From NCBI RefSeq assembly GCF_002304005.1, contig NZ_MRCQ01000007.1, forward strand, positions 1 through 64,000: 64,000 nucleotides of DNA, read 5' to 3'. This document shows positions 1 through 64,000 of this stretch, in pieces; position 1 is the stretch's first letter; the number at the start of each line of letters is the position of its first letter. The notes below the pieces were generated by a model. The model had not been told where the DNA came from and did no database searches. It saw only the letters and a list, made by a program, of their open reading frames with translations. The stretch comes from Flavobacterium sp. ACN6 (GTDB lineage Bacteria > Bacteroidota > Bacteroidia > Flavobacteriales > Flavobacteriaceae). Position numbers and translations under genes: made by a program.

Positions 1-1716
1 ACAGCAGTTCCAAATGCAGTAACAGCAGTAACAGTTGGAAATGTAACCGCAAACGACACCTTAAACGGAACAGCAGTTACAGCATCAAACACAGATGTAA
101 CGCCGATTACAACAGGTCCTTTAAGTATTGATGCGGACGGAGTCCTGACTCTTGCGCCAAATACAGTATCAGGCACCTATAAAATTACTTACGAATTATG
201 CGAAACGGGCGCAAACCCTGCAAACTGTGATACGGCAGAAGCGACAGTTGTGGTTAAACGAACTCTGGATGCAAAAGATGATTCTTCATTTACAGCAGTT
301 CCAAATGCAGTAACAGCAGTAACAGTTGGAAATGTAACCGCAAACGACACCTTAAACGGAACAGCAGTTACAGCATCAAACACAGATGTAACGCCGATTA
401 CAACAGGTCCTTTAAGTATTAATGTGGACGGAGTCCTGACTCTTGCGCCAAATACAGTATCAGGCACCTATAAAATTACTTACGAATTATGCGAAACGGG
501 CGCAAACCCTGCAAACTGTGATACGGCAGAAGCGACAGTTGTGGTTAAAGGAACTCTGGATGCAAAAGATGATTCTTCATTTACAGCAGTTCCAAATGCA
601 TTAACGGCAGTAACAGTTGGAAATGTAATTACAAACGACACGCTAAACGCAGCAGCAGTTACAGCATCAAACACAGATGTAACGCCGATTACAACAGGTC
701 CTTTAAGTATTGATGCGGACGGAGTCCTGACTCTTGCGCCAAATACAGTATCAGGCACTTATAAAATTACTTACGAATTATGCGAAACGGGCGCAAACCC
801 TGCAAACTGTGATACAGCAGAAGCGACAGTTGTGGTAAAAGGAACTCTGGATGCAAAAGATGATTCTTCATTTACAGCAGTTCCAAATGCATTAACGACA
901 GTAACAGTTGGAAATGTAACTACAAACGACAAGCTAAACGGAGCAGCAGTTACGGCATCAAACACAGATGTAACAGCAATTACAACAGGTTCGTTAAGTA
1001 TTGATGCGGACGGAGTCCTGACTCTTGCGCCAAATACTTTATCAGGCACTTATAAAATTACATACCAATTATGCGAGACAGGCGCAAACCCTGCAAATTG
1101 CGATACAGCAGAAGCTGCGGTTGTGGTAAAAGGAACTTTGGACGCAAAAGATGATTCTTCATTCACAGCAGTTCCAAATGCATTAACGGCAGTAACAGTT
1201 GGAAATGTAACTACAAACGACACGCTAAACGGAACAGCAGTTACGGCATCAAACACAGATGTAACGGCAATTACAACAGGTCCTTTAAGTATTGATGCGG
1301 ACGGAGTCCTGACTCTTGAGCCAAATACAGTATCAGGCACCTATAAAATTACTTACGAATTATGCGAAACGGGCGCAAACCCTGCAAACTGTGATACAGC
1401 AGAAGCGACAGTTGTGGTAAAAGGAACTTTGGATGCAAAAGATGATTCTTCATTCACAGCAGTTCCAAATGCAGTAACAGCAGTAACAGTTGGAAATGTA
1501 ACCGCAAACGACACCTTAAACGGAACAGCAGTTACAGCATCAAACACAGATGTAACGCCGATTACAACAGGTCCTTTAAGTATTGATGCGGACGGAGTCC
1601 TGACTCTTGCGCCAAATACAGTATCAGGCACCTATAAAATTACTTACGAATTATGCGAAACGGGCGCAAACCCTGCAAACTGTGATACAGCAGAAGCGGC
1701 GGTTGTGGTAAAAGGA
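1..1716 (+). repeat. Tandem 291-bp repeats, six copies
   Basis: Copies begin at 1, 292, 583, 874, 1165 and 1456, a strict 291-bp period (97 codons). The first is cut by the window edge, so more may lie upstream. Copies 1, 2 and 6 share one variant (GCAGTAACAGCAGTAAC near the start), while copies 3-5 share another (GCATTAACG). Copy 1 and copy 6 are identical over 233 bp (1-233 and 1456-1688). Confidence 0.97.
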
Positions 1717-4578
1717 AATATTAAAGCAGTTGTAGACATAATTTCTCCAATTAATGGAAATATTGGTGGAACTACCGCTGCATTGACAGGAAATGATACT
1801 TTAAATGGAAATCCAGTTGTAATAGGAACGAATTCTGGTAATATTAGTGTAAATATAGTGGGGACATTACCGACAGGATTGACATTAAATGCAAATGGAA
1901 CTATTACAGTAAATCCCAACACTCCAAAAGGAGATTACAATGTAGAATATATAATATGTGAAGTTGGTGCGATCCCTGCCAATTGCGATTCTGTGACTAT
2001 AGTGATACCAGTTACATCAGGTGATCTTGTAGCAAATGAAGATCTTGTGGCTTCAATCGTTGGATCAAATACAGATCAGGCATTGGGTATAAATGTTTTG
2101 GATAATGATACTAAAAACGGAGTAAAATTAGATCCTGTAGATGTAATTCTGAAAGTTTCAAAATCAGATCCAAAAGGGTATTTAGTATTGAATCCAGATG
2201 GAACATTGACTTTAGGAGCTAACGCCCCAGCAGGAGACTATGAGTTAGAATATACAATCTGCGAGAAATTAAATACTTCAAACTGTAAATCGAATACAGT
2301 TAAGGTAACCGCAACTGCTCCAAAAATTGAAGCAGTTGCAGATCCCGTAACTTCAATTAATGGAAATATTGGAGGAACAACAATATCGTTAATTGCTAAT
2401 GATAAATTAAATGGAAATCCAGTAGCAGCAGGGACATCTTCAGGAGAGATTAAGTTTAATATTATTGGAAAACTTCCTGCAGGATTTACATTAAACCCAG
2501 ATTATACCATTACTGTTGCGCCAAATACGCCGGCAGCAAATTATAATATAGAATATCGCATCTGCGAAAATACCAATCCGACAAACTGCGATTCAGTAAT
2601 TTCAGTAGTAATAGTTACAGGAGGAAATCTTATTGCAAATGAAGATCTTGTACCATCTGCAGTTGGAGTTAACGTTCCGCAAACAGTAATAAATGTTTTC
2701 AAGAATGATACAAAGGATGGAAACGCTCTTGTACCATCAGATGTAAAACTTACTCCAGGAACAGATCCAAAGGGTTACTTAACATTAGATGAAAATGGAA
2801 ATGTTATCCTTGCGCCTAATGCACCAGCAGGAGATTATGAGTTGCCATATACAATTTGTGAGAAATTAAATTTAGGTAACTGTAGCTCTAATGTTGTAAA
2901 AGTAACGGTAACAGAACCAAAAATGACAGTAACAGCAGACAGCTACTGTGCAAACAACGTTCCTTACGTAAACTATGCAGTTACTCCGGATAATTTTACA
3001 ACAAGCAATCTATTGACAATTAAATGGATTGATAGTGCAAATAATGTTGTAGCGACTCAATCAAACTTACCATTAAGCGGTACTATTACCTGGCCGGGTG
3101 CAGTAGTTGATGGCAGTGGAAATGGAGTAGATTGGCCGGGATGGATTTTAAATAACGAACAGTGGACAGAAGGAACAGACGGCTTTGAACTTACACGAAA
3201 TGGAGTGAAAATGGAATTTTCATTAAATCCAACCGTTACTGTTTCTGTTGCTTATCCAGCAGCGGTATCAGGTTGTAATGCGCGTCCAACATTCTCAATT
3301 AAAGCAAATAATGACGAAGCAGGACCAATTGATGTAAAAAAAGGAATTGATGCTTCACTTAATATTTTTGCAAATGATATTTTAAATGGAGTAAAACCAA
3401 ATTCTTCTGATGTTATTTTATCAACAGTTGTTGCAAATCCAAATTTGACGCTAAATCCAAACGGTTCAATAGACATTAAGACAAATACGCCAAACGGAAT
3501 TTATGAATTAACGTATCAAATTTGTGACGCTTCAAATACTTCAAATTGCAGTCAGGCGGTAATTAAAATTACGGTGTTGAATAGTGTGGACCCAGCTCCT
3601 CCAACATCAATTCAAATTACTTTAGAAAATGACAATAACAGCAGTGTTGATGGAATTAACGGCGCTATTGAATTTGTGAATGTTTTAGATAATGATTTGA
3701 TAAACGGACAGCCAATCAATCCTGAAAATGTTTTAGTTAAGCCTTTAACAACTAACACCTATTTTGAATGGAATGCAGATGGAACTGTAAGTGTTAAACC
3801 AAACACACCAGGAGGAGATTATGTATTAACGTATCAGGTTTGCGAAAAAGGAAGTACCACAAATTGTGCAACAGCTGTTTTAAATGTTTTTGTTGAAGTT
3901 CCAGCTATTGCAGTTGTAAAAACTGCCGTTTTCAACGACGAAAACAAGAGCGGTTTTGCCAATGCAGGAGAAACAATCACGTATAAATTTACGGTAACAA
4001 ACACAGGAAATGTACCTCTTATAAATGTTATAGTAACAGATCCTTTAACGGGAGTAGTAGTTTCAGGACAATCAATTTCATTGGCTGTGGGTGAATCTAA
4101 CAACTCTAATTTCAGCGCGGTTTACAAAATAACACAAGAAGACATTAATCGAGGCAGTGTAAGTAACCAAGCATCTGTAAAAGGAAGCAGTGCAAGAGGA
4201 GTAAATGTTGAAGATCTTTCAGACGATTCAAGTAATAGTGGAGATAATCCTACTGTCTTAGATTTAAATGGCTGTTCAATTAAAGTCCTTAACGCTTTCT
4301 CTCCAAATGGAGACGAGAAGAATTCAAGATTTTATATTCGAGGTATAGAATGCTACCCAGAAAATACCGTTGAAATTTACAATCGCTGGGGAGTTTTGGT
4401 TTTCAGTATAGATCATTACGATAATAATGACAGAGTCTTTACAGGATATTCTAACGGGCGTTCTACGGTTAAACAGACAGACGGCCTGCCAGTAGGAACC
4501 TATTTCTATATTTTGAAATACAAAGACAGTGCTAATAACCCACACCAAGAATCAAGTTACTTATACATCAATAAATAA
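1..4578 (+). CDS. Giant repetitive surface adhesin, type-B T9SS C-terminal domain (5' partial)
   Basis: The frame is open from base 1, so the start and any signal peptide lie upstream; 1525 residues are visible. In order: six near-identical 97-residue repeats (to about 1716), four diverged repeats in an A-B-A-B order (1717-2920), a distinct Trp-rich segment (about 2921-3290), two more diverged repeats, a DUF11-like domain (about 3900-4240, VTNTGNVPL), and a C-terminal CHU_C / gliding-motility-associated domain from 4273 (AFSPNGD, EIYNRWG, GTYFYILKYKD). That last domain is a type-B signal for the type IX secretion system, so the protein is probably exported and held on the cell surface. Repeats carry a paired-Cys pattern (LCET..NCDT). 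Function as adhesin or gliding filament is inferred from architecture and from the PorP/SprF gene that follows. Confidence 0.9.
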   Translation, partial: TAVPNAVTAVTVGNVTANDTLNGTAVTASNTDVTPITTGPLSIDADGVLTLAPNTVSGTYKITYELCETGANPANCDTAEATVVVKRTLDAKDDSSFTAVPNAVTAVTVGNVTANDTLNGTAVTASNTDVTPITTGPLSINVDGVLTLAPNTVSGTYKITYELCETGANPANCDTAEATVVVKGTLDAKDDSSFTAVPNALTAVTVGNVITNDTLNAAAVTASNTDVTPITTGPLSIDADGVLTLAPNTVSGTYKITYELCETGANPANCDTAEATVVVKGTLDAKDDSSFTAVPNALTTVTVGNVTTNDKLNGAAVTASNTDVTAITTGSLSIDADGVLTLAPNTLSGTYKITYQLCETGANPANCDTAEAAVVVKGTLDAKDDSSFTAVPNALTAVTVGNVTTNDTLNGTAVTASNTDVTAITTGPLSIDADGVLTLEPNTVSGTYKITYELCETGANPANCDTAEATVVVKGTLDAKDDSSFTAVPNAVTAVTVGNVTANDTLNGTAVTASNTDVTPITTGPLSIDADGVLTLAPNTVSGTYKITYELCETGANPANCDTAEAAVVVKGNIKAVVDIISPINGNIGGTTAALTGNDTLNGNPVVIGTNSGNISVNIVGTLPTGLTLNANGTITVNPNTPKGDYNVEYIICEVGAIPANCDSVTIVIPVTSGDLVANEDLVASIVGSNTDQALGINVLDNDTKNGVKLDPVDVILKVSKSDPKGYLVLNPDGTLTLGANAPAGDYELEYTICEKLNTSNCKSNTVKVTATAPKIEAVADPVTSINGNIGGTTISLIANDKLNGNPVAAGTSSGEIKFNIIGKLPAGFTLNPDYTITVAPNTPAANYNIEYRICENTNPTNCDSVISVVIVTGGNLIANEDLVPSAVGVNVPQTVINVFKNDTKDGNALVPSDVKLTPGTDPKGYLTLDENGNVILAPNAPAGDYELPYTICEKLNLGNCSSNVVKVTVTEPKMTVTADSYCANNVPYVNYAVTPDNFTTSNLLTIKWIDSANNVVATQSNLPLSGTITWPGAVVDGSGNGVDWPGWILNNEQWTEGTDGFELTRNGVKMEFSLNPTVTVSVAYPAAVSGCNARPTFSIKANNDEAGPIDVKKGIDASLNIFANDILNGVKPNSSDVILSTVVANPNLTLNPNGSIDIKTNTPNGIYELTYQICDASNTSNCSQAVIKITVLNSVDPAPPTSIQITLENDNNSSVDGINGAIEFVNVLDNDLINGQPINPENVLVKPLTTNTYFEWNADGTVSVKPNTPGGDYVLTYQVCEKGSTTNCATAVLNVFVEVPAIAVVKTAVFNDENKSGFANAGETITYKFTVTNTGNVPLINVIVTDPLTGVVVSGQSISLAVGESNNSNFSAVYKITQEDINRGSVSNQASVKGSSARGVNVEDLSDDSSNSGDNPTVLDLNGCSIKVLNAFSPNGDEKNSRFYIRGIECYPENTVEIYNRWGVLVFSIDHYDNNDRVFTGYSNGRSTVKQTDGLPVGTYFYILKYKDSANNPHQESSYLYINK
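1717..2920 (+). repeat. Second-order A-B-A-B protein repeat, about 600 bp period
   Basis: Two alternating domain types are visible: A units (INGNIGGTT near their start, CDSV at the end) at about 1717-2018 and 2320-2623, and B units (ANEDLV at the start, APAGDYEL and ICEKLN late) at about 2019-2320 and 2624-2920. They are distant relatives of the 291-bp repeats. Confidence 0.8.
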
Positions 4579-4587
4579 AAATAGATT

Positions 4588-4610
4588 ACGGCTTAGTGCA
4601 TCTAAGCCGT
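4588..4610 (+). terminator. Hairpin between adhesin and PorP/SprF gene
   Basis: ACGGCTTAG (4588-4596) pairs with CTAAGCCGT (4602-4610) around a 5-nt loop, ten bases after the adhesin stop. Only TTTAAAG follows, so it is a weak intrinsic terminator at best and may instead limit read-through or protect the adhesin mRNA 3' end. Confidence 0.55.
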
Positions 4611-4624
4611 TTAAAGCTTACTAA

Positions 4625-5536
4625 ATGAAAAAGTTAATTTTAATTTTTATGTTTTTTTCGATTGTGTCCAATGCGCAGCAAGACGCGCAGTTTACGCAGT
4701 ATATGTATAATACAATCGAAATTAATCCGGCGTACGCAGGTTCGAGAGGAGCTTTGAGCGTCTTTGGATTATACCGTACGCAGTGGGTTGGGCTAGATGG
4801 TGCGCCAGAAACAAGCACATTTTCTGTAAATACACCTTTAAGTAATAGCGATTTAGGTTTAGGCGTTTCTTTAGTAAATGATAAAATTGGACCAACGACA
4901 GAAAATACACTATCGGCAGATTTGTCTTATACTATTCCAACTTCAGAATCATGGAATTTATCTTTCGGAATAAAAGGAACAGCAAATCTTTTTAATCTGG
5001 ACATCAATAAATTGAGTATGGAAGATCAGGACGATCAGCAGTTTCAGAATTTGAAAAACAGAATATCTCCTAATGTTGGTGCCGGAATTTATTACCATTC
5101 AGATCGTGCTTATATCGGATTATCTGTGCCAAATTTTATCGAAACAAATCGTTATGATTCTGATGATACAGCTATTTTCAAAGAAAAAATCAATTATTAT
5201 TTAATTGCAGGTTATGTATTTAATCTGGATCGTTTAGAATACATCAAATTCAAACCAGCTATAATGACCAAAATGGTCGAAGGAGCACCTTTGCAGGTAG
5301 ATGTTTCAGGAAATTTTATGTTTAATGATAAATTCGTTTTAGGAGCTGCGTATCGCTGGAGTGCTTCTGTTAGTGCTATGGCAGGATTTCAAGTTACAAA
5401 AGGAATGTATATAGGTTATGGTTACGATCATGAAACTACAAGATTGAGAAAATACAATTCTGGATCTCATGAAATTTTCCTAAGATTCGACTTCTTCAAT
5501 AATTATAATAAAATGATATCTCCAAGATTCTTTTAA
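4625..5536 (+). CDS. PorP/SprF family T9SS outer membrane protein
   Basis: 303 residues with an N-terminal signal peptide (hydrophobic core LILIFMFFSIV, cleavage near SNA-QQ). The mature start has the family hallmark QYMYN followed by INPAYAG. The rest looks like beta strands of an outer membrane barrel (GLGVSLVNDK, GAGIYYHS, LGAAYRW) ending in an aromatic residue. In F. johnsoniae, SprF is needed to secrete the adhesin SprB, and genes of this family often sit next to type-B CTD adhesins. This gene follows such an adhesin by 46 bp and touches the next gene, so a dedicated partner role is likely. The exact substrate pairing is inferred. Confidence 0.9.
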   Translation: MKKLILIFMFFSIVSNAQQDAQFTQYMYNTIEINPAYAGSRGALSVFGLYRTQWVGLDGAPETSTFSVNTPLSNSDLGLGVSLVNDKIGPTTENTLSADLSYTIPTSESWNLSFGIKGTANLFNLDINKLSMEDQDDQQFQNLKNRISPNVGAGIYYHSDRAYIGLSVPNFIETNRYDSDDTAIFKEKINYYLIAGYVFNLDRLEYIKFKPAIMTKMVEGAPLQVDVSGNFMFNDKFVLGAAYRWSASVSAMAGFQVTKGMYIGYGYDHETTRLRKYNSGSHEIFLRFDFFNNYNKMISPRFF

Positions 5537-7554
5537 TGATACCTATGAAAGTTAAAAAATTACTTTTGATCTTTTTGCTGTCAGCTTTTTTTTCAAATGT
5601 GAATGCCCAAAATCCATTCACCAATATGAATTTGAAATATGCAGATAAAAAGTACGATGAATACGCTTACGCGGATGCCATAAAAGTGTATGAAAATTTA
5701 GTAAACGCCGAGAACAATAATGAAGGAATTATGCAGCGTCTCGCAAATTCTTATTATTTTAATGGAGAGCTTAAAAGCGCATTAAAGTGGTACGAACAAT
5801 TATTTGCAATAAATCCAAATCAGCAATCAGAATATTTGTACCGTTACGCACAATCTTTAAAATCGGCAGGGAATTATCGTAAATCTGACGAAGTTTTACA
5901 AAAGTTTAATGAACAAGCAGTATTAGAAAAAAGAGCCGATTTAATTCGAAGTGATAAAAATTATTTAGAGCTAATAAAAGAAAATTCAGGCCGATTCCAA
6001 ATTGCCGATGCTGGAGTGAATTCTAATTTTTCAGATTATGGAAGTACGGTTTACAATAATAAAATAGTTTTTACATCTGCGCGCGATACAGGCGGAGTCG
6101 TTAAAGCTAATTTTCAATGGACAAACAGATCTTTCTCTCGATTATACACCGCAGTTTTAATGCCCGATGGAAGTGTTGGAAAACCAGAGCTTTTAGTAAA
6201 AAGGAAAAAAGACAATTTCAATGAGTCAAGTCCGATTTTTACAAAAGACGGCAGAACGATGTATTTTACCCGAAATAATTTTACGGACGGAAAAAGAAGA
6301 AGCAACGATAAAAATGTTACGCTTTTAAAATTATACAAAGCAGAATTAATTGATGACGAATGGAAAAATATTCAAGAACTTCCATTCAACAGCGACCAAT
6401 ATAGTACAGCACATCCAGCTTTAAGTGTGGACGAAAAAACATTGTATTTCGCATCAGATATGCCCGGAACGTTGGGACAGTCAGATCTTTTTAAAGCTGC
6501 GATTAACGAAGATGGCACTTTTGGGAAACCAGAAAATTTAGGTCCTGCAATTAATACCGAAGGAAGAGAAACTTTTCCTTTTATTTCTGGAGATAACGAA
6601 TTGTATTTTGCAACTGACGGTCGACCAGGTTTGGGCGGATTGGATATTTTTGCTGTGCGAATAAAAGCTAACGGAACTTTTGACGAAGTGCTTAATGTTG
6701 GCGAGCCTGTAAATAGTAAGCAAGATGATTTTGCTTTTTCTATTGACAGTAAAAACAGAAACGGATTTTTCTCTTCAAATAGAGAAAGCAGTCAAGGTTT
6801 AGATGATATTTACCGATTTACCGAAACCAAAAGATTAATCTGCGAACAAAACTTGACAGGAACAGTAACTGATGCAGAATCTAATGAACTGCTTGCCAAT
6901 ACTTCACTTACTTTGTTTAACGATAAATTTGATCCAGTTGGAACAATTTTTACAGATGATAAAGGAAATTATAGTTTTACTGCTGTAAAATGCGGCAGAA
7001 AATATACGATTAGAACCTCTAAGAATGATTACAACGCAAAAGAAGTTGCTGTACATATTTCAAAAGATGCCGAAACTACTTTGATGATTGGATTAAATAA
7101 AGTTTTCAAACCTTTAGCAGCAAAAACAATCGAAGTTAAAAAAATTGCGATAAGTCCAGTTAAATTGGGATCAATAAGAGTCGGAGCAGATTTAGCAAAA
7201 TTATTGCATCTTCCAATGAACTTTTTTGATTTGGGTAAAGCAACAATCAAAAAAACATCAGAACCACAATTATTAAAAGTGGTAAATCTTTTAAAGGAAT
7301 ATCCAAATATGAAATTAGATATTCGTTCTCATACCGATAGTCGTTCGTCTTCAGAAAGCAATCAGATTCTTTCAGAAAAAAGAGCACAGTCTACTAAAAA
7401 CTGGCTTGTTCAAAAAGGAATAGGCGAAGAACGTTTGTCTGCAAAAGGTTATGGCGAAACGCAATTGGTAAACAAATGTGCCGACGGAGTAAAGTGTACC
7501 GAAAAAGAACACATGCAAAACAGAAGAAGTGAGTTTATTATTGTGGCAATGTAA
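5536..7554 (+). CDS. OmpA-family protein with TPR-like, PD40 and carboxypeptidase-regulatory-like domains
   Basis: 672 residues. The first ATG (5536) overlaps the previous stop by one base; ATG 5545 (MKVKKLLLIFLLSAFF) starts the signal peptide cleanly and is the likelier start. Order: signal peptide, TPR-like helices (about 30-130), PD40/WD40-like beta-propeller strands (about 160-430; TMYFTRN, TLYFASD, ELYFATD), a carboxypeptidase-regulatory-like beta domain (about 437-510), and a C-terminal OmpA peptidoglycan-binding domain (SHTD, LSEKRAQS, KGYGE, NRRSEF). It probably anchors the adhesin-export apparatus to the cell wall. SprF-OmpA pairs next to CHU_C adhesins are common in Flavobacteriia; the role as a complex partner is inferred. 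Confidence 0.9.
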   Translation: MIPMKVKKLLLIFLLSAFFSNVNAQNPFTNMNLKYADKKYDEYAYADAIKVYENLVNAENNNEGIMQRLANSYYFNGELKSALKWYEQLFAINPNQQSEYLYRYAQSLKSAGNYRKSDEVLQKFNEQAVLEKRADLIRSDKNYLELIKENSGRFQIADAGVNSNFSDYGSTVYNNKIVFTSARDTGGVVKANFQWTNRSFSRLYTAVLMPDGSVGKPELLVKRKKDNFNESSPIFTKDGRTMYFTRNNFTDGKRRSNDKNVTLLKLYKAELIDDEWKNIQELPFNSDQYSTAHPALSVDEKTLYFASDMPGTLGQSDLFKAAINEDGTFGKPENLGPAINTEGRETFPFISGDNELYFATDGRPGLGGLDIFAVRIKANGTFDEVLNVGEPVNSKQDDFAFSIDSKNRNGFFSSNRESSQGLDDIYRFTETKRLICEQNLTGTVTDAESNELLANTSLTLFNDKFDPVGTIFTDDKGNYSFTAVKCGRKYTIRTSKNDYNAKEVAVHISKDAETTLMIGLNKVFKPLAAKTIEVKKIAISPVKLGSIRVGADLAKLLHLPMNFFDLGKATIKKTSEPQLLKVVNLLKEYPNMKLDIRSHTDSRSSSESNQILSEKRAQSTKNWLVQKGIGEERLSAKGYGETQLVNKCADGVKCTEKEHMQNRRSEFIIVAM

Positions 7555-7630
7555 TTAAAGAAATTCCAATTTTTTGAAATTCTAAATTCCAATTGGCTTG
7601 ATAAAATAATTGTCAAGAAGTACGAAATCA

Positions 7631-7661
7631 AAGCCCTTTTCTAAAGTTTAGAAAAGGGCTT
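7631..7661. terminator. Bidirectional intrinsic terminator
   Basis: AAGCCCTTTTCTA and TAGAAAAGGGCTT form a 13-bp stem around AAGTT, with T-rich sequence on both sides. It serves the OmpA gene on the plus strand and the small minus-strand gene, whose stop codon (7641-7643) and last codons lie inside the hairpin. Confidence 0.85.
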
Positions 7662-8006
7662 TTGTTTATCATTTATAATTTTAGAATCTGCACTTATCAT
7701 ATAATTTATTTCACTTAAAAGCTCAAATTCATCCAAAGGAATCAGTTGTAAAATAGTTTCCAAAATAAGACTCACATTAATGGATTGACTTTTGTTTGTT
7801 CCAGAAATTTTATTCGCATCCTGATCCAAAGCTAGAATACATAACTTTAGCATGTCTGTAATAACATACCCCAATTCAGCATAGTTTAGAAATTTAATTT
7901 GGGCAACATTCACTTCGGTTTGGTCATTTGATGGTTTTAAAGTTCGGAAATATAAAGAAGTAAGTTTTTTTAGATGATCTAAATTTTTAGTTTCATTCGA
8001 TTCCAT
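7641..8006 (-). CDS. Hypothetical protein, 121 aa
   Basis: I do not recognise the family. It is a soluble-looking, Leu/Ile/Ser/Asp-rich, mostly helical protein without signal peptide, transmembrane segment or cysteine-rich motif except a single Cys in KLCILAL. It faces the OmpA gene tail to tail, and its last five codons are written in the terminator hairpin. Its upstream side is the 1-kb gene-poor stretch. Codon use looks normal for the region. The ATG start at 8006 is the only good candidate. It may be strain-specific. Confidence 0.6.
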   Translation of the reverse strand: MESNETKNLDHLKKLTSLYFRTLKPSNDQTEVNVAQIKFLNYAELGYVITDMLKLCILALDQDANKISGTNKSQSINVSLILETILQLIPLDEFELLSEINYMISADSKIINDKQKPFSKL

Positions 8007-8165
8007 AGTAGATATTTTAATTATGACTAGTTTTGAATTAACATTTTATTGTTCTGATAATTTTTATATACCCTCCAATTTGATTTGTTATTTCTAAGAC
8101 ACCACAATGTTTTTGTAAGTTTTTTTTTATAATTCAAATTTGTTTAAACTTGTAAAAACTTGCAA

Positions 8166-8179
8166 CGACATATATGTCG
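8166..8179. promoter_or_regulatory. Perfect 14-bp palindrome, possible operator
   Basis: CGACATATATGTCG is fully self-complementary with no loop, typical of a dimeric regulator site rather than an RNA hairpin. It lies 160 bp upstream of the minus-strand small gene. No regulator is assignable. Confidence 0.3.
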
Positions 8180-8252
8180 GGTTATGTTTTTTTATAGTTA
8201 AAGTATTTAGTATGAGTAAATATTGACTGAAAAATGTAGAAAATTTAAGTTT

Positions 8253-8328
8253 AGTCCCAGAGGGACGTAATATTTATAGAGATATTATAATCCCCATAAA
8301 AGAAACCCCATCGGGGTGATATGTCGCT
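8253..8328 (+). repeat. REP-like two-hairpin element, unit I (copy 1 of 76-bp repeat)
   Basis: Palindrome GTCCC-AGA-GGGAC (8254-8266), an AT-rich spacer, then ACCCC-ATC-GGGGT (8305-8317). The 76 bases recur at 8671-8746 with one mismatch (8281 g, 8699 a). Confidence 0.9.
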
Positions 8329-8352
8329 CCAAAATCTTTTTTCTATTCAAAT

Positions 8353-8418
8353 ATCCCTACGGGATAATATTTGGGTGGGAATTTTTTTTTTCTACCAATG
8401 AATAACTCCTAGCGGAGT
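8353..8418 (+). repeat. REP-like two-hairpin element, unit II
   Basis: ATCCC-TAC-GGGAT (8353-8365) and ACTCC-TAGC-GGAGT (8405-8418) flank a spacer of similar length to unit I. Stem bases differ from unit I but remain paired. Confidence 0.75.
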
Positions 8419-8509
8419 TTCTAACTATATGTTTACTTTTTTATACAATCCTGATTGATATTTACTTTGCGGCCAATCTATAATTTCTCACAGTGTTTTT
8501 TCTACAAAA

Positions 8510-8577
8510 ACTCCGTTAGGAGTTTATCATCGATAGCCTTGAAATGATTTTCGATCCGCATTTTGTCCCTTCGGGAC
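8510..8577 (+). repeat. REP-like two-hairpin element, unit III
   Basis: ACTCC-GTTA-GGAGT (8510-8523) and GTCCC-TTC-GGGAC (8565-8577). The hairpin order suggests it is turned around relative to unit II. Confidence 0.7.
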
Positions 8578-8670
8578 ATCTGATATTGTGACAAAAACAA
8601 TTAATAAATAATTAATTTCATTTTATTTTATTATTCACGTTTAAACAATAAAACAAATCTAATTTTCCTC

Positions 8671-8746
8671 AGTCCCAGAGGGACGTAATATTTATAGAAA
8701 TATTATAATCCCCATAAAAGAAACCCCATCGGGGTGATATGTCGCT
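8671..8746 (+). repeat. REP-like two-hairpin element, unit IV (copy 2 of 76-bp repeat)
   Basis: Near-exact copy of 8253-8328, with palindromes at 8672-8684 and 8723-8735. The sequence right after it (ATAAATATTT at 8782-8791 and GGTCCGCTGGAGC at 8792-8804) resembles a decayed inverted half-unit, as in a BIME-like inverted pair. Confidence 0.9.
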
Positions 8747-9028
8747 GCGAGGGAGCTTTATTCCTTGTATTATCTTTTGCTATAAATATTTGGTCCGCTG
8801 GAGCATTTTAAAAATCTCTTTTAGTTGTAAAAATTCAATAAAAGTTAAAAAATCTAATTTTCTTCAAAAAATAAATCTAAATCTTTTCTTTCTTTAATGG
8901 ATAATTTTGAAAATATTAGATTTTATGTATAATGTTTAAAATGAATAAGTTGTGATTTTAAAAAATCGATTTCGCTGCAAATCATGTTTGTTTTTATTAT
9001 AACTTTATAAACCTAAAAATTTTTCATT

Positions 9029-9454
9029 ATGACTGTAGATCAAATACTTAAAGCAAAAGGAAGAAATGTGTATTCCGTTGTTTCCAATTTAACGGTTTAT
9101 CAAGCGTTAAAAGTAATGGGAGAAAAAAACATTGGAGCAATCTTAATCATTGACGATAATGATTTAAAAGGAATATTGTCTGAAAGAGATTATGCCCGTA
9201 AAATTGTTTTAAAGGATAAATCTTCTAAAGAAACATTTGTTCATGAGATTATGGAAAGTAATGTTTTTACAGTAAAACTTTCTGATAATCTTGAAGATTG
9301 TATGGAACTTATGAGCGAAAAAAGAATAAGACACCTGCCTGTATTAGAAGATGGAACAGTGGTTGGAATAATTTCAATCAGCGATGTGGTGAAGGCAATT
9401 ATAGAAATTCAAAAAGATACCATTAATCATTTGAATTCTTATATTTCTCAATAA
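9029..9454 (+). CDS. Two-CBS-domain protein, 141 aa
   Basis: The whole protein is a tandem CBS pair (Bateman module). The first CBS covers about residues 10-65 (TVYQALKVMGEKNIGAILI, GILSERDYARKIV), the second about 75-130 (NLEDCMELMSEKRIRHLPVL, GIISISDVVKAII). Such stand-alone proteins bind adenine nucleotides and sense energy state; no effector domain is present and the partner is unknown. ATG 9029 is well placed, and a strong terminator follows. It is flanked by the REP cluster and by maeB, and there is no sign of co-transcription with either. Confidence 0.9.
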   Translation: MTVDQILKAKGRNVYSVVSNLTVYQALKVMGEKNIGAILIIDDNDLKGILSERDYARKIVLKDKSSKETFVHEIMESNVFTVKLSDNLEDCMELMSEKRIRHLPVLEDGTVVGIISISDVVKAIIEIQKDTINHLNSYISQ

Positions 9455-9486
9455 AGCACAGCTAAAAGCGATAAAAATTTAAAACG

Positions 9487-9513
9487 AGTCCAATTTCTAT
9501 TGGACTTTTTTTA
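9487..9513 (+). terminator. Intrinsic terminator after CBS gene
   Basis: AGTCCAAT-TTCT-ATTGGACT stem (9487-9506) followed by a run of T. Confidence 0.9.
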
Positions 9514-9576
9514 TTAATCAAAATCGATTTTAAGAAAAGAAAACGCTAAAAACACGCCATTTTAAAACAAGACTTA

Positions 9577-9584
9577 TATCTTTG
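9577..9584 (+). promoter_or_regulatory. -7 promoter element of maeB
   Basis: TATCTTTG matches the Bacteroidota TAnnTTTG consensus and lies 25 bp before the maeB start. A clear -33 TTTG was not seen. Confidence 0.6.
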
Positions 9585-9609
9585 TAAGCTAGAATAAAAG
9601 CTAAAAATA

Positions 9610-11901
9610 ATGAACAAAGAGAGTAAAAGAAGAGAAGCGTTACTGTACCATTCAGAACCGACTCCAGGAAAAATTCAGGTAGTTCCAACAAAAAAATATG
9701 CAACCCAAAGAGACTTATCATTGGCTTATTCGCCAGGAGTTGCAGAACCATGTTTAGCAATTGCAGAAAACATTGATGACGTTTATAAATATACAGCAAA
9801 AGGAAATTTAGTAGCTGTAATTTCAAACGGTACAGCTGTTTTAGGTCTAGGAAATATAGGTCCTGAGGCAGGAAAACCTGTAATGGAAGGAAAAGGTTTA
9901 TTGTTTAAAATATTCTCTGATATCGATGTTTTTGATATCGAAATCAATACCGAAAATGTTGAAGAATTTATTCAAACGGTAAAAAATATTTCTCCAACTT
10001 TTGGAGGAATCAATCTTGAAGATATTAAAGCACCAGAATCTTTTGAAATCGAAAGAAGACTGGTAGAAGAATTAAATATTCCGGTAATGCACGACGACCA
10101 GCACGGAACAGCAATTATCTCTTCAGCAGCTTTAATCAATGCACTTGAATTAGCAGGAAAAAAAGCAGAAGACGTAAAAGTAGTAGTTTCTGGAGCAGGA
10201 TCTGCAGCAATTGCATGTACTGATTTGTACGTTTTATTGGGTGTGAAAGTGGAAAATGTTTTAATGTTCAACAGTAAAGGACTTTTAACAAAAGACAATC
10301 CTGCACTTTCAGATTTACAATTAAAATACGCTATCGACGGACCAAAAATTTCTTTGGCAGAAGCAGTAAAAGACGCAGATGTTTTCATCGGATTATCGTC
10401 AGGAGATATTCTTTCTCCAGAAATGCTGTTGACAATGGCAAAAAGTCCGATCGTTTTTGCAATGGCAAATCCGAATCCGGAAATCGATTATAATTTAGCT
10501 GTAGAAACTCGTAAAGATGTTATTATGGCGACAGGACGTTCAGATTTTCCTAACCAGGTAAATAACGTTTTAGGTTTCCCTTATATTTTTAGAGGAGCAC
10601 TAGACGTTAGAGCGACTAAAATCAACGAAGAAATGAAAATGGCGGCTGTAAAAGCTTTAGCTATTTTGGCAAAAGAACCAGTTCCAGAACAAGTTAACGT
10701 AGCTTACGGAGCGACAAAATTAGGTTTCGGACAAGAATATATTATTCCTAAACCATTTGATCCTCGATTGATTACTGTTGTAGCTCCTGCAGTTGCAAAA
10801 GCAGCAATGGAATCTGGAGTTGCAAAGAATCCAATTACAGACTGGGCAGCTTATGAAGATAATCTTCGCGAGCGTATGGGGAATGATAATAAAATGGTTC
10901 GATTGATTACCAATCGTGCAAAATTAGATCCTAAAAGAATTGTTTTTGCTGAGGCAGACCAGTTAAACGTACTAAAAGCAGCACAAATTGTTTATGAGGA
11001 CGGAATTGGATTCCCAATTTTGTTAGGAAATAAAGAAGCAATTTTAGAATTAAAAGCAGAATTAGGTTTTGATGTTGATCTGGAAATCATTGATCCTAAA
11101 ACAGATGAAGAAGCAGAGAGACGTAACAAATTTGCAAATTCTTTCTGGGAAACGAGAGGACGCAGAGGGGTTTCTAAACTAGATGCTGAGAAATTCATGC
11201 GCGAAAGAAACTATTTTGCAGCAATGATGGTTAACGAAGGAGAAGCAGATGCAGTAGTGACTGGATACTCTAGAAGTTATCCTTCAGTAGTAAAACCAAT
11301 GATGCAGTTAATTCCAAAAGCACAAAATGCATCACTTATTGCAACTGCAAACATGATGCTTACGTCTCGCGGGCCAATGTTTTTATCAGACACTGCAATA
11401 AATATTAATCCATCTGCACAAGATTTGATTAATATTGCAATTATGACTTCTAAAACAGCAAAAATGTTTGGAGTTGAACCTGTTATTGCAATGGTTTCAT
11501 TCTCAAACTTTGGTTCTTCAACAAGTGAGAGTGCTTCAAAAGTTAGAGAAGCAGTTGCGTACTTACACAAAAATCATCCTGAAATGATCGTTGATGGAGA
11601 AATTCAAGCAGATTTTGCTTTAAATCCAGAAATGTTGCAGGAGAAATTCCCATTCTCTAAATTAGCAGGAAAAAAAGTAAATACATTAATTTTCCCTAAT
11701 TTAGAATCTGCAAATATCACTTACAAATTATTGAAAGAATTGTATAAAGTGAATTCAATTGGGCCAATCATGATGGGTATGGGTAAACCAGTTCACATTT
11801 TCCAATTGGGTGCAAGCGTAGAAGAAATGGTAAATATGGCTGCTATTGCAGTTATTGATGCACAGGAAAAAGAAAATAAAAAAAATAAAATCACACAATA
11901 A
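9610..11901 (+). CDS. maeB: NADP-dependent malic enzyme with phosphotransacetylase-like C-terminal domain
   Basis: 763 residues, the usual length of the MaeB hybrid. Residues 1 to about 430 are the malic enzyme: SPGVAEPC near the N-terminus, the metal-binding HDDQHGTAI, and a Rossmann nucleotide-binding loop ([10 protein letters not shown]). Residues from about 430 ([16 protein letters not shown]) to the end are a phosphate acetyl/butyryl-transferase-like domain that in this class is thought to be regulatory. It oxidatively decarboxylates malate to pyruvate, giving NADPH. The gene has its own -7 element upstream and a weak hairpin downstream. Confidence 0.95.
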
Positions 11902-11922
11902 ACGTTCTAATGAGGATTGAGT

Positions 11923-11950
11923 AAAAATGTCGTATTTTTATGGCATTTTT
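11923..11950 (+). terminator. Probable terminator after maeB
   Basis: AAAAATGTC and GGCATTTTT can pair (one G-U) around a 10-nt loop; the 3' arm itself is T-rich. Confidence 0.5.
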
Positions 11951-11952
11951 AT

Positions 11953-11960
11953 TATATTTG
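11953..11960 (+). promoter_or_regulatory. -7 promoter element of ruvA-sprA
   Basis: TATATTTG, a perfect TAnnTTTG, sits 19 bp before the ruvA ATG; it may drive both ruvA and sprA. Confidence 0.65.
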
Positions 11961-11979
11961 ATACTAATAAATTATATTT

Positions 11980-12561
11980 ATGATAGCACATTTGCAGGGC
12001 AGATTAGTAGAAAAAAATCCTACAGAAGTTGTGATTGATTGTGGAGGTGTTGGTTATCAGGTGAATATATCTTTGCATACCTTCTCATTAATTCCAAATT
12101 CTGAAAATATAAAATTGTATACGCATCTTCAAATAAAAGAAGATGCGCATACTTTATATGGGTTTGCCGAAAAATCGGAGCGTGAAATTTTTAGAATGTT
12201 ACTTTCGGTTTCAGGAATCGGAGCGGGGATCGCAAGAACGATGCTTTCGTCGATAGAACCACGACAAATTATAAACGCCATCGCATCGGGAGATGTGGGT
12301 GTAATTCAGTCTATCAAAGGGATAGGGAACAAAACAGCACAAAGGGTTATACTTGATTTAAAGGAAAAAGTGTTAAAGTTGTACGATTTGGATGAAGTTT
12401 CAGTAGTCCAAAACAATACAAATAGAGATGAAGCGTTATCTGCTTTGGAAGTTTTAGGTTTTGTTAGAAAAGCTTCTGAAAAAGTAGTAGAAAAGATTGT
12501 CAAAGAAGATCCAGAAGCTACAGTGGAAACAATTATCAAAAAAGCTTTAAAAAGCTTATAA
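11980..12561 (+). CDS. ruvA: Holliday junction branch migration protein RuvA
   Basis: 193 residues, typical for RuvA. Domain I is the N-terminal OB fold (MIAHLQGRLVEKNPTEVVID, GVGYQVNIS, LYTHLQIKEDAHTLYGFA). Domain II has two helix-hairpin-helix motifs (SVSGIGAGIARTMLSS and IKGIGNKTAQRVILDLK) that bind junction DNA. Domain III is the C-terminal three-helix RuvB-binding part (ALSALEVLGF to IKKALKSL). RuvA tetramers load RuvB onto Holliday junctions during recombination repair. It precedes sprA by 25 bp on the same strand with no clear terminator, so co-transcription is likely. Confidence 0.97.
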   Translation: MIAHLQGRLVEKNPTEVVIDCGGVGYQVNISLHTFSLIPNSENIKLYTHLQIKEDAHTLYGFAEKSEREIFRMLLSVSGIGAGIARTMLSSIEPRQIINAIASGDVGVIQSIKGIGNKTAQRVILDLKEKVLKLYDLDEVSVVQNNTNRDEALSALEVLGFVRKASEKVVEKIVKEDPEATVETIIKKALKSL

Positions 12562-12586
12562 AATTCATTCTATATAAAAGAATTCT

Positions 12587-15500
12587 ATGCGTAAAATTTG
12601 TATTTTGTTGCTGGTCTTGCTCTGCGGTAATGTTTTGCGTGCGCAGGTAACCCCGGCAACTCAAGATACAACTAAAACTCAGTTTTCAGTTGGTAAAATT
12701 GAACTCGAAGATCCTCCGAGTGTTCTTTCAGCTTACAGATATGATCCTATTACAGATCGTTATATTTTTACCAATTCGGTCGACGGTTTCTCAATCAATT
12801 ACCCTTTAATATTAACTCCAAAAGAATACGAAGATTTAGTCTTAAAAGAATCCAGAAGAGATTATTTTAGGAAAAAATCTGATGCCATTGATGGTAAAAA
12901 AGCAGGAAGTGAAGCGGCGAAAAAAGATTTGCTTCCAAGATATTATATCAATTCCAGCTTATTTGAAAGCATTTTTGGAAGTAATACTATTGATGTAAAG
13001 CCCACAGGATCAGTTGAAATGGATCTAGGTTTACGTTACACCAAGCAAGACAATCCTTCATTTTCGCCTAGAAACAGATCCAGCCTGACTTTTGATTTTG
13101 ATCAAAGGATCAGTATGAGTTTAATGGGGAAAATAGGAACTCGTTTGGAAGTAAATGCAAATTACGATACACAGTCAACATTTGCTTTTCAGAATCTCTT
13201 TAAATTAGCCTACACACCAACTGAAGATGATATTGTTCAAAAAGTAGAAGTTGGTAATGTTAGTATGCCATTAAACAGTACCTTAATTCGAGGAGCTCAA
13301 AGTTTATTTGGTGTTAAGACACAATTGCAATTTGGTAAAACAACTATTACCGGAGTATTCTCAGAGCAGAAGTCTCAGACCAAAAGTATAGTCGCAGAAG
13401 GTGGAGGGACAGTTCAGAACTTTGATTTGTTTGCTTTGGACTATGATAATGACCGACATTTCTTCTTGTCTCAATACTTCAGAAATAAATATGATTCGTC
13501 TCTAAGAAATTATCCCTTTATTGACAGCCGTGTTCAAATTACAAGATTAGAAGTATGGGTTACCAATAAACAAAATAGAGTAACTACAAATAATAACAAC
13601 TTAAGAAATATTATTGCACTTCAGGATTTAGGTGAAGGTCAGGTTAGCGGCGTGCCAGATAGTGAGGTTGTCGTGATTACCAATTCAGCAGGATTTTTTA
13701 ATAATCCGATAGATTCTCCAACAGATAACACAAACAACAAATACGATCCAGCTGCAATAGGTAGAGCGGGAAGTTATTTAAATTCTAATATTAGAGAAAT
13801 AGTTACTGCAGGTTCTGGATTTAATAATGCAAATATAAGTGAGGCCACCGATTATTCTGTTTTAGAAAACGCTAGAAAATTAACTACAAACGAATATACT
13901 TTCAATTCGCAGTTAGGATATATTTCGTTACAGCAGCGTCTGGCAAATGACGAAATTTTAGCCGTTGCTTTTGAATATACAGTAGGAGGTAAAGTTTATC
14001 AAGTCGGAGAGTTTGGAAGTGATGGTGTAGATGCAACTGTTGTTACCGGAACAAATAACACCAATCAAGCTATTGTTACGCAGAGTTTGGTTTTGAAAAT
14101 GCTGAAAAGCAGTTTGACAAACGTTAACAATCCAGTTTGGAACTTGATGATGAAAAACGTGTATCAAATTCCACAAGCATATCAAATCAAGCAGGAAGAT
14201 TTCAGGCTGAATATTCTTTACACAGATCCTTCGCCTATAAATTATATCGATCCTGTACCAGGAACAACTTTTCCAGCAAATCCTTCGCCAGACGATAGGG
14301 TTGAGAAAACTCCGTTATTAAATGTCTTTAATCTGGACCGCTTAAATTACAATAACGATCCACAAAGTGGAGGAGATGGTTTTTTTGATTATGTTCCAGG
14401 GGTAACAGTCGATGTGCAAAATGCCCGAATTATTTTTACAACCAAAGAGCCTTTTGGGGAACTTTTGTTTAGAAAATTAAATACAGGAACTGCGGGTGAA
14501 AATTATAATGATCCAACGACCTATAATGATAACCAGCGAAAATATGTATTTAGAAATATGTATCGAAGCACACAAGCTGGTGCACTGCAGGATAGTGACA
14601 AAAATAAATTCTTATTAAGAGGAAAATACAAATCTTCAGGAAGCAACGGTATTCCTATTGGAGCCTTTAATGTTCCTCAAGGTTCTGTTGTTGTAACTGC
14701 GGCCGGAAGAGTTTTAATTGAAGGTATTGATTATAGTGTAGATTATCAATTAGGAAGAGTGCAGATTCTCGATCCTTCGCTTCAGGCTTCTAATACGCCA
14801 ATTGAAGTTTCTCTAGAAAACAATTCCATTTTTGGACAGCAGACCAGAAGATTTATGGGAGTTAATATCGAACGTAAAATGTCTGAAAACTTTGTTTTAG
14901 GAGCGACGTTGTTAAAGATGACAGAACGTCCTTTTACTCAAAAATCAAGTTATGGACAGGAATCTGTAAATAATACTATTTTTGGTTTTAACGGAAATTA
15001 TTCAACAGAAGTTCCTTTTTTAACAAGATTAGCGAATAAGCTTCCAAATATTGATACAGATGTTCCTTCTAATCTTTCGATTCGTGGTGAAGTGGCGTTT
15101 TTAAAACCAGATGCCCCAAAAGCAAGTGATTTTGAAGGAGAAGCTACAATTTATATCGATGACTTTGAAGGTTCTCAGACAACAATAGACATGAGATCTG
15201 CTTATGCATGGAGCTTAGCTTCAACACCATTTGTGAACTCAATAAACGACAATACTTTTAACGCCAATTCAAATACTTTAGAATATGGTTATAAACGTGC
15301 AAAATTAGCTTGGTACACTATCGATCCAGTTTTTTATGCATCGAAACCTTCTGGGATTTCAAATAACGATTTGTCTTTTAATTCTACCAGAAGAATTTAC
15401 AGTAGAGAACTTTATCCCAATACCGATATTGCGCAGGGACAAATTCAAGTTGTTAATACATTGGATTTAACCTATTATCCATCAGATAGAGGGCCTTACA

Positions 15501-18500
15501 ATAACAATCCTAATTTTGGAACAAGTAGTCCTACAACCAACTTTGGAGGAATTATGCGCGCGCTTAACTCTACCAATTTTGAGCAGGGAAATGTCGAATA
15601 TATCCAATTCTGGGTACTTGATCCTTATGTTGGAACAGGAGAATCGCAGCCAAATAATACCGGTAAAATTTATTTCAATTTAGGTGAAGTTTCTGAAGAT
15701 GTTTTAAAAGACGGAAGAAAACAATATGAAAACGGATTAGGCCCAGATCAGGTTAAGGTAAATCCGCAGCCAATTTGGGGAGATGTTCCGGCGTCTCAAT
15801 CATTAATTTATGCATTTGATACCAATCCTGAAAACCGTAGAAACCAAGATGTCGGTTTAGATGGACTTCCAAATTCTAGCGAAGGTTCCGTTTATACAAA
15901 TTACGCAGGTGAAAGTGATCCTGCAGCAGATGATTATACGTATTATTTAAATACAGATGGAGGTGTTTTAGACCGCTATAAAAAATATAATGGAACTGAC
16001 GGGAACTCCGCAGTAAGTGTAGATGATCCAAATCGTGGTTCTACAACACTTCCAGACGTTGAAGATATTAACCGTGACAATACCATGAGTACAATCAATG
16101 CGTATTATGAATACAGTATTGATTTAAGACCAGGAATGCAGGTTGGTGAAAATTACATCACAGATGTTAGAGAAGTTAGTAATGTAGAACTTCCAAACGG
16201 ATCTACAACTAATGCGAGATGGATACAATTTAAAATTCCAGTTTCGCAGCCTCAAAATACAATTGGAAATATTACAGACTTTAGATCAATTCGTTTCATG
16301 CGTATGTTTATGACTGGATTTAATGATCAAATGACTGTTCGTTTCGGAGCGTTAGATTTAGTTAGAGGAGAGTGGAGAAGATATACAGGAACGCTTGACG
16401 CTAATGATACAAATCCAGAAAACGACGGAACTGAATTTGATGTTGCAGCAGTTAATATTCAAGAAAACAGTACGAAGTGTCCTGTAAATTATGTTATTCC
16501 TCCAGGAGTTCAAAGAGAGCAATTGTATAATAACAATACAATTATTAACCAAAATGAGCAGTCTCTAGCATTGCGAATTGGAGGTTCAGGATTAGAATAT
16601 CAAGATTCAAGAGCAGTTTTCAAAAATGTAAGTGTTGATATGCGTCAATACAAAAAGTTGAAAATGTTTCTTCACGCAGAATCACTTCCAAATGAAAGTC
16701 CGCTGGAAGATGATGAAATGATAGGATTTATTCGTTTTGGTAACGATTTTACACAGAACTTTTATCAGATCGAAATTCCATTAAAGGTAACAAGTTCGGG
16801 AGGATCGTGTTCGATAAGTCCAGATCAGGTTTGGATGGACGAAAATAATATTGATGTGGCTCTGTCATTGTTGACAAGAATGAAAATATTAGCCATGAAG
16901 ATTGATCCTAACGATGCTAGAAGAGATGTAAATGGTATTTATTATCCCGATAGGGATCCGTCTGTTGAAGGAGGTGACCAAGATGGTAAATTGACATTAG
17001 GTATTAAAGGAAATCCGAATTTTGGTTTAGTTCGAAATTTAATGGTCGGTGTAAAAAGTGCAGCAGATCATAAAGATATTAAAGGAGAAGTTTGGTTTAA
17101 CGAGCTTCGTATGTCTGATTTGGAAAACAAAGGGGGTATGGCGGCATTGTTGAATGTTGATACCAATATGGCTGACTTTGCAACTTTATCAGCTTCGGGT
17201 AAAAAGAGTACAATTGGTTTCGGTTCTCTAGAACAGGGAGCTAATGAAAGAGATCGTGAAGATATTCAGCAGTATAATATTGTAACCAATTTAAACTTAG
17301 GAAAATTACTTCCTCAGAAGTGGGGTATCAACCTGCCATTCAACTATGCGATTGGAGAAGAAGTTATTACTCCAGAATATGATCCGTTTAATCAGGATAT
17401 TAAATTAGATCAATTAATTAGAGAGACTACAGATCCAGCAGAAAAAGAAAATATCAGAACGCGTGCAGTAGATTATACTAAACGTAAAAGTATCAACTTT
17501 ATTGGGGTAAGAAAAGACAGAGCACCAGAACAGAAGCCTCATGTTTATGATGTAGAAAACTTTACATTTTCTCAATCGTATAATCAAGTAGAAAGACATG
17601 ATTATGAAGTGGAAAATTATGAGGACGAACAATCTAATACGGCGATAAATTATGCTTACACGTTTCAGCCAAAAGAAGTAGTTCCTTTCAAGAAGACTAA
17701 ATTCATGAAAACCAGTGAATATTGGAAACTTTTAAGCGATTTTAATATTAATTATCTTCCTTCGAATGTTTCTTTCAATACCAATATAATAAGACAAAGC
17801 AATCGCCAGCAGTTTAGACAAGTTGATTTGGAGGAAGGCAGTATTGGTCTTGATCCACTTTATAGAAGAAACTTTGCATTTAACTACCAATATGGTTTCG
17901 GATTTAATTTGACCAAATCATTAAAGTTAAATTATACGGCATCGTCTAATAATATCGTGAGAAACTTTTTAAATGATGATAATTCACCAAAAGAAGATTT
18001 TAACATCTGGGACGATTATTTTGATATTGGTACACCAAACCAGCACTTACAGCAATTGGTTTTAAACTATGACATTCCAATTAATAAAATTCCAATTTTT
18101 AGTTTTGTAAAAGCGAGTTATTCTTATACAGCCGATTATAATTGGCAGAGATCTTCGACGGCTTTTTCTCAATATGAAGATGCAAATGGGGATTCATGGG
18201 ATTTAGGAAATACAATTCAGAATGCGAATTCAAATACTTTAACGACAACATTAAATATGAACATGTTGTATAAGTATTTAGGATTAACTCCAGGTGCAAA
18301 AAAAGCAGCGAAAACAAAACCAATGGCACCGCCAAAACCAGGAGAAAAGATTGTTAATACGGCTAAACCAACTGTAAGCAGTAGTCCTTTTTATGATGGT
18401 TTAATCGGCGTTTTGACAAGTGTTAAAAACATTCAGATTAATTATACTAAAAACAGCGGAACTGTTCTTCCGGGATACATTCCAGGAGTTGGTTTCTTTG

Positions 18501-19801
18501 GTACATCAAAACCTTCTTTAGGATTTGTGTTTGGTAGTCAGGATGATGTACGATATGAAGCTGCTAAAAATGGCTGGCTGACCAATTATCAGGATTTTAA
18601 TCAAAATTTTACGCAGGTAAGTAATAAACTTTTGAAAGTTACTGCCAATGTAGATTTGTTTCCTGATCTAAAAATTGATTTAAATATGGATCGCGCTTAC
18701 TCTGAAAATTCATCAGAACAATATAGTGTAGATCCTGCTACAAATCAATATATGCCTTTATCACCATACACTTACGGAATGTTTTCTATTTCCACAGTTT
18801 TGATAAAAACATCTTTTTCTACGAGTACAGAAACAGAATCGGCTGCGTTTGATGATTTTAGAAGTAATCGTTTGGTTATTGCGAACCGTTTGGCCGAAGA
18901 GCGTTATGGGGCGGGGGCAGCAATTCCAAGATATGGAGATGCAAACAATCCTATTCCTGCTGAAACAGATCCGAATTATAAAATTTTTGTGGCAAACGAA
19001 GGCTACCCGATTGGTTTTTCAAAAAGTAATCAGGCGGTTTTACTGCCATCTTTCATGGCTGCTTATACAGGAGCAAACGCTTCAAGCAGTTCGACAGATA
19101 TATTTAGAAGTTTTCCTATTCCAAACTGGACTGTAAAATATAATGGTTTGATGCGTTACAAATATTTTAAAGATCATTTCAAACGTTTCTCTTTACAGCA
19201 CAATTATAGAGCTTCGTATACCATTAGTCAGTTTAGATCAAATTTTGATTATTTAGAAACACCAAACGGACAGGATGTAAATACGAACTTCTACAATAAA
19301 ACAATTATGTCAAACGTCAACTTAGTAGAGCAGTTTAGTCCGCTTATTCGTGTTGATTTCGAATTGAAGAGTTCACTTCGTTTATTAACAGAAATTAAAA
19401 AAGATCGTGCCCTGTCTATGAGTTTTGATAATAATTTGTTGACAGAAGTTAAAGGTGTAGAATACGTTGTGGGATTAGGATATCGTTTTAAAGATGTAAT
19501 TTTCTCTTCAAGATTAGCAGATAATCCGACGGGAATTATTAAAAGTGATATCAATATAAAAGCAGATTTTTCATTTAGAAATAATGAAACTCTGGTTAGA
19601 TATTTAGATTACGATAACAATCAATTGGCAGCAGGACAAAATATTTGGACTTTAAAGTTAACTGCTGATTATGCTTTCAGTAAAAACTTGACAGCAATAT
19701 TTTATTATGATCATTCGTTCTCGAAAGCAGTTATTTCAACTTCATTTCCTTTAACGAACATCAGATCAGGTTTCACACTTCGTTATAATTTTGGAAATTA
19801 A
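12587..19801 (+). CDS. sprA: SprA, T9SS outer membrane translocon and gliding motility protein
   Basis: 2404 residues, the length expected of SprA (Sov in Porphyromonas). A signal peptide (LLLVLLCGNVLRAQ) is followed by long stretches of alternating beta-strand patterning and many aromatic residues, fitting the very large single-chain barrel described for SprA. N-terminal SprA-type segments are recognisable (SAYRYDPITDRYIFT; VEMDLGLRYTKQDNP), as is the central EATIYIDDFEGSQ region. The protein ends with an outer-membrane-type strand (GFTLRYNFGN). SprA forms the channel through which T9SS cargo crosses the outer membrane and is needed for gliding. The local gene order ruvA-sprA-gcvH supports orthology with F. 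johnsoniae. ATG 12587 directly begins the signal peptide. Confidence 0.96.
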   Translation: MRKICILLLVLLCGNVLRAQVTPATQDTTKTQFSVGKIELEDPPSVLSAYRYDPITDRYIFTNSVDGFSINYPLILTPKEYEDLVLKESRRDYFRKKSDAIDGKKAGSEAAKKDLLPRYYINSSLFESIFGSNTIDVKPTGSVEMDLGLRYTKQDNPSFSPRNRSSLTFDFDQRISMSLMGKIGTRLEVNANYDTQSTFAFQNLFKLAYTPTEDDIVQKVEVGNVSMPLNSTLIRGAQSLFGVKTQLQFGKTTITGVFSEQKSQTKSIVAEGGGTVQNFDLFALDYDNDRHFFLSQYFRNKYDSSLRNYPFIDSRVQITRLEVWVTNKQNRVTTNNNNLRNIIALQDLGEGQVSGVPDSEVVVITNSAGFFNNPIDSPTDNTNNKYDPAAIGRAGSYLNSNIREIVTAGSGFNNANISEATDYSVLENARKLTTNEYTFNSQLGYISLQQRLANDEILAVAFEYTVGGKVYQVGEFGSDGVDATVVTGTNNTNQAIVTQSLVLKMLKSSLTNVNNPVWNLMMKNVYQIPQAYQIKQEDFRLNILYTDPSPINYIDPVPGTTFPANPSPDDRVEKTPLLNVFNLDRLNYNNDPQSGGDGFFDYVPGVTVDVQNARIIFTTKEPFGELLFRKLNTGTAGENYNDPTTYNDNQRKYVFRNMYRSTQAGALQDSDKNKFLLRGKYKSSGSNGIPIGAFNVPQGSVVVTAAGRVLIEGIDYSVDYQLGRVQILDPSLQASNTPIEVSLENNSIFGQQTRRFMGVNIERKMSENFVLGATLLKMTERPFTQKSSYGQESVNNTIFGFNGNYSTEVPFLTRLANKLPNIDTDVPSNLSIRGEVAFLKPDAPKASDFEGEATIYIDDFEGSQTTIDMRSAYAWSLASTPFVNSINDNTFNANSNTLEYGYKRAKLAWYTIDPVFYASKPSGISNNDLSFNSTRRIYSRELYPNTDIAQGQIQVVNTLDLTYYPSDRGPYNNNPNFGTSSPTTNFGGIMRALNSTNFEQGNVEYIQFWVLDPYVGTGESQPNNTGKIYFNLGEVSEDVLKDGRKQYENGLGPDQVKVNPQPIWGDVPASQSLIYAFDTNPENRRNQDVGLDGLPNSSEGSVYTNYAGESDPAADDYTYYLNTDGGVLDRYKKYNGTDGNSAVSVDDPNRGSTTLPDVEDINRDNTMSTINAYYEYSIDLRPGMQVGENYITDVREVSNVELPNGSTTNARWIQFKIPVSQPQNTIGNITDFRSIRFMRMFMTGFNDQMTVRFGALDLVRGEWRRYTGTLDANDTNPENDGTEFDVAAVNIQENSTKCPVNYVIPPGVQREQLYNNNTIINQNEQSLALRIGGSGLEYQDSRAVFKNVSVDMRQYKKLKMFLHAESLPNESPLEDDEMIGFIRFGNDFTQNFYQIEIPLKVTSSGGSCSISPDQVWMDENNIDVALSLLTRMKILAMKIDPNDARRDVNGIYYPDRDPSVEGGDQDGKLTLGIKGNPNFGLVRNLMVGVKSAADHKDIKGEVWFNELRMSDLENKGGMAALLNVDTNMADFATLSASGKKSTIGFGSLEQGANERDREDIQQYNIVTNLNLGKLLPQKWGINLPFNYAIGEEVITPEYDPFNQDIKLDQLIRETTDPAEKENIRTRAVDYTKRKSINFIGVRKDRAPEQKPHVYDVENFTFSQSYNQVERHDYEVENYEDEQSNTAINYAYTFQPKEVVPFKKTKFMKTSEYWKLLSDFNINYLPSNVSFNTNIIRQSNRQQFRQVDLEEGSIGLDPLYRRNFAFNYQYGFGFNLTKSLKLNYTASSNNIVRNFLNDDNSPKEDFNIWDDYFDIGTPNQHLQQLVLNYDIPINKIPIFSFVKASYSYTADYNWQRSSTAFSQYEDANGDSWDLGNTIQNANSNTLTTTLNMNMLYKYLGLTPGAKKAAKTKPMAPPKPGEKIVNTAKPTVSSSPFYDGLIGVLTSVKNIQINYTKNSGTVLPGYIPGVGFFGTSKPSLGFVFGSQDDVRYEAAKNGWLTNYQDFNQNFTQVSNKLLKVTANVDLFPDLKIDLNMDRAYSENSSEQYSVDPATNQYMPLSPYTYGMFSISTVLIKTSFSTSTETESAAFDDFRSNRLVIANRLAEERYGAGAAIPRYGDANNPIPAETDPNYKIFVANEGYPIGFSKSNQAVLLPSFMAAYTGANASSSSTDIFRSFPIPNWTVKYNGLMRYKYFKDHFKRFSLQHNYRASYTISQFRSNFDYLETPNGQDVNTNFYNKTIMSNVNLVEQFSPLIRVDFELKSSLRLLTEIKKDRALSMSFDNNLLTEVKGVEYVVGLGYRFKDVIFSSRLADNPTGIIKSDINIKADFSFRNNETLVRYLDYDNNQLAAGQNIWTLKLTADYAFSKNLTAIFYYDHSFSKAVISTSFPLTNIRSGFTLRYNFGN

Positions 19802-19838
19802 TTTTTGGTTTCTAAACTAGATTTCATTAGAAGATTAT

Positions 19839-19846
19839 TACATTTG
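19839..19846 (+). promoter_or_regulatory. -7 promoter element of gcvH
   Basis: TACATTTG, a perfect TAnnTTTG, 40 bp before the gcvH ATG. Confidence 0.6.
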
Positions 19847-19886
19847 TGGCTTAAATTTTAAATTATCAATTTTCAAACATACTATT

Positions 19887-20267
19887 ATGAGCATACCAGC
19901 AAATTTAAAGTACACAAAAGATCACGAATGGGTTAGCATCGAAGGAGATGTTGCGACTGTAGGAATTACTCATTTTGCACAAAAAGAGTTAGGAGATATC
20001 GTGTATGTTGAGGTAGAAACTTTAGATCAGACACTTTCAAAAGATGAAGTTTTTGGAACTGTTGAGGCTGTAAAAACAGTTTCAGATTTATTCTTGCCAT
20101 TAACAGGTGAAATCATTGCTTTTAATGAAGATTTAGAAAGTGCTCCAGAAACTGTAAATTCTGATCCATACGGAGCAGGATGGATGATTAAAATTAAAAT
20201 TGCTGATGCAGCAGAAATTGATTCTTTATTATCTGACGAAGCTTATAAAAATTTAATCGGTGCCTAA
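19887..20267 (+). CDS. gcvH: Glycine cleavage system H protein
   Basis: 126 residues, normal length. The lipoyl-attachment lysine is Lys63 in [10 protein letters not shown]. Flanking family motifs are present: KYTKDHEWV near the N-terminus, [17 protein letters not shown], and the C-terminal [14 protein letters not shown]. The lipoylated arm carries the aminomethyl group between the P, T and L proteins of glycine cleavage. The partner genes are not in this window. The stop overlaps the start of the next gene by 8 bp, so the two are translationally coupled although functionally unrelated. Confidence 0.97.
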
Positions 20268-20643
20268 ACAATTATTATTAGTTTGGGCGATTATATGCTC
20301 AGGGATCATTACTTATTTTTGTTTGACAGACTCAAGTAACGTGCCGGCAGTTAATTTTCCGAGTATTGATAAAATTGTACATTTCTGTTTTCATTTTGGA
20401 TTTACAATTTCATGGATCTTGTTTTTCAAAAAAGAGCTAAAAGGAAAAGAAGCAGATGACTATAAAGCTTATTTAATTTCGTTTATTTTTTCTGTTTTTT
20501 TTGGAATTACAATCGAAATTTTGCAAAACGCTCTGACAGCTACAAGAGCCGCAGATGTTTCGGATATTTTGGCAAATGCTCTTGGAGCCTTTACGGCAGT
20601 TTTTTCTGCCATAGCCTTCAAAAAGCAGATCGATAAAATATAA
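20260..20643 (+). CDS. VanZ-like family membrane protein
   Basis: 127 residues with about four transmembrane helices. The VanZ-like signature is visible: [12 protein letters not shown] after the first helix and EILQN...[16 protein letters not shown] before the last. It begins with GTG at 20260, inside the end of gcvH; no ATG would keep the first helix intact. VanZ itself affects teicoplanin resistance in enterococci, but the role of these short Bacteroidota homologues is unknown. It lies between sprA-gcvH and deoC-remB, an order that I recall as conserved in F. johnsoniae. A terminator follows directly. Confidence 0.88.
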
Positions 20644-20649
20644 ATTAGA

Positions 20650-20672
20650 AACCCACTTCGGTGGGTTTTTTT
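20650..20672 (+). terminator. Intrinsic terminator after gcvH-vanZ
   Basis: AACCCAC-TTCG-GTGGGTT stem with a stable TTCG tetraloop, followed by a T run. Confidence 0.93.
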
Positions 20673-20723
20673 GTACAAGAAAATCAAAGCTTTAAAAACG
20701 CTGTTTTTTATCAATATAAAATG

Positions 20724-20731
20724 TACTTTTG
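20724..20731 (+). promoter_or_regulatory. -7 promoter element of deoC-remB
   Basis: TACTTTTG (TAnnTTTG) lies 27 bp before ATG 20759 and just after the preceding terminator. Its last three bases are the TTG that would begin the longer deoC frame, so that longer start is excluded. Confidence 0.65.
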
Positions 20732-20758
20732 TGCTGGTTTTCTGCAACTTCTATCATT

Positions 20759-21502
20759 ATGAATGTAAAGCAATATTTAGATTCCACTTATTTAAAAACT
20801 GCCTCGCAAGCTGGTCTTTCTGAAGCAGAAAATACTATTGTGGTTAAAAATGCAATTACAGAAGCAATTCAGGAAGGATTTAAGTTAATTATGATTCGGC
20901 CGGAATATGTTGCTCTGGCGAAAGAAATGATTACAGAAGCCAATTCTGTTTTACTGGTTGGAACCGTAATTGATTTTCCAGAAGGCAAGTCTAGTCTTGA
21001 AACCAAAATCAAGGAAGCAAACGAAGCAATCGCAAACGGCGCAGACGATTTAGATTTTGTTTGTAATTATGAAGCTTTCAAAAACGGCGAAATAGATTTA
21101 GTCAAACAGGAAATTTTGTTTGGAACACAAATTGGTTTAGCCAATAATAAAACAGTAAAGTGGATTATAGAAGTTGCTGCACTGACAGATAAAGAAATTA
21201 TTCAGTTGTCTGCACTAATAAAAAATGTTGTAGTGTCAAATTTTCAAGAAGAAGAATTTTCATCTGTCTTTGTAAAATCTTCAACGGGTTTTTATAAAAC
21301 CGAAGAGGGACAGCCCAAGGGAGCAACTATTCCAACAATAATTATCATGCTTGAAAATGCTTCGCCATTATCCATAAAAGCAGCCGGTGGAGTTCGTTCA
21401 TTTGAAGAAGCAGTAGAAATGATTCTTTTAGGAGTTAAACGTATCGGTACTTCGGCAGCAAAAGCAATTGCAAACGGAGAAGATTCCCCAAATCAATATT
21501 AA
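20759..21502 (+). CDS. deoC: Deoxyribose-phosphate aldolase
   Basis: 247 residues from ATG 20759 (MNVKQYLDSTYLKT); a longer frame from TTG 20729 starts inside the promoter element and is rejected. DeoC landmarks: DSTYLK in place of the usual DHTLLK, VGTVIDFPEG, DDLDFVCN with the proton-relay Asp, the Schiff-base lysine in FVKSSTGF, and the second lysine in IKAAGGVR. It cleaves 2-deoxyribose-5-phosphate to acetaldehyde and glyceraldehyde-3-phosphate in deoxynucleoside breakdown. remB starts 20 bp after it, so the two probably share a transcript. Confidence 0.95.
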   Translation: MNVKQYLDSTYLKTASQAGLSEAENTIVVKNAITEAIQEGFKLIMIRPEYVALAKEMITEANSVLLVGTVIDFPEGKSSLETKIKEANEAIANGADDLDFVCNYEAFKNGEIDLVKQEILFGTQIGLANNKTVKWIIEVAALTDKEIIQLSALIKNVVVSNFQEEEFSSVFVKSSTGFYKTEEGQPKGATIPTIIIMLENASPLSIKAAGGVRSFEEAVEMILLGVKRIGTSAAKAIANGEDSPNQY

Positions 21503-21521
21503 ATAAATACCTATATTTTAA

Positions 21522-23645
21522 GTGAATAAGTTTTTTTTAGCCCTTGTTTTTATTTTTTCATTTTTCATTGTTACTTCACAGCAAAATGGCGGTTCTTCGA
21601 TTCAGCCTGGTTTTACTGCAGAAATGTTTCCCATTTTTCCAAACTGTGAAAATTTAGAAGGTAAAAAATTAGAAAATTGTTTTTACAAAGAAGTTCAGGA
21701 CTTTGTGTTTGGTAATTTTCAAGTTCCAGAAAATTTAAAACAAAACAATTATAAAGGAGCAGTAAAAGTGCTTTTTGAAGTTAATGCCGAAGGAGAGTTT
21801 AAAGTAATTTATGTTTCAGCAGGAAATGAAGAATTATCTAATGAGGCAAAACGTGTATTTGGAAAATTTCCAAAAATAAAACCTTCAACTTATAACGGAA
21901 AAGCAACTTATTCTAAATATACTATTGCTATAGATGTGCCTTTGAAAAGCTCAGAACAATTGGCAGCAGAAGCTTTAGCAGCGTCAGAAATTTTAAAACC
22001 AATCGAAAAACCAATGACAGAGCTGGATAGTATTGTATATAAAAAATACAACAATCCAGAATTTGAAAGTCATTTAAATATTCCATTTTCTCATAGTTAT
22101 TACGCTCAGTTTGATGGAGCAATGAATCAGGTAGGAAGTAATAATCACACGGCTTCTAAACCCTATACTTATACGGAGGTTTCAAAATATTATAACTTAA
22201 AGGCAGTAAATCAGTCATTACAAAAAAATGTTTCAAGCTGGTTAGGGAGAAAGTGGTGGAATGAAAACATGGTGCAGATTCAAGGAGAGGATTACTGGTT
22301 TTCTTTAAACCCAATTGTTGATTTACAAATGGGTAAAGCTTCAGACAGCGATGCATCTTATACTTATGTGAATACAAGGGCACTGAATTTTAGAGGAGGT
22401 TTAGGAAAACAGATCAATTTTACAACCACATTTTTTGAAAGTCAGGGAAGATTTGCGGGTTATTTTAATAATTATGCGGAATCAATCAAGCCATCTGGAG
22501 GAAATCCGGCGATAATTCCGGGTGTTGGAATTGCGAAACGTTTTAAAACAGATGCCTATGATTTTCCTTTAGCCGACGCTAATATTACGTTTGCACCAAG
22601 TAAAATTTTTGATCTGCAGTTAGGATATGGCCGTAATTTTATTGGAGATGGGTATCGCTCACTTTTAGAAGGTGATGGAGCAAGTCCGTATCCTTATTTT
22701 AAAATTAACACCAACTTCTGGAAAATAAAATATACTAATACGTATATGTGGATGAAAGATGTTCGCCCAGAAGTAACGGAAGAAAGAACCTATGCTACGA
22801 AATTTATGGCAAATCACTATTTGAGCTGGAATGTTTCAAATAGATTAAATTTAGGTTTCTTTGAATCTGTAGTTTGGACGGATTCAAATAATAGAGGTTT
22901 TGATATAAACTTTGTAAATCCAATTATTTTTTACCGTGCGGTAGAATTTGGTTCGTCGTCTAAGAGTGGAAATGCACTTTTGGGATTAACAGGTAAATAC
23001 AAATGGAATAACAGCATTAATTTATATTCTCAATTTTTAATTGATGAATTTTCGGTTTCAGATGTAGGAGCAGGAAATCAAAGCTGGAAAAATAAATTTG
23101 GTTTTCAAATTGGAGCAAAGTACTTCAATGCATTTAATGTAAAAGATTTGTTGTTTCAGGTAGAGTTCAATCATGTTCGTCCTTATGTTTATTCGCACAG
23201 TGTGGTAATAACTAATTATGGGCATAACAATCAAAGTGTTGGACATCAATGGGGAGGAAACTTTAAAGAATTACTCGTGATTGGTCGTTATCACAAAGGT
23301 CGTTTGTATGGAGATGCGAAATTTACCATGGGAACAAGAGGTTTAGATTTTGATACAGCTGAAGATTCGTATAATTACGGAGGAAATATTTATAAAAGTT
23401 ATGATGAAAACCGCCCGTACGATACAGGTGTAAAAGTAGGGCAGGGAAATAAAACAAGTATTTTTATTGCAGATATTCAAGCTGGTTATTTGATTAACCC
23501 AATGACGAATTTAAAATTATTTGGAAGTTTAATTTATCGAAATTTTGATCCAACTCAGGAAACTGCGACAACTTTTAAGCAAAGTACCACTTGGTTTAGC
23601 ATTGGTTTACGCTCTGATATCTTTAATTGGTATTTTGATTACTAG
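21522..23645 (+). CDS. remB: RemB-like gliding-associated outer membrane protein
   Basis: 707 residues beginning with GTG (21522). Signal peptide (FFLALVFIFSFFIVTSQ), then a TonB C-terminal-like domain at about residues 65-145 (GAVKVLFEVNAEGEFKVIYV, SKYTIAIDVPL), then from about 180 on a beta-barrel-like region rich in aromatic strands (NLGFFESVVWTD, DLQLGYGRNFIGDGYRS) ending in a strand closing with Phe-Asp-Tyr. The name rests on length, architecture and the order sprA-gcvH-vanZ-deoC-remB, which from memory matches Fjoh_1653-1657, where remB affects motility on some surfaces. The molecular role is unknown. It could also be described as a capsule-assembly Wzi-like barrel. Confidence 0.75.
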   Translation: MNKFFLALVFIFSFFIVTSQQNGGSSIQPGFTAEMFPIFPNCENLEGKKLENCFYKEVQDFVFGNFQVPENLKQNNYKGAVKVLFEVNAEGEFKVIYVSAGNEELSNEAKRVFGKFPKIKPSTYNGKATYSKYTIAIDVPLKSSEQLAAEALAASEILKPIEKPMTELDSIVYKKYNNPEFESHLNIPFSHSYYAQFDGAMNQVGSNNHTASKPYTYTEVSKYYNLKAVNQSLQKNVSSWLGRKWWNENMVQIQGEDYWFSLNPIVDLQMGKASDSDASYTYVNTRALNFRGGLGKQINFTTTFFESQGRFAGYFNNYAESIKPSGGNPAIIPGVGIAKRFKTDAYDFPLADANITFAPSKIFDLQLGYGRNFIGDGYRSLLEGDGASPYPYFKINTNFWKIKYTNTYMWMKDVRPEVTEERTYATKFMANHYLSWNVSNRLNLGFFESVVWTDSNNRGFDINFVNPIIFYRAVEFGSSSKSGNALLGLTGKYKWNNSINLYSQFLIDEFSVSDVGAGNQSWKNKFGFQIGAKYFNAFNVKDLLFQVEFNHVRPYVYSHSVVITNYGHNNQSVGHQWGGNFKELLVIGRYHKGRLYGDAKFTMGTRGLDFDTAEDSYNYGGNIYKSYDENRPYDTGVKVGQGNKTSIFIADIQAGYLINPMTNLKLFGSLIYRNFDPTQETATTFKQSTTWFSIGLRSDIFNWYFDY

Positions 23646-23759
23646 TTTTTAATAAGATTTTTCGAAATAATAGTGTTAAAGTATAGCGAGTTCTTAATTT
23701 GTACAGGTTTTATTGAAAAAAATCTATTTTTATAGGTCTAAATTCTACAATCTAATTTG

Positions 23760-23767
23760 TACATTTG
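23760..23767 (+). promoter_or_regulatory. -7 promoter element of ctaB
   Basis: TACATTTG (TAnnTTTG). It overlaps the TTG (23757) of the longest ctaB frame, implying that translation starts further down. Confidence 0.65.
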
Positions 23768-23801
23768 CACCACTCAAAAAAATACACAAACAACAACGGT
23801 A

Positions 23802-24704
23802 TTGAACGCTGCAAAAAATACATTATCAATCAAATCAATATTTCTAGACTTTAAAGAGATTACTAAAGCCGGATTGGCTATTAGTGTTTTGTTTTCTTCT
23901 ATTGCAGGATATTTATTAGGAGTTGATTCTGAACATCCTTTTAAGTGGAGTGTTTTGGCTGTTTTGGCAGTTGGAGGTTATTGCATGGTTGGAGCTTCAA
24001 ACGCTTTTAACCAAGTGATTGAAAAAGATATTGATTCGCTGATGGATCGAACTAAAAATCGTCCAGTTCCTTCAGGCCGTATGTCTCCGAAAATGGCTTT
24101 GTTCGTAGCAAGTCTGCTTACGATTATTGGTATTGCACTTTTGTATACTATAAATGCTAAGTCAGCAATGTTTGCTGCTATCTCTATATTTTTGTATACA
24201 AGTGTTTACACGCCACTAAAAACCGTTACTTCATTGTCTGTTTTTGTTGGAGCATTTCCTGGTGCAATTCCGTTTATGCTTGGCTGGGTGGCAGCAACAG
24301 GAGATTTTGGTATCGAAGCAGGAACTTTATTTTTAATTCAGTTTTTCTGGCAGTTTCCGCATTTTTGGTCAATTGGATGGTTTTTGTATGAAGATTATGA
24401 AAAAGCAGGTATATTTATGCTTCCGACAGGCAAAAAAGATAAAGGAACTGCATTGCAGATAATTTTATATACAATTTGGCTTATAATAGCATCGTTGTTA
24501 CCGGTTTTAGGTTTTACAGGACAACTGTTTATTTCTCCAATTGCAGCAATTTTAGTGTTTCTTTTAGGGATTTGGATGCTTTTTTACGCAGTTCGTTTGT
24601 ATAAATTAAGAACAGCAAAAGCAGCAAGGACTTTAATGCTGGTAAGTGTTTCGTATATTTCGCTTTTACAAATTGTATTTATAGTAGATAAATTTTTAAG
24701 ATAG
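23802..24704 (+). CDS. ctaB: Protoheme IX farnesyltransferase (heme O synthase)
   Basis: 300 residues from TTG 23802 (LNAAKNTLSIKS); the frame runs open to TTG 23757, but that codon lies in the promoter element. It belongs to the UbiA prenyltransferase family with about eight or nine transmembrane helices. The first Asp-rich motif is NAFNQVIEKDIDSLMDRT followed by RPVPSGRM; the second region has YEDYEKAGIFMLP. It attaches a farnesyl chain to heme B, giving heme O for the terminal oxidase, which fits the oxidase genes directly downstream (2-bp gap to the next). Confidence 0.93.
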   Translation: MNAAKNTLSIKSIFLDFKEITKAGLAISVLFSSIAGYLLGVDSEHPFKWSVLAVLAVGGYCMVGASNAFNQVIEKDIDSLMDRTKNRPVPSGRMSPKMALFVASLLTIIGIALLYTINAKSAMFAAISIFLYTSVYTPLKTVTSLSVFVGAFPGAIPFMLGWVAATGDFGIEAGTLFLIQFFWQFPHFWSIGWFLYEDYEKAGIFMLPTGKKDKGTALQIILYTIWLIIASLLPVLGFTGQLFISPIAAILVFLLGIWMLFYAVRLYKLRTAKAARTLMLVSVSYISLLQIVFIVDKFLR

Positions 24705-24706
24705 TT

Positions 24707-25294
24707 ATGGAAATGACAATGACAATAAATGAAGAACAGGCAAGAAAATCAAAATCAGCAAAACTGATTCTGCTTTTTGCAATGGTTAGTATGACCATGA
24801 TGTTTGCAGGGTTAACAAGTGCATTTGTAGTAAGTAAATCTAGAGCAGACTGGTTGAAGAATTTCGAACTTCCTTCTGCTTTTTACTGGAGTACAGCTGT
24901 TATTATTGGATGCAGTGTTACTTTTTATCTGGCAAAAAAAGCCATTCAAAAAGATAATAGAAGCGCAGTAACAGGATTGCTTTTGGGAACTTTAGCATTA
25001 GGTATTTTATTTGTAGTGCTACAATTTCAAGGATTTGGTCAAATCGTTGAACAAGGATATTATTTTACAGGAGAAGGTAGTTCAATTACTACAACTTTCT
25101 TATATGTAGTAACGGTTACACACTTGCTGCACCTTGCTGGTGGGTTAATTTCACTTTTAATTATAATTTATAATCATTTTAAACAAAAATACAATTCGAC
25201 TCAAACTCTTGGTATAGAACTAGGTGCGATGTATTGGCATTTTTTAGATTTATTATGGGTATATTTATTTTTATTTTTATTTTTCTTTAAATAA
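24707..25294 (+). CDS. Cytochrome c oxidase subunit III, short form
   Basis: 195 residues, five transmembrane helices predicted by hydrophobicity. Subunit III signature: VTHLLHLAGG in the fourth helix region and the C-terminal YWHFLDLLWVYLF. The N-terminus SKSAKLILLFAMVSMTMMFAGLTSAFV is the usual Bacteroidota form. It stabilises the catalytic subunit of an aa3/caa3-type oxidase. It is paired with ctaB (2-bp gap) and followed by a second, longer subunit III gene. Subunits I and II are not in the window. ATG 24707 and ATG 24713 are both possible. Confidence 0.92.
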   Translation: MEMTMTINEEQARKSKSAKLILLFAMVSMTMMFAGLTSAFVVSKSRADWLKNFELPSAFYWSTAVIIGCSVTFYLAKKAIQKDNRSAVTGLLLGTLALGILFVVLQFQGFGQIVEQGYYFTGEGSSITTTFLYVVTVTHLLHLAGGLISLLIIIYNHFKQKYNSTQTLGIELGAMYWHFLDLLWVYLFLFLFFFK

Positions 25295-25304
25295 GAAAAA
25301 AACG

Positions 25305-25312
25305 TAAATTTG
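25305..25312 (+). promoter_or_regulatory. -7 promoter element of second subunit III gene
   Basis: TAAATTTG (TAnnTTTG) lies 24 bp before the ATG at 25337, suggesting a transcript separate from ctaB. Confidence 0.55.
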
Positions 25313-25336
25313 GGAACTTTTTAACGAATATCTTTT

Positions 25337-26323
25337 ATGGGAGCGACAGTTACTACTGCAAACAACGACGAAAAAACTTGGGGAGGCGGTCATGAGATCC
25401 AGCCACTAGGATCAAGTTATGGTAAAATGATGATGTGGTTTTTTATCGTATCAGATGCCTTAACATTCTCTGGATTTCTAGGAGCTTACGGTTTTTCTAG
25501 ATTTAAATTTATTGAAACTTGGCCTTTGGCTGATGAAGTGTTTACTCACTTTCCATTTATGCATGGTGTTGCGGCTCCAATGTATTATGTAGCTTTAATG
25601 ACCTTTATTTTGATCTTTTCATCTGTAACAATGGTTTTGGCTGTTGATGCAGGTCACCAATTGAAAAAGACTAAAGTTGCAATCTATATGTTCTTAACAA
25701 TTATTGGAGGTATTATTTTCGTTGGTTCTCAAGCTTGGGAATGGAAAAACTTCATTAAAGGTGAGTACGGTGCAGTTGAAACTGTAGGAGGAAGCTTATT
25801 GCAATTTGTTGATAAAGATGGTAAAAGAGTAGCTTTAGCTGATTTTGCTGTGAAATTACCAGAACAAAGAGAAGCTTTAACAAGAAGTCATTCAACTTGG
25901 TTTGTAGAAGATGCTCAATCTCTTCCGACTTACACGGTTGCTGAAGTTCAAGCAGGATTTAAAGCACATCCAGAAATCTTAATTAGAACAGAAAAACTTA
26001 CGGAGAAAAAGAAAAAAACAGTTTTATCAAGAGAAGAATCTGAAGCTCATTTAGCAACTGCTAAATATGTAGTAGAAGGTGCTAGTTTGATTAGAAACGA
26101 ATACGGTAATAAATTATTTGCTGATTTCTTCTTCTTCATTACAGGTTTCCACGGATTCCACGTATTGTCTGGAGTTATCATCAATATCATTATTTTCTTT
26201 AATGTATTATTAGGTACTTATGAGAAGAGAAGAAGCTACGAAATGGTAGAAAAAGTTGGTTTATACTGGCACTTCGTAGATTTAGTTTGGGTATTTGTAT
26301 TTACAGTTTTCTACCTAGTTTAA
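25337..26323 (+). CDS. Cytochrome c oxidase subunit III, long form with soluble insert
   Basis: 328 residues. The membrane part matches subunit III: MMMWFFIVSDALTFSGFLGAY in the first helix, FHGFHVLSGV, and YWHFVDLVWVFVF at the C-terminus. Between the third and the last two helices, about residues 137-260, lies a charged hydrophilic insert (VDKDGKRVALADF, EKLTEKKKKTVL) absent from the shorter neighbour and from canonical subunit III. Its function is unknown; it may be a periplasmic docking surface. Tandem subunit III genes of unequal length occur in other Flavobacteriia. Confidence 0.92.
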   Translation: MGATVTTANNDEKTWGGGHEIQPLGSSYGKMMMWFFIVSDALTFSGFLGAYGFSRFKFIETWPLADEVFTHFPFMHGVAAPMYYVALMTFILIFSSVTMVLAVDAGHQLKKTKVAIYMFLTIIGGIIFVGSQAWEWKNFIKGEYGAVETVGGSLLQFVDKDGKRVALADFAVKLPEQREALTRSHSTWFVEDAQSLPTYTVAEVQAGFKAHPEILIRTEKLTEKKKKTVLSREESEAHLATAKYVVEGASLIRNEYGNKLFADFFFFITGFHGFHVLSGVIINIIIFFNVLLGTYEKRRSYEMVEKVGLYWHFVDLVWVFVFTVFYLV

Positions 26324-26342
26324 TTTTTAGAATTTAATTATT

Positions 26343-26693
26343 ATGTCACACGAGCACGTATCAAATACAAAAAGAATCTGGTTTGTTTTTGGATTACTTT
26401 CATTAGTAACTACAGTAGAAGTTATTTTAGGTATCTACAAACCTGCATCATTAGAATTTACTCATTTTATCGGTTTGAATTTGTTAAACTGGATTTTCTA
26501 TATCCTTACAATTTTCAAAGCATATTATATTGTATGGGCATTTATGCACATGGAAGGTGAAAAAAGCGGCCTTAGATGGTCTGTAGTATCATCAGTTGTC
26601 TTCCTTGTTTTATATTTATTGTTTATTCTATTGACAGAAGGACATTATATTTATGGGGTTTTTAAAGATTCTACTATTAAATGGAATTTTTAA
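26343..26693 (+). CDS. Cytochrome c oxidase subunit IV family protein
   Basis: 116 residues, three transmembrane helices. Typical prokaryotic subunit IV pattern: RIWFVFGLLSLVTTVEVILGI, then FKAYYIVWAFMHMEGEKSGLRW between helices two and three. It is a small accessory subunit of the haem-copper oxidase and lies 19 bp after the long subunit III gene, with a strong terminator after it. The two form a compact unit. Confidence 0.92.
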   Translation: MSHEHVSNTKRIWFVFGLLSLVTTVEVILGIYKPASLEFTHFIGLNLLNWIFYILTIFKAYYIVWAFMHMEGEKSGLRWSVVSSVVFLVLYLLFILLTEGHYIYGVFKDSTIKWNF

Positions 26694-26715
26694 CATGATA
26701 TTAATTCGAAAAGAG

Positions 26716-26740
26716 TCCCGATAACATCGGGATTTTTTTA
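26716..26740 (+). terminator. Intrinsic terminator after oxidase subunit IV
   Basis: TCCCGAT-AAC-ATCGGGA stem followed by a T run; a -7 element overlaps its tail. Confidence 0.93.
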
Positions 26741-26746
26741 TTTTTG
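26739..26746 (+). promoter_or_regulatory. -7 promoter element of SCO-like gene cluster
   Basis: TATTTTTG (TAnnTTTG), 25 bp before ATG 26772 and fused to the end of the preceding terminator's T run. Confidence 0.55.
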
Positions 26747-26771
26747 TACCTCAATAATTTCCATTAATACA

Positions 26772-27413
26772 ATGAAAAAAAATATAGTTCTCTTTGTACT
26801 TTTTGTTCTGCCAATTGTAGCTTATTTATTTTTTGCTTCTGGTGTAAATAGTTTTACAACTCTTCCTGTACTAACACCAAAAGTTGCTGATTTTGGAAAT
26901 TGGAAATCCCTAAACGGAAAAAAAGTTTCTCTAGATAAAAAGATTACTGTACTTGGTTTTTCAGGTTCGAATATTTTAGAAAATAGAGGGAATTATTTTA
27001 ATTTAAATGAAAAGATCTACAAACGTTATAATGGTTTCGAAGATCTTCAGTTTGTTGTCCTTTGTCCGCTTGGAACAGAAAAAGAAGCTCAGAAAATTGT
27101 AGATGCTTTATCTCCTTTTACAGATGTTAAAAATTGGAATTTTGTATTTGCTTCAAATGAAGAAATCCAAAAATTTTATGACCAGCTTCACTTAAAAGAA
27201 AAACTTAATCAAAACCTTGGGACTTCGAATGTCTATATTATCGATAAAGATCGCAGTTTAAGAGGAAGAAAAGATAGCAAGGAGTATAAGGAAGGATATA
27301 ATACTTTTCATCCATCAGAATTGAGTAATGAAATGCTTGATGATTTCAAAATCATTTTATACGAATACCGCGCCGCTTTAAAGAAGAATCATAACGCTAC
27401 AAAGCAACTTTAA
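26772..27413 (+). CDS. Thioredoxin-fold SCO-like protein lacking the CxxxC site
   Basis: 213 residues with an N-terminal membrane anchor (IVLFVLFVLPIVAYLFF). Strand/helix order and the NVYIIDKDRSLRGR segment resemble the end of the SCO fold in the next gene, but there is no CxxxC pair: where SCO has Cys-x3-Cys, this protein reads GFSGSN. Only one Cys is present (VVLCPLG). It therefore cannot act as a classical copper chaperone or thiol reductase. It sits 12 bp before the canonical SCO gene and may be a structural partner. The family is not one I can name. Confidence 0.8.
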   Translation: MKKNIVLFVLFVLPIVAYLFFASGVNSFTTLPVLTPKVADFGNWKSLNGKKVSLDKKITVLGFSGSNILENRGNYFNLNEKIYKRYNGFEDLQFVVLCPLGTEKEAQKIVDALSPFTDVKNWNFVFASNEEIQKFYDQLHLKEKLNQNLGTSNVYIIDKDRSLRGRKDSKEYKEGYNTFHPSELSNEMLDDFKIILYEYRAALKKNHNATKQL

Positions 27414-27425
27414 AAATTATTTATA

Positions 27426-28112
27426 ATGTTCAAGAATAAATCATATATTGGAATCTCCTTTATCATTTTGATTTTTGGAATTTATGCTATTCCTAAAATT
27501 GTTGATCGAGTTAAAAATGGTGAAATTGTAAAAGGAAACCGTTTAGATAATGTTGATGCAAAATCTTCGAAGGAAGCAAAGCTTTTGACAATTGGACCTG
27601 CTCCAAAATTTGAATTGACAAATCAGGATAATGTGAAGATTTCAAACGAAACGTATAAAGGAAAAGTGTATGTTTTGGAATTCTTTTTTACAACTTGCCC
27701 GTCTATTTGTCCAAAGATGAATATGAGTATGCTGGAGATTGAAAAGACTTTTTTTGGAAATCCAAATTTTGGAATTGTTTCTATAACAATTGATCCAAAA
27801 CACGATACGCCTCAGGTTTTAAAAGATCACGCGAAGCTGCTTGGTGTAAAATCTTCCAACTGGAATTTCCTGACTGGGGATAAAAGCGTAATAATGGATT
27901 TGTCGAACAAAGGTTTTAATCTTTACGCTGGTGAAAATGACAAAGTAAGCGGTGGATTTGAGCATTCTGGTTTATTTGCTTTAATCGATAAGGATGGTAA
28001 TATTCGCTGCAGAAAAGATGAATACGGGAATCCAACTATTTACTATGATGGTTTAGACAAAAAAGGAGTTCGTGATATTCAACAAGATATTAAAATTTTA
28101 TTAGAAGAATAA
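27426..28112 (+). CDS. SCO1/SenC family copper chaperone
   Basis: 228 residues with an N-terminal signal anchor (GISFIILIFGIYAIP). The copper site is complete: CPSICPK (CxxxC) and the distal His in GGFEHSGLFALID, plus ITIDPKHDTPQVLKDHAK. The protein delivers copper to, or reduces thiols of, the CuA centre of cytochrome c oxidase subunit II in the periplasm, consistent with the oxidase genes just upstream. It is followed by the DUF420 gene after 2 bp. Confidence 0.95.
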   Translation: MFKNKSYIGISFIILIFGIYAIPKIVDRVKNGEIVKGNRLDNVDAKSSKEAKLLTIGPAPKFELTNQDNVKISNETYKGKVYVLEFFFTTCPSICPKMNMSMLEIEKTFFGNPNFGIVSITIDPKHDTPQVLKDHAKLLGVKSSNWNFLTGDKSVIMDLSNKGFNLYAGENDKVSGGFEHSGLFALIDKDGNIRCRKDEYGNPTIYYDGLDKKGVRDIQQDIKILLEE

Positions 28113-28114
28113 AA

Positions 28115-28699
28115 ATGGAAGATCATTCATTAGAGAAAAAATACAATAAACTTATTGTTGCGGTTTCAATTATAATCCCGGTTGTTGTAGCGATTTTGTT
28201 TGGTGTGAAGCTTAAAGATTTTGGTTTCGATGTAGAGCCATTGTCTTTTTTACCGCCTATTTACGCAACAACTAATGGTATCACTGCAGTTGTATTGGTT
28301 TGGGCAGTTTTGGCTATAAAAAATGGAAAACAAAAATTGCACGAACGATTAATGACTTTTGCTATTGCTTTATCACTTGCTTTTTTAGTGATGTATGTAG
28401 CATATCACATGACAGCAGATTCTACTAAATTTGGAGATTCAAACCATGATGGTGTTCTTGATGCAGTTGAAAGTGCTAAAATCGGTTCTTTACGATTGGT
28501 GTATTTTATTATTTTGATAACACATATTTTACTTTCAATAGCAATTATCCCGCTTGTTTTGATTACTTATGTAAGAGCGCTTTCACAGCGATTTGACAGA
28601 CATAGAAAAATTGCTAAAATAACATTTCCTATTTGGCTGTATGTTGCCGTAACTGGAGTAGTAGTATTTTTAATGATTTCTCCGTATTATGCTAATTAA
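28115..28699 (+). CDS. DUF420 family membrane protein
   Basis: 194 residues with about five transmembrane helices. DUF420 landmarks: PPIYATTNGITAVVLVW in the second helix, KLHERLMTFAIALS, YVAYHMTADSTKFG and ITHILLSIAI, with several intramembrane histidines that could bind haem or metal. DUF420 proteins are found with cytochrome oxidase assembly genes, often with SCO and CtaG; their biochemical role is not established. It overlaps the next gene by 11 bp. Confidence 0.9.
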   Translation: MEDHSLEKKYNKLIVAVSIIIPVVVAILFGVKLKDFGFDVEPLSFLPPIYATTNGITAVVLVWAVLAIKNGKQKLHERLMTFAIALSLAFLVMYVAYHMTADSTKFGDSNHDGVLDAVESAKIGSLRLVYFIILITHILLSIAIIPLVLITYVRALSQRFDRHRKIAKITFPIWLYVAVTGVVVFLMISPYYAN

Positions 28700-28946
28700 C
28701 AATAAAAATAAAAAGTCGAATTCCAAGTTCCAAAGTTTGATTTTTGGCATTTGTTTTTTCTTTATTGGAATTTCAATAAATGCGCAATGCGCGATGTGTC
28801 GCGCCGCTTTATCTGGCGATTCTAATGTTAAAAAAGCCGAAGCGGTAAATGACGGAATTGTTTATTTGATGGTTATTCCGTATTTGCTGGTCGTGATTAT
28901 AGGATATTTTATTTATAGAATGTATAAAAAGAAAAAAGCAGTGTAA
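28689..28946 (+). CDS. Small CxxC membrane protein, 85 aa
   Basis: ATG 28689 lies inside the end of the DUF420 gene, so translation is probably coupled. It has a signal-like or first membrane segment (SLIFGICFFFIGISINA), a short exported motif CAMCRAAL with a CxxC pair, and a second membrane helix (YLMVIPYLLVVIIGYFIYRMY) with a basic tail. The CxxC next to SCO suggests a metal or redox role in oxidase assembly; that is inference. The stop codon is in the terminator stem. Confidence 0.8.
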   Translation: MLINNKNKKSNSKFQSLIFGICFFFIGISINAQCAMCRAALSGDSNVKKAEAVNDGIVYLMVIPYLLVVIIGYFIYRMYKKKKAV

Positions 28947-28966
28947 TTTTACATTGCTTTTTTTTT
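28938..28966 (+). terminator. Intrinsic terminator after oxidase-assembly cluster
   Basis: GCAGTGTAA pairs with TTACATTGC (one G-U) followed by nine T. The minus-strand DUF4403 gene ends at its edge. Confidence 0.8.
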
Positions 28967-30371
28967 ATTTCAATCCGTTCACCGAAACATTGACAGTTCC
29001 GTTTATTTTGATAAAAGCGATAATAGCTTGATTGGTGAGCTGAATTTTATCGAACTGTATATCTTCCATTTTGCCGTTTACAAATACACCAGGCATCGGA
29101 GAATAGTTTTTTAGATAGTCTGCCATTGTTTTTTTACCTTCTTCCAAATTAGGCTGAATAGAATATCTACAGCTTTGTTCCATTTTTCTTAAAACGTAGC
29201 CTTGTGCCAGCCAATTTGCAGTCCTCATTAACTTACTTTTGGTGTCTAATACATAATCTAATTTTTCAAAATAAATTTCCTTCGTCTGCGGATTGTACTG
29301 TGGAAATCCATTTAAATAAAGCGTTCCGTTTATAGATCCTAATACATCTAGGGCAATGACCATTTTGCCGTTTTTATGCCAGATAGAAACATTTTTAACG
29401 GTTACTTTTTTACCTCCTTCTCCAAATTCCTGTCCGGCAAAATTCTTGGTCATAATCTTAGAAGCATCTACATAGCTTGAAATCGCAGCAATATTTGCAG
29501 AAATCTGATTCGGAATTTTAGCTACAGGTTTTAATGCAATTTTGCTGGCGTTGTATTTTGATTCAGGCTGTTTGCCAACAATCGTCTCCATATTGCATTT
29601 CATGCCCATATCAAGTAAAAAATTATCATTTTTAAGTTTGGCATTTGTAGAGTAAATTTCGATAGGAACAATTCGGAGCCAGCTTTCATAAGTGTCGCTC
29701 ATCTGAAATGGCGTGCAGATTTTTTCTACAGCCTGAAGAACATTAGGCTTAAAATCCATTGATTTTTCAATTGCTTCGTCTATTTTCTTTTCTAATTTAT
29801 CTTTAAAAATAGAAATGGCTGGGTTTATCAAATAGGTAATAGGCATGTTTTTACCAAAAAAGGTCATCGTCGGACTTTCATTCCAATCAAGAGATTTGAA
29901 TTCTGTTTTTGTTGTCAATTTCCAATTGGTCAATGCAGTTTCGCTTGATAATGTTATAATTCCATTTAAGTTAAATTCTCTGACATCATATAATTCTACA
30001 CCTAATTTTTTAGTGCCTATACGATATTTGATAGTCGCTTTAAGTGGTAAAATAGTTTTTATTCTTTTATCACGATTCGAAGGATCATTTTGAATTTTAA
30101 TTGGAGCTTGTTTCCAGATTTTCATTTCAATATCATCATCTTCGATAGTATTGTCCTCATAAATTAATCCGTTTAGGATGGCATTTGTTTGGTTTTCAAT
30201 ATCACTAAGTTTGATAGTGATAGGTAAATTGATAAAAGACGGACTGCTGTCATATACTAACGGACTGGCATCGTCTGGTTCTGGTTTTAAGGTCTCTAAT
30301 TTTTGAGCGGAAGAACAGCCTGCTAATACGACAAGTGCTGTAAACATTGAAAGAATTGAAGAAAGCTTCAT
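28965..30371 (-). CDS. DUF4403 family lipoprotein
   Basis: 468 residues. Lipoprotein signal with lipobox VLAGC near residue 19, then the DUF4403 pattern: SFINLPITIKLSDIENQTN near the start, repeated strand-rich halves, MTKNFAGQEFGEGGK and a final QLTNQAIIAFIKINGTVNV. The family is a lipid-carrier-like beta/alpha fold of unknown role. It is a single gene, convergent with the oxidase cluster and divergent from the ABC export genes, with no obvious partner. Confidence 0.88.
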   Translation of the reverse strand: MKLSSILSMFTALVVLAGCSSAQKLETLKPEPDDASPLVYDSSPSFINLPITIKLSDIENQTNAILNGLIYEDNTIEDDDIEMKIWKQAPIKIQNDPSNRDKRIKTILPLKATIKYRIGTKKLGVELYDVREFNLNGIITLSSETALTNWKLTTKTEFKSLDWNESPTMTFFGKNMPITYLINPAISIFKDKLEKKIDEAIEKSMDFKPNVLQAVEKICTPFQMSDTYESWLRIVPIEIYSTNAKLKNDNFLLDMGMKCNMETIVGKQPESKYNASKIALKPVAKIPNQISANIAAISSYVDASKIMTKNFAGQEFGEGGKKVTVKNVSIWHKNGKMVIALDVLGSINGTLYLNGFPQYNPQTKEIYFEKLDYVLDTKSKLMRTANWLAQGYVLRKMEQSCRYSIQPNLEEGKKTMADYLKNYSPMPGVFVNGKMEDIQFDKIQLTNQAIIAFIKINGTVNVSVNGLK

Positions 30372-30547
30372 TAATATGAATTTTTATTATGGAGTAAAAT
30401 TACGAAAACAATCATATTTTATTAAAAAAGTGTAACAATTACTAAAGATTGTAGTCTTATACAGAAAAGGTAACGGAATTATTAACTTTTTATTATCATA
30501 ATTTACTTAATAAAAATGTTATTATTGTCTCAAAATTTAACAATACC

Positions 30548-31249
30548 ATGATCGAAATTAAAGATTTACACAAGTCCTATAAAATGGGGAGCTCAGAATT
30601 ACACGTGTTAAAAGGTATTAATTTTAATATCGAAGAAGGTGAATTAGTTGCGATCATGGGATCATCTGGTTCTGGCAAATCTACGCTGCTTAATATTTTA
30701 GGAATTTTAGATGAGGCCGATTCTGGAAGTTATATTTTAGATAAAACTCCAATTAAAAAATTAAACGAAACGATTGCTTCAAAATATCGTAATAAATTCT
30801 TAGGATTTGTTTTTCAGTCTTTTAATTTGATTAATTATAAATCTGCGCTTGACAATGTTGCAATGCCATTGTATTATCAGGGAGTTAAAAGAAAAGAACG
30901 TTATGAGATTGCAATGAAATATCTTGAAAAAGTAGGTTTGGGATCTCACTCTCATCACTTACCCAATGAACTTTCTGGAGGTCAGAAACAGCGTGTAGCT
31001 ATTGCAAGAGCATTAGCGTCAAATCCGAAAGTTTTGCTGGCAGATGAACCTACAGGAGCTCTGGATACAAAAACTTCCTATGAAGTTATGGAACTGATTC
31101 AGGGAATTAATGATGAAGGAAAGACAATTTTAATTGTGACACACGAACCTGATATTGCTGCAATGTGCAAAAGAAATGTAGTCCTAAAAGATGGATTAAT
31201 TATCGATGATAAAAAAGTAGAACAAGTTAGAGCTTCGTCTTATGTTTAA
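30548..31249 (+). CDS. ABC transporter ATP-binding protein (MacB/LolD type)
   Basis: 233 residues. Walker A GSSGSGKST, Q-loop FVFQSFNLI, ABC signature LSGGQKQRVAIARAL, Walker B VLLADEPTGALD and switch His in IVTHEPD are all intact. The class pairs with FtsX-like permeases and powers mechanotransmission across the envelope rather than classical import. It overlaps the first permease gene by 8 bp, beginning a six-gene run of export components. Confidence 0.96.
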   Translation: MIEIKDLHKSYKMGSSELHVLKGINFNIEEGELVAIMGSSGSGKSTLLNILGILDEADSGSYILDKTPIKKLNETIASKYRNKFLGFVFQSFNLINYKSALDNVAMPLYYQGVKRKERYEIAMKYLEKVGLGSHSHHLPNELSGGQKQRVAIARALASNPKVLLADEPTGALDTKTSYEVMELIQGINDEGKTILIVTHEPDIAAMCKRNVVLKDGLIIDDKKVEQVRASSYV

Positions 31250-32486
31250 TATTGAACGCTGGCAGGAAATATTTGAAGCGATTTCAAAAAACCGATTAAG
31301 AACGTTCTTAACTGGGATTTCTGTGGCTTCCGGGATTTTTATTTTGGTGATTCTGCTGGGTGCAGGAAAAGGTCTTCAAAATGGAATCGAAAAACAATTC
31401 GAACGCGACGCTGCGGGAATTATAGAAGTTTGGTCTGGTACAACAACTAAAGAATATAAAGGACTAAATCCCGGCAGACAGGTTCAATTTCGCAATAGCG
31501 ATTATAATCAATCTGTTCAGAAATTTGAAGATAAATTAGATTTAAGAGCTTCAACTTATAATTTTTGGGGAGCACAATTTTCATATGGAAAAGAGGCTGG
31601 AAATTATCAATATAGAGGAGTTGATCCTGACTATGGAGGAATAGAAAATCTGGTTATAGTTCAAGGGCGATATGTAAATACTAAGGATTTACAAAACAAC
31701 GAAAAAGTCGCTGTTATTGGAATGAAAGTAAAAACAGATTTGTTTAAAGATAAAGAGGCACTTGGGCAAGAAATATTAATCAATAATATCAGTTTTAAAG
31801 TAGTCGGAATTTTTACAGATCCAGGTGGAGAGCGTGAAGAAGCGAGAGCTTATCTGCCATTAACCACAGTGCAGAGAACTTTTGGAGGCGGGGATAAAAT
31901 TAGTAACTTGTTTTTTACTTTAAAAAAGACAAATGATTATGATGAAGCTTTGGCGCAATCTGAAAAATTTACCCAAGATTTAAAAGACTTACTGAAAAGT
32001 AAAAACATGGTGGCACCAGAAGACGACAGCGGTGTTGGAGTTTATAATTCTGTTAAAGATGCCAAACAGTTTTACGACTTAAATTTATATATCAGATTGT
32101 TTTTTTGGTGGGTTGGTATTTGTACCATAATCGCCGGAGTTGTTGGGGTTAGTAATATTATGTTGATTATTGTAAAAGAACGAACAAAAGAAATTGGAAT
32201 TAGAAAAGCATTGGGAGCATCTCCATTTTCTATTATTACAATGATACTTCATGAATCGATTTTTATTACAACAATTGCTGGGTTTGTTGGACTTTTAGGG
32301 AGTTTGTTACTGCTTGAATTTGTAGGTCCGATGGTTCAGAGTGAATATTTTAGAAATCCGGAAGTTGATTTTAATGTGGCATTAACAACATTATTTTTAT
32401 TGGTGTTTGCTGGTGCTGTTGCAGGTTTTTTTCCAGCATATAGAGCAGCTAAAATTAAACCTATTGTAGCACTTAGAGACGAATAG
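31242..32486 (+). CDS. MacB-like ABC permease 1
   Basis: 414 residues with the MacB/FtsX layout: one N-terminal transmembrane helix (LRTFLTGISVASGIFILVILL), a long periplasmic domain (about 45-280), then three helices. The conserved stretch before the second helix is SNIMLIIVKERTKEIGIRKALG. Its N-terminus overlaps the ATPase gene by 8 bp and the second permease follows after 2 bp, suggesting a heterodimeric permease. Confidence 0.93.
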   Translation: MFNIERWQEIFEAISKNRLRTFLTGISVASGIFILVILLGAGKGLQNGIEKQFERDAAGIIEVWSGTTTKEYKGLNPGRQVQFRNSDYNQSVQKFEDKLDLRASTYNFWGAQFSYGKEAGNYQYRGVDPDYGGIENLVIVQGRYVNTKDLQNNEKVAVIGMKVKTDLFKDKEALGQEILINNISFKVVGIFTDPGGEREEARAYLPLTTVQRTFGGGDKISNLFFTLKKTNDYDEALAQSEKFTQDLKDLLKSKNMVAPEDDSGVGVYNSVKDAKQFYDLNLYIRLFFWWVGICTIIAGVVGVSNIMLIIVKERTKEIGIRKALGASPFSIITMILHESIFITTIAGFVGLLGSLLLLEFVGPMVQSEYFRNPEVDFNVALTTLFLLVFAGAVAGFFPAYRAAKIKPIVALRDE

Positions 32487-32488
32487 TT

Positions 32489-33754
32489 ATGTTTAAAAAA
32501 GATAATTGGGACGAGATTTTACAGGCCTTAACGGCCAACCCTTTCAGAACTATTCTGACGGCTTTTGGTGTTTTTTGGGGAATATTTATTTTGGTGATTT
32601 TACTTGCTGCAGGTAATGGACTTGAAAATGGTATTAAAAAAGGGTTTGACGGTATTGCAACAAACACTATGTTTATGTGGAGCCAGACAACTTCTAAAGC
32701 TTATAAAGGTTTACCAAAAACACGCAGATACGATTTTAGAAACAGCGATGTTGCGGCTTTAAAAGCAGCATTGCCAGATTTATTATATGTTTCTCCAAGA
32801 AATCAATTAGGCGATTTTAACGGAACAAATAATGTGGTTAGAGGAACAAAAACTTCATCGTTTACCATTTATGGAGATTATCCAGAGTTGATTAAACAGC
32901 AGCCGATGGATATTATTAAAGGTCGTTTTGTAAATCAGCAGGATATTCTGGAGAGAAGAAAAGTAGCCGTAATTGGTAAAGGTGTTATTAGTGAACTTTA
33001 TGGAAAAGAAGAAGAAGCTATAGGTACTTATGTTAAAATTAATGGTATAAATTTTATGGTTGTCGGGGTTTATAAATCCAAACAACAAGGCGGAAATGCA
33101 GAACAGGAACAGAAAAATATTTTTATTCCTTTCACCACTTTTCAGCAGTCTTTTAATTATGGTGATAAAGTGGGATGGATGGCACTTACAGCAAAAGATG
33201 AGACTTCTATTACGGAATTAAAACCTAAAATTTTAGAGATTATTAAATCACTGCATTCTATAAATCCAACAGATGATAGAGCAGTGGGAAATTTCGATTT
33301 GTACGAACAATTTAATAAAGTGCAAAGCTTATTTAATATCCTAAAAGTGATTGCCTATTTTGTGGGAACATTGGTTTTGATTTCTGGAGTAATCGGAATT
33401 TCAAATATAATGCTGATTGTAGTAAAAGAACGTACAAAAGAAATTGGAATAAGAAGAGCTTTGGGCGCAACGCCGGGAGCTATTCGATCACAGATATTAT
33501 CAGAATCTATATTTTTAACCATCATTTCTGGAATGCTGGGTATTGCCGTCGCAACCGGAATTATAGCAATTTTAAATTTTGTATTAGATTCGATGCCTGC
33601 GGGTGAGAATACGATGTTTGCCAATCCTAGTGTGGATTTAGGTGTTGTATTTGTTGCTTTATTAATATTAGTTGGATCAGGTTTGCTGGCAGGATTTATT
33701 CCAGCGCAGACTGCAATCAATGTTAAGCCTGTAGATGCTTTAAGAACAGAATAA
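32489..33754 (+). CDS. MacB-like ABC permease 2
   Basis: 421 residues, a paralogue of the preceding gene with the same four-helix MacB topology (first helix TAFGVFWGIFILVILLAAG; ISNIMLIVVKERTKEIGIRRALGA; C-terminal ALLILVGSGLLAGFIPA). The periplasmic domain has diverged, as expected if the two permeases form an asymmetric pair. It is followed by an adaptor gene after 37 bp. Confidence 0.93.
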   Translation: MFKKDNWDEILQALTANPFRTILTAFGVFWGIFILVILLAAGNGLENGIKKGFDGIATNTMFMWSQTTSKAYKGLPKTRRYDFRNSDVAALKAALPDLLYVSPRNQLGDFNGTNNVVRGTKTSSFTIYGDYPELIKQQPMDIIKGRFVNQQDILERRKVAVIGKGVISELYGKEEEAIGTYVKINGINFMVVGVYKSKQQGGNAEQEQKNIFIPFTTFQQSFNYGDKVGWMALTAKDETSITELKPKILEIIKSLHSINPTDDRAVGNFDLYEQFNKVQSLFNILKVIAYFVGTLVLISGVIGISNIMLIVVKERTKEIGIRRALGATPGAIRSQILSESIFLTIISGMLGIAVATGIIAILNFVLDSMPAGENTMFANPSVDLGVVFVALLILVGSGLLAGFIPAQTAINVKPVDALRTE

Positions 33755-33791
33755 ATTATCAATCAAAATAAATCGATTAAACCAAAAACAA

Positions 33792-34907
33792 ATGAAAAAA
33801 GGAGTAACTATAACCATTTTAATATTTATTGCGATCGTTTTTTTTGGCGCACTTTACTATTTGTATGCCAAAAACCAAGAGTCGCCAATTGTGTTTAAAA
33901 CGGAAAAACCAGAAATTAAAACGATTGTAAAAAATACAATTGCAACTGGTAATATTCAGCCAGACGAAGAGGTTTTAATCAAACCGAATATCTCGGGGAT
34001 TATCGAACAAGTATATATCAAAGCTGGTGAAAAAATCAAAGCTGGTGATATGATTGCGAAAATTCGAGTTGTTGCAAACGTTTCTAACGTGAGTAGTACA
34101 CAGAATCAAGTTCAGACAGCCAAAATTGCTTTGGACAACCAGGAAAGACTTTATAGAAGGCAAAAGACATTATTTGAGAAAGATGTAATTTCTGCAAATG
34201 ATTTTGATGCGGCTCAAGTGGCATATAATCAGGCAAAACAAACATATCTGGCTGCAAAACAAAGTTTAGATATTGTTAAAACAGGAACAACATCTTCTTT
34301 AGGAAGTTATGCCAATACTTTAATTCGTTCTACGGTTAACGGAATGGTTTTAGACGTTCCTGTAAAAGTAGGAAACCAAGTTATTGAAAGTAATAATTTT
34401 AATGAAGGAACAACAATTGCCAGCGTTGCAGATGTTGGAAGAATGATTTTTATTGGAAAAATTGATGAATCTGAAGTAGGAAAAATCAAAGAAAAAATGC
34501 CTATCGAGATTACAATTGGTGCAATTGAAAATAAAAAGTTCGATGCTGTTCTAAATTATATTGCACCAAAAGGTGTTACAGAAAATGGAGCAATTCAGTT
34601 TGAAATCAAAGCGCAGATGGTTAATAGAGACGATACTTTTATTAGAGCCGGTTTGAGTGCAAATGCTTCCATTATTTTAGAAAAAGCAGATAAAATTCTG
34701 GCAATAAAAGAATCATTAGTTCAATTTGACAAAAAAACACAAAAGCCTTATGTGGAAATCGAAACTGCTCCACAGAAATTTCAAAGAAGAGATTTGGTTC
34801 TGGGTGTAAGTGACGGAATCTACGTTCAAGTTAAAAGCGGTGTAAAGAGTACAGATAAGATTAAAATCTGGAATCAGGGCTTGATCAATGAAGGAGAGAA
34901 AAAATAA
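33792..34907 (+). CDS. MacA/HlyD-like periplasmic adaptor 1
   Basis: 371 residues. N-terminal membrane anchor (TITILIFIAIVFFGALYYLYA), a split lipoyl domain (PNISGIIEQVYIKAGEKIKAGD and later STVNGMVLDVPVKVGNQV), a helical hairpin between them (about 110-175), then beta-barrel and membrane-proximal domains. It would link the MacB permeases to the outer membrane TolC channel. No lipobox is seen. It is the last gene before a gap with a promoter-like element. Confidence 0.92.
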   Translation: MKKGVTITILIFIAIVFFGALYYLYAKNQESPIVFKTEKPEIKTIVKNTIATGNIQPDEEVLIKPNISGIIEQVYIKAGEKIKAGDMIAKIRVVANVSNVSSTQNQVQTAKIALDNQERLYRRQKTLFEKDVISANDFDAAQVAYNQAKQTYLAAKQSLDIVKTGTTSSLGSYANTLIRSTVNGMVLDVPVKVGNQVIESNNFNEGTTIASVADVGRMIFIGKIDESEVGKIKEKMPIEITIGAIENKKFDAVLNYIAPKGVTENGAIQFEIKAQMVNRDDTFIRAGLSANASIILEKADKILAIKESLVQFDKKTQKPYVEIETAPQKFQRRDLVLGVSDGIYVQVKSGVKSTDKIKIWNQGLINEGEKK

Positions 34908-34949
34908 TTTAATTTGAAGGTTTAAGGATCTTTTGGTTTTAAAAAATGT

Positions 34950-34957
34950 TAAATTTG
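34950..34957 (+). promoter_or_regulatory. -7 promoter element before tolC-like gene
   Basis: TAAATTTG (TAnnTTTG), 35 bp before ATG 34993, suggests that the TolC/adaptor-2 half has its own transcript. Confidence 0.55.
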
Positions 34958-34992
34958 CGTAGTTCGTTGTACTTCGCTTTCATTTAAAATAT

Positions 34993-36375
34993 ATGAAAAT
35001 AAATAAAATTAATAGTCTGGTTTTTGCAATGTTATTCGGTTTTGGATTAGCTGGACACGCGCAATCAAAGCAATGGACACTGGAAGAATGTGTGAGATAT
35101 GCATTGGAAAATAATATTACGATAAAATTAACCGAATTAGACGTCGAAAATGCTGTTATTGATAAAAGAGGAGCATTAGGAAGTTACCTTCCGTCTGTAA
35201 ATGGAAATGCTTCACACTCTTGGAATATTGGTTTGAATCAGGATCTTACAACTGGTATTTTACGTAATCAAACCACTCAGTATTCTTCAGTTGGCTTAAA
35301 TGCGGGAGTTGATATCTACAAAGGACTTCAAAATCAAAATACATACAGAAGAGCAAAGTTATCTATTATTGCATCAAAATATCAACTGCTGAAGATGCAG
35401 GAAGATATTTCTTTAAACGTGGCTAGTGCTTTCTTGCAGATTTTATCTAATAAAGAAGATCTAAAAGTTAAAAAAGAACAATTGTTAATTGACGAAAAAC
35501 GATATGCTCGTTCTGAAGAAATGGTTAATGCCGGAACAATTCCTCGCGGTGATTTATTCGATCTAAAAGCAACTGTCGCTACAGACAAACAAAATATTGC
35601 TGTTTCTGAAAATAATTTATTGATTTCTAAATTAAGTCTGGCACAGCTTTTACAGTTAAAAGAATTTGCCGATTTTGATGTTATTGATAATACAACTCTA
35701 AACGACGAGAATAATATTCTTGGGCAGACTCCAGTTGAAATTTATGCTAAGGCAAAAGACATAAGAACAGATGTAAAGCTTGCACAAACAAATCTTGAAA
35801 TTGCTGAAAAAAATGTAGCTATTGCAAAAGGAGCTTATCAGCCGACACTTAGTGGTTTTTATGGTTTTAATACCAGAGCTAGTTATAGTGATCAAGTTAG
35901 ATTTGATGCAAACGATCAGCCTTATACAGTAGGTCCAGATCCAATATTCCAACAGTTTAGTGATAATAAGGGACATAATTTTGGATTACAGTTAAATGTT
36001 CCAATTTTTAATGGCTGGTCAGTTAAGAACAATGTAGAACGAAGCAAAGTAAATTTAGAAAAATCTAAAATAGATTTAGAGCAAAAAAGTTTAGATTTGC
36101 AGCGTGACGTTTACACCGCATTTACTGATGCAAGAGCGGCTTTAAATACGTACGAAGCGTCTACTGTAACTCTAGAAGCTAGACAGCAGGCATACAATTA
36201 TGCAAAAGAAAAATACGATGTAGGTTTGATGAATTCATTTGATTTTACACAAGCTCAAACATTGTTGACCAATGCGCAGTCTGATGTTATCAGAACAAAA
36301 TATGATTACATGTTCAAAATTAAGATAATTGAATTTTATTTCGGAATTCCAATCGTTCCAATTATTACAAAATAA
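34993..36375 (+). CDS. TolC family outer membrane efflux protein
   Basis: 460 residues with a signal peptide (LVFAMLFGFGLAGHAQ) and the TolC repeat: two long helical hairpin halves. WTLEECVRYALENNITIKLTELD opens the first and GLQLNVPIFNGWSVKNNVERSK the second. It forms the trimeric outer membrane channel for the flanking adaptors. It is six bases before a second adaptor gene. Confidence 0.95.
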   Translation: MKINKINSLVFAMLFGFGLAGHAQSKQWTLEECVRYALENNITIKLTELDVENAVIDKRGALGSYLPSVNGNASHSWNIGLNQDLTTGILRNQTTQYSSVGLNAGVDIYKGLQNQNTYRRAKLSIIASKYQLLKMQEDISLNVASAFLQILSNKEDLKVKKEQLLIDEKRYARSEEMVNAGTIPRGDLFDLKATVATDKQNIAVSENNLLISKLSLAQLLQLKEFADFDVIDNTTLNDENNILGQTPVEIYAKAKDIRTDVKLAQTNLEIAEKNVAIAKGAYQPTLSGFYGFNTRASYSDQVRFDANDQPYTVGPDPIFQQFSDNKGHNFGLQLNVPIFNGWSVKNNVERSKVNLEKSKIDLEQKSLDLQRDVYTAFTDARAALNTYEASTVTLEARQQAYNYAKEKYDVGLMNSFDFTQAQTLLTNAQSDVIRTKYDYMFKIKIIEFYFGIPIVPIITK

Positions 36376-36381
36376 TTTATT

Positions 36382-37674
36382 ATGTCAAAAAAAACAATTT
36401 ATTTCTTAGTAGGTGGTGCAGTAGTATTTATTGCAGTTTTAATCGGTCTTTCGAAGTCGGGAGTAATAGGAAATAAGGATGAAGGAAAAGAAGTAGAAAC
36501 AGCAAAAGTAATTGCATCAACAATTGTTGAAACAGTTTCGGCTACAGGTAAAATTCAACCAGAAATAGAAGTAAAGATTTCTCCAGAGGTATCTGGGGAG
36601 ATTATTCTGTTAAATGTAAAAGAAGGTCAGGTTGTAAAAAAAGGAGAATTGCTGGTTAAAATTAATCCAGATTTATATACTTCAAGCTACAACCGTTCGG
36701 TATCTAATTTATCAGGATCTAAAGCAGGTTTAACACAATCTGAGGCAAGTTTTAAAGAAGCAAAAGCCAATTACGATCGTAATAAAACCTTATACGATAA
36801 AGGAGTAATTTCAAGATCAGACTGGGATAAAGCCATTGCTTCATTTGAAGTAGCAAAAGCAACCAAACAAAACTCTTATTACAGTGTTCAAAGTGCTTCG
36901 GCTTCAGTAAGTGAGGCAAGAGACAATTTAGGGCGTACCACTATTTATTCTCCAGCAGACGGAACAATTTCTGTTTTAAATGTAGAATTAGGAGAAAGAG
37001 TTTTGGGAACGCAGCAAATGGCTGGAACAGAACTTTTACGTGTAGCAAACCTTAATAATATGGAGGTTGAAGTTGATGTAAATGAAAACGACATCGTAAA
37101 AATTAAAATTGGTGACGAAGCAAATGTTGAAGTTGATGCTTATTTAAAAAAGAAATTTAAAGGAACTGTAACGAGCATTTCTAATTCTGCCAGCACAACA
37201 TTAACTTCAGATCAGGTTACTAATTTTAAAGTTAAAGTTCGTATTTTAAAAGAGTCTTATCAGGATTTATTAGAAGGAAAACCAAGTACGTATTCTCCTT
37301 TTAGACCTGGAATGACAGCTACTGTTGATATTATTACAACAACAAAAACAAACGTTTTGGCAGTGCCGATTAGTTCTGTGGTTGTAAAATCAGATACTAC
37401 AGCAGTAAAAGATTTTAAAGTTGAAGATCCAAATGAAGATAAAAAAGCCACTCCGAAAAGTGATAAAAAATTCGAATGTGTGTTTGTAAAAGAGGGAGAT
37501 AAAGCTAAAATTAGAGTAATTAAAACAGGAATTCAAGACGATACTAATATTGAAGTAATGTCTGGTTTAAAACCTGGAGATATTGTAATTACAGGCCCTT
37601 ACACAACAGTTTCTAAAGATCTTAATTCTGGAGATAAGGTAAAACTTAAAAAAGCAGAAACGCCTAAGAAATAA
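36382..37674 (+). CDS. RND/MacA-like periplasmic adaptor 2
   Basis: 430 residues. Membrane anchor (FLVGGAVVFIAVLIGLS), lipoyl halves (PEVSGEIILLNVKEGQVVKKGE and YSPADGTISVLNVELGERV), a coiled-coil hairpin (about 105-180) and barrel domains. A Lys/Asp-rich insert (EDPNEDKKATPKSDKKFE) near residue 352 is unusual. It is more distant from adaptor 1 than expected for a simple recent duplication, and may serve a different inner membrane pump sharing this TolC. Confidence 0.92.
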   Translation: MSKKTIYFLVGGAVVFIAVLIGLSKSGVIGNKDEGKEVETAKVIASTIVETVSATGKIQPEIEVKISPEVSGEIILLNVKEGQVVKKGELLVKINPDLYTSSYNRSVSNLSGSKAGLTQSEASFKEAKANYDRNKTLYDKGVISRSDWDKAIASFEVAKATKQNSYYSVQSASASVSEARDNLGRTTIYSPADGTISVLNVELGERVLGTQQMAGTELLRVANLNNMEVEVDVNENDIVKIKIGDEANVEVDAYLKKKFKGTVTSISNSASTTLTSDQVTNFKVKVRILKESYQDLLEGKPSTYSPFRPGMTATVDIITTTKTNVLAVPISSVVVKSDTTAVKDFKVEDPNEDKKATPKSDKKFECVFVKEGDKAKIRVIKTGIQDDTNIEVMSGLKPGDIVITGPYTTVSKDLNSGDKVKLKKAETPKK

Positions 37675-37680
37675 TTTTTT

Positions 37681-37923
37681 ATGATGGTTTCTTTATGTGG
37701 CAGCCCGCCGCCAGGTTTTTTTCCAGCCTTTATGATTGGGTTAGCTGCAGCAGCCGGATTTCTTTTTTACACTCATTATAGAATTTCTAAAACTGATTAT
37801 TATAAAGAAGAGTTTGTGTATTTTTCACTTGGAAAAAGGATAATACTTTATTTGAGTTTTTTAATGGTTAATTTATGTACTATACCATTATTGCTTTTAA
37901 TTTGTGTTCTTATTTTTTCTTGA
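37681..37923 (+). CDS. Small two-helix membrane protein, 80 aa
   Basis: Begins six bases after adaptor 2. The N-terminus has SLCGSPPPGFFPAFMIGLAAAAGFLFYTHY (described: a Pro-rich start running into a transmembrane helix), a short charged loop, then a second helix (YLSFLMVNLCTIPLLLLICVLIF) reaching the C-terminus. I do not recognise a family. The position suggests an accessory of the export system. Confidence 0.6.
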   Translation: MMVSLCGSPPPGFFPAFMIGLAAAAGFLFYTHYRISKTDYYKEEFVYFSLGKRIILYLSFLMVNLCTIPLLLLICVLIFS

Positions 37924-37965
37924 CCTGCTTTATTTGTAAAACATTAATAATTAAAATTAAATATT

Positions 37966-38640
37966 TTGTCTTTTATCCTCAATATCGAAACGGCCACTAA
38001 AAATTGTTCTGTATGTATTGCAAAAGATGGGAAAACCATTGTTTGCAGTGAGCTTGCAGACGAAGGCTATTCGCATGCAGAAAAGCTTCATGTTTTTATT
38101 GAAGAAGTAATAGCAAAAGCAGGCATTTCTGTTCAGGATTTAAATGCAATTGCAGTCAGCCAGGGACCGGGATCATATACAGGTTTAAGAATTGGCGTTT
38201 CTGCAGCAAAAGGATTGTGTTATGCTTTAAATATCCCACTAATCGCTGTTGATACGCTTCAGGCATTAGCTTCTCAGGCAGAAGTTACAGATGGAAAAAT
38301 TATCCCAATGTTAGATGCGCGCCGTATGGAAGTTTACAGCGCCGTTTTTAATACAGATTTGACAGCTGAAAGAGCTATAAAAGCGGAAATAATAGACGAA
38401 AATTCATTTCAAGAATATACAGACAAGCTTTACTTTGTCGGCGATTGTGCTGACAAATGTAAAGCTGTTTTAACTAAAGAAAATTTTGTGTTTTTAGAAG
38501 ATATCAAATATCCTTCGGCACAAGCTATGAGTAAAATCAGTTTTGATAAATATCAAAAAAGCGACACTGTAGATGTCGCTTATTTTGAACCTTATTATTT
38601 AAAAGATTTTATGATTACTGCTCCTTCAAAAAAGCAATAA
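37966..38640 (+). CDS. tsaB: tRNA threonylcarbamoyladenosine biosynthesis protein TsaB
   Basis: 224 residues starting with TTG 37966. The ASKHA-fold N-terminus ILNIETATKNCSVCIAKDG and the hallmark SQGPGSYTGLRIGVSAAKGL are intact. TsaB is the scaffold that binds TsaD and TsaE to make t6A37 on ANN-decoding tRNAs. It is shorter in the C-terminal half than E. coli TsaB, as is usual in Bacteroidota. The minus-strand mscS gene ends 3 bp after it, and that gene's terminator hairpin lies inside this coding region. Confidence 0.94.
   Translation: MSFILNIETATKNCSVCIAKDGKTIVCSELADEGYSHAEKLHVFIEEVIAKAGISVQDLNAIAVSQGPGSYTGLRIGVSAAKGLCYALNIPLIAVDTLQALASQAEVTDGKIIPMLDARRMEVYSAVFNTDLTAERAIKAEIIDENSFQEYTDKLYFVGDCADKCKAVLTKENFVFLEDIKYPSAQAMSKISFDKYQKSDTVDVAYFEPYYLKDFMITAPSKKQ
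38555..38581 (-). terminator. Minus-strand terminator inside tsaB
   Basis: On the minus strand AAGCGACA (38581-38574) pairs with TGTCGCTT (38566-38559), followed by TTTT (38558-38555). It lies 63 bp past the mscS stop and within tsaB codons. Confidence 0.7.
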
Positions 38641-38643
38641 CTA

Positions 38644-39459
38644 TTATTTTTGTAGTGTAAAAGGCTGGACAGAAATTCCAGCTTTATCCAATGCAACTTT
38701 GCAATTCTCTAAAGTATCTGAAACTACAGAGCCAAAGTCTGCTTTTGCTGCCCACGGGCGAACTGCAAAATCAACAGAACTCGCAGATAGGTTTTTTACA
38801 AAAACTTCTGGTGCAGGATTTTTAAGAACCTTTGGATTTGATAGTAAAACCTCTAAAAGTATATCTTTCGCCTTTTTGATATCCGAGTCATAAGAAACTG
38901 AAAATGTCAAGTCGGCTTTTCTTTCAGCCTGCATCGAATAATTAATAATCGTTCCGTTTGATAATGCGCCATTTGGAACAAAAACGGTCTGATTAGTTCC
39001 CGTAATCATTTTTGTTACAAAAATTTGAATTTCTTCAACAGTAGCAATCACGCCTTGTGCTTCTATTGTATCGCCAACTTTAAAAGGTTTAAAAACAATT
39101 ATAAGCATTCCTCCGGCAAAATTCGAAAGCGAACCTTGTAAAGACAAACCAACAGCAAGTCCCATTGCTCCTAAAATAGCAACAAATGAAGAAGTTTCAA
39201 TTCCGAGTTTTGAAATGAAAGTGACAAATAACAAAATTCTAAGTGCCCATAATAAAATATCTGCTAGAAATTTGGTTAAAGTTGGGTCAAGATTTCTCTT
39301 CACCATTAATCGTCTAATTAATCTATTTATTAGTCGGATAGCGTATAAACCAACAAATAAAATTAGAAATGCAGAGATTAATTTTGGAGAATAATCAACT
39401 AAGATGTTAATAAATCTCGAGATGTAATTACTAACTTGGTCTGAAGTAACGTCGTTCAT
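38644..39459 (-). CDS. Small-conductance mechanosensitive channel (MscS family)
   Basis: 271 residues, minimal MscS form. Three transmembrane helices, with the pore helix GAMGLAVGLSLQGSLSNFAGGMLII (Gly/Ala packing), then the cytoplasmic beta domain (FKVGDTIEAQGVIATVEEI, FVPNGALSNGTIINYS) and alpha/beta cage (FSVSYDSDIKKAKDILLE). It opens under membrane tension to release solutes after osmotic downshock. A -7 element lies upstream, with a terminator hairpin between it and the ATG. Confidence 0.96.
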   Translation of the reverse strand: MNDVTSDQVSNYISRFINILVDYSPKLISAFLILFVGLYAIRLINRLIRRLMVKRNLDPTLTKFLADILLWALRILLFVTFISKLGIETSSFVAILGAMGLAVGLSLQGSLSNFAGGMLIIVFKPFKVGDTIEAQGVIATVEEIQIFVTKMITGTNQTVFVPNGALSNGTIINYSMQAERKADLTFSVSYDSDIKKAKDILLEVLLSNPKVLKNPAPEVFVKNLSASSVDFAVRPWAAKADFGSVVSDTLENCKVALDKAGISVQPFTLQK

Positions 39460-39470
39460 GATTTTAAAAT

Positions 39471-39497
39471 AAAAAAAACCTTCTCAAAAGAGAAGGT
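39471..39497 (-). terminator. Minus-strand terminator between Nfu gene and mscS
   Basis: ACCTTCTC-TTTT-GAGAAGGT (39497-39478) followed by a run of T on the minus strand (39477-39471). It sits after the Nfu gene but also downstream of the mscS -7 element. Confidence 0.9.
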
Positions 39498-39513
39498 ATG
39501 TTTGTTTGTGATG

Positions 39514-39521
39514 CAAATATA
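39514..39521 (-). promoter_or_regulatory. -7 promoter element of mscS
   Basis: TATATTTG on the minus strand, a perfect TAnnTTTG; a transcript from here would carry the terminator hairpin in its leader. Confidence 0.55.
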
Positions 39522-39550
39522 ATTGAAATTCTTATAGAAGAAAATAGTCA

Positions 39551-40450
39551 CTAAGCATTTACAGCTTCAACCTTTATAGCCTCATCGTTCAACATGCTTT
39601 TAAGCATATTTTCGATACCGCTTTTTAAAGTAAATGTAGATGACGGACAACCGCTGCAAGCACCTTGTAAAAGTACTTTAACCGTTTTGTCTTCTTCATT
39701 ATAAGATTCAAAAGCAATATTTCCTCCATCTGCTGCTACAGCTGGTTTTACATATTCTTCTAAGATGTTAATAATCTGCTGAGAAGTAACATCTAATTTG
39801 TCAAATGCTTCGTCTTTCGTTACTTCAATTTTTGTTGTAGTCTGAATTAGCGTTTCGTCTAAAACAGTTCCGCCGTTTTCTATAAATTGTTTGATGAATG
39901 TTCTTAGTTCTAATGTAATTTCAGACCAGTCATTGATTTCGTATTTTGTAACAGAAATGTAATTCTCGTCAATAAAGATTTCTTTTACATAAGGAAACTT
40001 AAACAATTCCTGCGCTAATGGAGAAGAAACAGTCTGATCGATATTTTTATATTCAACCGCATTACGAGTCAGCATTCTGCTCACTACAAATTTTAATGCA
40101 GAAGGATTAGGAGTCGTTTCTCCGTAAACGGTTATCGGTTGTTTTTTTGCTTTATTTTCATCAATTTTAATGATCACGCCGCCTTTTTCAACAAAAGCAC
40201 TGATTTGTTCAGCAACCGCGTCTTTAACGTCGTCCCAATCAACAATGCTGTATCTTTCGATAGCAATAAAATTTCCTGATATATAAACAGTTTTAACAAA
40301 CGGTAAATAGAATAACTGCTGTGCTAAAGGAGATGAATCTGCCTCATCGATATTTTTGAACTCAAAGTTTTGATTCTGAGTAATGAAATCTTCAAATTCA
40401 AACTTTAATATAGTAGGATTTTGAGTTTCTTTTATGGTGATTTTTGTCAT
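39551..40450 (-). CDS. NifU-family iron-sulfur scaffold with tandem Nfu_N domains
   Basis: 299 residues. Two N-terminal Nfu_N-like domains in tandem (about 1-90 and 104-195: NPTILKFEFEDF with SSPLAQQLFYLPFVKTVYISGNFI, and NPSALKFVVSRM with SSPLAQELFKFPYVKEIFIDENYI), then a NifU C-terminal domain with the cluster-binding ACSGCPSS (CxxC). It receives and delivers Fe-S clusters. Most bacterial Nfu proteins have at most one N domain, so duplication is notable. A -7 element precedes it. Confidence 0.94.
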   Translation of the reverse strand: MTKITIKETQNPTILKFEFEDFITQNQNFEFKNIDEADSSPLAQQLFYLPFVKTVYISGNFIAIERYSIVDWDDVKDAVAEQISAFVEKGGVIIKIDENKAKKQPITVYGETTPNPSALKFVVSRMLTRNAVEYKNIDQTVSSPLAQELFKFPYVKEIFIDENYISVTKYEINDWSEITLELRTFIKQFIENGGTVLDETLIQTTTKIEVTKDEAFDKLDVTSQQIINILEEYVKPAVAADGGNIAFESYNEEDKTVKVLLQGACSGCPSSTFTLKSGIENMLKSMLNDEAIKVEAVNA

Positions 40451-40466
40451 GGTATTATATTTTTTG

Positions 40467-40474
40467 CAAATTTA
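40467..40474 (-). promoter_or_regulatory. -7 promoter element of Nfu gene
   Basis: TAAATTTG on the minus strand (TAnnTTTG), 16 bp upstream of the ATG at 40450. Confidence 0.6.
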
Positions 40475-40593
40475 CTAAAGTTATTTTCTACTATTAGCTA
40501 TATTTGATTTTTTAATAAAATAATTAAGACTCTTTTCAAATAAATCGTACTAAATTGCAGGAGTGAAAATTATATAGATACAAAATTGCCTTT

Positions 40594-41583
40594 ATGAAAT
40601 TAAAAATCAAGGTTTTATTAATTATTCTTATTACTTCATTCTATTCTTATTCTCAGGAAGGAATACCTGTGTATTCTGATTATTTGTCTGATAATTACTA
40701 TTTAATTCACCCATCAATGGCTGGTGCGGCCAATTGTGCCAAGATCAGATTAACGGCCAGAAAACAATGGTTTGGTCAGGAAGATGCGCCATCTTTGCAG
40801 ACACTAAGTTTTAATGGAAGAGTAGGAGAGCGTTCGGGTGCGGGGTTCATTGTTTTTAACGACAAAAATGGATATCATTCACAGAAAGGTGTAAAACTAA
40901 CTTACGCGCATCATATTATGTTTTCTAGAGATGAAATTGATTTAAATCAGTTGTCATTTGGAATCAGCGGGGGATTAATACAAAGTCAATTGGACGAAAC
41001 GAAATTTGGAGGAACTTTTGATCCTATTGTTTTTGGGTCTATCCAAAAAGATTCTTATTTCAATGTTGATGTTGGAGCATCTTATAATTTTCTGGATTTT
41101 TATGCACATGCAACGGTTCAGGGTTTATTAGAGACTAGAAGAGAGTTATATACAGATTATGAAAGTGATAATCTGAGAAAGTTTTTATTAAGTGTGGGAT
41201 ATGTTTTTGGAAAAAATGAAAATATCACGTGGGAACCTTCTATTCTTTTTCAGTTTTTCGATCAAACCAAAGAAAAAACACTCGATTTAAATTTAAAAGC
41301 CTATAAGAGTATGGATTTCGGAAGTCTTTGGGCAGCTCTTTCATATAGAAGAGGTTTTGATGGAGCCCAATATCTTTCTGGAAGTGGTGTTTCTTCTCAA
41401 AAATTACAATTTTTCACACCAATTGTTGGTGTTAATTTTAAGAACTTTATGTTTGCCTACACTTATTCTCAAGTAATGGGAGATGTAAAATTTGATACCG
41501 GCGGTTACCATCAAATTACTTTAGGAATTAATTTATTCTGTAAAAAAGCACGTTACGATTGTAACTGTCCTGCGATTAACTAA
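40594..41583 (+). CDS. PorP/SprF family T9SS membrane protein (no adjacent adhesin)
   Basis: 329 residues. Signal peptide (VLLIILITSFYSYSQ), then DYLSDNYYLIHPSMAGAANCAKIRLTAR, the PorP/SprF motif in variant form (IHPSMAG for INPAYAG). The rest is outer membrane strands (GFIVFNDKNGYHSQKGVKLTYAHHI). The C-terminus is a short Cys-rich tail (CKKARYDCNCPAIN) after the last strand, not seen in the family member at 4625. Unlike that gene it has no CTD adhesin next to it; a carbonic anhydrase gene follows after 12 bp. Confidence 0.88.
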   Translation: MKLKIKVLLIILITSFYSYSQEGIPVYSDYLSDNYYLIHPSMAGAANCAKIRLTARKQWFGQEDAPSLQTLSFNGRVGERSGAGFIVFNDKNGYHSQKGVKLTYAHHIMFSRDEIDLNQLSFGISGGLIQSQLDETKFGGTFDPIVFGSIQKDSYFNVDVGASYNFLDFYAHATVQGLLETRRELYTDYESDNLRKFLLSVGYVFGKNENITWEPSILFQFFDQTKEKTLDLNLKAYKSMDFGSLWAALSYRRGFDGAQYLSGSGVSSQKLQFFTPIVGVNFKNFMFAYTYSQVMGDVKFDTGGYHQITLGINLFCKKARYDCNCPAIN

Positions 41584-41595
41584 ATTTTATTTTTT

Positions 41596-42114
41596 ATGCT
41601 GATTAAATCTGTAAACGGAAAATCACCTTTGATTCCAGAGGATTGTTATGTTGCCGAAAATGCCACAATTGTAGGAGATGTCACTTTTGGTGATTCTTGC
41701 AGCGTTTGGTTTAATGCTGTTATTAGAGGAGATGTTCATTTTATTAAAATTGGCAATAAGGTAAACATTCAGGATGGAGCTGTTATTCACTGCACATATC
41801 AAAAACATCCCACTATAATTGGAAACAATGTTTCGATAGGTCATAACGCTATTGTACACGGCTGTACTATTCATGACAACGTTTTGATAGGAATGGGCGC
41901 TATAGTTATGGATAACTGCGTTGTAGAAAGTAACGCGATTATTGCTGCCGGAGCGGTGGTAACTCAAAACACTGTGGTAACTTCTGGAAGTATTTATGCT
42001 GGAGTTCCTGCCAAAAAAGTAAAAGATATTGATCAGTCGAATTTTGCAGGTGAAATTGAGCGCATTTCAAATAATTACGTAATGTATTCAAGCTGGTTTA
42101 AAAATGAAGATTGA
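41596..42114 (+). CDS. Gamma carbonic anhydrase family protein
   Basis: 172 residues, left-handed beta-helix of hexapeptide repeats: NATIVGDVTFGDSCSVWFNAVIRGDVHFIKIGNKVNIQDGAVIHC in register (read in pieces), then IGNNVSIGHNAIVHGC carrying two metal-ligand histidines, with a third in VIHC. The C-terminal helix follows AGVPAKKV. Family members hydrate CO2 or act as acyl/metal-binding enzymes (PaaY/CaiE type), so activity is uncertain. Close spacing to the PorP/SprF gene suggests one transcript. Confidence 0.92.
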   Translation: MLIKSVNGKSPLIPEDCYVAENATIVGDVTFGDSCSVWFNAVIRGDVHFIKIGNKVNIQDGAVIHCTYQKHPTIIGNNVSIGHNAIVHGCTIHDNVLIGMGAIVMDNCVVESNAIIAAGAVVTQNTVVTSGSIYAGVPAKKVKDIDQSNFAGEIERISNNYVMYSSWFKNED

Positions 42115-42134
42115 TTATAAAAAATTCCAATAAT

Positions 42135-42183
42135 AAAAATTCCAAATTCCAAGAGATATGCCTTTTTGGAATTTGGAATTTTT
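42135..42183. terminator. Long bidirectional terminator hairpin
   Basis: An 18-bp perfect stem: AAAAATTCCAAATTCCAA (42135-42152) and its complement (42166-42183) around a 13-nt loop, between the convergent carbonic anhydrase and LytTR genes. Confidence 0.88.
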
Positions 42184-42205
42184 CTTTTTTTGGAATTTAA
42201 AAATA

Positions 42206-42922
42206 TCACAGGTTGATTTTTTCAAAGAAAGTACTTTTATAACTTTCGCTGATAGGAATTCGTTTATCGCTTATTAAAACTTTATTCTTCTGAATAGATT
42301 TTACATGTTTGATATTAATAATATACGATCTGTGAATTCTTGCAAACCCTTTATTCGAAAGCAGATTTTCTAATTTAATCAAACTTATTAAAGTCAAAAT
42401 AAATTTATTATCTGTGGTGTAAATCTTAACGTAATCTTTTAGTCCTTCAATAAAAAGAATATCAGCAAAATTCAATTTTACATTTTCATATTCTGCACGA
42501 ACAAACATAAAATCCTGTTCAATTTCTGGAGCATTTGTATTTTCAGAAAGGGCCTGATTTGCCATTGCGGGCTGTAAAACCTGTTGCGCTCTCACAACTG
42601 CTTTTAAAAACCGGTGAAAAGGAATTGGTTTTACTAAATAATCTACCGCACCAAGATTAAATCCTTCTACAGCATAATCAGAATAGGCAGTTGTAAAAAT
42701 AACCAAAGGCTTTTTTTCGATTGTATTTAAAAAGTCAATTCCAGAAAAATGAGGCATTTGAATATCCAGAAAAACTAAATCAACATTATTCTGATTGATA
42801 AATGAAACGGCATCAATTGCATTGTTGAAAGAACTAATCAATTCAAGCGAGTCTATTTTTTTAACAAAATCCTGCAGTAATTCTACTGCTAAAGGCTCAT
42901 CGTCAATAATTACACATTTCAT
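42206..42922 (-). CDS. LytTR-type response regulator
   Basis: 238 residues. Receiver domain (1-120): acidic pair IIDDEP, phospho-acceptor Asp in LVFLDIQMP, Thr in IFTTAYSDYAVEGF and Lys in DYLVKPIPF. LytTR DNA-binding domain (about 140-238): DILFIEGLKDYVKIYT, FARIHRSYIINIKHV. It is the likely partner of the LytS-like kinase two genes upstream, separated by the dioxygenase-like gene. It may also have its own promoter (42958-42965). Confidence 0.95.
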   Translation of the reverse strand: MKCVIIDDEPLAVELLQDFVKKIDSLELISSFNNAIDAVSFINQNNVDLVFLDIQMPHFSGIDFLNTIEKKPLVIFTTAYSDYAVEGFNLGAVDYLVKPIPFHRFLKAVVRAQQVLQPAMANQALSENTNAPEIEQDFMFVRAEYENVKLNFADILFIEGLKDYVKIYTTDNKFILTLISLIKLENLLSNKGFARIHRSYIINIKHVKSIQKNKVLISDKRIPISESYKSTFFEKINL

Positions 42923-42957
42923 TTTTTCCGAATTAAGGTTACATTTGTTTTGGCAGT

Positions 42958-42965
42958 CAAAAGTA
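42958..42965 (-). promoter_or_regulatory. -7-like element before LytTR gene
   Basis: TACTTTTG on the minus strand (TAnnTTTG), 35 bp upstream of the regulator's ATG, inside the 103-bp gap after the dioxygenase-like gene. Confidence 0.45.
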
Positions 42966-43025
42966 ATTTGAAACCAGTAAATTAAGTTCTAAAGTTTTCA
43001 TAAAATACGGGTTAAGAAATCACAA

Positions 43026-43736
43026 TTATGCGTTAACTGTAATAGTTTTAGTTAGAGTATAACCATCTGTTAGATTGCCAGTTATAGTTGCAAGCTCGTC
43101 AGATAAACTGTCTGAAAAAACATTATCTCTTGTATTGGCAGTATCGGCTTGTCCGTGGGCGGCATAATTTGTGCTGGAATATACTGTACTAGAAATGGTT
43201 TCTGGAAAAGCAATTTGAGTTACTAATAATGAACTTCCCGAACTCGATAAAACTTCAACATGCACATGTGGCGCTCTTCCTTGATACCAGCCTGGATAAA
43301 TCGAAATAAAAGAAACATCTCCATTGGTGTCAGAAGTTTGTCTTCCTCTTAAAAAATGAACCGAAGTATAATCTGTCTGCTGCATTTGTGTACCGCCATA
43401 TTCAGAATAATTTCCGTCTTTGTCGCAATGCCAGATATCAACTAAAACTCCCGAAAGAGGAGCACAGTCATTATTTTTGTTTTCAATCTTTAAATTAATC
43501 AGCAAGGCAATTCCAATTCGGTCAGATTTAATGTTTTCTAAAACCAGCTGACTTGGAGTTTTGATTGGAAAAGGACCTTTTGTTTCTGAAGGAGAAACAG
43601 TACAGCTCCCATCTCCAGAGTTGCCTGAGTCGGTTTCGTCATGATCGTTTTTTGAACATGATTCTAATAATGTTGAAGCTGTTGCTAACGAAGCAATGCC
43701 TAAAATACCATTTCGGATGAATTTTTTTCTGTCCAT
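43026..43736 (-). CDS. Intradiol ring-cleavage dioxygenase-like lipoprotein
   Basis: 236 residues. The N-terminus DRKKFIRNGILGIASLA resembles a Tat signal (RKK instead of RR) ending in a lipobox-like ESC. The body matches the protocatechuate 3,4-dioxygenase fold: SETKGPFPI, LVDIWHCDKDGNYSEYGG, FLRGRQTSDTNGDVSFISI and GWYQGRAPHVHVEV. Candidate iron ligands are Tyr in NYSEY, Tyr in GWY and His pair in PHVHV. Such exported homologues in Bacteroidota have no proven substrate. It is flanked by the kinase (13 bp) and the LytTR regulator, and a link to signalling is inferred. Confidence 0.9.
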   Translation of the reverse strand: MDRKKFIRNGILGIASLATASTLLESCSKNDHDETDSGNSGDGSCTVSPSETKGPFPIKTPSQLVLENIKSDRIGIALLINLKIENKNNDCAPLSGVLVDIWHCDKDGNYSEYGGTQMQQTDYTSVHFLRGRQTSDTNGDVSFISIYPGWYQGRAPHVHVEVLSSSGSSLLVTQIAFPETISSTVYSSTNYAAHGQADTANTRDNVFSDSLSDELATITGNLTDGYTLTKTITVNA

Positions 43737-43748
43737 AATCAGTTTTGT

Positions 43749-44861
43749 TTAATGTATTGCGGTTTTAATTTCATCTAATTTTAAATTCAAATGAACTCGG
43801 TAATAGGCATTATCCTGAGTAATGGTTAGTTCGTGTGCGCTAGGGTATAATAAATCGAGACGACTTTGAATGTTTACCAATCCAATTCCCGAATTATCCG
43901 GGTCTTTTACATAATTTTCGATGGTATTCTCTATCCAAAAATCAAGATTATTATCTGTGATTAAGATTTTAATTTTTACGTGAGCAGCACCTTTATAATC
44001 TGTTCCATATTTAAAGGCATTTTCGACAAATGAAATCAATAATAATGGCTCGATAAATTTGTTTCTTGTATCGCCATGTACGTTAATTACAATGTCTTCA
44101 ATGTTGTTTAATCTCAGTTTTTGCAGTTCAATATAATTCTGAATATAGTTTACCTCTTTTTCTAAAGCCACCGTTTTATTGTCTGTCTCGTAGAGCATAT
44201 AGCGCATAAGTTCAGACAAGGTCACGATGGCATCAGGGACCAAATCAGATTTTTTGTGTGCCAAAGAATAAATACTATTTAATGAATTAAATAAGAAATG
44301 CGGATTGGTTTGTTTACGCAGGTATATTAATTCTGTATTCGTTCTATGTGTTTCGGCAATCAGCTTATTCTGCTGATTATTATAAAATTCAGTTAGTGTT
44401 CTAATAATTGCGCTGATTGTGATAATCAAAATATAGAAAAATGACGGGCCAATTTTAAAGAAAAGCGGTTGTCTCATCTCAATTCTAGGCGCCATTCTGT
44501 CCCGCGGAAAAAAATGCGGATCGTGCTGCATCATTTGCGGAGGCATAACATTTTCGGGTCTTAAATGTCTAAATTCAGGAATAAAATAGTTTATTCTGAT
44601 AATCATAAACGCTGCTATAAGACCAAAGGCCACGATAAAATAGAGCCAGTATTTTTTTTGTAAAAGATAGATCGGAACCAGATAAAAATAGTTCAAATAG
44701 AACAATACAATCCCTGTTGCCCATTGCACATAAAAGTCATTGTTGATCTTAAATGGACTTTCGTAAAACTGAATTAACGAAGTCAAAATAAAGAAAACCC
44801 ATATCGCACAATGAAATAAGATTCTGTTATAGCTGTTATTTTTAATGGTATCTATCTGCAT
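43749..44861 (-). CDS. LytS/YehU-type sensor histidine kinase
   Basis: 370 residues. Four transmembrane helices in the first about 155 residues, with a long Pro/Met/Arg-rich periplasmic or loop segment between helices (ENVMPPQMMQHDPHFFPRDR). His_kinase domain: KQTNPHFLFNSLNSIYSLAH with the phospho-acceptor His, then the ATP-binding N-box LLLISFVENAFKYG and GIGLVNIQSRLDLLYP. The pairing with the LytTR regulator downstream is typical of this class. It abuts the DUF4907 gene with no gap. Confidence 0.95.
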   Translation of the reverse strand: MQIDTIKNNSYNRILFHCAIWVFFILTSLIQFYESPFKINNDFYVQWATGIVLFYLNYFYLVPIYLLQKKYWLYFIVAFGLIAAFMIIRINYFIPEFRHLRPENVMPPQMMQHDPHFFPRDRMAPRIEMRQPLFFKIGPSFFYILIITISAIIRTLTEFYNNQQNKLIAETHRTNTELIYLRKQTNPHFLFNSLNSIYSLAHKKSDLVPDAIVTLSELMRYMLYETDNKTVALEKEVNYIQNYIELQKLRLNNIEDIVINVHGDTRNKFIEPLLLISFVENAFKYGTDYKGAAHVKIKILITDNNLDFWIENTIENYVKDPDNSGIGLVNIQSRLDLLYPSAHELTITQDNAYYRVHLNLKLDEIKTAIH

Positions 44862-45197
44862 TTACAATTTTATTTTTAATAAAATTAAATCTTTTTTGGT
44901 TACCGTTGGAGATAAGTTTTCTAGGAGTTTCTCTTTAACAAGATTGGCCGTTTTTATCGCATCGTTTTGTGTTGCAAAACTTTTGTTTTCACTTATCACC
45001 GGAATAATGGATTGCTTGATTACTATTTTTTCTTTGTATGAAATCGTGTATCCCCATCCAGAATTTGTTTTAAAAACATCAGATTTTAAAACTTCTTTTT
45101 TTGCGCACGAAGCAAAAAAAAGCAGGAATACAAAAAACATCAAATTCTTCTGGAAAGCGTTCCAGAAGAATTTTTTAATATTAATTATCATCGTCAT
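44862..45197 (-). CDS. DUF4907 family lipoprotein
   Basis: 111 residues from ATG 45197, overlapping the Kelch gene end by 17 bp. The core matches DUF4907: NSGWGYTISYKEKIVIKQSIIPVI, then FATQNDAIKTANLVKEKL. A lipoprotein signal (MFFVFLLFFASC) starts at Met20 (ATG 45140), a likelier true start because a 13-bp perfect hairpin (45143-45172) covers the first 20 codons of the longer frame. From 45140 the protein has 92 residues. Function is unknown; it is found next to Kelch and LytS genes. Confidence 0.8.
   Translation of the reverse strand: MTMIINIKKFFWNAFQKNLMFFVFLLFFASCAKKEVLKSDVFKTNSGWGYTISYKEKIVIKQSIIPVISENKSFATQNDAIKTANLVKEKLLENLSPTVTKKDLILLKIKL
45143..45172. terminator. Strong hairpin between Kelch and DUF4907 genes
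   Basis: AATTCTTCTGGAA-AGCG-TTCCAGAAGAATT, a 13-bp perfect stem. A T run follows on the plus strand; on the minus (coding) strand the T run is interrupted. It could attenuate operon transcription or block antisense transcription. Confidence 0.6.
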
Positions 45198-46188
45198 TTT
45201 GTTCTTCTAATGGTCTAAACTCCCACGCATCATCAAAATATGTGGTGCCAATTCTTCCTAACATATAAAAACCACGATTATTAATTGCAAAACCTACAGC
45301 ATCGGTTCTTGTAGCGCCTTCCATTGGAGTTCTTTCAACCCATAAATCAGTTGTTGGGTTGTATTCCCAAATTGTTTTTATATTTTCTCCTCCTACAACA
45401 TATCCTAATCCATTCATAGAAAAACTTGATGCATTAGAACGTACGATTGCATACTCATCATTATACGTGTAATCATCGTCGGTATCTTTATCAATATCTC
45501 TTTTTCTAGTCCAAACATCAGTTGATGGATCAAATTCCCAAAAATCTTCTTGATAAACTCCGTTATTTACACCAGTTGCCAAATACGCTTTATCAGCAAT
45601 TACAAAAACTGTTGCATTACGTCTTTTGTTTCCACTAAAACCATTTACGAGTGTCCATGTATTAGCTTGGTCATCATATTGATAAAAGTCTTTCAAATAA
45701 TTTCCATCATAACCAGTGCCAAAATAAGCTTTACCACCAGCTTGAAAACCAACTGCTGCATAACGACCCGTTCCTGCAAAATCAGTTTTTTGTGTCCAGC
45801 TGTTCGCAGTAGGATCATATTGATAAAAATCTTTCAGTTTATTTGTTCCGTCGTAACCAAGGCCAACATATCCTTTATCATTTAATGCAAAGCTAGAAGC
45901 AGAACTTCTTCCTACGCCGGCAAAATCTGCTTTTTGTTCCCAATAATCACCAGTTGAGTTATAAGCCCATAAATCTTTTAAGTAAACATCGCCTGTATAA
46001 CCTCCGGCAACATAAGCATAATCGCCAATAACGAAACTTGTCGCACTAGATCTTGCAGGACCATCAAAGGCCGATTTTTTAATCCAGTTTCCCATTAAAT
46101 CGTCATCATCATCGTCATTACTGCAGCTTATAAAAAAGAGGCTCGAAAAAAGAGCGGTGAATAAAATTCCTTTTTTTAGATTAATCAT
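45181..46188 (-). CDS. Kelch-repeat lipoprotein
   Basis: 335 residues. Lipoprotein signal (LFFISC) with an Asp run after the Cys (NDDDDDD), then about six Kelch motifs of about 47 residues, each with a Gly pair or Gly-Tyr turn and a Trp-containing strand (DYAYVAGGYTGDVYLKDLW, KGYVGLGYDGTNKLKDFYQY, YLATGVNNGVYQEDFWEF). They should close into a beta-propeller exposed at the surface or in the periplasm. It precedes the DUF4907 and kinase genes and could be their sensing or ligand-binding part, which is inference. Confidence 0.92.
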   Translation of the reverse strand: MINLKKGILFTALFSSLFFISCSNDDDDDDLMGNWIKKSAFDGPARSSATSFVIGDYAYVAGGYTGDVYLKDLWAYNSTGDYWEQKADFAGVGRSSASSFALNDKGYVGLGYDGTNKLKDFYQYDPTANSWTQKTDFAGTGRYAAVGFQAGGKAYFGTGYDGNYLKDFYQYDDQANTWTLVNGFSGNKRRNATVFVIADKAYLATGVNNGVYQEDFWEFDPSTDVWTRKRDIDKDTDDDYTYNDEYAIVRSNASSFSMNGLGYVVGGENIKTIWEYNPTTDLWVERTPMEGATRTDAVGFAINNRGFYMLGRIGTTYFDDAWEFRPLEEQNDDDN

Positions 46189-46203
46189 AGTGTATTTAAT
46201 TAT

Positions 46204-47046
46204 TTATTGTTTGTATTTGATCCCCAATCCTAAAATGTAACCGTTCCCCGAATTATAGTCGTAAACTTTATGGTTACTATTGTCTAATAAGTTGTATTTT
46301 TTATTAAAATCATAACCCGCTTTGAAATTTAAAAACCAATTGCCAGCTGCGTTTCTTTCATACTCAAGGGCAGTTGTCATTTGCGATAAAACTGCTTTTT
46401 CGGCACTGTTATTTTTGTCAGATGTCTCATCCAAATGATAGAAATTTCCATTGAAACTATTGGTCAGACTGAATTTATTTCGGTCATTATTTGAATATGA
46501 AATTTTTGAATCTGGAAATCCAATTTTCAGATTGGTTTTCTCATTCATTTTATAATCAAAAGCAACAATCGGAGTAAATTTTGGTGCACCAAAAATTGAG
46601 GTTCGGCCCGCCCCAAGTATTACATTTAATTTTGAACTGATTTGCTGTTTTATCTCCAGATTTCCTAAAACAGTAAGAGCTGAAAAATCTAAATTTCCTT
46701 GAAAATTTGCTGTTGGAACAACCGAAAAGCCCCATTTTGTTTTTTCTGATATTTCGCCCGAATATTCAAATGTGTTTTGAATTTGGTTGAATTTATCCTG
46801 ATCTGCATAAAAATTATAAGGATTAAATTCATAGTTCACTTTCAAATTCGAATAGGATAATGTGTTCGTTATTTTATTTTTTGTTCCTAATTGTTTCTGA
46901 TAAAAAAGGGCAGCATCTGTTGTGTTAAAATTTATTTTTTCTGTCGGCTCAGTTTTGATATTGAAATAAGCACCAAAACTTTCCTGCGCTTTCATGGTTA
47001 AAAACGAAATCAAAAAAAGAGAACAAATTAAAAACCGTACTTTCAT
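46204..47046 (-). CDS. Outer membrane beta-barrel protein (DUF6268-like)
   Basis: 280 residues. Signal peptide (LICSLFLISFLTMKAQ) followed by alternating polar/hydrophobic strands (KITNTLSYSNLKVNYEF, KWGFSVVPTANFQGN, GNWFLNFKAGYDF) and a final GYILGLGIKYKQ strand. The assignment to the DUF6268 barrel family is by appearance and genomic company, not by a search. It is the first gene of the minus-strand run with Kelch, DUF4907 and LytS genes and has a -7 element directly upstream. Confidence 0.75.
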   Translation of the reverse strand: MKVRFLICSLFLISFLTMKAQESFGAYFNIKTEPTEKINFNTTDAALFYQKQLGTKNKITNTLSYSNLKVNYEFNPYNFYADQDKFNQIQNTFEYSGEISEKTKWGFSVVPTANFQGNLDFSALTVLGNLEIKQQISSKLNVILGAGRTSIFGAPKFTPIVAFDYKMNEKTNLKIGFPDSKISYSNNDRNKFSLTNSFNGNFYHLDETSDKNNSAEKAVLSQMTTALEYERNAAGNWFLNFKAGYDFNKKYNLLDNSNHKVYDYNSGNGYILGLGIKYKQ

Positions 47047-47063
47047 TATTTATTTTATTGGCT

Positions 47064-47071
47064 CAAAATTA
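47064..47071 (-). promoter_or_regulatory. -7 promoter element of barrel-Kelch-kinase run
   Basis: TAATTTTG on the minus strand (TAnnTTTG), 17 bp upstream of the barrel gene ATG. Confidence 0.55.
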
Positions 47072-47254
47072 GGTGGATGACTCTCTTAAAAAAAAGAAGA
47101 TATATATATGAGGTGTTTTGATAGACAAAATCGTCTTTTTTAAGGTCGAATTAAATTTTACCAGACGAATTGGTATTATAGATAATTTTGTACGATCTGT
47201 AGCTTAAAAATGCGCGATAGTATATGTTATAGTGTGTCGCGAAAGCTTGCATTT

Positions 47255-47262
47255 TATATTTG
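47255..47262 (+). promoter_or_regulatory. -7 promoter element of DUF4270 gene
   Basis: TATATTTG, a perfect TAnnTTTG, 15 bp before ATG 47278. Confidence 0.6.
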
Positions 47263-47277
47263 CTCAAAAAATAAATT

Positions 47278-48606
47278 ATGCACAAGTTTATATTGATTCT
47301 TCTTTTTGTACTAACCTTATTTTCATGCGGTACAGACACAGATACGGGTGAGTTTACTGTCGGTTCAGATTATTTGGCTTTAAGCAATAAAGTGATTATG
47401 ATTGATACTGTTACAGTCGAGATGTCAACTATAAATTTTGATTCGCTTATTACCTCAAGCCGAAGCAGAATTTTGATCGGAAATTATGATGATCCAATTT
47501 TCGGAAAAGTGAAGTCAGACAGCTATTTTCAGCTTTCTACGACTACCTACGCATTAAATGGCGCCTCTTCAGATACACAAGCGATAAATTATGTTTTTGA
47601 TTCGATTTCCATGATTCTTAAATATGATAATTATTATTACGGAGATACCACAAAGGTTCAAACTTTTAATATTCATCGACTAATTCAAAAAGTGAAACCT
47701 AATACCGATAACGACAGCTTTTACAATAATTCAACTTTAAGCTACAGTCCAGAAAGCCTCGGTAAAATATCTTTTACGCCAAGGCCTACTCAAAAAGATT
47801 CTATTAATATTAAAATGGATGACGAATTTGGAGAGGCACTTTTTCAAAAAATTAAAAAAAGAGAAATTACAGATTTTGACAGTTTTACAGAATATTTAAA
47901 GGGACTTGTTTTAGTTCCCGAAACAGGCGGTTCTTCTAATGTCATAGGATTTAGCGTGCCAACAAGTAAAGTGCGGATGTATTATTCTAAATACCGTGCA
48001 GATGCAGATGAGCTTTCCTATATAATTGACTTTACGATCGCCGATATTGCAAAACAGTTTAACTCTATTTCGTTGGATAAAACAGGAACGTTATTGCAAA
48101 ATCTCCCCATTTCCAGCAGTTATCTCCCAAGTACGGTGACCAGTAATCAAGGATTTATTCAGTCGGGGACTGGTGTGGCGTGTCGAATCGATTTCCCCAA
48201 TATTAAGCAGTTTAAAAAGATATCGACGAATGGGGCGATCGTCAATGCAGAACTGATTCTGAAACCAGTAAACAATTCATATTCTGAGAAATATCCTTTA
48301 GAAGATTCCCTTGCAGTTTACGTAGGCGATAATCTGAATAGAGTAAGTGGTGCATTGGTAAATTCTGCGGGTACAACTGTTTATGGGTTATTAAATAAGA
48401 AGAGTGATGAGTTCAACGAAAATGTTGCGTATACCATTCCTATTGGAAGTTTTCTCCAAAGCGAAATGCTCAAAACATCAGATTCGAGATCGTCTCTAAT
48501 ATTAACGCTGCCGGGAATTTCCAAATCTGTTGACCGAATCGTTTTGGCAGATCAAAAAAACGCGAACAATAAAATTCAGCTCAAAGTTTATTACATCTCT
48601 TATTAA
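47278..48606 (+). CDS. DUF4270 family lipoprotein
   Basis: 442 residues. Lipobox LFSC at residue 17, followed by the DUF4270 pattern: FTVGSDYL, TVEMSTINFDSLITS, RILIGNYDDPIFGKVKSDSYFQL, and near the end IVLADQKNANNKIQLKVYY. This family of surface lipoproteins is widespread in Bacteroidota, and some lie next to outer membrane barrel genes as here (0-bp gap). No enzymatic motif is visible. Confidence 0.9.
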   Translation: MHKFILILLFVLTLFSCGTDTDTGEFTVGSDYLALSNKVIMIDTVTVEMSTINFDSLITSSRSRILIGNYDDPIFGKVKSDSYFQLSTTTYALNGASSDTQAINYVFDSISMILKYDNYYYGDTTKVQTFNIHRLIQKVKPNTDNDSFYNNSTLSYSPESLGKISFTPRPTQKDSINIKMDDEFGEALFQKIKKREITDFDSFTEYLKGLVLVPETGGSSNVIGFSVPTSKVRMYYSKYRADADELSYIIDFTIADIAKQFNSISLDKTGTLLQNLPISSSYLPSTVTSNQGFIQSGTGVACRIDFPNIKQFKKISTNGAIVNAELILKPVNNSYSEKYPLEDSLAVYVGDNLNRVSGALVNSAGTTVYGLLNKKSDEFNENVAYTIPIGSFLQSEMLKTSDSRSSLILTLPGISKSVDRIVLADQKNANNKIQLKVYYISY

Positions 48607-49842
48607 ATGAAAAATAAAATAATTTTATGGAGCTGCTTCATTTTAATGTCGCTGACTTCGTTTGCTCAAAGTATTTCCAGCTCTCCGTATTCATTGTATG
48701 GAGTGGGAAGTTTGTATGAATCAGATTTTGGTTATCTGCCGTCGACAGGTTCTTCTGGAATTGCCCTGCCTTCGGATATTTTTATTAATAATTTAAATCC
48801 GGCATCTTTGGGATTTATGTACCAAAATCACTTTCTATTTGATATAGGAGGAAAAGCAATAGCAACAACCTATCAAAGTGGAAATAGATCAGAGAAACGA
48901 AATAATTTTCAATTTTCGCATATTGCTTTTGCTTTTCCAGTAACTAAAAAATCTGGTTTTAGCCTTTCGCTTCGTCCTTATTCCAGTTCCGTTTTTAAAA
49001 TCTCAAATTTAAAACTTCCTATAGCAGATAGTCAGGAATATTATTATTTGACCGCTCAAGGATCCGGCGGATTAAATAATTTGGATTTCTCGTATGGATA
49101 CCGATTTGGAAAAAAATTGACGTTGGGAGCAACAGGAACTGTTCTTTTTGGAAACACAGTTGATGATCGTGCTTTTTTAATTGCAAATACAATTACAACA
49201 ATACATAAAAAAACAGATTACAGTGGAGTTCGCGCCATATTAGGTGCGCAATATAAAGTAGATTCTACTTTTACAATTGGTACAACGTTTAAGGCTCCTA
49301 CAAGGGTAAAGGCTTCTAAAGTACAGTCTGTAACCAGTATTGCAGATGAAGTAGAAACTTCTGTAGAAACCGATAAAGCTTCGGATACGGACGACTATTA
49401 TATGCCATTAGAAATGGGCTTTGGAATCAGCAAGCGATTTAAAAATAATTTGAACGTAACTTTAGATTACGAAAAAAGCTTTTGGGAAGACACGAAACAG
49501 TCGGAACTATATGGTGATTTTGTGAATCAAGATCGTTTTGCACTAGGATTTACTTACAGCACCAAAAAGAATGTCCGAAAATATTGGGATAGAGTAGGCT
49601 ATGCTGCAGGTTTAAGTTATGATACAGGATATCTCGAAGTTGATGGAAAACGCGTGAACAATGCATCCTTTTCAATTGGACTTAATCTTCCTGTAGATAA
49701 TACTTTTTCTACTCTAAATGTTTCGTATTCTTACGGTCAAAAAGGAAGAATAGCAAATGATCTGATAAAAGAAAATTACCATAAAATTTCGCTTAATTTA
49801 TCGCTGGACGGAATTTGGTTCGTAAAACGAAAGATTGAATAA
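48607..49842 (+). CDS. Outer membrane beta-barrel protein, FadL/OMPP1-like
   Basis: 411 residues. Signal peptide (LMSLTSFAQ), then SPYSLYGVGSLYESDFGYL and INNLNPASLGFM, a pattern common in Bacteroidota barrel proteins related to OMPP1/FadL. The rest is predicted beta strands (NLDFSYGYRFGKKLTLGA, NNLNVTLDYEKSFWED) ending in ISLNLSLDGIWFVKRKIE. It is probably co-transcribed with the DUF4270 lipoprotein. Substrate is unknown. Confidence 0.8.
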   Translation: MKNKIILWSCFILMSLTSFAQSISSSPYSLYGVGSLYESDFGYLPSTGSSGIALPSDIFINNLNPASLGFMYQNHFLFDIGGKAIATTYQSGNRSEKRNNFQFSHIAFAFPVTKKSGFSLSLRPYSSSVFKISNLKLPIADSQEYYYLTAQGSGGLNNLDFSYGYRFGKKLTLGATGTVLFGNTVDDRAFLIANTITTIHKKTDYSGVRAILGAQYKVDSTFTIGTTFKAPTRVKASKVQSVTSIADEVETSVETDKASDTDDYYMPLEMGFGISKRFKNNLNVTLDYEKSFWEDTKQSELYGDFVNQDRFALGFTYSTKKNVRKYWDRVGYAAGLSYDTGYLEVDGKRVNNASFSIGLNLPVDNTFSTLNVSYSYGQKGRIANDLIKENYHKISLNLSLDGIWFVKRKIE

Positions 49843-49846
49843 TACC

Positions 49847-50623
49847 TTAAAAGTCTTTTCTTATTACGGGATATTTATATTCTAAAATTGACTCTAATAC
49901 TTTAGGGTTAGAATTGACATAAAAAATAGGATCATTTTCGGTAGTATCTGAAAACCCTACTTTATCTCGAAGTAAATTTTTTGTTTGTCTCGCAACAGCT
50001 TCTCCTGAATCAATTATCTTAATATGATCTGGGAGAATTTTTTTTATCTGTGGAATTAAATAAGGATAATGACTGCATCCTAAAACAAGATAATCGATAT
50101 TAGCTTCGATCATAGGCTGTAAATACGATTCTAGCAGCTGCGTCATTTCTAGAGAATAGAGATTTCCGTCTTCAATAAGCTGTACAAGTCCGTGACCCAC
50201 TTGCTCAATTATTGTGGTGTGTTGAAACATCTCTGCAGTCTTATTGAATAACTCACTATTTAAAGTTCCTTTGGTAGCCAGGATTCCTATTACCTGAGTT
50301 TGCGAATTATTTGCTGCAGGTTTAATTGCAGGCTCAATTCCAACAAACGGAATGTCATACTCTGCTCTAAGTTCAAATATTGCATTTGTTGTAGCCGTAT
50401 TGCAGGCAACAACAATTAATTTGCAATTATTCTCTAGTAAAAACTCAACATTTTTTTTGCTCAATTCAACAATTTCATCTTTAGTTTTTTGACCATAAGG
50501 GGCATTTTTGCTGTCTGCCAGATATATGGTTTTTTCGTTTGGAAGAAGATCGTGAATGGCGCTCCAGATTGAAGTTCCGCCAATTCCAGAATCAAAAACG
50601 CCTATAGGATTGTTGTTTGTCAT
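49847..50623 (-). CDS. murI: Glutamate racemase
   Basis: 258 residues. Both catalytic cysteines are present: VACNTATTNA and LGCSHYPYL, with the N-terminal IGVFDSGIGGTSI and YLADSKNAPYG. It interconverts L- and D-glutamate for peptidoglycan. The -7 element ends only 5 bp before the ATG, so the mRNA may be leaderless. It closes the envelope gene block after two skp-like genes, which end in a terminator, so it is transcribed separately. Confidence 0.97.
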   Translation of the reverse strand: MTNNNPIGVFDSGIGGTSIWSAIHDLLPNEKTIYLADSKNAPYGQKTKDEIVELSKKNVEFLLENNCKLIVVACNTATTNAIFELRAEYDIPFVGIEPAIKPAANNSQTQVIGILATKGTLNSELFNKTAEMFQHTTIIEQVGHGLVQLIEDGNLYSLEMTQLLESYLQPMIEANIDYLVLGCSHYPYLIPQIKKILPDHIKIIDSGEAVARQTKNLLRDKVGFSDTTENDPIFYVNSNPKVLESILEYKYPVIRKDF

Positions 50624-50627
50624 AAAG

Positions 50628-50635
50628 CAAATTTA
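50628..50635 (-). promoter_or_regulatory. -7 promoter element of murI
   Basis: TAAATTTG on the minus strand (TAnnTTTG), ending 4 bases before ATG 50623; transcription would start about at the start codon. Confidence 0.5.
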
Positions 50636-50713
50636 ATATTTTTAGTATAATATTTGTTACTCTAAGTTAATTCAAATCTAGAAATTATACGAGAGATTGG
50701 TTTTAATTTTTTG

Positions 50714-50750
50714 TAAAAAAAAACTGCTCAAATATAACATTGAGCAGTTT
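50714..50750 (-). terminator. Terminator after skp-like genes
   Basis: AAACTGCTCA and TGAGCAGTTT arms around a 10-nt loop, followed on the minus strand by a T run. Confidence 0.92.
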
Positions 50751-50771
50751 AATTATACGAGTTGGAATTTC

Positions 50772-51275
50772 TTAGAATCCTAAATCTTTTTTAACGTCAG
50801 CTGTTACGTTTGGACCATCAGCTAATAATAAAGTAGAACCATCTAAAACATATTGGAAACCTTTAGCTTTTCCAACTTTTTGGATAGAAGCTCTAACTTT
50901 TTCCATTAATGGTTTAACGATATCAGTTTCTTTTTGTTGTAGTTCTTTTTGCGCATTGTCTCTGTAATCAACAATTCTTTTTTGCATATCTTGAACTTCT
51001 TTAGAACGCTCACCGTTAACAGCATCAGTTACTGTAGCAGCTTCTGCTTCATACTTTTTGATTTTTACTTGATATTCATCAACCATCTTTTTGTATTCAG
51101 CATCATATGTTCCACTTAATTTTTGCAGCTGATTTTGAGCATCTAGCATAGCAGGCATTTTCGACATAATCTCGCTGACATCAACATGAGCTACCTTCGC
51201 TTGTGCGTTCATTGTGTTACTTGCTCCTAAAATAAGAATTGCAGCAATTAGTAAAGTTTTGATTTGTTTCATCAT
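50772..51275 (-). CDS. OmpH/Skp family periplasmic chaperone (short)
   Basis: 167 residues. Signal peptide (LLIAAILILGASNTMNA), KVAHVDVSEIMSKMPAML at the mature N-terminus, a long Lys/Gln/Glu-rich coiled coil (about 45-115), and the strand GFQYVLDGSTLLLADGPNV near the end, all as in Skp/OmpH. It holds unfolded outer membrane proteins for BamA. It is the last gene of the block from uppS, 15 bp after the longer paralogue. Confidence 0.94.
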   Translation of the reverse strand: MMKQIKTLLIAAILILGASNTMNAQAKVAHVDVSEIMSKMPAMLDAQNQLQKLSGTYDAEYKKMVDEYQVKIKKYEAEAATVTDAVNGERSKEVQDMQKRIVDYRDNAQKELQQKETDIVKPLMEKVRASIQKVGKAKGFQYVLDGSTLLLADGPNVTADVKKDLGF

Positions 51276-51290
51276 TTTTAAAAATATTAA

Positions 51291-52319
51291 TTAATTATTG
51301 GTCGTATTTGTTTTCTGTGTTTCGGCTTCTTTTGCTTTTTTAGCCGCTTCTCTTTCTTCTAAAATTTTCTTTCTCTTTTCTTCTAATTCTTTTTTACGCT
51401 GTTCGTAAAGTAATTGTCTTTCTTCTGCTTTTGTCATCGCAGGCTCGGCTACTGGTGCTCCATCTGATCCTGTTTCGGCAGGTTTTGAAGTTGAATTAGT
51501 TTTCGAACCTTCTGTTGGGGCAGGTGTTTCTGCCGCTGTTTTAGCTGTTCCAGAAACCGTGCCATTTTTTTTAGCTTCTCTTTCGGCTGCTATGGCATTT
51601 CTTCTGTCCTCGTATTCTTTCTTCTTAGCTTCCTGTTCTAATTTTCGATCTTGAATTAATTTCTCTCTTGCCGCTTTTTTCTCGTCAAGCGCCTTCTGAC
51701 GATCTGCCATTGCTGGGTTGTCATCTATTGCATTTTCAAGATTCTCTTTAGCTTCTTGCTCTTTCAATTGTTTTTTTGTCAGCTGCTCACGTTTTTCTGT
51801 ACGGTTTAAAACTCGTAGAACTTGATCGCTAATATCAAATCTTTTATTACTGAAAAGCATGGTTAGATCTGATGATCTATCAAAAACAAAATCGTAATTT
51901 TTTGCTTCTGCAATATCTTGGACAGCAGTGAAAACTTGATCTTGAATTGGTTTGGCCAATGCTGCTTTTTGTCGCATTAAATTTCCATCAGAACCAAATT
52001 GCTTCTGCTGATAATCCATCATTTCTTGTTCAAGAAACTTAATTTCTGTTTCTCTTTCTTCAATTAATTCTTTGGTCAATAAAGCTTTCTCTGCTTTTAA
52101 ATTTTCCTTTAATGTATTTATATTTAATTTTTTGGCTTCAACTTCTTGTTTCCACTTTTGGGCTTTTAACTCCAATTGTGACTTAGCTTCTTTGTAATCG
52201 GAAACATTTTCTAAAATATATTCCATGTCGATGTAGCCAATTCTAGTCGTCTTACCTTGCGCCTGACTTGTATTTGCTACAATCAAGGCTAAAAATATAA
52301 ATAAAAATTGTTTTCTCAT
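51291..52319 (-). CDS. OmpH/Skp family protein with extended coiled-coil tail
   Basis: 342 residues. Signal peptide (LFIFLALIVANTSQAQ), Skp core to about residue 170 (RIGYIDMEYILENVSDYKEA, YDFVFDRSSDLTMLFSN), then about 170 extra residues rich in Lys, Glu, Ala and Arg with a Thr/Pro/Ser/Gly linker (ETPAPTEGSKTNSTSKPAE). Classical Skp lacks this tail. Its position between bamA and the short Skp gene implies a role in barrel-protein folding; the tail's role is unknown. Confidence 0.92.
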   Translation of the reverse strand: MRKQFLFIFLALIVANTSQAQGKTTRIGYIDMEYILENVSDYKEAKSQLELKAQKWKQEVEAKKLNINTLKENLKAEKALLTKELIEERETEIKFLEQEMMDYQQKQFGSDGNLMRQKAALAKPIQDQVFTAVQDIAEAKNYDFVFDRSSDLTMLFSNKRFDISDQVLRVLNRTEKREQLTKKQLKEQEAKENLENAIDDNPAMADRQKALDEKKAAREKLIQDRKLEQEAKKKEYEDRRNAIAAEREAKKNGTVSGTAKTAAETPAPTEGSKTNSTSKPAETGSDGAPVAEPAMTKAEERQLLYEQRKKELEEKRKKILEEREAAKKAKEAETQKTNTTNN

Positions 52320-52361
52320 AACATAACTTTATTTGATGATTTTTAACCAAACGTTATTTCT

Positions 52362-55034
52362 TTAAAATTGTTGTCCAATAATAAAGTGAGTTTCCCATCC
52401 ATTAGCTTTTGTTTGTCCAGGAAGAGCATCAAAACCGTAACCAAAGTCAATACCTAACAATCCAAAAGCAGGCATAAATACACGTAAACCAGCACCAGCA
52501 GAACGATTCAAATCAAAAGGATTGTAATCTTTAAATGTTGGATATGATGAACCAGCTTCTAAGAATGTTAAAGCATATATAGAAGCAGATGCTTTTAATG
52601 TAATTGGATAACGTAACTCCATTGAGAATTTATTATAAATTGTTGCTCCAATAGGATCACCAACAGAGTTAACAGGGGTTAATGAGTTATTTGGATAACC
52701 TCTTAACTGAATAGTTTCTCTACCATCCATTGAGTAGTTTGCCATACCATCTCCACCTAAGTAAAAACGCTCAAAAGGAATTACACCTCTATCTTGATTG
52801 TAAGCACCTAAGAAACCAAATTCTGTCAATGTTCTTAATACTAACTTTCCATAAACTTTAGTATACCAATCTCCTTTAAATTTAACTTTATAGTACTCCA
52901 GCCAATTGTATTTTTTCTGATCAACTTTAGCAATATCTGTATCTGCACTTGAATAATCAGATCCTACACTTACATAACCAGTTTGTCCGTTTACTGTTTC
53001 TGTTTTAACATAATCACCATTGTTAAGTGGTTTTCCGTCTACACCACTTCCTGATGTACCAGTATATTGTGTTTTATAATCTTTTTGGTTTTGTAAATCT
53101 CCGTAATCAACTCCATTAAATAAAGAATAAGGAGCTGTAAACTTAGCAGAAATACTAAACTCAGAACCATACATTGGGAATATTGGGTTTACCCCTTTAT
53201 TACTTCTTGAAAGTCCTATCGTATAAGCTAAGTTTCTAGATGCACCATTACCAAAGGTAAATAAACCTGTATTATAATTATTCAAATCATAATGCTGATA
53301 ACTTACAGATTGTGATAATACAAAGTAGTCATCTGGAACAGTTAATCGTTTAGCTAAACCAACTTGTACTGTAAAAATATTAAAACTTTTGTTTCTATCA
53401 ACGGTTCTAGTAATGTAATTGTTAAGAAATTGCTTACTGTAAGAAATCGATGAACTAAATTGTACTGGTTTCTTTCCTCCAAACCAAGGTTCTGAGAAAG
53501 AGACACTATACGTTTGGAAATAGGTACTTCCTTGTAAACGAAGTGCAACTTTTTGCCCATCTCCCATTGGTAAAGGCTTATAAGCTTCTTTATCAAATAG
53601 TTTTCTTGCCGAGAAGTTGTTAAACGATAGTCCTAATGTTCCGATGAAACCACCACCGCCGTAACCTCCTTGAAGTTCGACCTGGCTAGATCCTTTTTCT
53701 ACAACATTGTATTCGATATCAACAGTTCCTGCTCCAGCATCTACGTTTTTGAATTTTGGATCAATAGCTTCTGGGTCGAAGAAACCTAATTGTCCAATTT
53801 CACGAATAGTTCTTACTAACTGTTCTTTACTATATTTTTCACCTGGTTTTGTTCTTAACTCACGGTAAATAACATGGTCATTTGTTTTGTCGTTTCCAAC
53901 AACTGTAATCTTGTTGAAATAGGCAATTGGACCTTCTGTAACTCTAATCTCAAAATCGATTGTATCGTTAACAGTTTTAACCTCTACAGCGTTAATATTT
54001 GAGAATAAATAACCATTATTTTGGTATAAATTGGTAATATCTTCTGCGTCTGGTTTTGTTTTATCAGCGATTCTTTTTTCTAATAAAACACCATTGTAAG
54101 TTTCTCCTTTTTTAATTCCTAAATAACGGCTTAAAAGTTGATCTGAATAAACAGTATTTCCTAAGAACTTAATATTTCCAAAATAGTATTTGTTTCCTTC
54201 TTCTACATTAATCTTAATGGCAAGCGTGTTTTTCTCCTTATTATATTTCACAGAATCGTATATAATACGAGCATCACGATATCCTTTTTCTTTATAAGAA
54301 GCGATAACTTTTTCTAAGTCGGTTTTGTATTTTTCTGGAATAAATTTAGAAGCTTTAAAGACACGGATAAAGTTTTTCTGTTTGGTATCTTTCATTGCAG
54401 AACGAAGCTGGCTTCCTGTAAGCTGCTTGTTTCCAGTAAAGTCAATACTGCTTATTTTTACTTTATCTCCTTTATCTATTCGAACAAGCATATTAACTTG
54501 ATGTCCGTTGATAGTATCTGGAGTATTGGTTATAGTAACTTTTGTATTATAAAAACCTTCTTTTTTGTATTTGTTTTCAATGTAGTTTTTAGTCGTAGTA
54601 ATTAAGTTTTCATTGACAATTTTGTTTTTTGTCAAATTGTTATCCTTAATTAAAGCTTCTACTTTGCTTTTTTTGACTCCAACGAATTTAACTTCGTTCA
54701 ATTTGGGAAGTTCGATAATATTTAAATCTAAATAAATACTATCATTTTCTACCTTATTAACATAGAAAGCAATCTCATCAAAAAGGCCTAGTTTACCTAA
54801 TTTTTTAATTGCACTACTAATTTCTTCTCCAGGTACTGTGATTTCCTGACCTTTTTGAAGGCCTGAAAAGGTTACAACGGTCTGTTCATTGAAGCTTATT
54901 TTACCAACAACGGAAACTTTGGCCAGAATATATTTTTTTCCTTGATCAAAAGGAACTCTTTCTTGTGCTTTAACTTGTGAAAAACTACCCAAAAGTAATA
55001 GGGTAAGGGCTATTTGTATTTTTTTTTGCAACAC
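52362..55034 (-). CDS. bamA: Outer membrane protein assembly factor BamA
   Basis: 890 residues from GTG 55034, which begins the signal peptide (VLQKKIQIALTLLLLG) 7 bp past the uppS stop. The longer frame from 55145 overlaps uppS by over 100 bp and buries the signal, so it is rejected. Five POTRA-type domains (about 30-400; typical lines LNEVKFVGVKKSKVEALI, YYFGNIKFLGNTVYSDQLLS, AYFNKITVVGNDKTNDHVI) lead to a barrel with the VELQGGYGGGGFIG start and the LRGYPNNSL motif of strand 16 region, ending in IIGQQF. It is the essential insertase for outer membrane barrels. Confidence 0.95.
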   Translation of the reverse strand: MLQKKIQIALTLLLLGSFSQVKAQERVPFDQGKKYILAKVSVVGKISFNEQTVVTFSGLQKGQEITVPGEEISSAIKKLGKLGLFDEIAFYVNKVENDSIYLDLNIIELPKLNEVKFVGVKKSKVEALIKDNNLTKNKIVNENLITTTKNYIENKYKKEGFYNTKVTITNTPDTINGHQVNMLVRIDKGDKVKISSIDFTGNKQLTGSQLRSAMKDTKQKNFIRVFKASKFIPEKYKTDLEKVIASYKEKGYRDARIIYDSVKYNKEKNTLAIKINVEEGNKYYFGNIKFLGNTVYSDQLLSRYLGIKKGETYNGVLLEKRIADKTKPDAEDITNLYQNNGYLFSNINAVEVKTVNDTIDFEIRVTEGPIAYFNKITVVGNDKTNDHVIYRELRTKPGEKYSKEQLVRTIREIGQLGFFDPEAIDPKFKNVDAGAGTVDIEYNVVEKGSSQVELQGGYGGGGFIGTLGLSFNNFSARKLFDKEAYKPLPMGDGQKVALRLQGSTYFQTYSVSFSEPWFGGKKPVQFSSSISYSKQFLNNYITRTVDRNKSFNIFTVQVGLAKRLTVPDDYFVLSQSVSYQHYDLNNYNTGLFTFGNGASRNLAYTIGLSRSNKGVNPIFPMYGSEFSISAKFTAPYSLFNGVDYGDLQNQKDYKTQYTGTSGSGVDGKPLNNGDYVKTETVNGQTGYVSVGSDYSSADTDIAKVDQKKYNWLEYYKVKFKGDWYTKVYGKLVLRTLTEFGFLGAYNQDRGVIPFERFYLGGDGMANYSMDGRETIQLRGYPNNSLTPVNSVGDPIGATIYNKFSMELRYPITLKASASIYALTFLEAGSSYPTFKDYNPFDLNRSAGAGLRVFMPAFGLLGIDFGYGFDALPGQTKANGWETHFIIGQQF

Positions 55035-55041
55035 TAAAAAA

Positions 55042-55782
55042 TTATTTAATTTGTTCACTGGTCTTTCCAAATCTACGTTCTCTTTTTTGATAACTAATAA
55101 TAGCCTCATATAAATCTTGGTCTTTAAAGTCTGGCCACAAGACATTAGTAAAATACAATTCTGCGTAGGCGATCTGCCACAGCAAAAAATTACTTATTCT
55201 ATGTTCTCCACTTGTTCGTATTAATAAATCTACGTCTGGTAAATTTTGCGTGTAAAGATGCTCATTTATAATTGAATCGTCAATATTGTCTATTGAAATT
55301 ATATTATTTTTAACTTTATCACTAATAGCCTTTACAGCATTTACCAGCTCCTCTCTAGATCCATAGCTTAAAGCAAGAGTAAGAGTTAATCGAGAATTGT
55401 TTTTGGTTTTTTCGATAACATCCAAAAGTTCTTTTTGGGCTGTTTTTGGTAATTTATCAAGATTTCCAATTGCATTAAGTCGAATATTGTTTTCTTGAAG
55501 TGTAACAAGCTCTTTTTTTAATGAATTAATCAATATTTTCATCAATGCCTGCACCTCAATTTTTGGGCGGTTCCAATTTTCTGTAGAGAAAGCGTACAGC
55601 GTTAAATATTCAATTCCCAGCTTGGCCGAAGTCTTGATTATTTCTTTTACTGATTTTGTGCCGTTTTCATGTCCAAACGCACGCAGGAAGCCTTGTTGTT
55701 TTGCCCAGCGTCCGTTACCGTCCATAATAATGGCCAGGTGTTTTGGCAAGTTTGTGTGATCTATCGATTCTATTAAATTCAT
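55042..55782 (-). CDS. uppS: Undecaprenyl-type isoprenyl transferase (UppS)
   Basis: 246 residues from ATG 55782 (MNLIESIDHTNLPKH); the frame continues to 55815 but would overlap the DUF6089 gene by 32 bp. Motifs: HLAIIMDGNGRWAK with the catalytic Asp, YLTLYAFSTENWNRP, LALSYGSREELV and DLLIRTSGEHRISNFLLWQ. It makes C55 undecaprenyl diphosphate, carrier for peptidoglycan and surface glycans. The stop is 7 bp before the bamA start, and the start is one base after the DUF6089 stop, so translation is probably coupled. Confidence 0.95.
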   Translation of the reverse strand: MNLIESIDHTNLPKHLAIIMDGNGRWAKQQGFLRAFGHENGTKSVKEIIKTSAKLGIEYLTLYAFSTENWNRPKIEVQALMKILINSLKKELVTLQENNIRLNAIGNLDKLPKTAQKELLDVIEKTKNNSRLTLTLALSYGSREELVNAVKAISDKVKNNIISIDNIDDSIINEHLYTQNLPDVDLLIRTSGEHRISNFLLWQIAYAELYFTNVLWPDFKDQDLYEAIISYQKRERRFGKTSEQIK

Positions 55783-55783
55783 T

Positions 55784-56473
55784 TTATTCTGCGCAATAGC
55801 AAGGTTTTTGTCCAAAGGTATAGGTTAAGGTAATACCTGAAAAAACATACCAGTCATTATTATTTAAATTTCCAAATTTTAAAATATTCGGATTGTCTGT
55901 ATTCGGGTTGCTTCCGTCAATGTTGTCTGTAAAAGTATAACGCACTCCAGCTTCAAGTCCTAAAACAAAATGCGGCGTTATATTCGATTTTATACCTAAT
56001 ATAATAGGTATACCAAAAGAGTGTGAGTTTTCAGAGTAAATTGTGTTTGGGCTTGTATCGTATCGGTATAAGTTGTCGAAGATAAAGAAATTAAAACCTG
56101 TATACACATACGGAGTAATTTTTGTGTGGTAATCATGCAGATTAAAATCAAAAAAATTGAACTCTAATCCTGCAGAAAGTTCTTTAATATCATTTTCAAA
56201 ACGAAAACCTCTTTGTTTTCTGCCTGTTTCGCTTGATTTTAAATCGTTTCCAATAACACTTGATTGTGTATAAGAAAATCTCCAAGAATGTCTCGGACTT
56301 CTGTTCCATTTGTAAAGAATTCCAAAAGCTGGTTTTTCTGGGGCGATGTACGTTGTTTTTCCGACATCACCAACAAAGTTGCTTCCGCCAAGAAAAACAC
56401 CAATCTCATTGATCTGAGCATTAAGTGTAATAAGGGGGAAAAAACATAACAATAAATTAAAAATTTTCTTCAT
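55784..56473 (-). CDS. DUF6089 family outer membrane protein
   Basis: 229 residues. Signal peptide (LLLCFFPLITLNAQ), then INEIGVFLGGSNFVGDVG with further beta strands (KWGFSY-like turns, LSAGLEFNFFDFN, PYVYTGFNFFIFD) and the end VFSGITLTYTFGQKPCYC. DUF6089 proteins form small barrels of unknown function and are typically found before uppS and bamA in Flavobacteriia, as here. A -7 element precedes it. Confidence 0.88.
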   Translation of the reverse strand: MKKIFNLLLCFFPLITLNAQINEIGVFLGGSNFVGDVGKTTYIAPEKPAFGILYKWNRSPRHSWRFSYTQSSVIGNDLKSSETGRKQRGFRFENDIKELSAGLEFNFFDFNLHDYHTKITPYVYTGFNFFIFDNLYRYDTSPNTIYSENSHSFGIPIILGIKSNITPHFVLGLEAGVRYTFTDNIDGSNPNTDNPNILKFGNLNNNDWYVFSGITLTYTFGQKPCYCAE

Positions 56474-56491
56474 TTAATTCAAAATTGCGTG

Positions 56492-56499
56492 CAAATATA
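56492..56499 (-). promoter_or_regulatory. -7 promoter element of DUF6089-uppS-bamA-skp block
   Basis: TATATTTG on the minus strand (TAnnTTTG), 18 bp before ATG 56473; likely drives the whole block down to the terminator at 50714. Confidence 0.6.
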
Positions 56500-56646
56500 A
56501 TAATTATCAATACGAATCAAAGTTCCTTTGGTTAAATGTGCTTTTTTTTCAATTTACATTATGATTTTGAGCCATTTAATGATGATTCACTACAAGCAGA
56601 ACGAGAAAATGTGGTATTATCGTATAGTGAAGAATCAGAAAAGAGT

Positions 56647-57531
56647 TTAATTTCTTTTATCTTCTCCCCAGAGCAATTTATTTCTAAGTGTTTTTAAGAA
56701 AGTTTCGCCTGGTATTTCAACCATTTTTATTTTATAATCTGTTTTTTTAATTTTTAAAATAGATTCGTTTTTTACTGAAGAAATTCTGGAATCTAAAGAA
56801 ACCAAATATTGATCTTCTCTTCCTGTTACGCGGAGGGTAATTTCGGTATCGTCAGGAATAACAAGTGGTCTGGCGGTTAAATTATGAGGTGCAATTGGCG
56901 TGATGACTAAACTTTTTACATCTGGAGTTAATATTGGTCCTCCACAGCTTAGAGAATATCCAGTAGAGCCGGTCGGCGTAGAAATGATTAATCCGTCTGC
57001 CCAGTAAGAATTTAAATATTCATTGTTCAAGTACGTTTCAACAGTGATCATCGAAGTGGTGTCTTTTCTGCTGACAGTAACTTCGTTCATGGCAAAATTA
57101 AGTTCTTCAAAAGCTTCGTTTTTCGGCTCAGAAGTTAATCCTAATAAAGTTCGTTCAGAAGTGGTGTAATTCTGATCAATAACAAATTGTAGTAAACTGT
57201 CAATATTTTCTTTTTGAACTTTGGCAAGAAATCCCAATCTTCCAGCATTTATACCTAATAAAGGAACACCTGAATTACGAACGAAAGCAGCGGCTCTCAA
57301 AATGGTTCCGTCACCGCCAATACTAATCAGCATTTCGAAACTATTATCTAAAGCAGTGCTGGGAGAAAAAGTTTTGTATTCTTTTTTTATAAGCTGCTTT
57401 TCATAAAGCATTTTCAGGAAATTTTCTTCAATTACCATTTCAACATTATGGGAATTGAAAAACGAGAAAATGTCTTTTATAATAGGTTCCGTACTATTTT
57501 GATAATATTGTCCGTAAATGGCTATTTTCAT
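56647..57531 (-). CDS. nadK: NAD kinase
   Basis: 294 residues. Key motifs: ISIGGDGTILRAAA (GGDG active site), NAGRLGFLAKV, LNFAMNEVTVSR (NE pair), and STPTGSTGYSLSCGGPIL. It phosphorylates NAD to NADP. It sits between the CBS gene and DUF6089; the 173-bp gap before DUF6089 and the -7 element there suggest separate transcripts. ATG 57531 begins the Rossmann strand IAIYGQYYQ. Confidence 0.97.
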   Translation of the reverse strand: MKIAIYGQYYQNSTEPIIKDIFSFFNSHNVEMVIEENFLKMLYEKQLIKKEYKTFSPSTALDNSFEMLISIGGDGTILRAAAFVRNSGVPLLGINAGRLGFLAKVQKENIDSLLQFVIDQNYTTSERTLLGLTSEPKNEAFEELNFAMNEVTVSRKDTTSMITVETYLNNEYLNSYWADGLIISTPTGSTGYSLSCGGPILTPDVKSLVITPIAPHNLTARPLVIPDDTEITLRVTGREDQYLVSLDSRISSVKNESILKIKKTDYKIKMVEIPGETFLKTLRNKLLWGEDKRN

Positions 57532-57558
57532 CTGGTTTTTAATCGATTTTTTGTTTAG

Positions 57559-57599
57559 TTGTTTAATCGTTAATTCTTTTCGTTAAAACGATTAAACAA
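57559..57599 (-). terminator. Hairpin after CBS gene
   Basis: TTGTTTAATCGTT (57559-57571) and AACGATTAAACAA (57587-57599) form a 13-bp stem; the T run after it on the minus strand is poor, so it may be partial. Confidence 0.55.
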
Positions 57600-57620
57600 T
57601 TAACCGATTCAACAAACAAA

Positions 57621-58280
57621 CTATATATTAAGGTATTTGTCTAAATAATCGGAGCGTTCTTTTAAGCTGTTGATATAAGTATCTTCCTGATGTTCTGAAA
57701 TAATTTCGTAACCATATCTTCTATAGGTTTGAATAATTTCATTGATCGCTCCTAAACCTATTTTTACAGTAATTTGAACATTTTCCAAATCAGCTTCAGA
57801 AACAAAACAGCCTAAAACTTTACCATTGTTGCTTTCTACAATTTGATTTACTTCGCTCATCGAATAGTCCAAAAGCCCTTTTTGAACAATAATAATAGCG
57901 CCGGGTTCTTTTAAAAATGGAGTTTCTTGAAAAAATTTCATTATATCTTCCATTTCATAATACCCTATGTAGCTGTTATTTTCATCAAGAATAGGAATTA
58001 TGTTAGTGTGGTTTTTTGCGAAAACTTCCAGAACATCAAGCCAGATCATCGATTTTCTGGCAAAAAAACGTTCTAAAGTATATTTGTAGTCAATTGCTTT
58101 TTTATCCGTGTCAAATGTTTCTACATCCTCAGAAGAGATGCTTCCAATAAAAATCCCATCTTCTAAAATGGGAAAATGAGAAAAATTTACATCGATAAAA
58201 AAGTCCTGAATCGAGGCTATCGTTTCCTGACTATCAATCGCTCTGAAATCGTTTGTGATATAGTTTGTAATTTCTGTCAT
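57621..58280 (-). CDS. AcuB-like CBS domain protein, 219 aa
   Basis: Two CBS domains (about 10-60: TIASIQDFFIDVNFSHFPIL with GSISSEDVETF; about 78-130: DVLEVFAKNHTNIIPIL with GYYEMEDIMKFF), followed by an ACT-like C-terminal part (about 145-210: AIIIVQKGLLDYSMSEVNQIV, RRYGYEIISEHQED). It resembles the acetoin-utilisation AcuB architecture but has no acetoin genes nearby. The order pdxJ-CBS-nadK-DUF6089 is common in Flavobacteriia. Confidence 0.9.
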   Translation of the reverse strand: MTEITNYITNDFRAIDSQETIASIQDFFIDVNFSHFPILEDGIFIGSISSEDVETFDTDKKAIDYKYTLERFFARKSMIWLDVLEVFAKNHTNIIPILDENNSYIGYYEMEDIMKFFQETPFLKEPGAIIIVQKGLLDYSMSEVNQIVESNNGKVLGCFVSEADLENVQITVKIGLGAINEIIQTYRRYGYEIISEHQEDTYINSLKERSDYLDKYLNI

Positions 58281-58345
58281 AAATCATCGAAGATATTTGA
58301 TGCAAAATAATCAAAAAATACCGAAAACTGCTGCGTTTTACTTTG

Positions 58346-58353
58346 TATTTTTG
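58346..58353 (+). promoter_or_regulatory. -7 promoter element of pdxJ
   Basis: TATTTTTG (TAnnTTTG), 42 bp before ATG 58396. Confidence 0.55.
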
Positions 58354-58395
58354 TCGTTACAAATATAGTGTTACTAGAATTAAATATCTATTTAT

Positions 58396-59109
58396 ATGAC
58401 AAAGTTAAGTGTAAATATCAATAAAATTGCAACGCTTCGAAATGCAAGAGGCGGAAATGTTCCTGATTTATTAAAAGTAGCGACAGATATTCAGCGTTTT
58501 GGCGGGCAGGGAATTACGATTCACCCACGTCCGGATGAACGCCATATTCGTTATCAGGATGCACGCGAGTTAAAAGCAATTGTTACAACCGAATATAATA
58601 TTGAAGGAAATCCGCAGCATAATTTTATAGATTTAGTTTTAGAATGCAAGCCAGATCAGGTTACGCTGGTTCCTGATGCAATTGGTGCCATTACATCATC
58701 TGCAGGCTGGGATACGATTAAAAATCAGGAATATTTGACAGAAGTTATTCAGGAATTTCAAAGAAACGGAATTAGAACTTCAATTTTTGTAGATCCAGTT
58801 TTGGAAGTTATTGAAGGAGCAAAAAAAACAGGAACAGATAGAATCGAATTGTATACCGAAGCTTTTGCACACCAATATGATTTGGGAAACAAAAACGGAA
58901 TCGATCCTTATGTAAAAGCTGCAGAATTGGCAAACGAATTAGGATTAGGAATTAACGCAGGACACGATTTAAGTCTGGATAATATTCAGTTTTTTAAACA
59001 AAATATTCCTGGTTTATTGGAAGTTTCAATCGGACACGCTTTAATTTCAGAAGCACTTTATCTTGGTTTGGATAATGTGGTTAATATGTATTTAAATAAA
59101 TTGAAATAA
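58396..59109 (+). CDS. pdxJ: Pyridoxine 5'-phosphate synthase
   Basis: 237 residues. PdxJ motifs: LSVNINKIATLRNARGG, GITIHPRPDERHI, ECKPDQVTLVPD and GINAGHDLSLDN, ending in SIGHALISEALYLGL. It condenses 1-deoxyxylulose-5-phosphate with 3-amino-1-hydroxyacetone phosphate, the last step of DXP-dependent vitamin B6 synthesis. ATG 58396 is clear; the -7 element lies in the gap to the divergent CBS gene, and a hairpin follows. Confidence 0.97.
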   Translation: MTKLSVNINKIATLRNARGGNVPDLLKVATDIQRFGGQGITIHPRPDERHIRYQDARELKAIVTTEYNIEGNPQHNFIDLVLECKPDQVTLVPDAIGAITSSAGWDTIKNQEYLTEVIQEFQRNGIRTSIFVDPVLEVIEGAKKTGTDRIELYTEAFAHQYDLGNKNGIDPYVKAAELANELGLGINAGHDLSLDNIQFFKQNIPGLLEVSIGHALISEALYLGLDNVVNMYLNKLK

Positions 59110-59120
59110 GATTAAAATTT

Positions 59121-59157
59121 AACAATTATAACCTGATGTAATTGGGTTATAATTGTT
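59121..59157 (+). terminator. Hairpin after pdxJ
   Basis: AACAATTATAACC (59121-59133) and GGTTATAATTGTT (59145-59157), a 13-bp perfect stem. The TonB receptor's promoter-like TACTTTCG (59158-59165) begins directly after it. Confidence 0.75.
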
Positions 59158-59186
59158 TACTTTCGCACTTTTCTTATTAAAATTAA

Positions 59187-61460
59187 GTGTCAAAATCTAT
59201 TATTCTCTTCTTTTTATTATCCTTTTCTAGTGTTTTTGCACAGTCAAAATTACAGATAACAGGAAATGTAAGATCTTCTGAAAATCAAAACCTGCTTGGT
59301 GTAAATGTTTCATTTGAGATAAATCAGAATCATTTTCAAGCTGTCACAGATAATTTAGGGAATTTTTCAGAAAGTATTTCTTCAGGCAATTTAAAAATTA
59401 CGGTTAATCACGTAGACTTTTTATCCAAAACGATTTACTGCAATGTTCAAAAAGATACAGTTTTTTCGATCATATTAGACAAAGATATTTCTCAACTAAA
59501 AGAAGTTATTATTTCTAATGATAAAAAAAATGGAATCAAAACACTTTCTGGTGGGAAGCTTTCTTTTAATTTAAAAGAGTTGAGTGCTGTTCCAACTGTG
59601 TTAGGAACTACAGATATTATTAAATTACTGCAATTGACTCCTGGAGTGCAAAATTCGGGAGATGCAAACGGCTATCTCTATGTGCGAGGCGGCGATCCAG
59701 GTCACAACGCAATTCTCTATAATGAAACTCCAATTTATGGGATGTCTCATTTGTTAGGAATCTTTCCTTTTTACAATACTGATCATATTAAAGATGTGGA
59801 ATTTGATAAATCAAGTTCGAATCCAAAATATAGCGGACGATTAAGTTCTACAACGCTTTTAAATACCAATAAAAAAATACCATCTAATTTTTCTATTCAA
59901 GGAAATGCTGGAATTTTGGCTTCGCAAATAACATTGGCAGTTCCCGTTGGTGATAAAACAGGATTCTATATTTCTGGAAGAAAAACGTATATTGATGAAG
60001 TTGTAGGGCCAATATTGAAATCGGGCTCAAAAAACAATGATGTTCAGGATATGAAATATGGTTTTTCTGATGCAAATTTTACTTTTTTATCGCAAATTTC
60101 TAAAAGGAATCTATTTTCATTAGATGCTTTTTTTAGCGGAGACGAATTGAAAATTAAAGATGAAAATCTAGCATTAAGAACCAACTTAAAATGGAGTAAT
60201 TTTACTGTGTCTCCATCTGTAACAACGGCTTTTTCTTCTAATGTTAATATGTCAAACTCGATATATTTGAGTCATTATTCTAATGATTTAACAATGGAGC
60301 AGGCAACTATTCAATTTGGTGTTTCTTCTTCTGTAAAAGATTTTGGTTTTACAAATGCTGTACGATTTTCGATTGCTTCAGTTCCTTTTGAATCTGGCTT
60401 TCAATATGTTTATCATAGTCTGCAGCCTCAAAAAGTAAATGTAGAAAATCTGACAACTCTTGATAATTTTTCTCAAAGGATAATTAATGCGAATGAAGCT
60501 TCGTTTTTTACAAGTGCAAAACCGAAGTTGTTTGAAAATGTAACAGCCGATTTAGGTCTTCGAATTAATTATTACACTTCTGGATCTGATTCTTACTTGC
60601 ATTTTCAACCAAGAGCTGTTGTGAATTACTATGCAAACGAAAACTATTCTTTTTACGCTTCTTATAATAGGCAGTATCAATATTTAAGTTTGATTACAAC
60701 TTCAAGTGTTGGTATTCCAACCGATTTTTGGATTGCAAGTTCTGATGGGATAAAGCCACAATCTTCTAACGAATTTGCTGTTGGTTCCAATCAAAATATT
60801 ACCAGAAATTTTTCTTCTTCTTTTGGAGGATTTTATCGCTCAATGAAAGACCTTCTTGAATATCCGTATGGAATTACTCAATTTAACGAAATCACGACAC
60901 TCAAAAATGATTTGTATGTAGGAAAAGGAAAAGCTTATGGATTTGAAATGATGCTGAAAAAAAGCAATGGAAAATTTACCGGCTGGCTGAGTTATACATT
61001 AAGCTGGTCTGATCGAAATTTTGCTGAATTGAATAACGGGAAAACTTATTTTGCAAAATACGACAGACGTCACAATCTTTCTGTAGTTGGAATGTACGAT
61101 TTGAACTCAAAATGGAATTTCGGAGTTACTCAGATATTTGGTTCAGGAAATCGATTTACAATGCCAACTTCTTGGTATTTCATAAATAATAATCCTGTGA
61201 AAGAATATTCAGGATATAATAATGCGCAAATGCCAAATTATGTACGGACAGATCTTTCAGTAAACTATTATTTTATAAAAACACAGAAGAAAGAAAGTGC
61301 TTTAAACCTTTCGATTTACAATACTTTTAATATATCAAACCCAATTTATGTTGTTTTAGATGTCGAGGTAAATGAAAATAAAGACAAAGTTGTAGTAAAG
61401 CAAGAAGAGAAAGTTTTATATAGAATTCTTCCGTCTATTAGTTGGAGATTTAAATTTTAA
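59187..61460 (+). CDS. TonB-dependent receptor with carboxypeptidase-regulatory-like N-domain
   Basis: 757 residues starting with GTG 59187. Signal peptide (LFFLLSFSSVFAQ), a carboxypeptidase-D-regulatory-like domain (about 22-105: GNVRSSENQNLLGVNVSFE), a plug domain (LLQLTPGVQNSGDANGYLYVRGGDPGHNAILYNETPIYG read in parts), and a barrel ending in PSISWRFKF. It imports a ligand across the outer membrane using TonB energy. It precedes a DUF4249 lipoprotein by 5 bp, a common pair in Flavobacteriia. No SusD gene is present, so the substrate is not a predictable glycan. Confidence 0.93.
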   Translation: MSKSIILFFLLSFSSVFAQSKLQITGNVRSSENQNLLGVNVSFEINQNHFQAVTDNLGNFSESISSGNLKITVNHVDFLSKTIYCNVQKDTVFSIILDKDISQLKEVIISNDKKNGIKTLSGGKLSFNLKELSAVPTVLGTTDIIKLLQLTPGVQNSGDANGYLYVRGGDPGHNAILYNETPIYGMSHLLGIFPFYNTDHIKDVEFDKSSSNPKYSGRLSSTTLLNTNKKIPSNFSIQGNAGILASQITLAVPVGDKTGFYISGRKTYIDEVVGPILKSGSKNNDVQDMKYGFSDANFTFLSQISKRNLFSLDAFFSGDELKIKDENLALRTNLKWSNFTVSPSVTTAFSSNVNMSNSIYLSHYSNDLTMEQATIQFGVSSSVKDFGFTNAVRFSIASVPFESGFQYVYHSLQPQKVNVENLTTLDNFSQRIINANEASFFTSAKPKLFENVTADLGLRINYYTSGSDSYLHFQPRAVVNYYANENYSFYASYNRQYQYLSLITTSSVGIPTDFWIASSDGIKPQSSNEFAVGSNQNITRNFSSSFGGFYRSMKDLLEYPYGITQFNEITTLKNDLYVGKGKAYGFEMMLKKSNGKFTGWLSYTLSWSDRNFAELNNGKTYFAKYDRRHNLSVVGMYDLNSKWNFGVTQIFGSGNRFTMPTSWYFINNNPVKEYSGYNNAQMPNYVRTDLSVNYYFIKTQKKESALNLSIYNTFNISNPIYVVLDVEVNENKDKVVVKQEEKVLYRILPSISWRFKF

Positions 61461-61465
61461 GGAAT

Positions 61466-62320
61466 ATGAAAAAATATCTATTGTTTCTTTATGGTTTGGT
61501 AGCAATTAGTTGTTCAAATGACAATTTTAGTGAACAAAAAAGTCTGGAATCAAAAATAGTTGTTGAGGGCTGGATTGAAGAAGATGATTTTGCTAATGTC
61601 TTATTATCGAGCAGTATTCCCGTTACAGATGTTATTGATTCTACAAATGTCTTAAATCATGTTATTCGATCTGCTAAAATTACAATTTCTGATGGACAGA
61701 ATTCAGAAGTTTTGAGGGTTAAAAACGATAAAAATAGAATTCCTCCATTTGTGTATTTTGGTTCGACATTAAAAGGAGAATCGGGAAAAGAATACTCGAT
61801 TAAAATTGAATATCTAGATCGTGTTGTTGAAGCTGTAACCACAATTCCTAAATCTGTACAATTGAAAAGTGCCGAATATATAAGGAAGAACGAAGCAGAC
61901 ACAACGGGTTATATTTTTGTAAAATTTGATGATCCGGTAGCTGAAAAAAACTACTATCAAATTGCAACAAAAATTGATGGAGAAGAACCAATTTTCGTGC
62001 CTTCATTTTATGGAAATTTAGATGATAGAAATTTCGAAAGTTCTTCGGTTTCGGTTCAAATAAATAGGGGAGTTATATTGTTTCCAAAAACAAAATTCAC
62101 ACCTTATTTTGCCGATGGAGATTTGATTCACGTAAAATTACGAACACAAACCAAAGAAGTATTAGATTTCTGGAACAGCTGGCAAAATGAAATAGTAAAC
62201 AGTAAAAATCCTATTTATCCATCAAACACAAGTTTAAAATCGAATATAAAGGGAGGAATAGGTATCTGGGCAGGATATGGGCAAAGTACTATAATTGTTA
62301 AAACTCCTCCAAAAAAATAA
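61466..62320 (+). CDS. DUF4249 family lipoprotein
   Basis: 284 residues. Lipobox LVAISC at about residue 16, then the DUF4249 pattern: LESKIVVEGWIEEDDFANVLLSSSIPVTD, SAKITISDGQNSEVLRV and GKEYSIKIEYLDRVVEAVTTIP (each read in part). It pairs with the TonB receptor immediately upstream, probably as its surface lipoprotein partner. The family has no assigned function. A perfect palindromic terminator follows. Confidence 0.9.
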   Translation: MKKYLLFLYGLVAISCSNDNFSEQKSLESKIVVEGWIEEDDFANVLLSSSIPVTDVIDSTNVLNHVIRSAKITISDGQNSEVLRVKNDKNRIPPFVYFGSTLKGESGKEYSIKIEYLDRVVEAVTTIPKSVQLKSAEYIRKNEADTTGYIFVKFDDPVAEKNYYQIATKIDGEEPIFVPSFYGNLDDRNFESSSVSVQINRGVILFPKTKFTPYFADGDLIHVKLRTQTKEVLDFWNSWQNEIVNSKNPIYPSNTSLKSNIKGGIGIWAGYGQSTIIVKTPPKK

Positions 62321-62321
62321 A

Positions 62322-62345
62322 GCCGATTTGAATATTCAAATCGGC
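62322..62345. terminator. 24-bp palindromic bidirectional terminator
   Basis: GCCGATTTGAA-TA-TTCAAATCGGC between the convergent DUF4249 gene and the unknown lipoprotein gene, with A/T runs on either side. Confidence 0.88.
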
Positions 62346-62373
62346 ATTAAAATGTATTTAATTTAAGCTTTTC

Positions 62374-63756
62374 TTATTTTTCGAAAGCTGCAATAAAATC
62401 TTCGAATTTAGTTTGAAATTTCTCAAAACCTTCAGAGAAATAAGCGCTCATTTCTACTTCTGTGTTATCGTTGAATTTTAGGTAAATTACTTCTTCCAAA
62501 TATGGCTGAGAAAATAATTCTCCAGTAGAATTCCAGCTATTCCAGTATTTATTTTGAGCATCCCAAATTGGTAAATGAAAAACATATGGCTCGCCACTTT
62601 CTTCTGAATGTTGAACAAGATCTGCTATTTTAGTTCCATCTTTTTTGGAAACCAAAATTAACTTCATGTTTTTGTTGAAATTAGCAGTATTTCCTTCAGA
62701 TATTTTTTTCTCATATGCATTCTTAGCAGTGTAATACGCTTTGTAATCATTTTTTGGATTATCGTATTGAAGATATTCAGGTCGAGTATTGTTTTTGTAC
62801 AAAGCTTCTTTAGCAGCAGCTTCTGCAGCTAAATCCATATCTGCAATAATAACAAAGTTCTCCATTAATTGAAACAATCCATTTGCTTTTCCTCTGTATT
62901 GGATAAGCTCTTTATTATCTAATAATTTGTCAATTTCAGAATTACTTCCACCATTAAAATCAATTAAAGTTTTTCCGTTATAAGTAAGAGCTGCTTTTGC
63001 ATTGTTTTCGATAGCTTTTATACTGCTCATTTCCCACGTGTAACCGTCATTCAAAGTCATTTTGTAAGCGAATTCATTTGGAACTTCTTTTCCATTAGAA
63101 TATTTTGCAGTTTGAGCAAAAGTAGCTGCTTGTGCATTGTCAATTGTTAGAACAGCATCTGATGAAGTTGGTAAGAAAAAATAGTCATTTACTTGATCAT
63201 TTAATACCCATTTTTCTGTTTGTTCATCGTATGACCAATTTCCATTAAAGTCTTTAAGTTTTACTTTGATGTCAGAGGAAACACTTTTAGCAGAAAAAAC
63301 AGCGTTGTTTGCAGTTTGAGATCTTTTAGCTGGGAAAACAAATTTTAATTCTGTGTTTGAAGCGGTTTTAGTCCAAGCCTGAGCGGTATTACTCCAAGTA
63401 TAAATACCATAAACACCAGAAACTTGTAAAATGTCTTCTACCTTGTTATCATTTTTTCCATCAAAAATATCAATTTTACTAACTTGTAATAAATTGTTTA
63501 AATTTTCTAAGGCTTCGATTGCTCCTGAACTTTTAGTTTTATCCAATTGAACAAGCATTTCGTTAGCTTCAGCTTCCAATTTCGTTTTTTGTTGAGCGGG
63601 AGTAAGACTTGAGTAAGGTTGTTTTAGTAAGGCAGCAATTTGCTCTTCTATAGTTAGTTCTGTTTCTGGTTTAGTTTCATCAGTGCTGTCGTCACTAGAA
63701 CATGAAATCATAAGTTGAGAAGCAACTACTGATAATAAAAGAAATTTTTTAATCAT
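62374..63756 (-). CDS. Unknown lipoprotein, 460 aa
   Basis: I do not recognise the family. It has a lipoprotein signal (SQLMISC) and an acidic linker (SSDDSTDETKPETE). A helical segment with PQYSSLTPAQQ-like sequence (LLKQPYSSLTPAQQKTKLE) and Leu-rich helices follow (about 30-105). The middle is strand-rich (YGIYTWSNTAQAWTKTA; GNWSYDEQTEKWVLND), and a later part holds repeated Tyr/Lys-rich helices (YYTAKNAYEKKI). It ends with LKFNDNTEVEMSAYFSEGFEKF. It may be a secreted surface protein of Flavobacteriia. Confidence 0.75.
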   Translation of the reverse strand: MIKKFLLLSVVASQLMISCSSDDSTDETKPETELTIEEQIAALLKQPYSSLTPAQQKTKLEAEANEMLVQLDKTKSSGAIEALENLNNLLQVSKIDIFDGKNDNKVEDILQVSGVYGIYTWSNTAQAWTKTASNTELKFVFPAKRSQTANNAVFSAKSVSSDIKVKLKDFNGNWSYDEQTEKWVLNDQVNDYFFLPTSSDAVLTIDNAQAATFAQTAKYSNGKEVPNEFAYKMTLNDGYTWEMSSIKAIENNAKAALTYNGKTLIDFNGGSNSEIDKLLDNKELIQYRGKANGLFQLMENFVIIADMDLAAEAAAKEALYKNNTRPEYLQYDNPKNDYKAYYTAKNAYEKKISEGNTANFNKNMKLILVSKKDGTKIADLVQHSEESGEPYVFHLPIWDAQNKYWNSWNSTGELFSQPYLEEVIYLKFNDNTEVEMSAYFSEGFEKFQTKFEDFIAAFEK

Positions 63757-63931
63757 GGTTTTAAAATTTTTAATTGGGTTTCAAAATAAAGATTTTTCTG
63801 ACTTTATTTTCTAAGCCGCAAGATACATTTTAAGTTTGAAATTGCTTTACGGGAACACGTAAAATTGTAAATTATTTTTTGTTAAATGTGTTTTTCTGTA
63901 AAATGTGCTTTACTTCGGGCTGATAAGTTTT

Positions 63932-63939
63932 TACCTTTG
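63932..63939 (+). promoter_or_regulatory. -7 promoter element at window end
   Basis: TACCTTTG (TAnnTTTG), 26 bp before the ATG at 63966. Confidence 0.55.
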
Positions 63940-63965
63940 TTAAATTTTTATAAAATCAATACAAT

Positions 63966-64000
63966 ATGTTATACTCAAAAATAGAAGGCGAAGGAAAACC
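63966..64000 (+). CDS. Start of a probable alpha/beta hydrolase (3' partial)
   Basis: ATG 63966 opens MLYSKIEGEGK, eleven full codons before the window ends. This N-terminus is that of alpha/beta-fold hydrolases (YbfF-like) in Flavobacterium, where the next residues form a Gly-His-Gly-Phe-type oxyanion loop. Only the position after a -7 element and the first residues support it. Confidence 0.45.
   Translation, partial: MLYSKIEGEGK

Follow-up and report, generated by a model that had tools for sequence, protein, structure and literature searches.

A conserved Kelch-DUF4907-LytS-LytTR cassette in Flavobacterium and its recurrent link to a predicted exported catechol dioxygenase

Closest described systems and the locus

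The secreted DOG enzymes of the spider mite Tetranychus urticae belong to a family able to detoxify many different catechols (PMC9167512). The dioxygenase gene studied here encodes a protein that shares a fold, a sequence profile, four iron ligands and an export signal with these enzymes (5vg2, 6bdj) and with SACTE_2871 of Streptomyces (4ilv), but differs from them in its lipoprotein-type export signal and in its linkage to LytS/LytTR genes, to which other species add a pirin-like protein (c1) and a second partner (c2). The accompanying kinase and regulator resemble known LytS/LytTR two-component systems in joining a His_kinase (PF06580) and a LytTR regulator in one gene cluster, yet they are embedded with Kelch, DUF4907 and, optionally, dioxygenase genes, and the kinase carries a proline-rich loop. 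To our knowledge, the signals of LytS-type kinases in Bacteroidota are mostly unknown. The best-scoring named NCBIfam model, BtsR, missed its curated cut-off (134 vs 246 bits). For a LytTR/kinase pair of F. johnsoniae, FJOH_RS09515/09520, one or the other member is reported to be mutated in each of five Burkholderia-coevolved lines (PMC10197871); since the changes given there, C44T and G46A, do not fit codons 15-16 of the window regulator (TTA CTG), we do not equate the two. Full-text searches of the open-licence literature returned no published description of a Kelch-DUF4907-LytSR cassette, no mention of DUF4907, a single paper naming DUF4270, and nothing on an intradiol dioxygenase with Flavobacterium and LytTR, on an intradiol ring-cleavage dioxygenase with Flavobacterium, or on a secreted intradiol enzyme with a Bacteroidetes histidine kinase.

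The window, meaning the whole stretch of DNA analysed, spans positions 1-64,000 of the forward strand of contig NZ_MRCQ01000007.1 from Flavobacterium sp. ACN6 (GCF_002304005.1). Six minus-strand open reading frames proposed in an earlier note were recovered with the same coordinates and families, together with the -7-like element that it placed before the barrel gene (Table 1). Gaps are 15 nt between barrel and Kelch, 0 nt between DUF4907 and LytS and 12 nt between LytS and the dioxygenase, and Kelch and DUF4907 overlap by 17 nt as called. The dioxygenase and LytTR are separated by 103 nt, and this gap holds a conserved promoter-like block, so that the six genes need not share one transcript. 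DUF4907 may start at its alternative ATG (MFFVFLLFFASC..., just after the hairpin) instead of at the called position. In the Kelch lipoprotein, the lipobox is followed by CSNDDDDDD, similar to the surface-export signals SDDFE and SDDDD (PMC5080379). DUF4270 and OMP2, which the earlier note omitted, also form part of the conserved neighbourhood.

Table 1. Features of the locus, with positions in the window and family matches (E values)
Feature	Positions	Strand	Family or remark
OMP2, outer-membrane-protein-like	48607..49842	+	no Pfam match; beside DUF4270 in 38/38 family loci
DUF4270 protein	47278..48606	+	divergent from cassette; adjoins it in 38/38 family loci
-7-like element	47071-47064	-	TAATTTTG, 5' of barrel gene
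Barrel (first gene)	46204..47046	-	DUF6268, outer-membrane-barrel-like, 1.6e-11
Kelch-propeller lipoprotein	45181..46188	-	Kelch repeats, 1.8e-27
Conserved RNA hairpin	45142..45173	-	directly 3' of Kelch stop
DUF4907 lipoprotein	44862..45197	-	DUF4907, 3.8e-22; alternative start ATG 45140
LytS-type sensor kinase	43749..44861	-	LytS-type His_kinase, 5.2e-24
Exported intradiol ring-cleavage dioxygenase	43026..43736	-	Dioxygenase_C, 4.3e-12; accessory gene
Conserved promoter-like block	42957..43013	-	5' of LytTR; TTACTTTTGA at 42966-42957 plus conserved upstream sequence
LytTR response regulator, Kelch-type clade	42206..42922	-	Response_reg, 3.3e-21; LytTR, 5.5e-19

The protein between kinase and regulator had been described as a lipoprotein related to intradiol dioxygenases, and its Dioxygenase_C match, RK-x-F export motif and lipobox agree with that description. 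It scored 46.3 bits against PF00775 (cut-off, 27.3) and matched the 6bdj profile at E 3e-32, while its predicted structure (pLDDT 76.6, with residues 8-42 below 50) matched 5vg2 in Foldseek at E 1.5e-19 (TM 0.70 by query and 0.81 by target), making the secreted, catechol-cleaving spider-mite dioxygenase 5vg2/6bdj the closest solved structure. Y110, Y151, H157 and H159, which we take to be the iron-ligand positions in keeping with the alignment to 6bdj, are invariant in 38/38 sequences. By simple pattern matching, an RK/KR-x-F export motif was found in 36/38 and a lipobox-like site in 31/38, and one relative (L096) carries a type IX sorting domain. These features predict an exported ring-cleaving enzyme for catechol-type aromatics, probably a lipoprotein and presumably at the surface. 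Flexirubin has no 1,2-diol and is therefore an unlikely substrate.

Membership of the intradiol family would also suit ordinary catabolism, with the dioxygenase as first step in the use of an aromatic growth substrate. We consider this highly improbable, given the export signal (again by simple pattern), the presence of a single PF00775 gene in the genome, and the lack of catabolic genes among labelled recurrent neighbours. Muconolactone isomerase (PF02426) had 0 matches in the same genome, whereas the control search found it in 2/14 genomes, and this too argues against plain catabolism. It is also conceivable that the dioxygenase-like protein is a co-receptor, with no enzymatic output, that would pick up aromatic ligands at the surface and pass the information on to LytS, as its position 12 nt from LytS and its recurrence beside LytSR genes might suggest. 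However, the four ligands and the motif around them are as invariant as catalysis would need and most Kelch-type LytS genes lack a dioxygenase, leaving this role quite improbable.

A conserved cassette with an accessory dioxygenase

The cassette, defined as Kelch-DUF4907-LytS-LytTR beside DUF4270/OMP2, was kept in 35/37 fetched same-genus loci and in about 37/38 same-family loci outside the genus, all 38 of which have Kelch. Among 121 same-genus genomes, 37 carry a Kelch-type LytTR orthologue and all 37 have DUF4907; a predominance of kinase-regulator pairs lacking their partner genes, the outcome that the earlier note named as contrary to its proposal, was thus not seen. The DUF6268 barrel was present in 35/37 fetched same-genus loci but labelled in only 14/38 family loci outside the genus (the label denotes similarity to the window's barrel). 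Kelch, DUF4907, LytS and LytTR with DUF4270/OMP2 are therefore a real, strongly conserved unit, whereas loci beyond the genus can do without the barrel.

The expectation that all six genes travel together was borne out for these four and not for the barrel or the dioxygenase. The latter occupied its slot in 9/38 genus-sample loci (8/37 fetched plus the window), being missing from 29/38, and it was missing from the neighbourhood in 36/38 family loci, so the cassette does without it. Scraps of the gene were left in 4/26 empty slots, and its loss leaves the cassette intact. Another dioxygenase copy was found in 0/9 slot-bearing vs 14/28 slot-empty genomes (Fisher p 0.0066), which is suggestive of a swap between the slot gene and a copy elsewhere, although only five phylogenetically independent pairs were available, not enough for a decision. 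The window's gene order recurs in isolates Root935 and Leaf82 (L102, L112), for which a catechol-disarming system could bear on living with plant phenolics.

These absences, and the constant company of two more outer-membrane-type genes in the family sample, raise the possibility that Kelch-DUF4907-LytSR monitors the state of the outer membrane or surface lipoproteins, unrelated to phenols, with the dioxygenase as a passenger using the cassette promoter. On the other side, 23/26 same-genus genomes with a dioxygenase also carry the cassette, raw counts that genome size and descent may confound, and the linkage described below would be hard to obtain by chance. On balance, we regard a mere passenger as unlikely.

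Linkage of the dioxygenase to two regulator clades

LytS/LytTR genes lay within 3 genes of the dioxygenase in 14/27 scored loci at at least 42% identity and in 1/10 scored remote loci (L220 and L239 left out), the remaining 13/27 and 9/10 having neither within that distance; some relatives adjoin a Crp-like gene instead. LytTR genes filled 14/162 places 1-3 genes from the dioxygenase vs 3/222 places 4-8 genes away, against a background of only 14 LytTR genes in the window's own genome. Beside the Kelch cassette, the dioxygenase takes five placements: between LytS and LytTR, as in the window; inserted between Kelch and DUF4907 (L203/L246); downstream of LytTR, from which a small oppositely oriented ORF separates it (L202/L250); ahead of Kelch in cassettes in which no DUF4907 was found (L138/L200); and behind OMP2 (L139).

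Outside the Kelch locus, 34/39 rows of dioxygenase-linked LytTR form one clade (support 82; 28 rows and support 85 in another tree), and Kelch-linked LytTR form a different one (26 rows, support 94). In the LytS tree the Kelch clade was supported (98) but the dioxygenase-linked clade was not (16). A single clade uniting Kelch-type and dioxygenase-type sequences was neither established nor rejected (p 0.10 for LytTR and 0.41 for LytS). A second-clade LytTR copy at least 65% identical occurs in 15 same-genus genomes, 13 of which carry a dioxygenase within that cluster. Neither clade contains the regulators that adjoin L212, L213, L230, L161 and L176, so the linkage counts include chance neighbours. 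Altogether, the tie between dioxygenase and LytS/LytTR exceeds chance and spans two regulator clades and several Bacteroidota families, and five placements together with a second clade nearly dedicated to the dioxygenase speak against a passenger.

We favor, at about even odds (roughly 0.5), LytSR-linked removal of catechols at the cell surface, with the cassette as an envelope-sensing system and the dioxygenase as its optional output enzyme. Under this model, Kelch, DUF4907, LytS and LytTR, with DUF4270/OMP2 opposite and, in Flavobacterium, the DUF6268 barrel, would constitute an envelope-sensing two-component system, in which an inner-membrane LytS would expose its proline-rich loop to the periplasm and relay its signal to LytTR. 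Exported, probably as a lipoprotein (one relative bears a type IX sorting domain), the dioxygenase would cleave catechol-type compounds outside the cytoplasm, ahead of harm. Repeated coupling to two LytSR clades would be best explained if the pairs respond to, and control the enzyme under, the same chemical stress that it relieves, in which case its action would close a negative feedback loop. We infer that the kinase senses a phenol, and the pattern hints that this Flavobacterium group and other Bacteroidota detect and disarm phenolics at the surface. Catechols are accordingly a concrete and cheaply testable candidate ligand class for the kinases.

Catechol chemistry and an exported enzyme would also fit an enzyme whose substrates are catecholate siderophores or further catechols that bind iron, with the LytSR pairs responding to iron or to competitor siderophores. 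In this direction, an iron-stimulon table of Bacteroides thetaiotaomicron lists a DUF4270 family gene (PMC10434189). That mention is a single row, however, and the recurrent neighbours that could be identified, which leave out most unlabelled clusters, included no recognisable siderophore or iron gene; we consider this explanation improbable.

Transcript features, locus partners and the kinase

The hairpin 3' of Kelch has a 12-14 bp stem and a T-rich tail, covaries, and occurs in 77/77 loci, making it a candidate attenuator between Kelch and DUF4907-LytS. The promoter-like block before LytTR is present in loci with and without the dioxygenase. Together, hairpin and block make a single simple six-gene transcript unlikely. 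The only Rfam matches fell well short of the gathering score and lay on an AT-rich palindrome. Read by eye, the conserved blocks upstream of barrel and LytTR gave no convincing pair of direct-repeat boxes or LytTR binding site. An inverted repeat upstream of LytTR (AACCAGTA...TACTGGTT) is not claimed as a site, as its left arm is poorly kept in more distant species and comparably loose matches turn up in other places.

The second-clade LytTR is often followed by a dioxygenase, frequently with pirin-like c1 and the ~170-aa c2. As a side observation, c1 is a recurrent neighbour of the dioxygenase in other species and is absent from the window. Its C-terminal cupin resembles Pirin/quercetinase PF17954 (E 5e-9, L081 copy). 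Quercetinases have a metal site; in the alignment of 39 c1 sequences no column has His in at least 40%, so this site seems to be missing from c1. For c2, a low-confidence AlphaFold model (pLDDT 69.9, 7 sequences) had no Foldseek match with E<=0.001. A wider interpretation, which we regard as less likely than not, is a widespread Bacteroidota class of two-component systems in which a surface enzyme removes the very aromatic compound that the kinase detects (sense-and-destroy). Different LytSR clades would have recruited this enzyme on at least two occasions; the pirin-like protein lacking a metal site and the undescribed ~170-aa family would be additional components, and in Flavobacterium the hairpin would determine how much exported Kelch is made relative to the signalling proteins.

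A simple hydropathy script gave LytS four membrane helices, with the proline-rich loop ahead of the last. Loops with at least 4 Pro occur in 33/41 Kelch-type and 25/28 dioxygenase-type kinases and in 1/7 own-genome paralogues, and the loop sequence is not conserved. The window loop (HLRPENVMPPQMMQHDPHFFP...) is Met/His-rich but most other kinases in both groups are not, and we rejected a general metal sensor. The kinase family domain and the regulator's receiver and LytTR domains are present. Strict, narrow patterns detected the H-, N- and G-boxes in 37, 41 and 18 of 41 Kelch-type kinases and in 25, 23 and 6 of 28 dioxygenase-type kinases (one a fragment). The strict receiver phospho-acceptor pattern was found in 15/26 Kelch-type and 34/34 dioxygenase-type regulators, the window protein reading FLDIQMP.

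Conservation of the Kelch cassette

The six minus-strand genes are arranged as the earlier note described them, encoding a DUF6268 barrel, a Kelch lipoprotein, a DUF4907 protein, a LytS kinase, an intradiol dioxygenase, and a LytTR regulator. The genome carrying the window is 5.1 Mb in size and contains 14 LytTR and 9 LytS-type matches; the dioxygenase is its sole PF00775 match. Among the best 80 of 572 confirmed places, the nearest named relatives for the cassette locus were Flavobacterium.

Positions of features in the window
Feature	Position	Strand	Remarks
Six-gene locus	42206-47046	-	
RNA hairpin	45173-45142	-	directly 3' of Kelch stop; 12-14 bp stem
Conserved intergenic block ending TACTTTTGA	42957-43013	-	~55 nt; precedes LytTR
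Long AT-rich palindrome with T tail	42136-42182		between LytTR gene and convergent hexapeptide gene; probably a terminator
Large protein with type IX signal	250-4578		
SprA	12587-19801		type IX secretion
BamA-like Omp85 protein	52362-55145		

DUF4907 was found in 38 of 121 same-genus genomes, and all 37 loci besides that of the window were fetched. Kelch-DUF4907-LytS-LytTR order was kept in 35 of these, the exceptions being L056, which is cut by a contig end, and L078, in which Kelch and DUF4907 are swapped and LytS is absent. The DUF6268 barrel was present in 35/37. Flanking genes were also kept (bar L078 and contig ends), with NifU, PorP, and a hexapeptide protein on one side and DUF4270, OMP2, and murI on the other. 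In a family sample, DUF4907 occurred in 40 of 299 genomes. All 38 family loci outside the genus contained Kelch, LytTR, DUF4270, and OMP2; LytS was in place in 37 (a few genes off in L273), a DUF4907 ORF was called in 37, a labelled barrel was found in 14, and a dioxygenase lay within 6 genes of the cassette in 2.

A search of the 121 same-genus genomes with the window's LytTR as the query (E ≤ 1e-75) returned window-type LytTR in 37, which are the DUF4907 genomes minus G089, and the regulator was therefore not found without its partners in the genus. This is the opposite of kinase-regulator pairs found mostly without the other genes, the outcome that the earlier note had set against its six-gene operon. 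Of the co-occurrence proposed there, the Kelch-DUF4907-LytS-LytTR part holds, while the dioxygenase is missing from most of the loci. LytS has membrane helices, as judged by hydropathy, and a proline-rich loop. Based on conservation and domain knowledge, LytS/LytTR is most likely an envelope-stress sensor with its response, in which LytS would sense the stress and LytTR would answer.

The dioxygenase as an accessory gene

The dioxygenase is an accessory of the Kelch cassette. In the window and 8 of the 37 fetched genus loci, it fills the slot separating LytS from LytTR. A named search, biased to carriers, gave 41 loci of the window's slot type (best 80 of 572 confirmed places). Presence and absence of the gene on a 74-locus tree (48 with it) required 11 changes, and slot-type dioxygenases formed a single clade (8 rows, support 99). 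Scraps of the gene remained in 4 of 26 gene-less spacers, where start-like and end-like pieces (L057) or an end-like piece alone (L060, L044, and L045) represent deletion footprints. An early acquisition with repeated deletion afterwards would be the simplest history, although deletion is directly evident at these four loci only.

Residues Y110, Y151, H157, and H159 were invariant in 38/38 dioxygenase sequences. The best structure matches of the model (pLDDT 76.6) were Tetranychus 5vg2/6bdj, followed by Streptomyces SACTE_2871, and the sequence profile gave the same top matches. Mite dioxygenases are described as secreted, active on many plant catechols, and having a role in detoxification (PMC9167512). 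Simple N-terminal patterns (RK/KR-x-F in 36/38 sequences and a lipobox-like site in 31/38) predict that the dioxygenase is exported. SKNDHDE after the cysteine loosely resembles published surface-export signals (PMC5080379). The relative in L096 has a type IX sorting domain. No match to muconolactone isomerase was found anywhere in the genome.

Recurrent linkage to LytS/LytTR

Dioxygenases were recovered from 17 of 299 genomes in a family search and 47 of 395 in a phylum search. Of the 39 non-genus loci fetched, 16 make up the complete family sample and 23 come from the 35 positive phylum genomes, the other 12 of which are remote; L219, from the same batch, is a same-genus locus. LytS or LytTR lay within 3 genes of the dioxygenase in 15 of 37 scorable loci (14/27 at ≥42% identity and 1/10 remote). 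In the ≥42% group, LytTR occupied 14 of 162 places at 1 to 3 genes versus 3 of 222 at 4 to 8 genes. The same proximity was found in 17/34 named non-genus loci and 13/18 same-genus loci outside the Kelch slot, these scored sets overlapping (e.g., L138/L200).

Outside the Kelch locus, 34 of 39 dioxygenase-linked LytTR regulators formed one clade (support 82), which excludes those of L212, L213, L230, L161, and L176. A cleaned LytTR tree separated a Kelch-type clade (26 rows, support 94) from a dioxygenase-type clade (28 rows, support 85); in the kinase tree, support was 98 for the former and only 16 for the latter. Second-clade LytTR copies at least 65% identical occurred in 15 same-genus genomes, and since the dioxygenase is within the cluster in 13 of them, this regulator is nearly dedicated to it. 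In G074 the two genes are split between two contigs, one of which ends at the dioxygenase, and in G073 the dioxygenase is absent.

Beside the Kelch cassette, the dioxygenase has five placements: in the slot, between Kelch and DUF4907 (L203/L246), after LytTR (L202/L250), before Kelch (L138/L200), and behind OMP2 (L139). Kelch-linked dioxygenases besides those of Flavobacterium did not group in the tree, where support was low. The cassette co-occurred with the gene in 23/26 dioxygenase genomes of the genus (Fisher P = 3e-12) and 11/17 of the family (P = 4e-7), values that ignore descent and genome size. Given the recurrent linkage and the enzyme class, the exported dioxygenase, where present, would most likely clear catechol-type compounds connected with the envelope stress. 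Open-licence literature yielded no paper on DUF4907, on intradiol ring-cleavage dioxygenases in Flavobacterium (with or without LytTR), or on secreted intradiol enzymes with histidine kinases in Bacteroidetes, and more widely no title on a dioxygenase-LytSR link; silence in open-licence papers is no proof of novelty.

Over 95 non-slot loci, some of them overlapping, recurrent neighbours within 5 genes of the dioxygenase were LytTR-like (48), LytS-like (45), c1 (39), c2 (28), and Crp-like (13). c1 is a pirin-like protein (PF17954; L081:7271-7972 and 38 further loci) that apparently lacks the quercetinase metal site, since no conserved histidine column was found in its alignment. c2 is a family of ~170-aa proteins (L081:6767-7267, L093:7375-7887, and 26 further loci) adjoining the dioxygenase in several families; the two copies examined had no Pfam match, and fold comparison gave no confident match. 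A Crp-type regulator directly adjoins the dioxygenase in place of LytSR in L079, L080, L147, L154, L155, L156, L140, and L210. The title of the L176 MAG, uncultured Bacteroides, may be wrong, since a neighbouring gene is nearly identical to that of Ohtaekwangia koreensis (L161).

Hairpin and promoter-like blocks

The 60-nt stretches 3' of Kelch had folding z < -2 in 77/77 Flavobacterium loci (median, -5.5; some genomes counted twice), as did 0/75 stretches after barrel, 5/69 after LytS, 18/75 after LytTR, and 2/76 after OMP2. In an alignment of 28 distinct loci, 99.1% of cells were paired and 6 of 12 pairs had two-sided changes; 0 of 500 shuffles matched any measure. Covariation is strong. The hairpin had no match in Rfam. 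It is weaker outside the genus (z < -2 in 9/39), where T-tailed hairpins lay within 150 nt of Kelch in 15/38 loci, but also after DUF4907 (15/37), LytS (4/44), and barrel (2/15). We consider the hairpin a candidate attenuator, and it also suggests that DUF4907 starts at 45140.

A generic sigma-70-type promoter scan gave no excess (19 versus 23.7 in shuffles); it says little because Bacteroidota promoters differ from this type. The block ending TACTTTTGA before LytTR appears in a consensus built from 68 spacers (dioxygenase present in 49 and absent from 19) and is kept in most relatives, including dioxygenase-less ones. Seven short spacers (12 to 52 nt) from divergent species, too short for the block, were left out, and the L071 and L063 spacers deviate from the consensus. 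For the window's group we infer a Kelch-heavy transcript that continues less often into DUF4907-LytS-dioxygenase, with LytTR having a start of its own. The barrel gene is also preceded by an element resembling TACTTTTGA.
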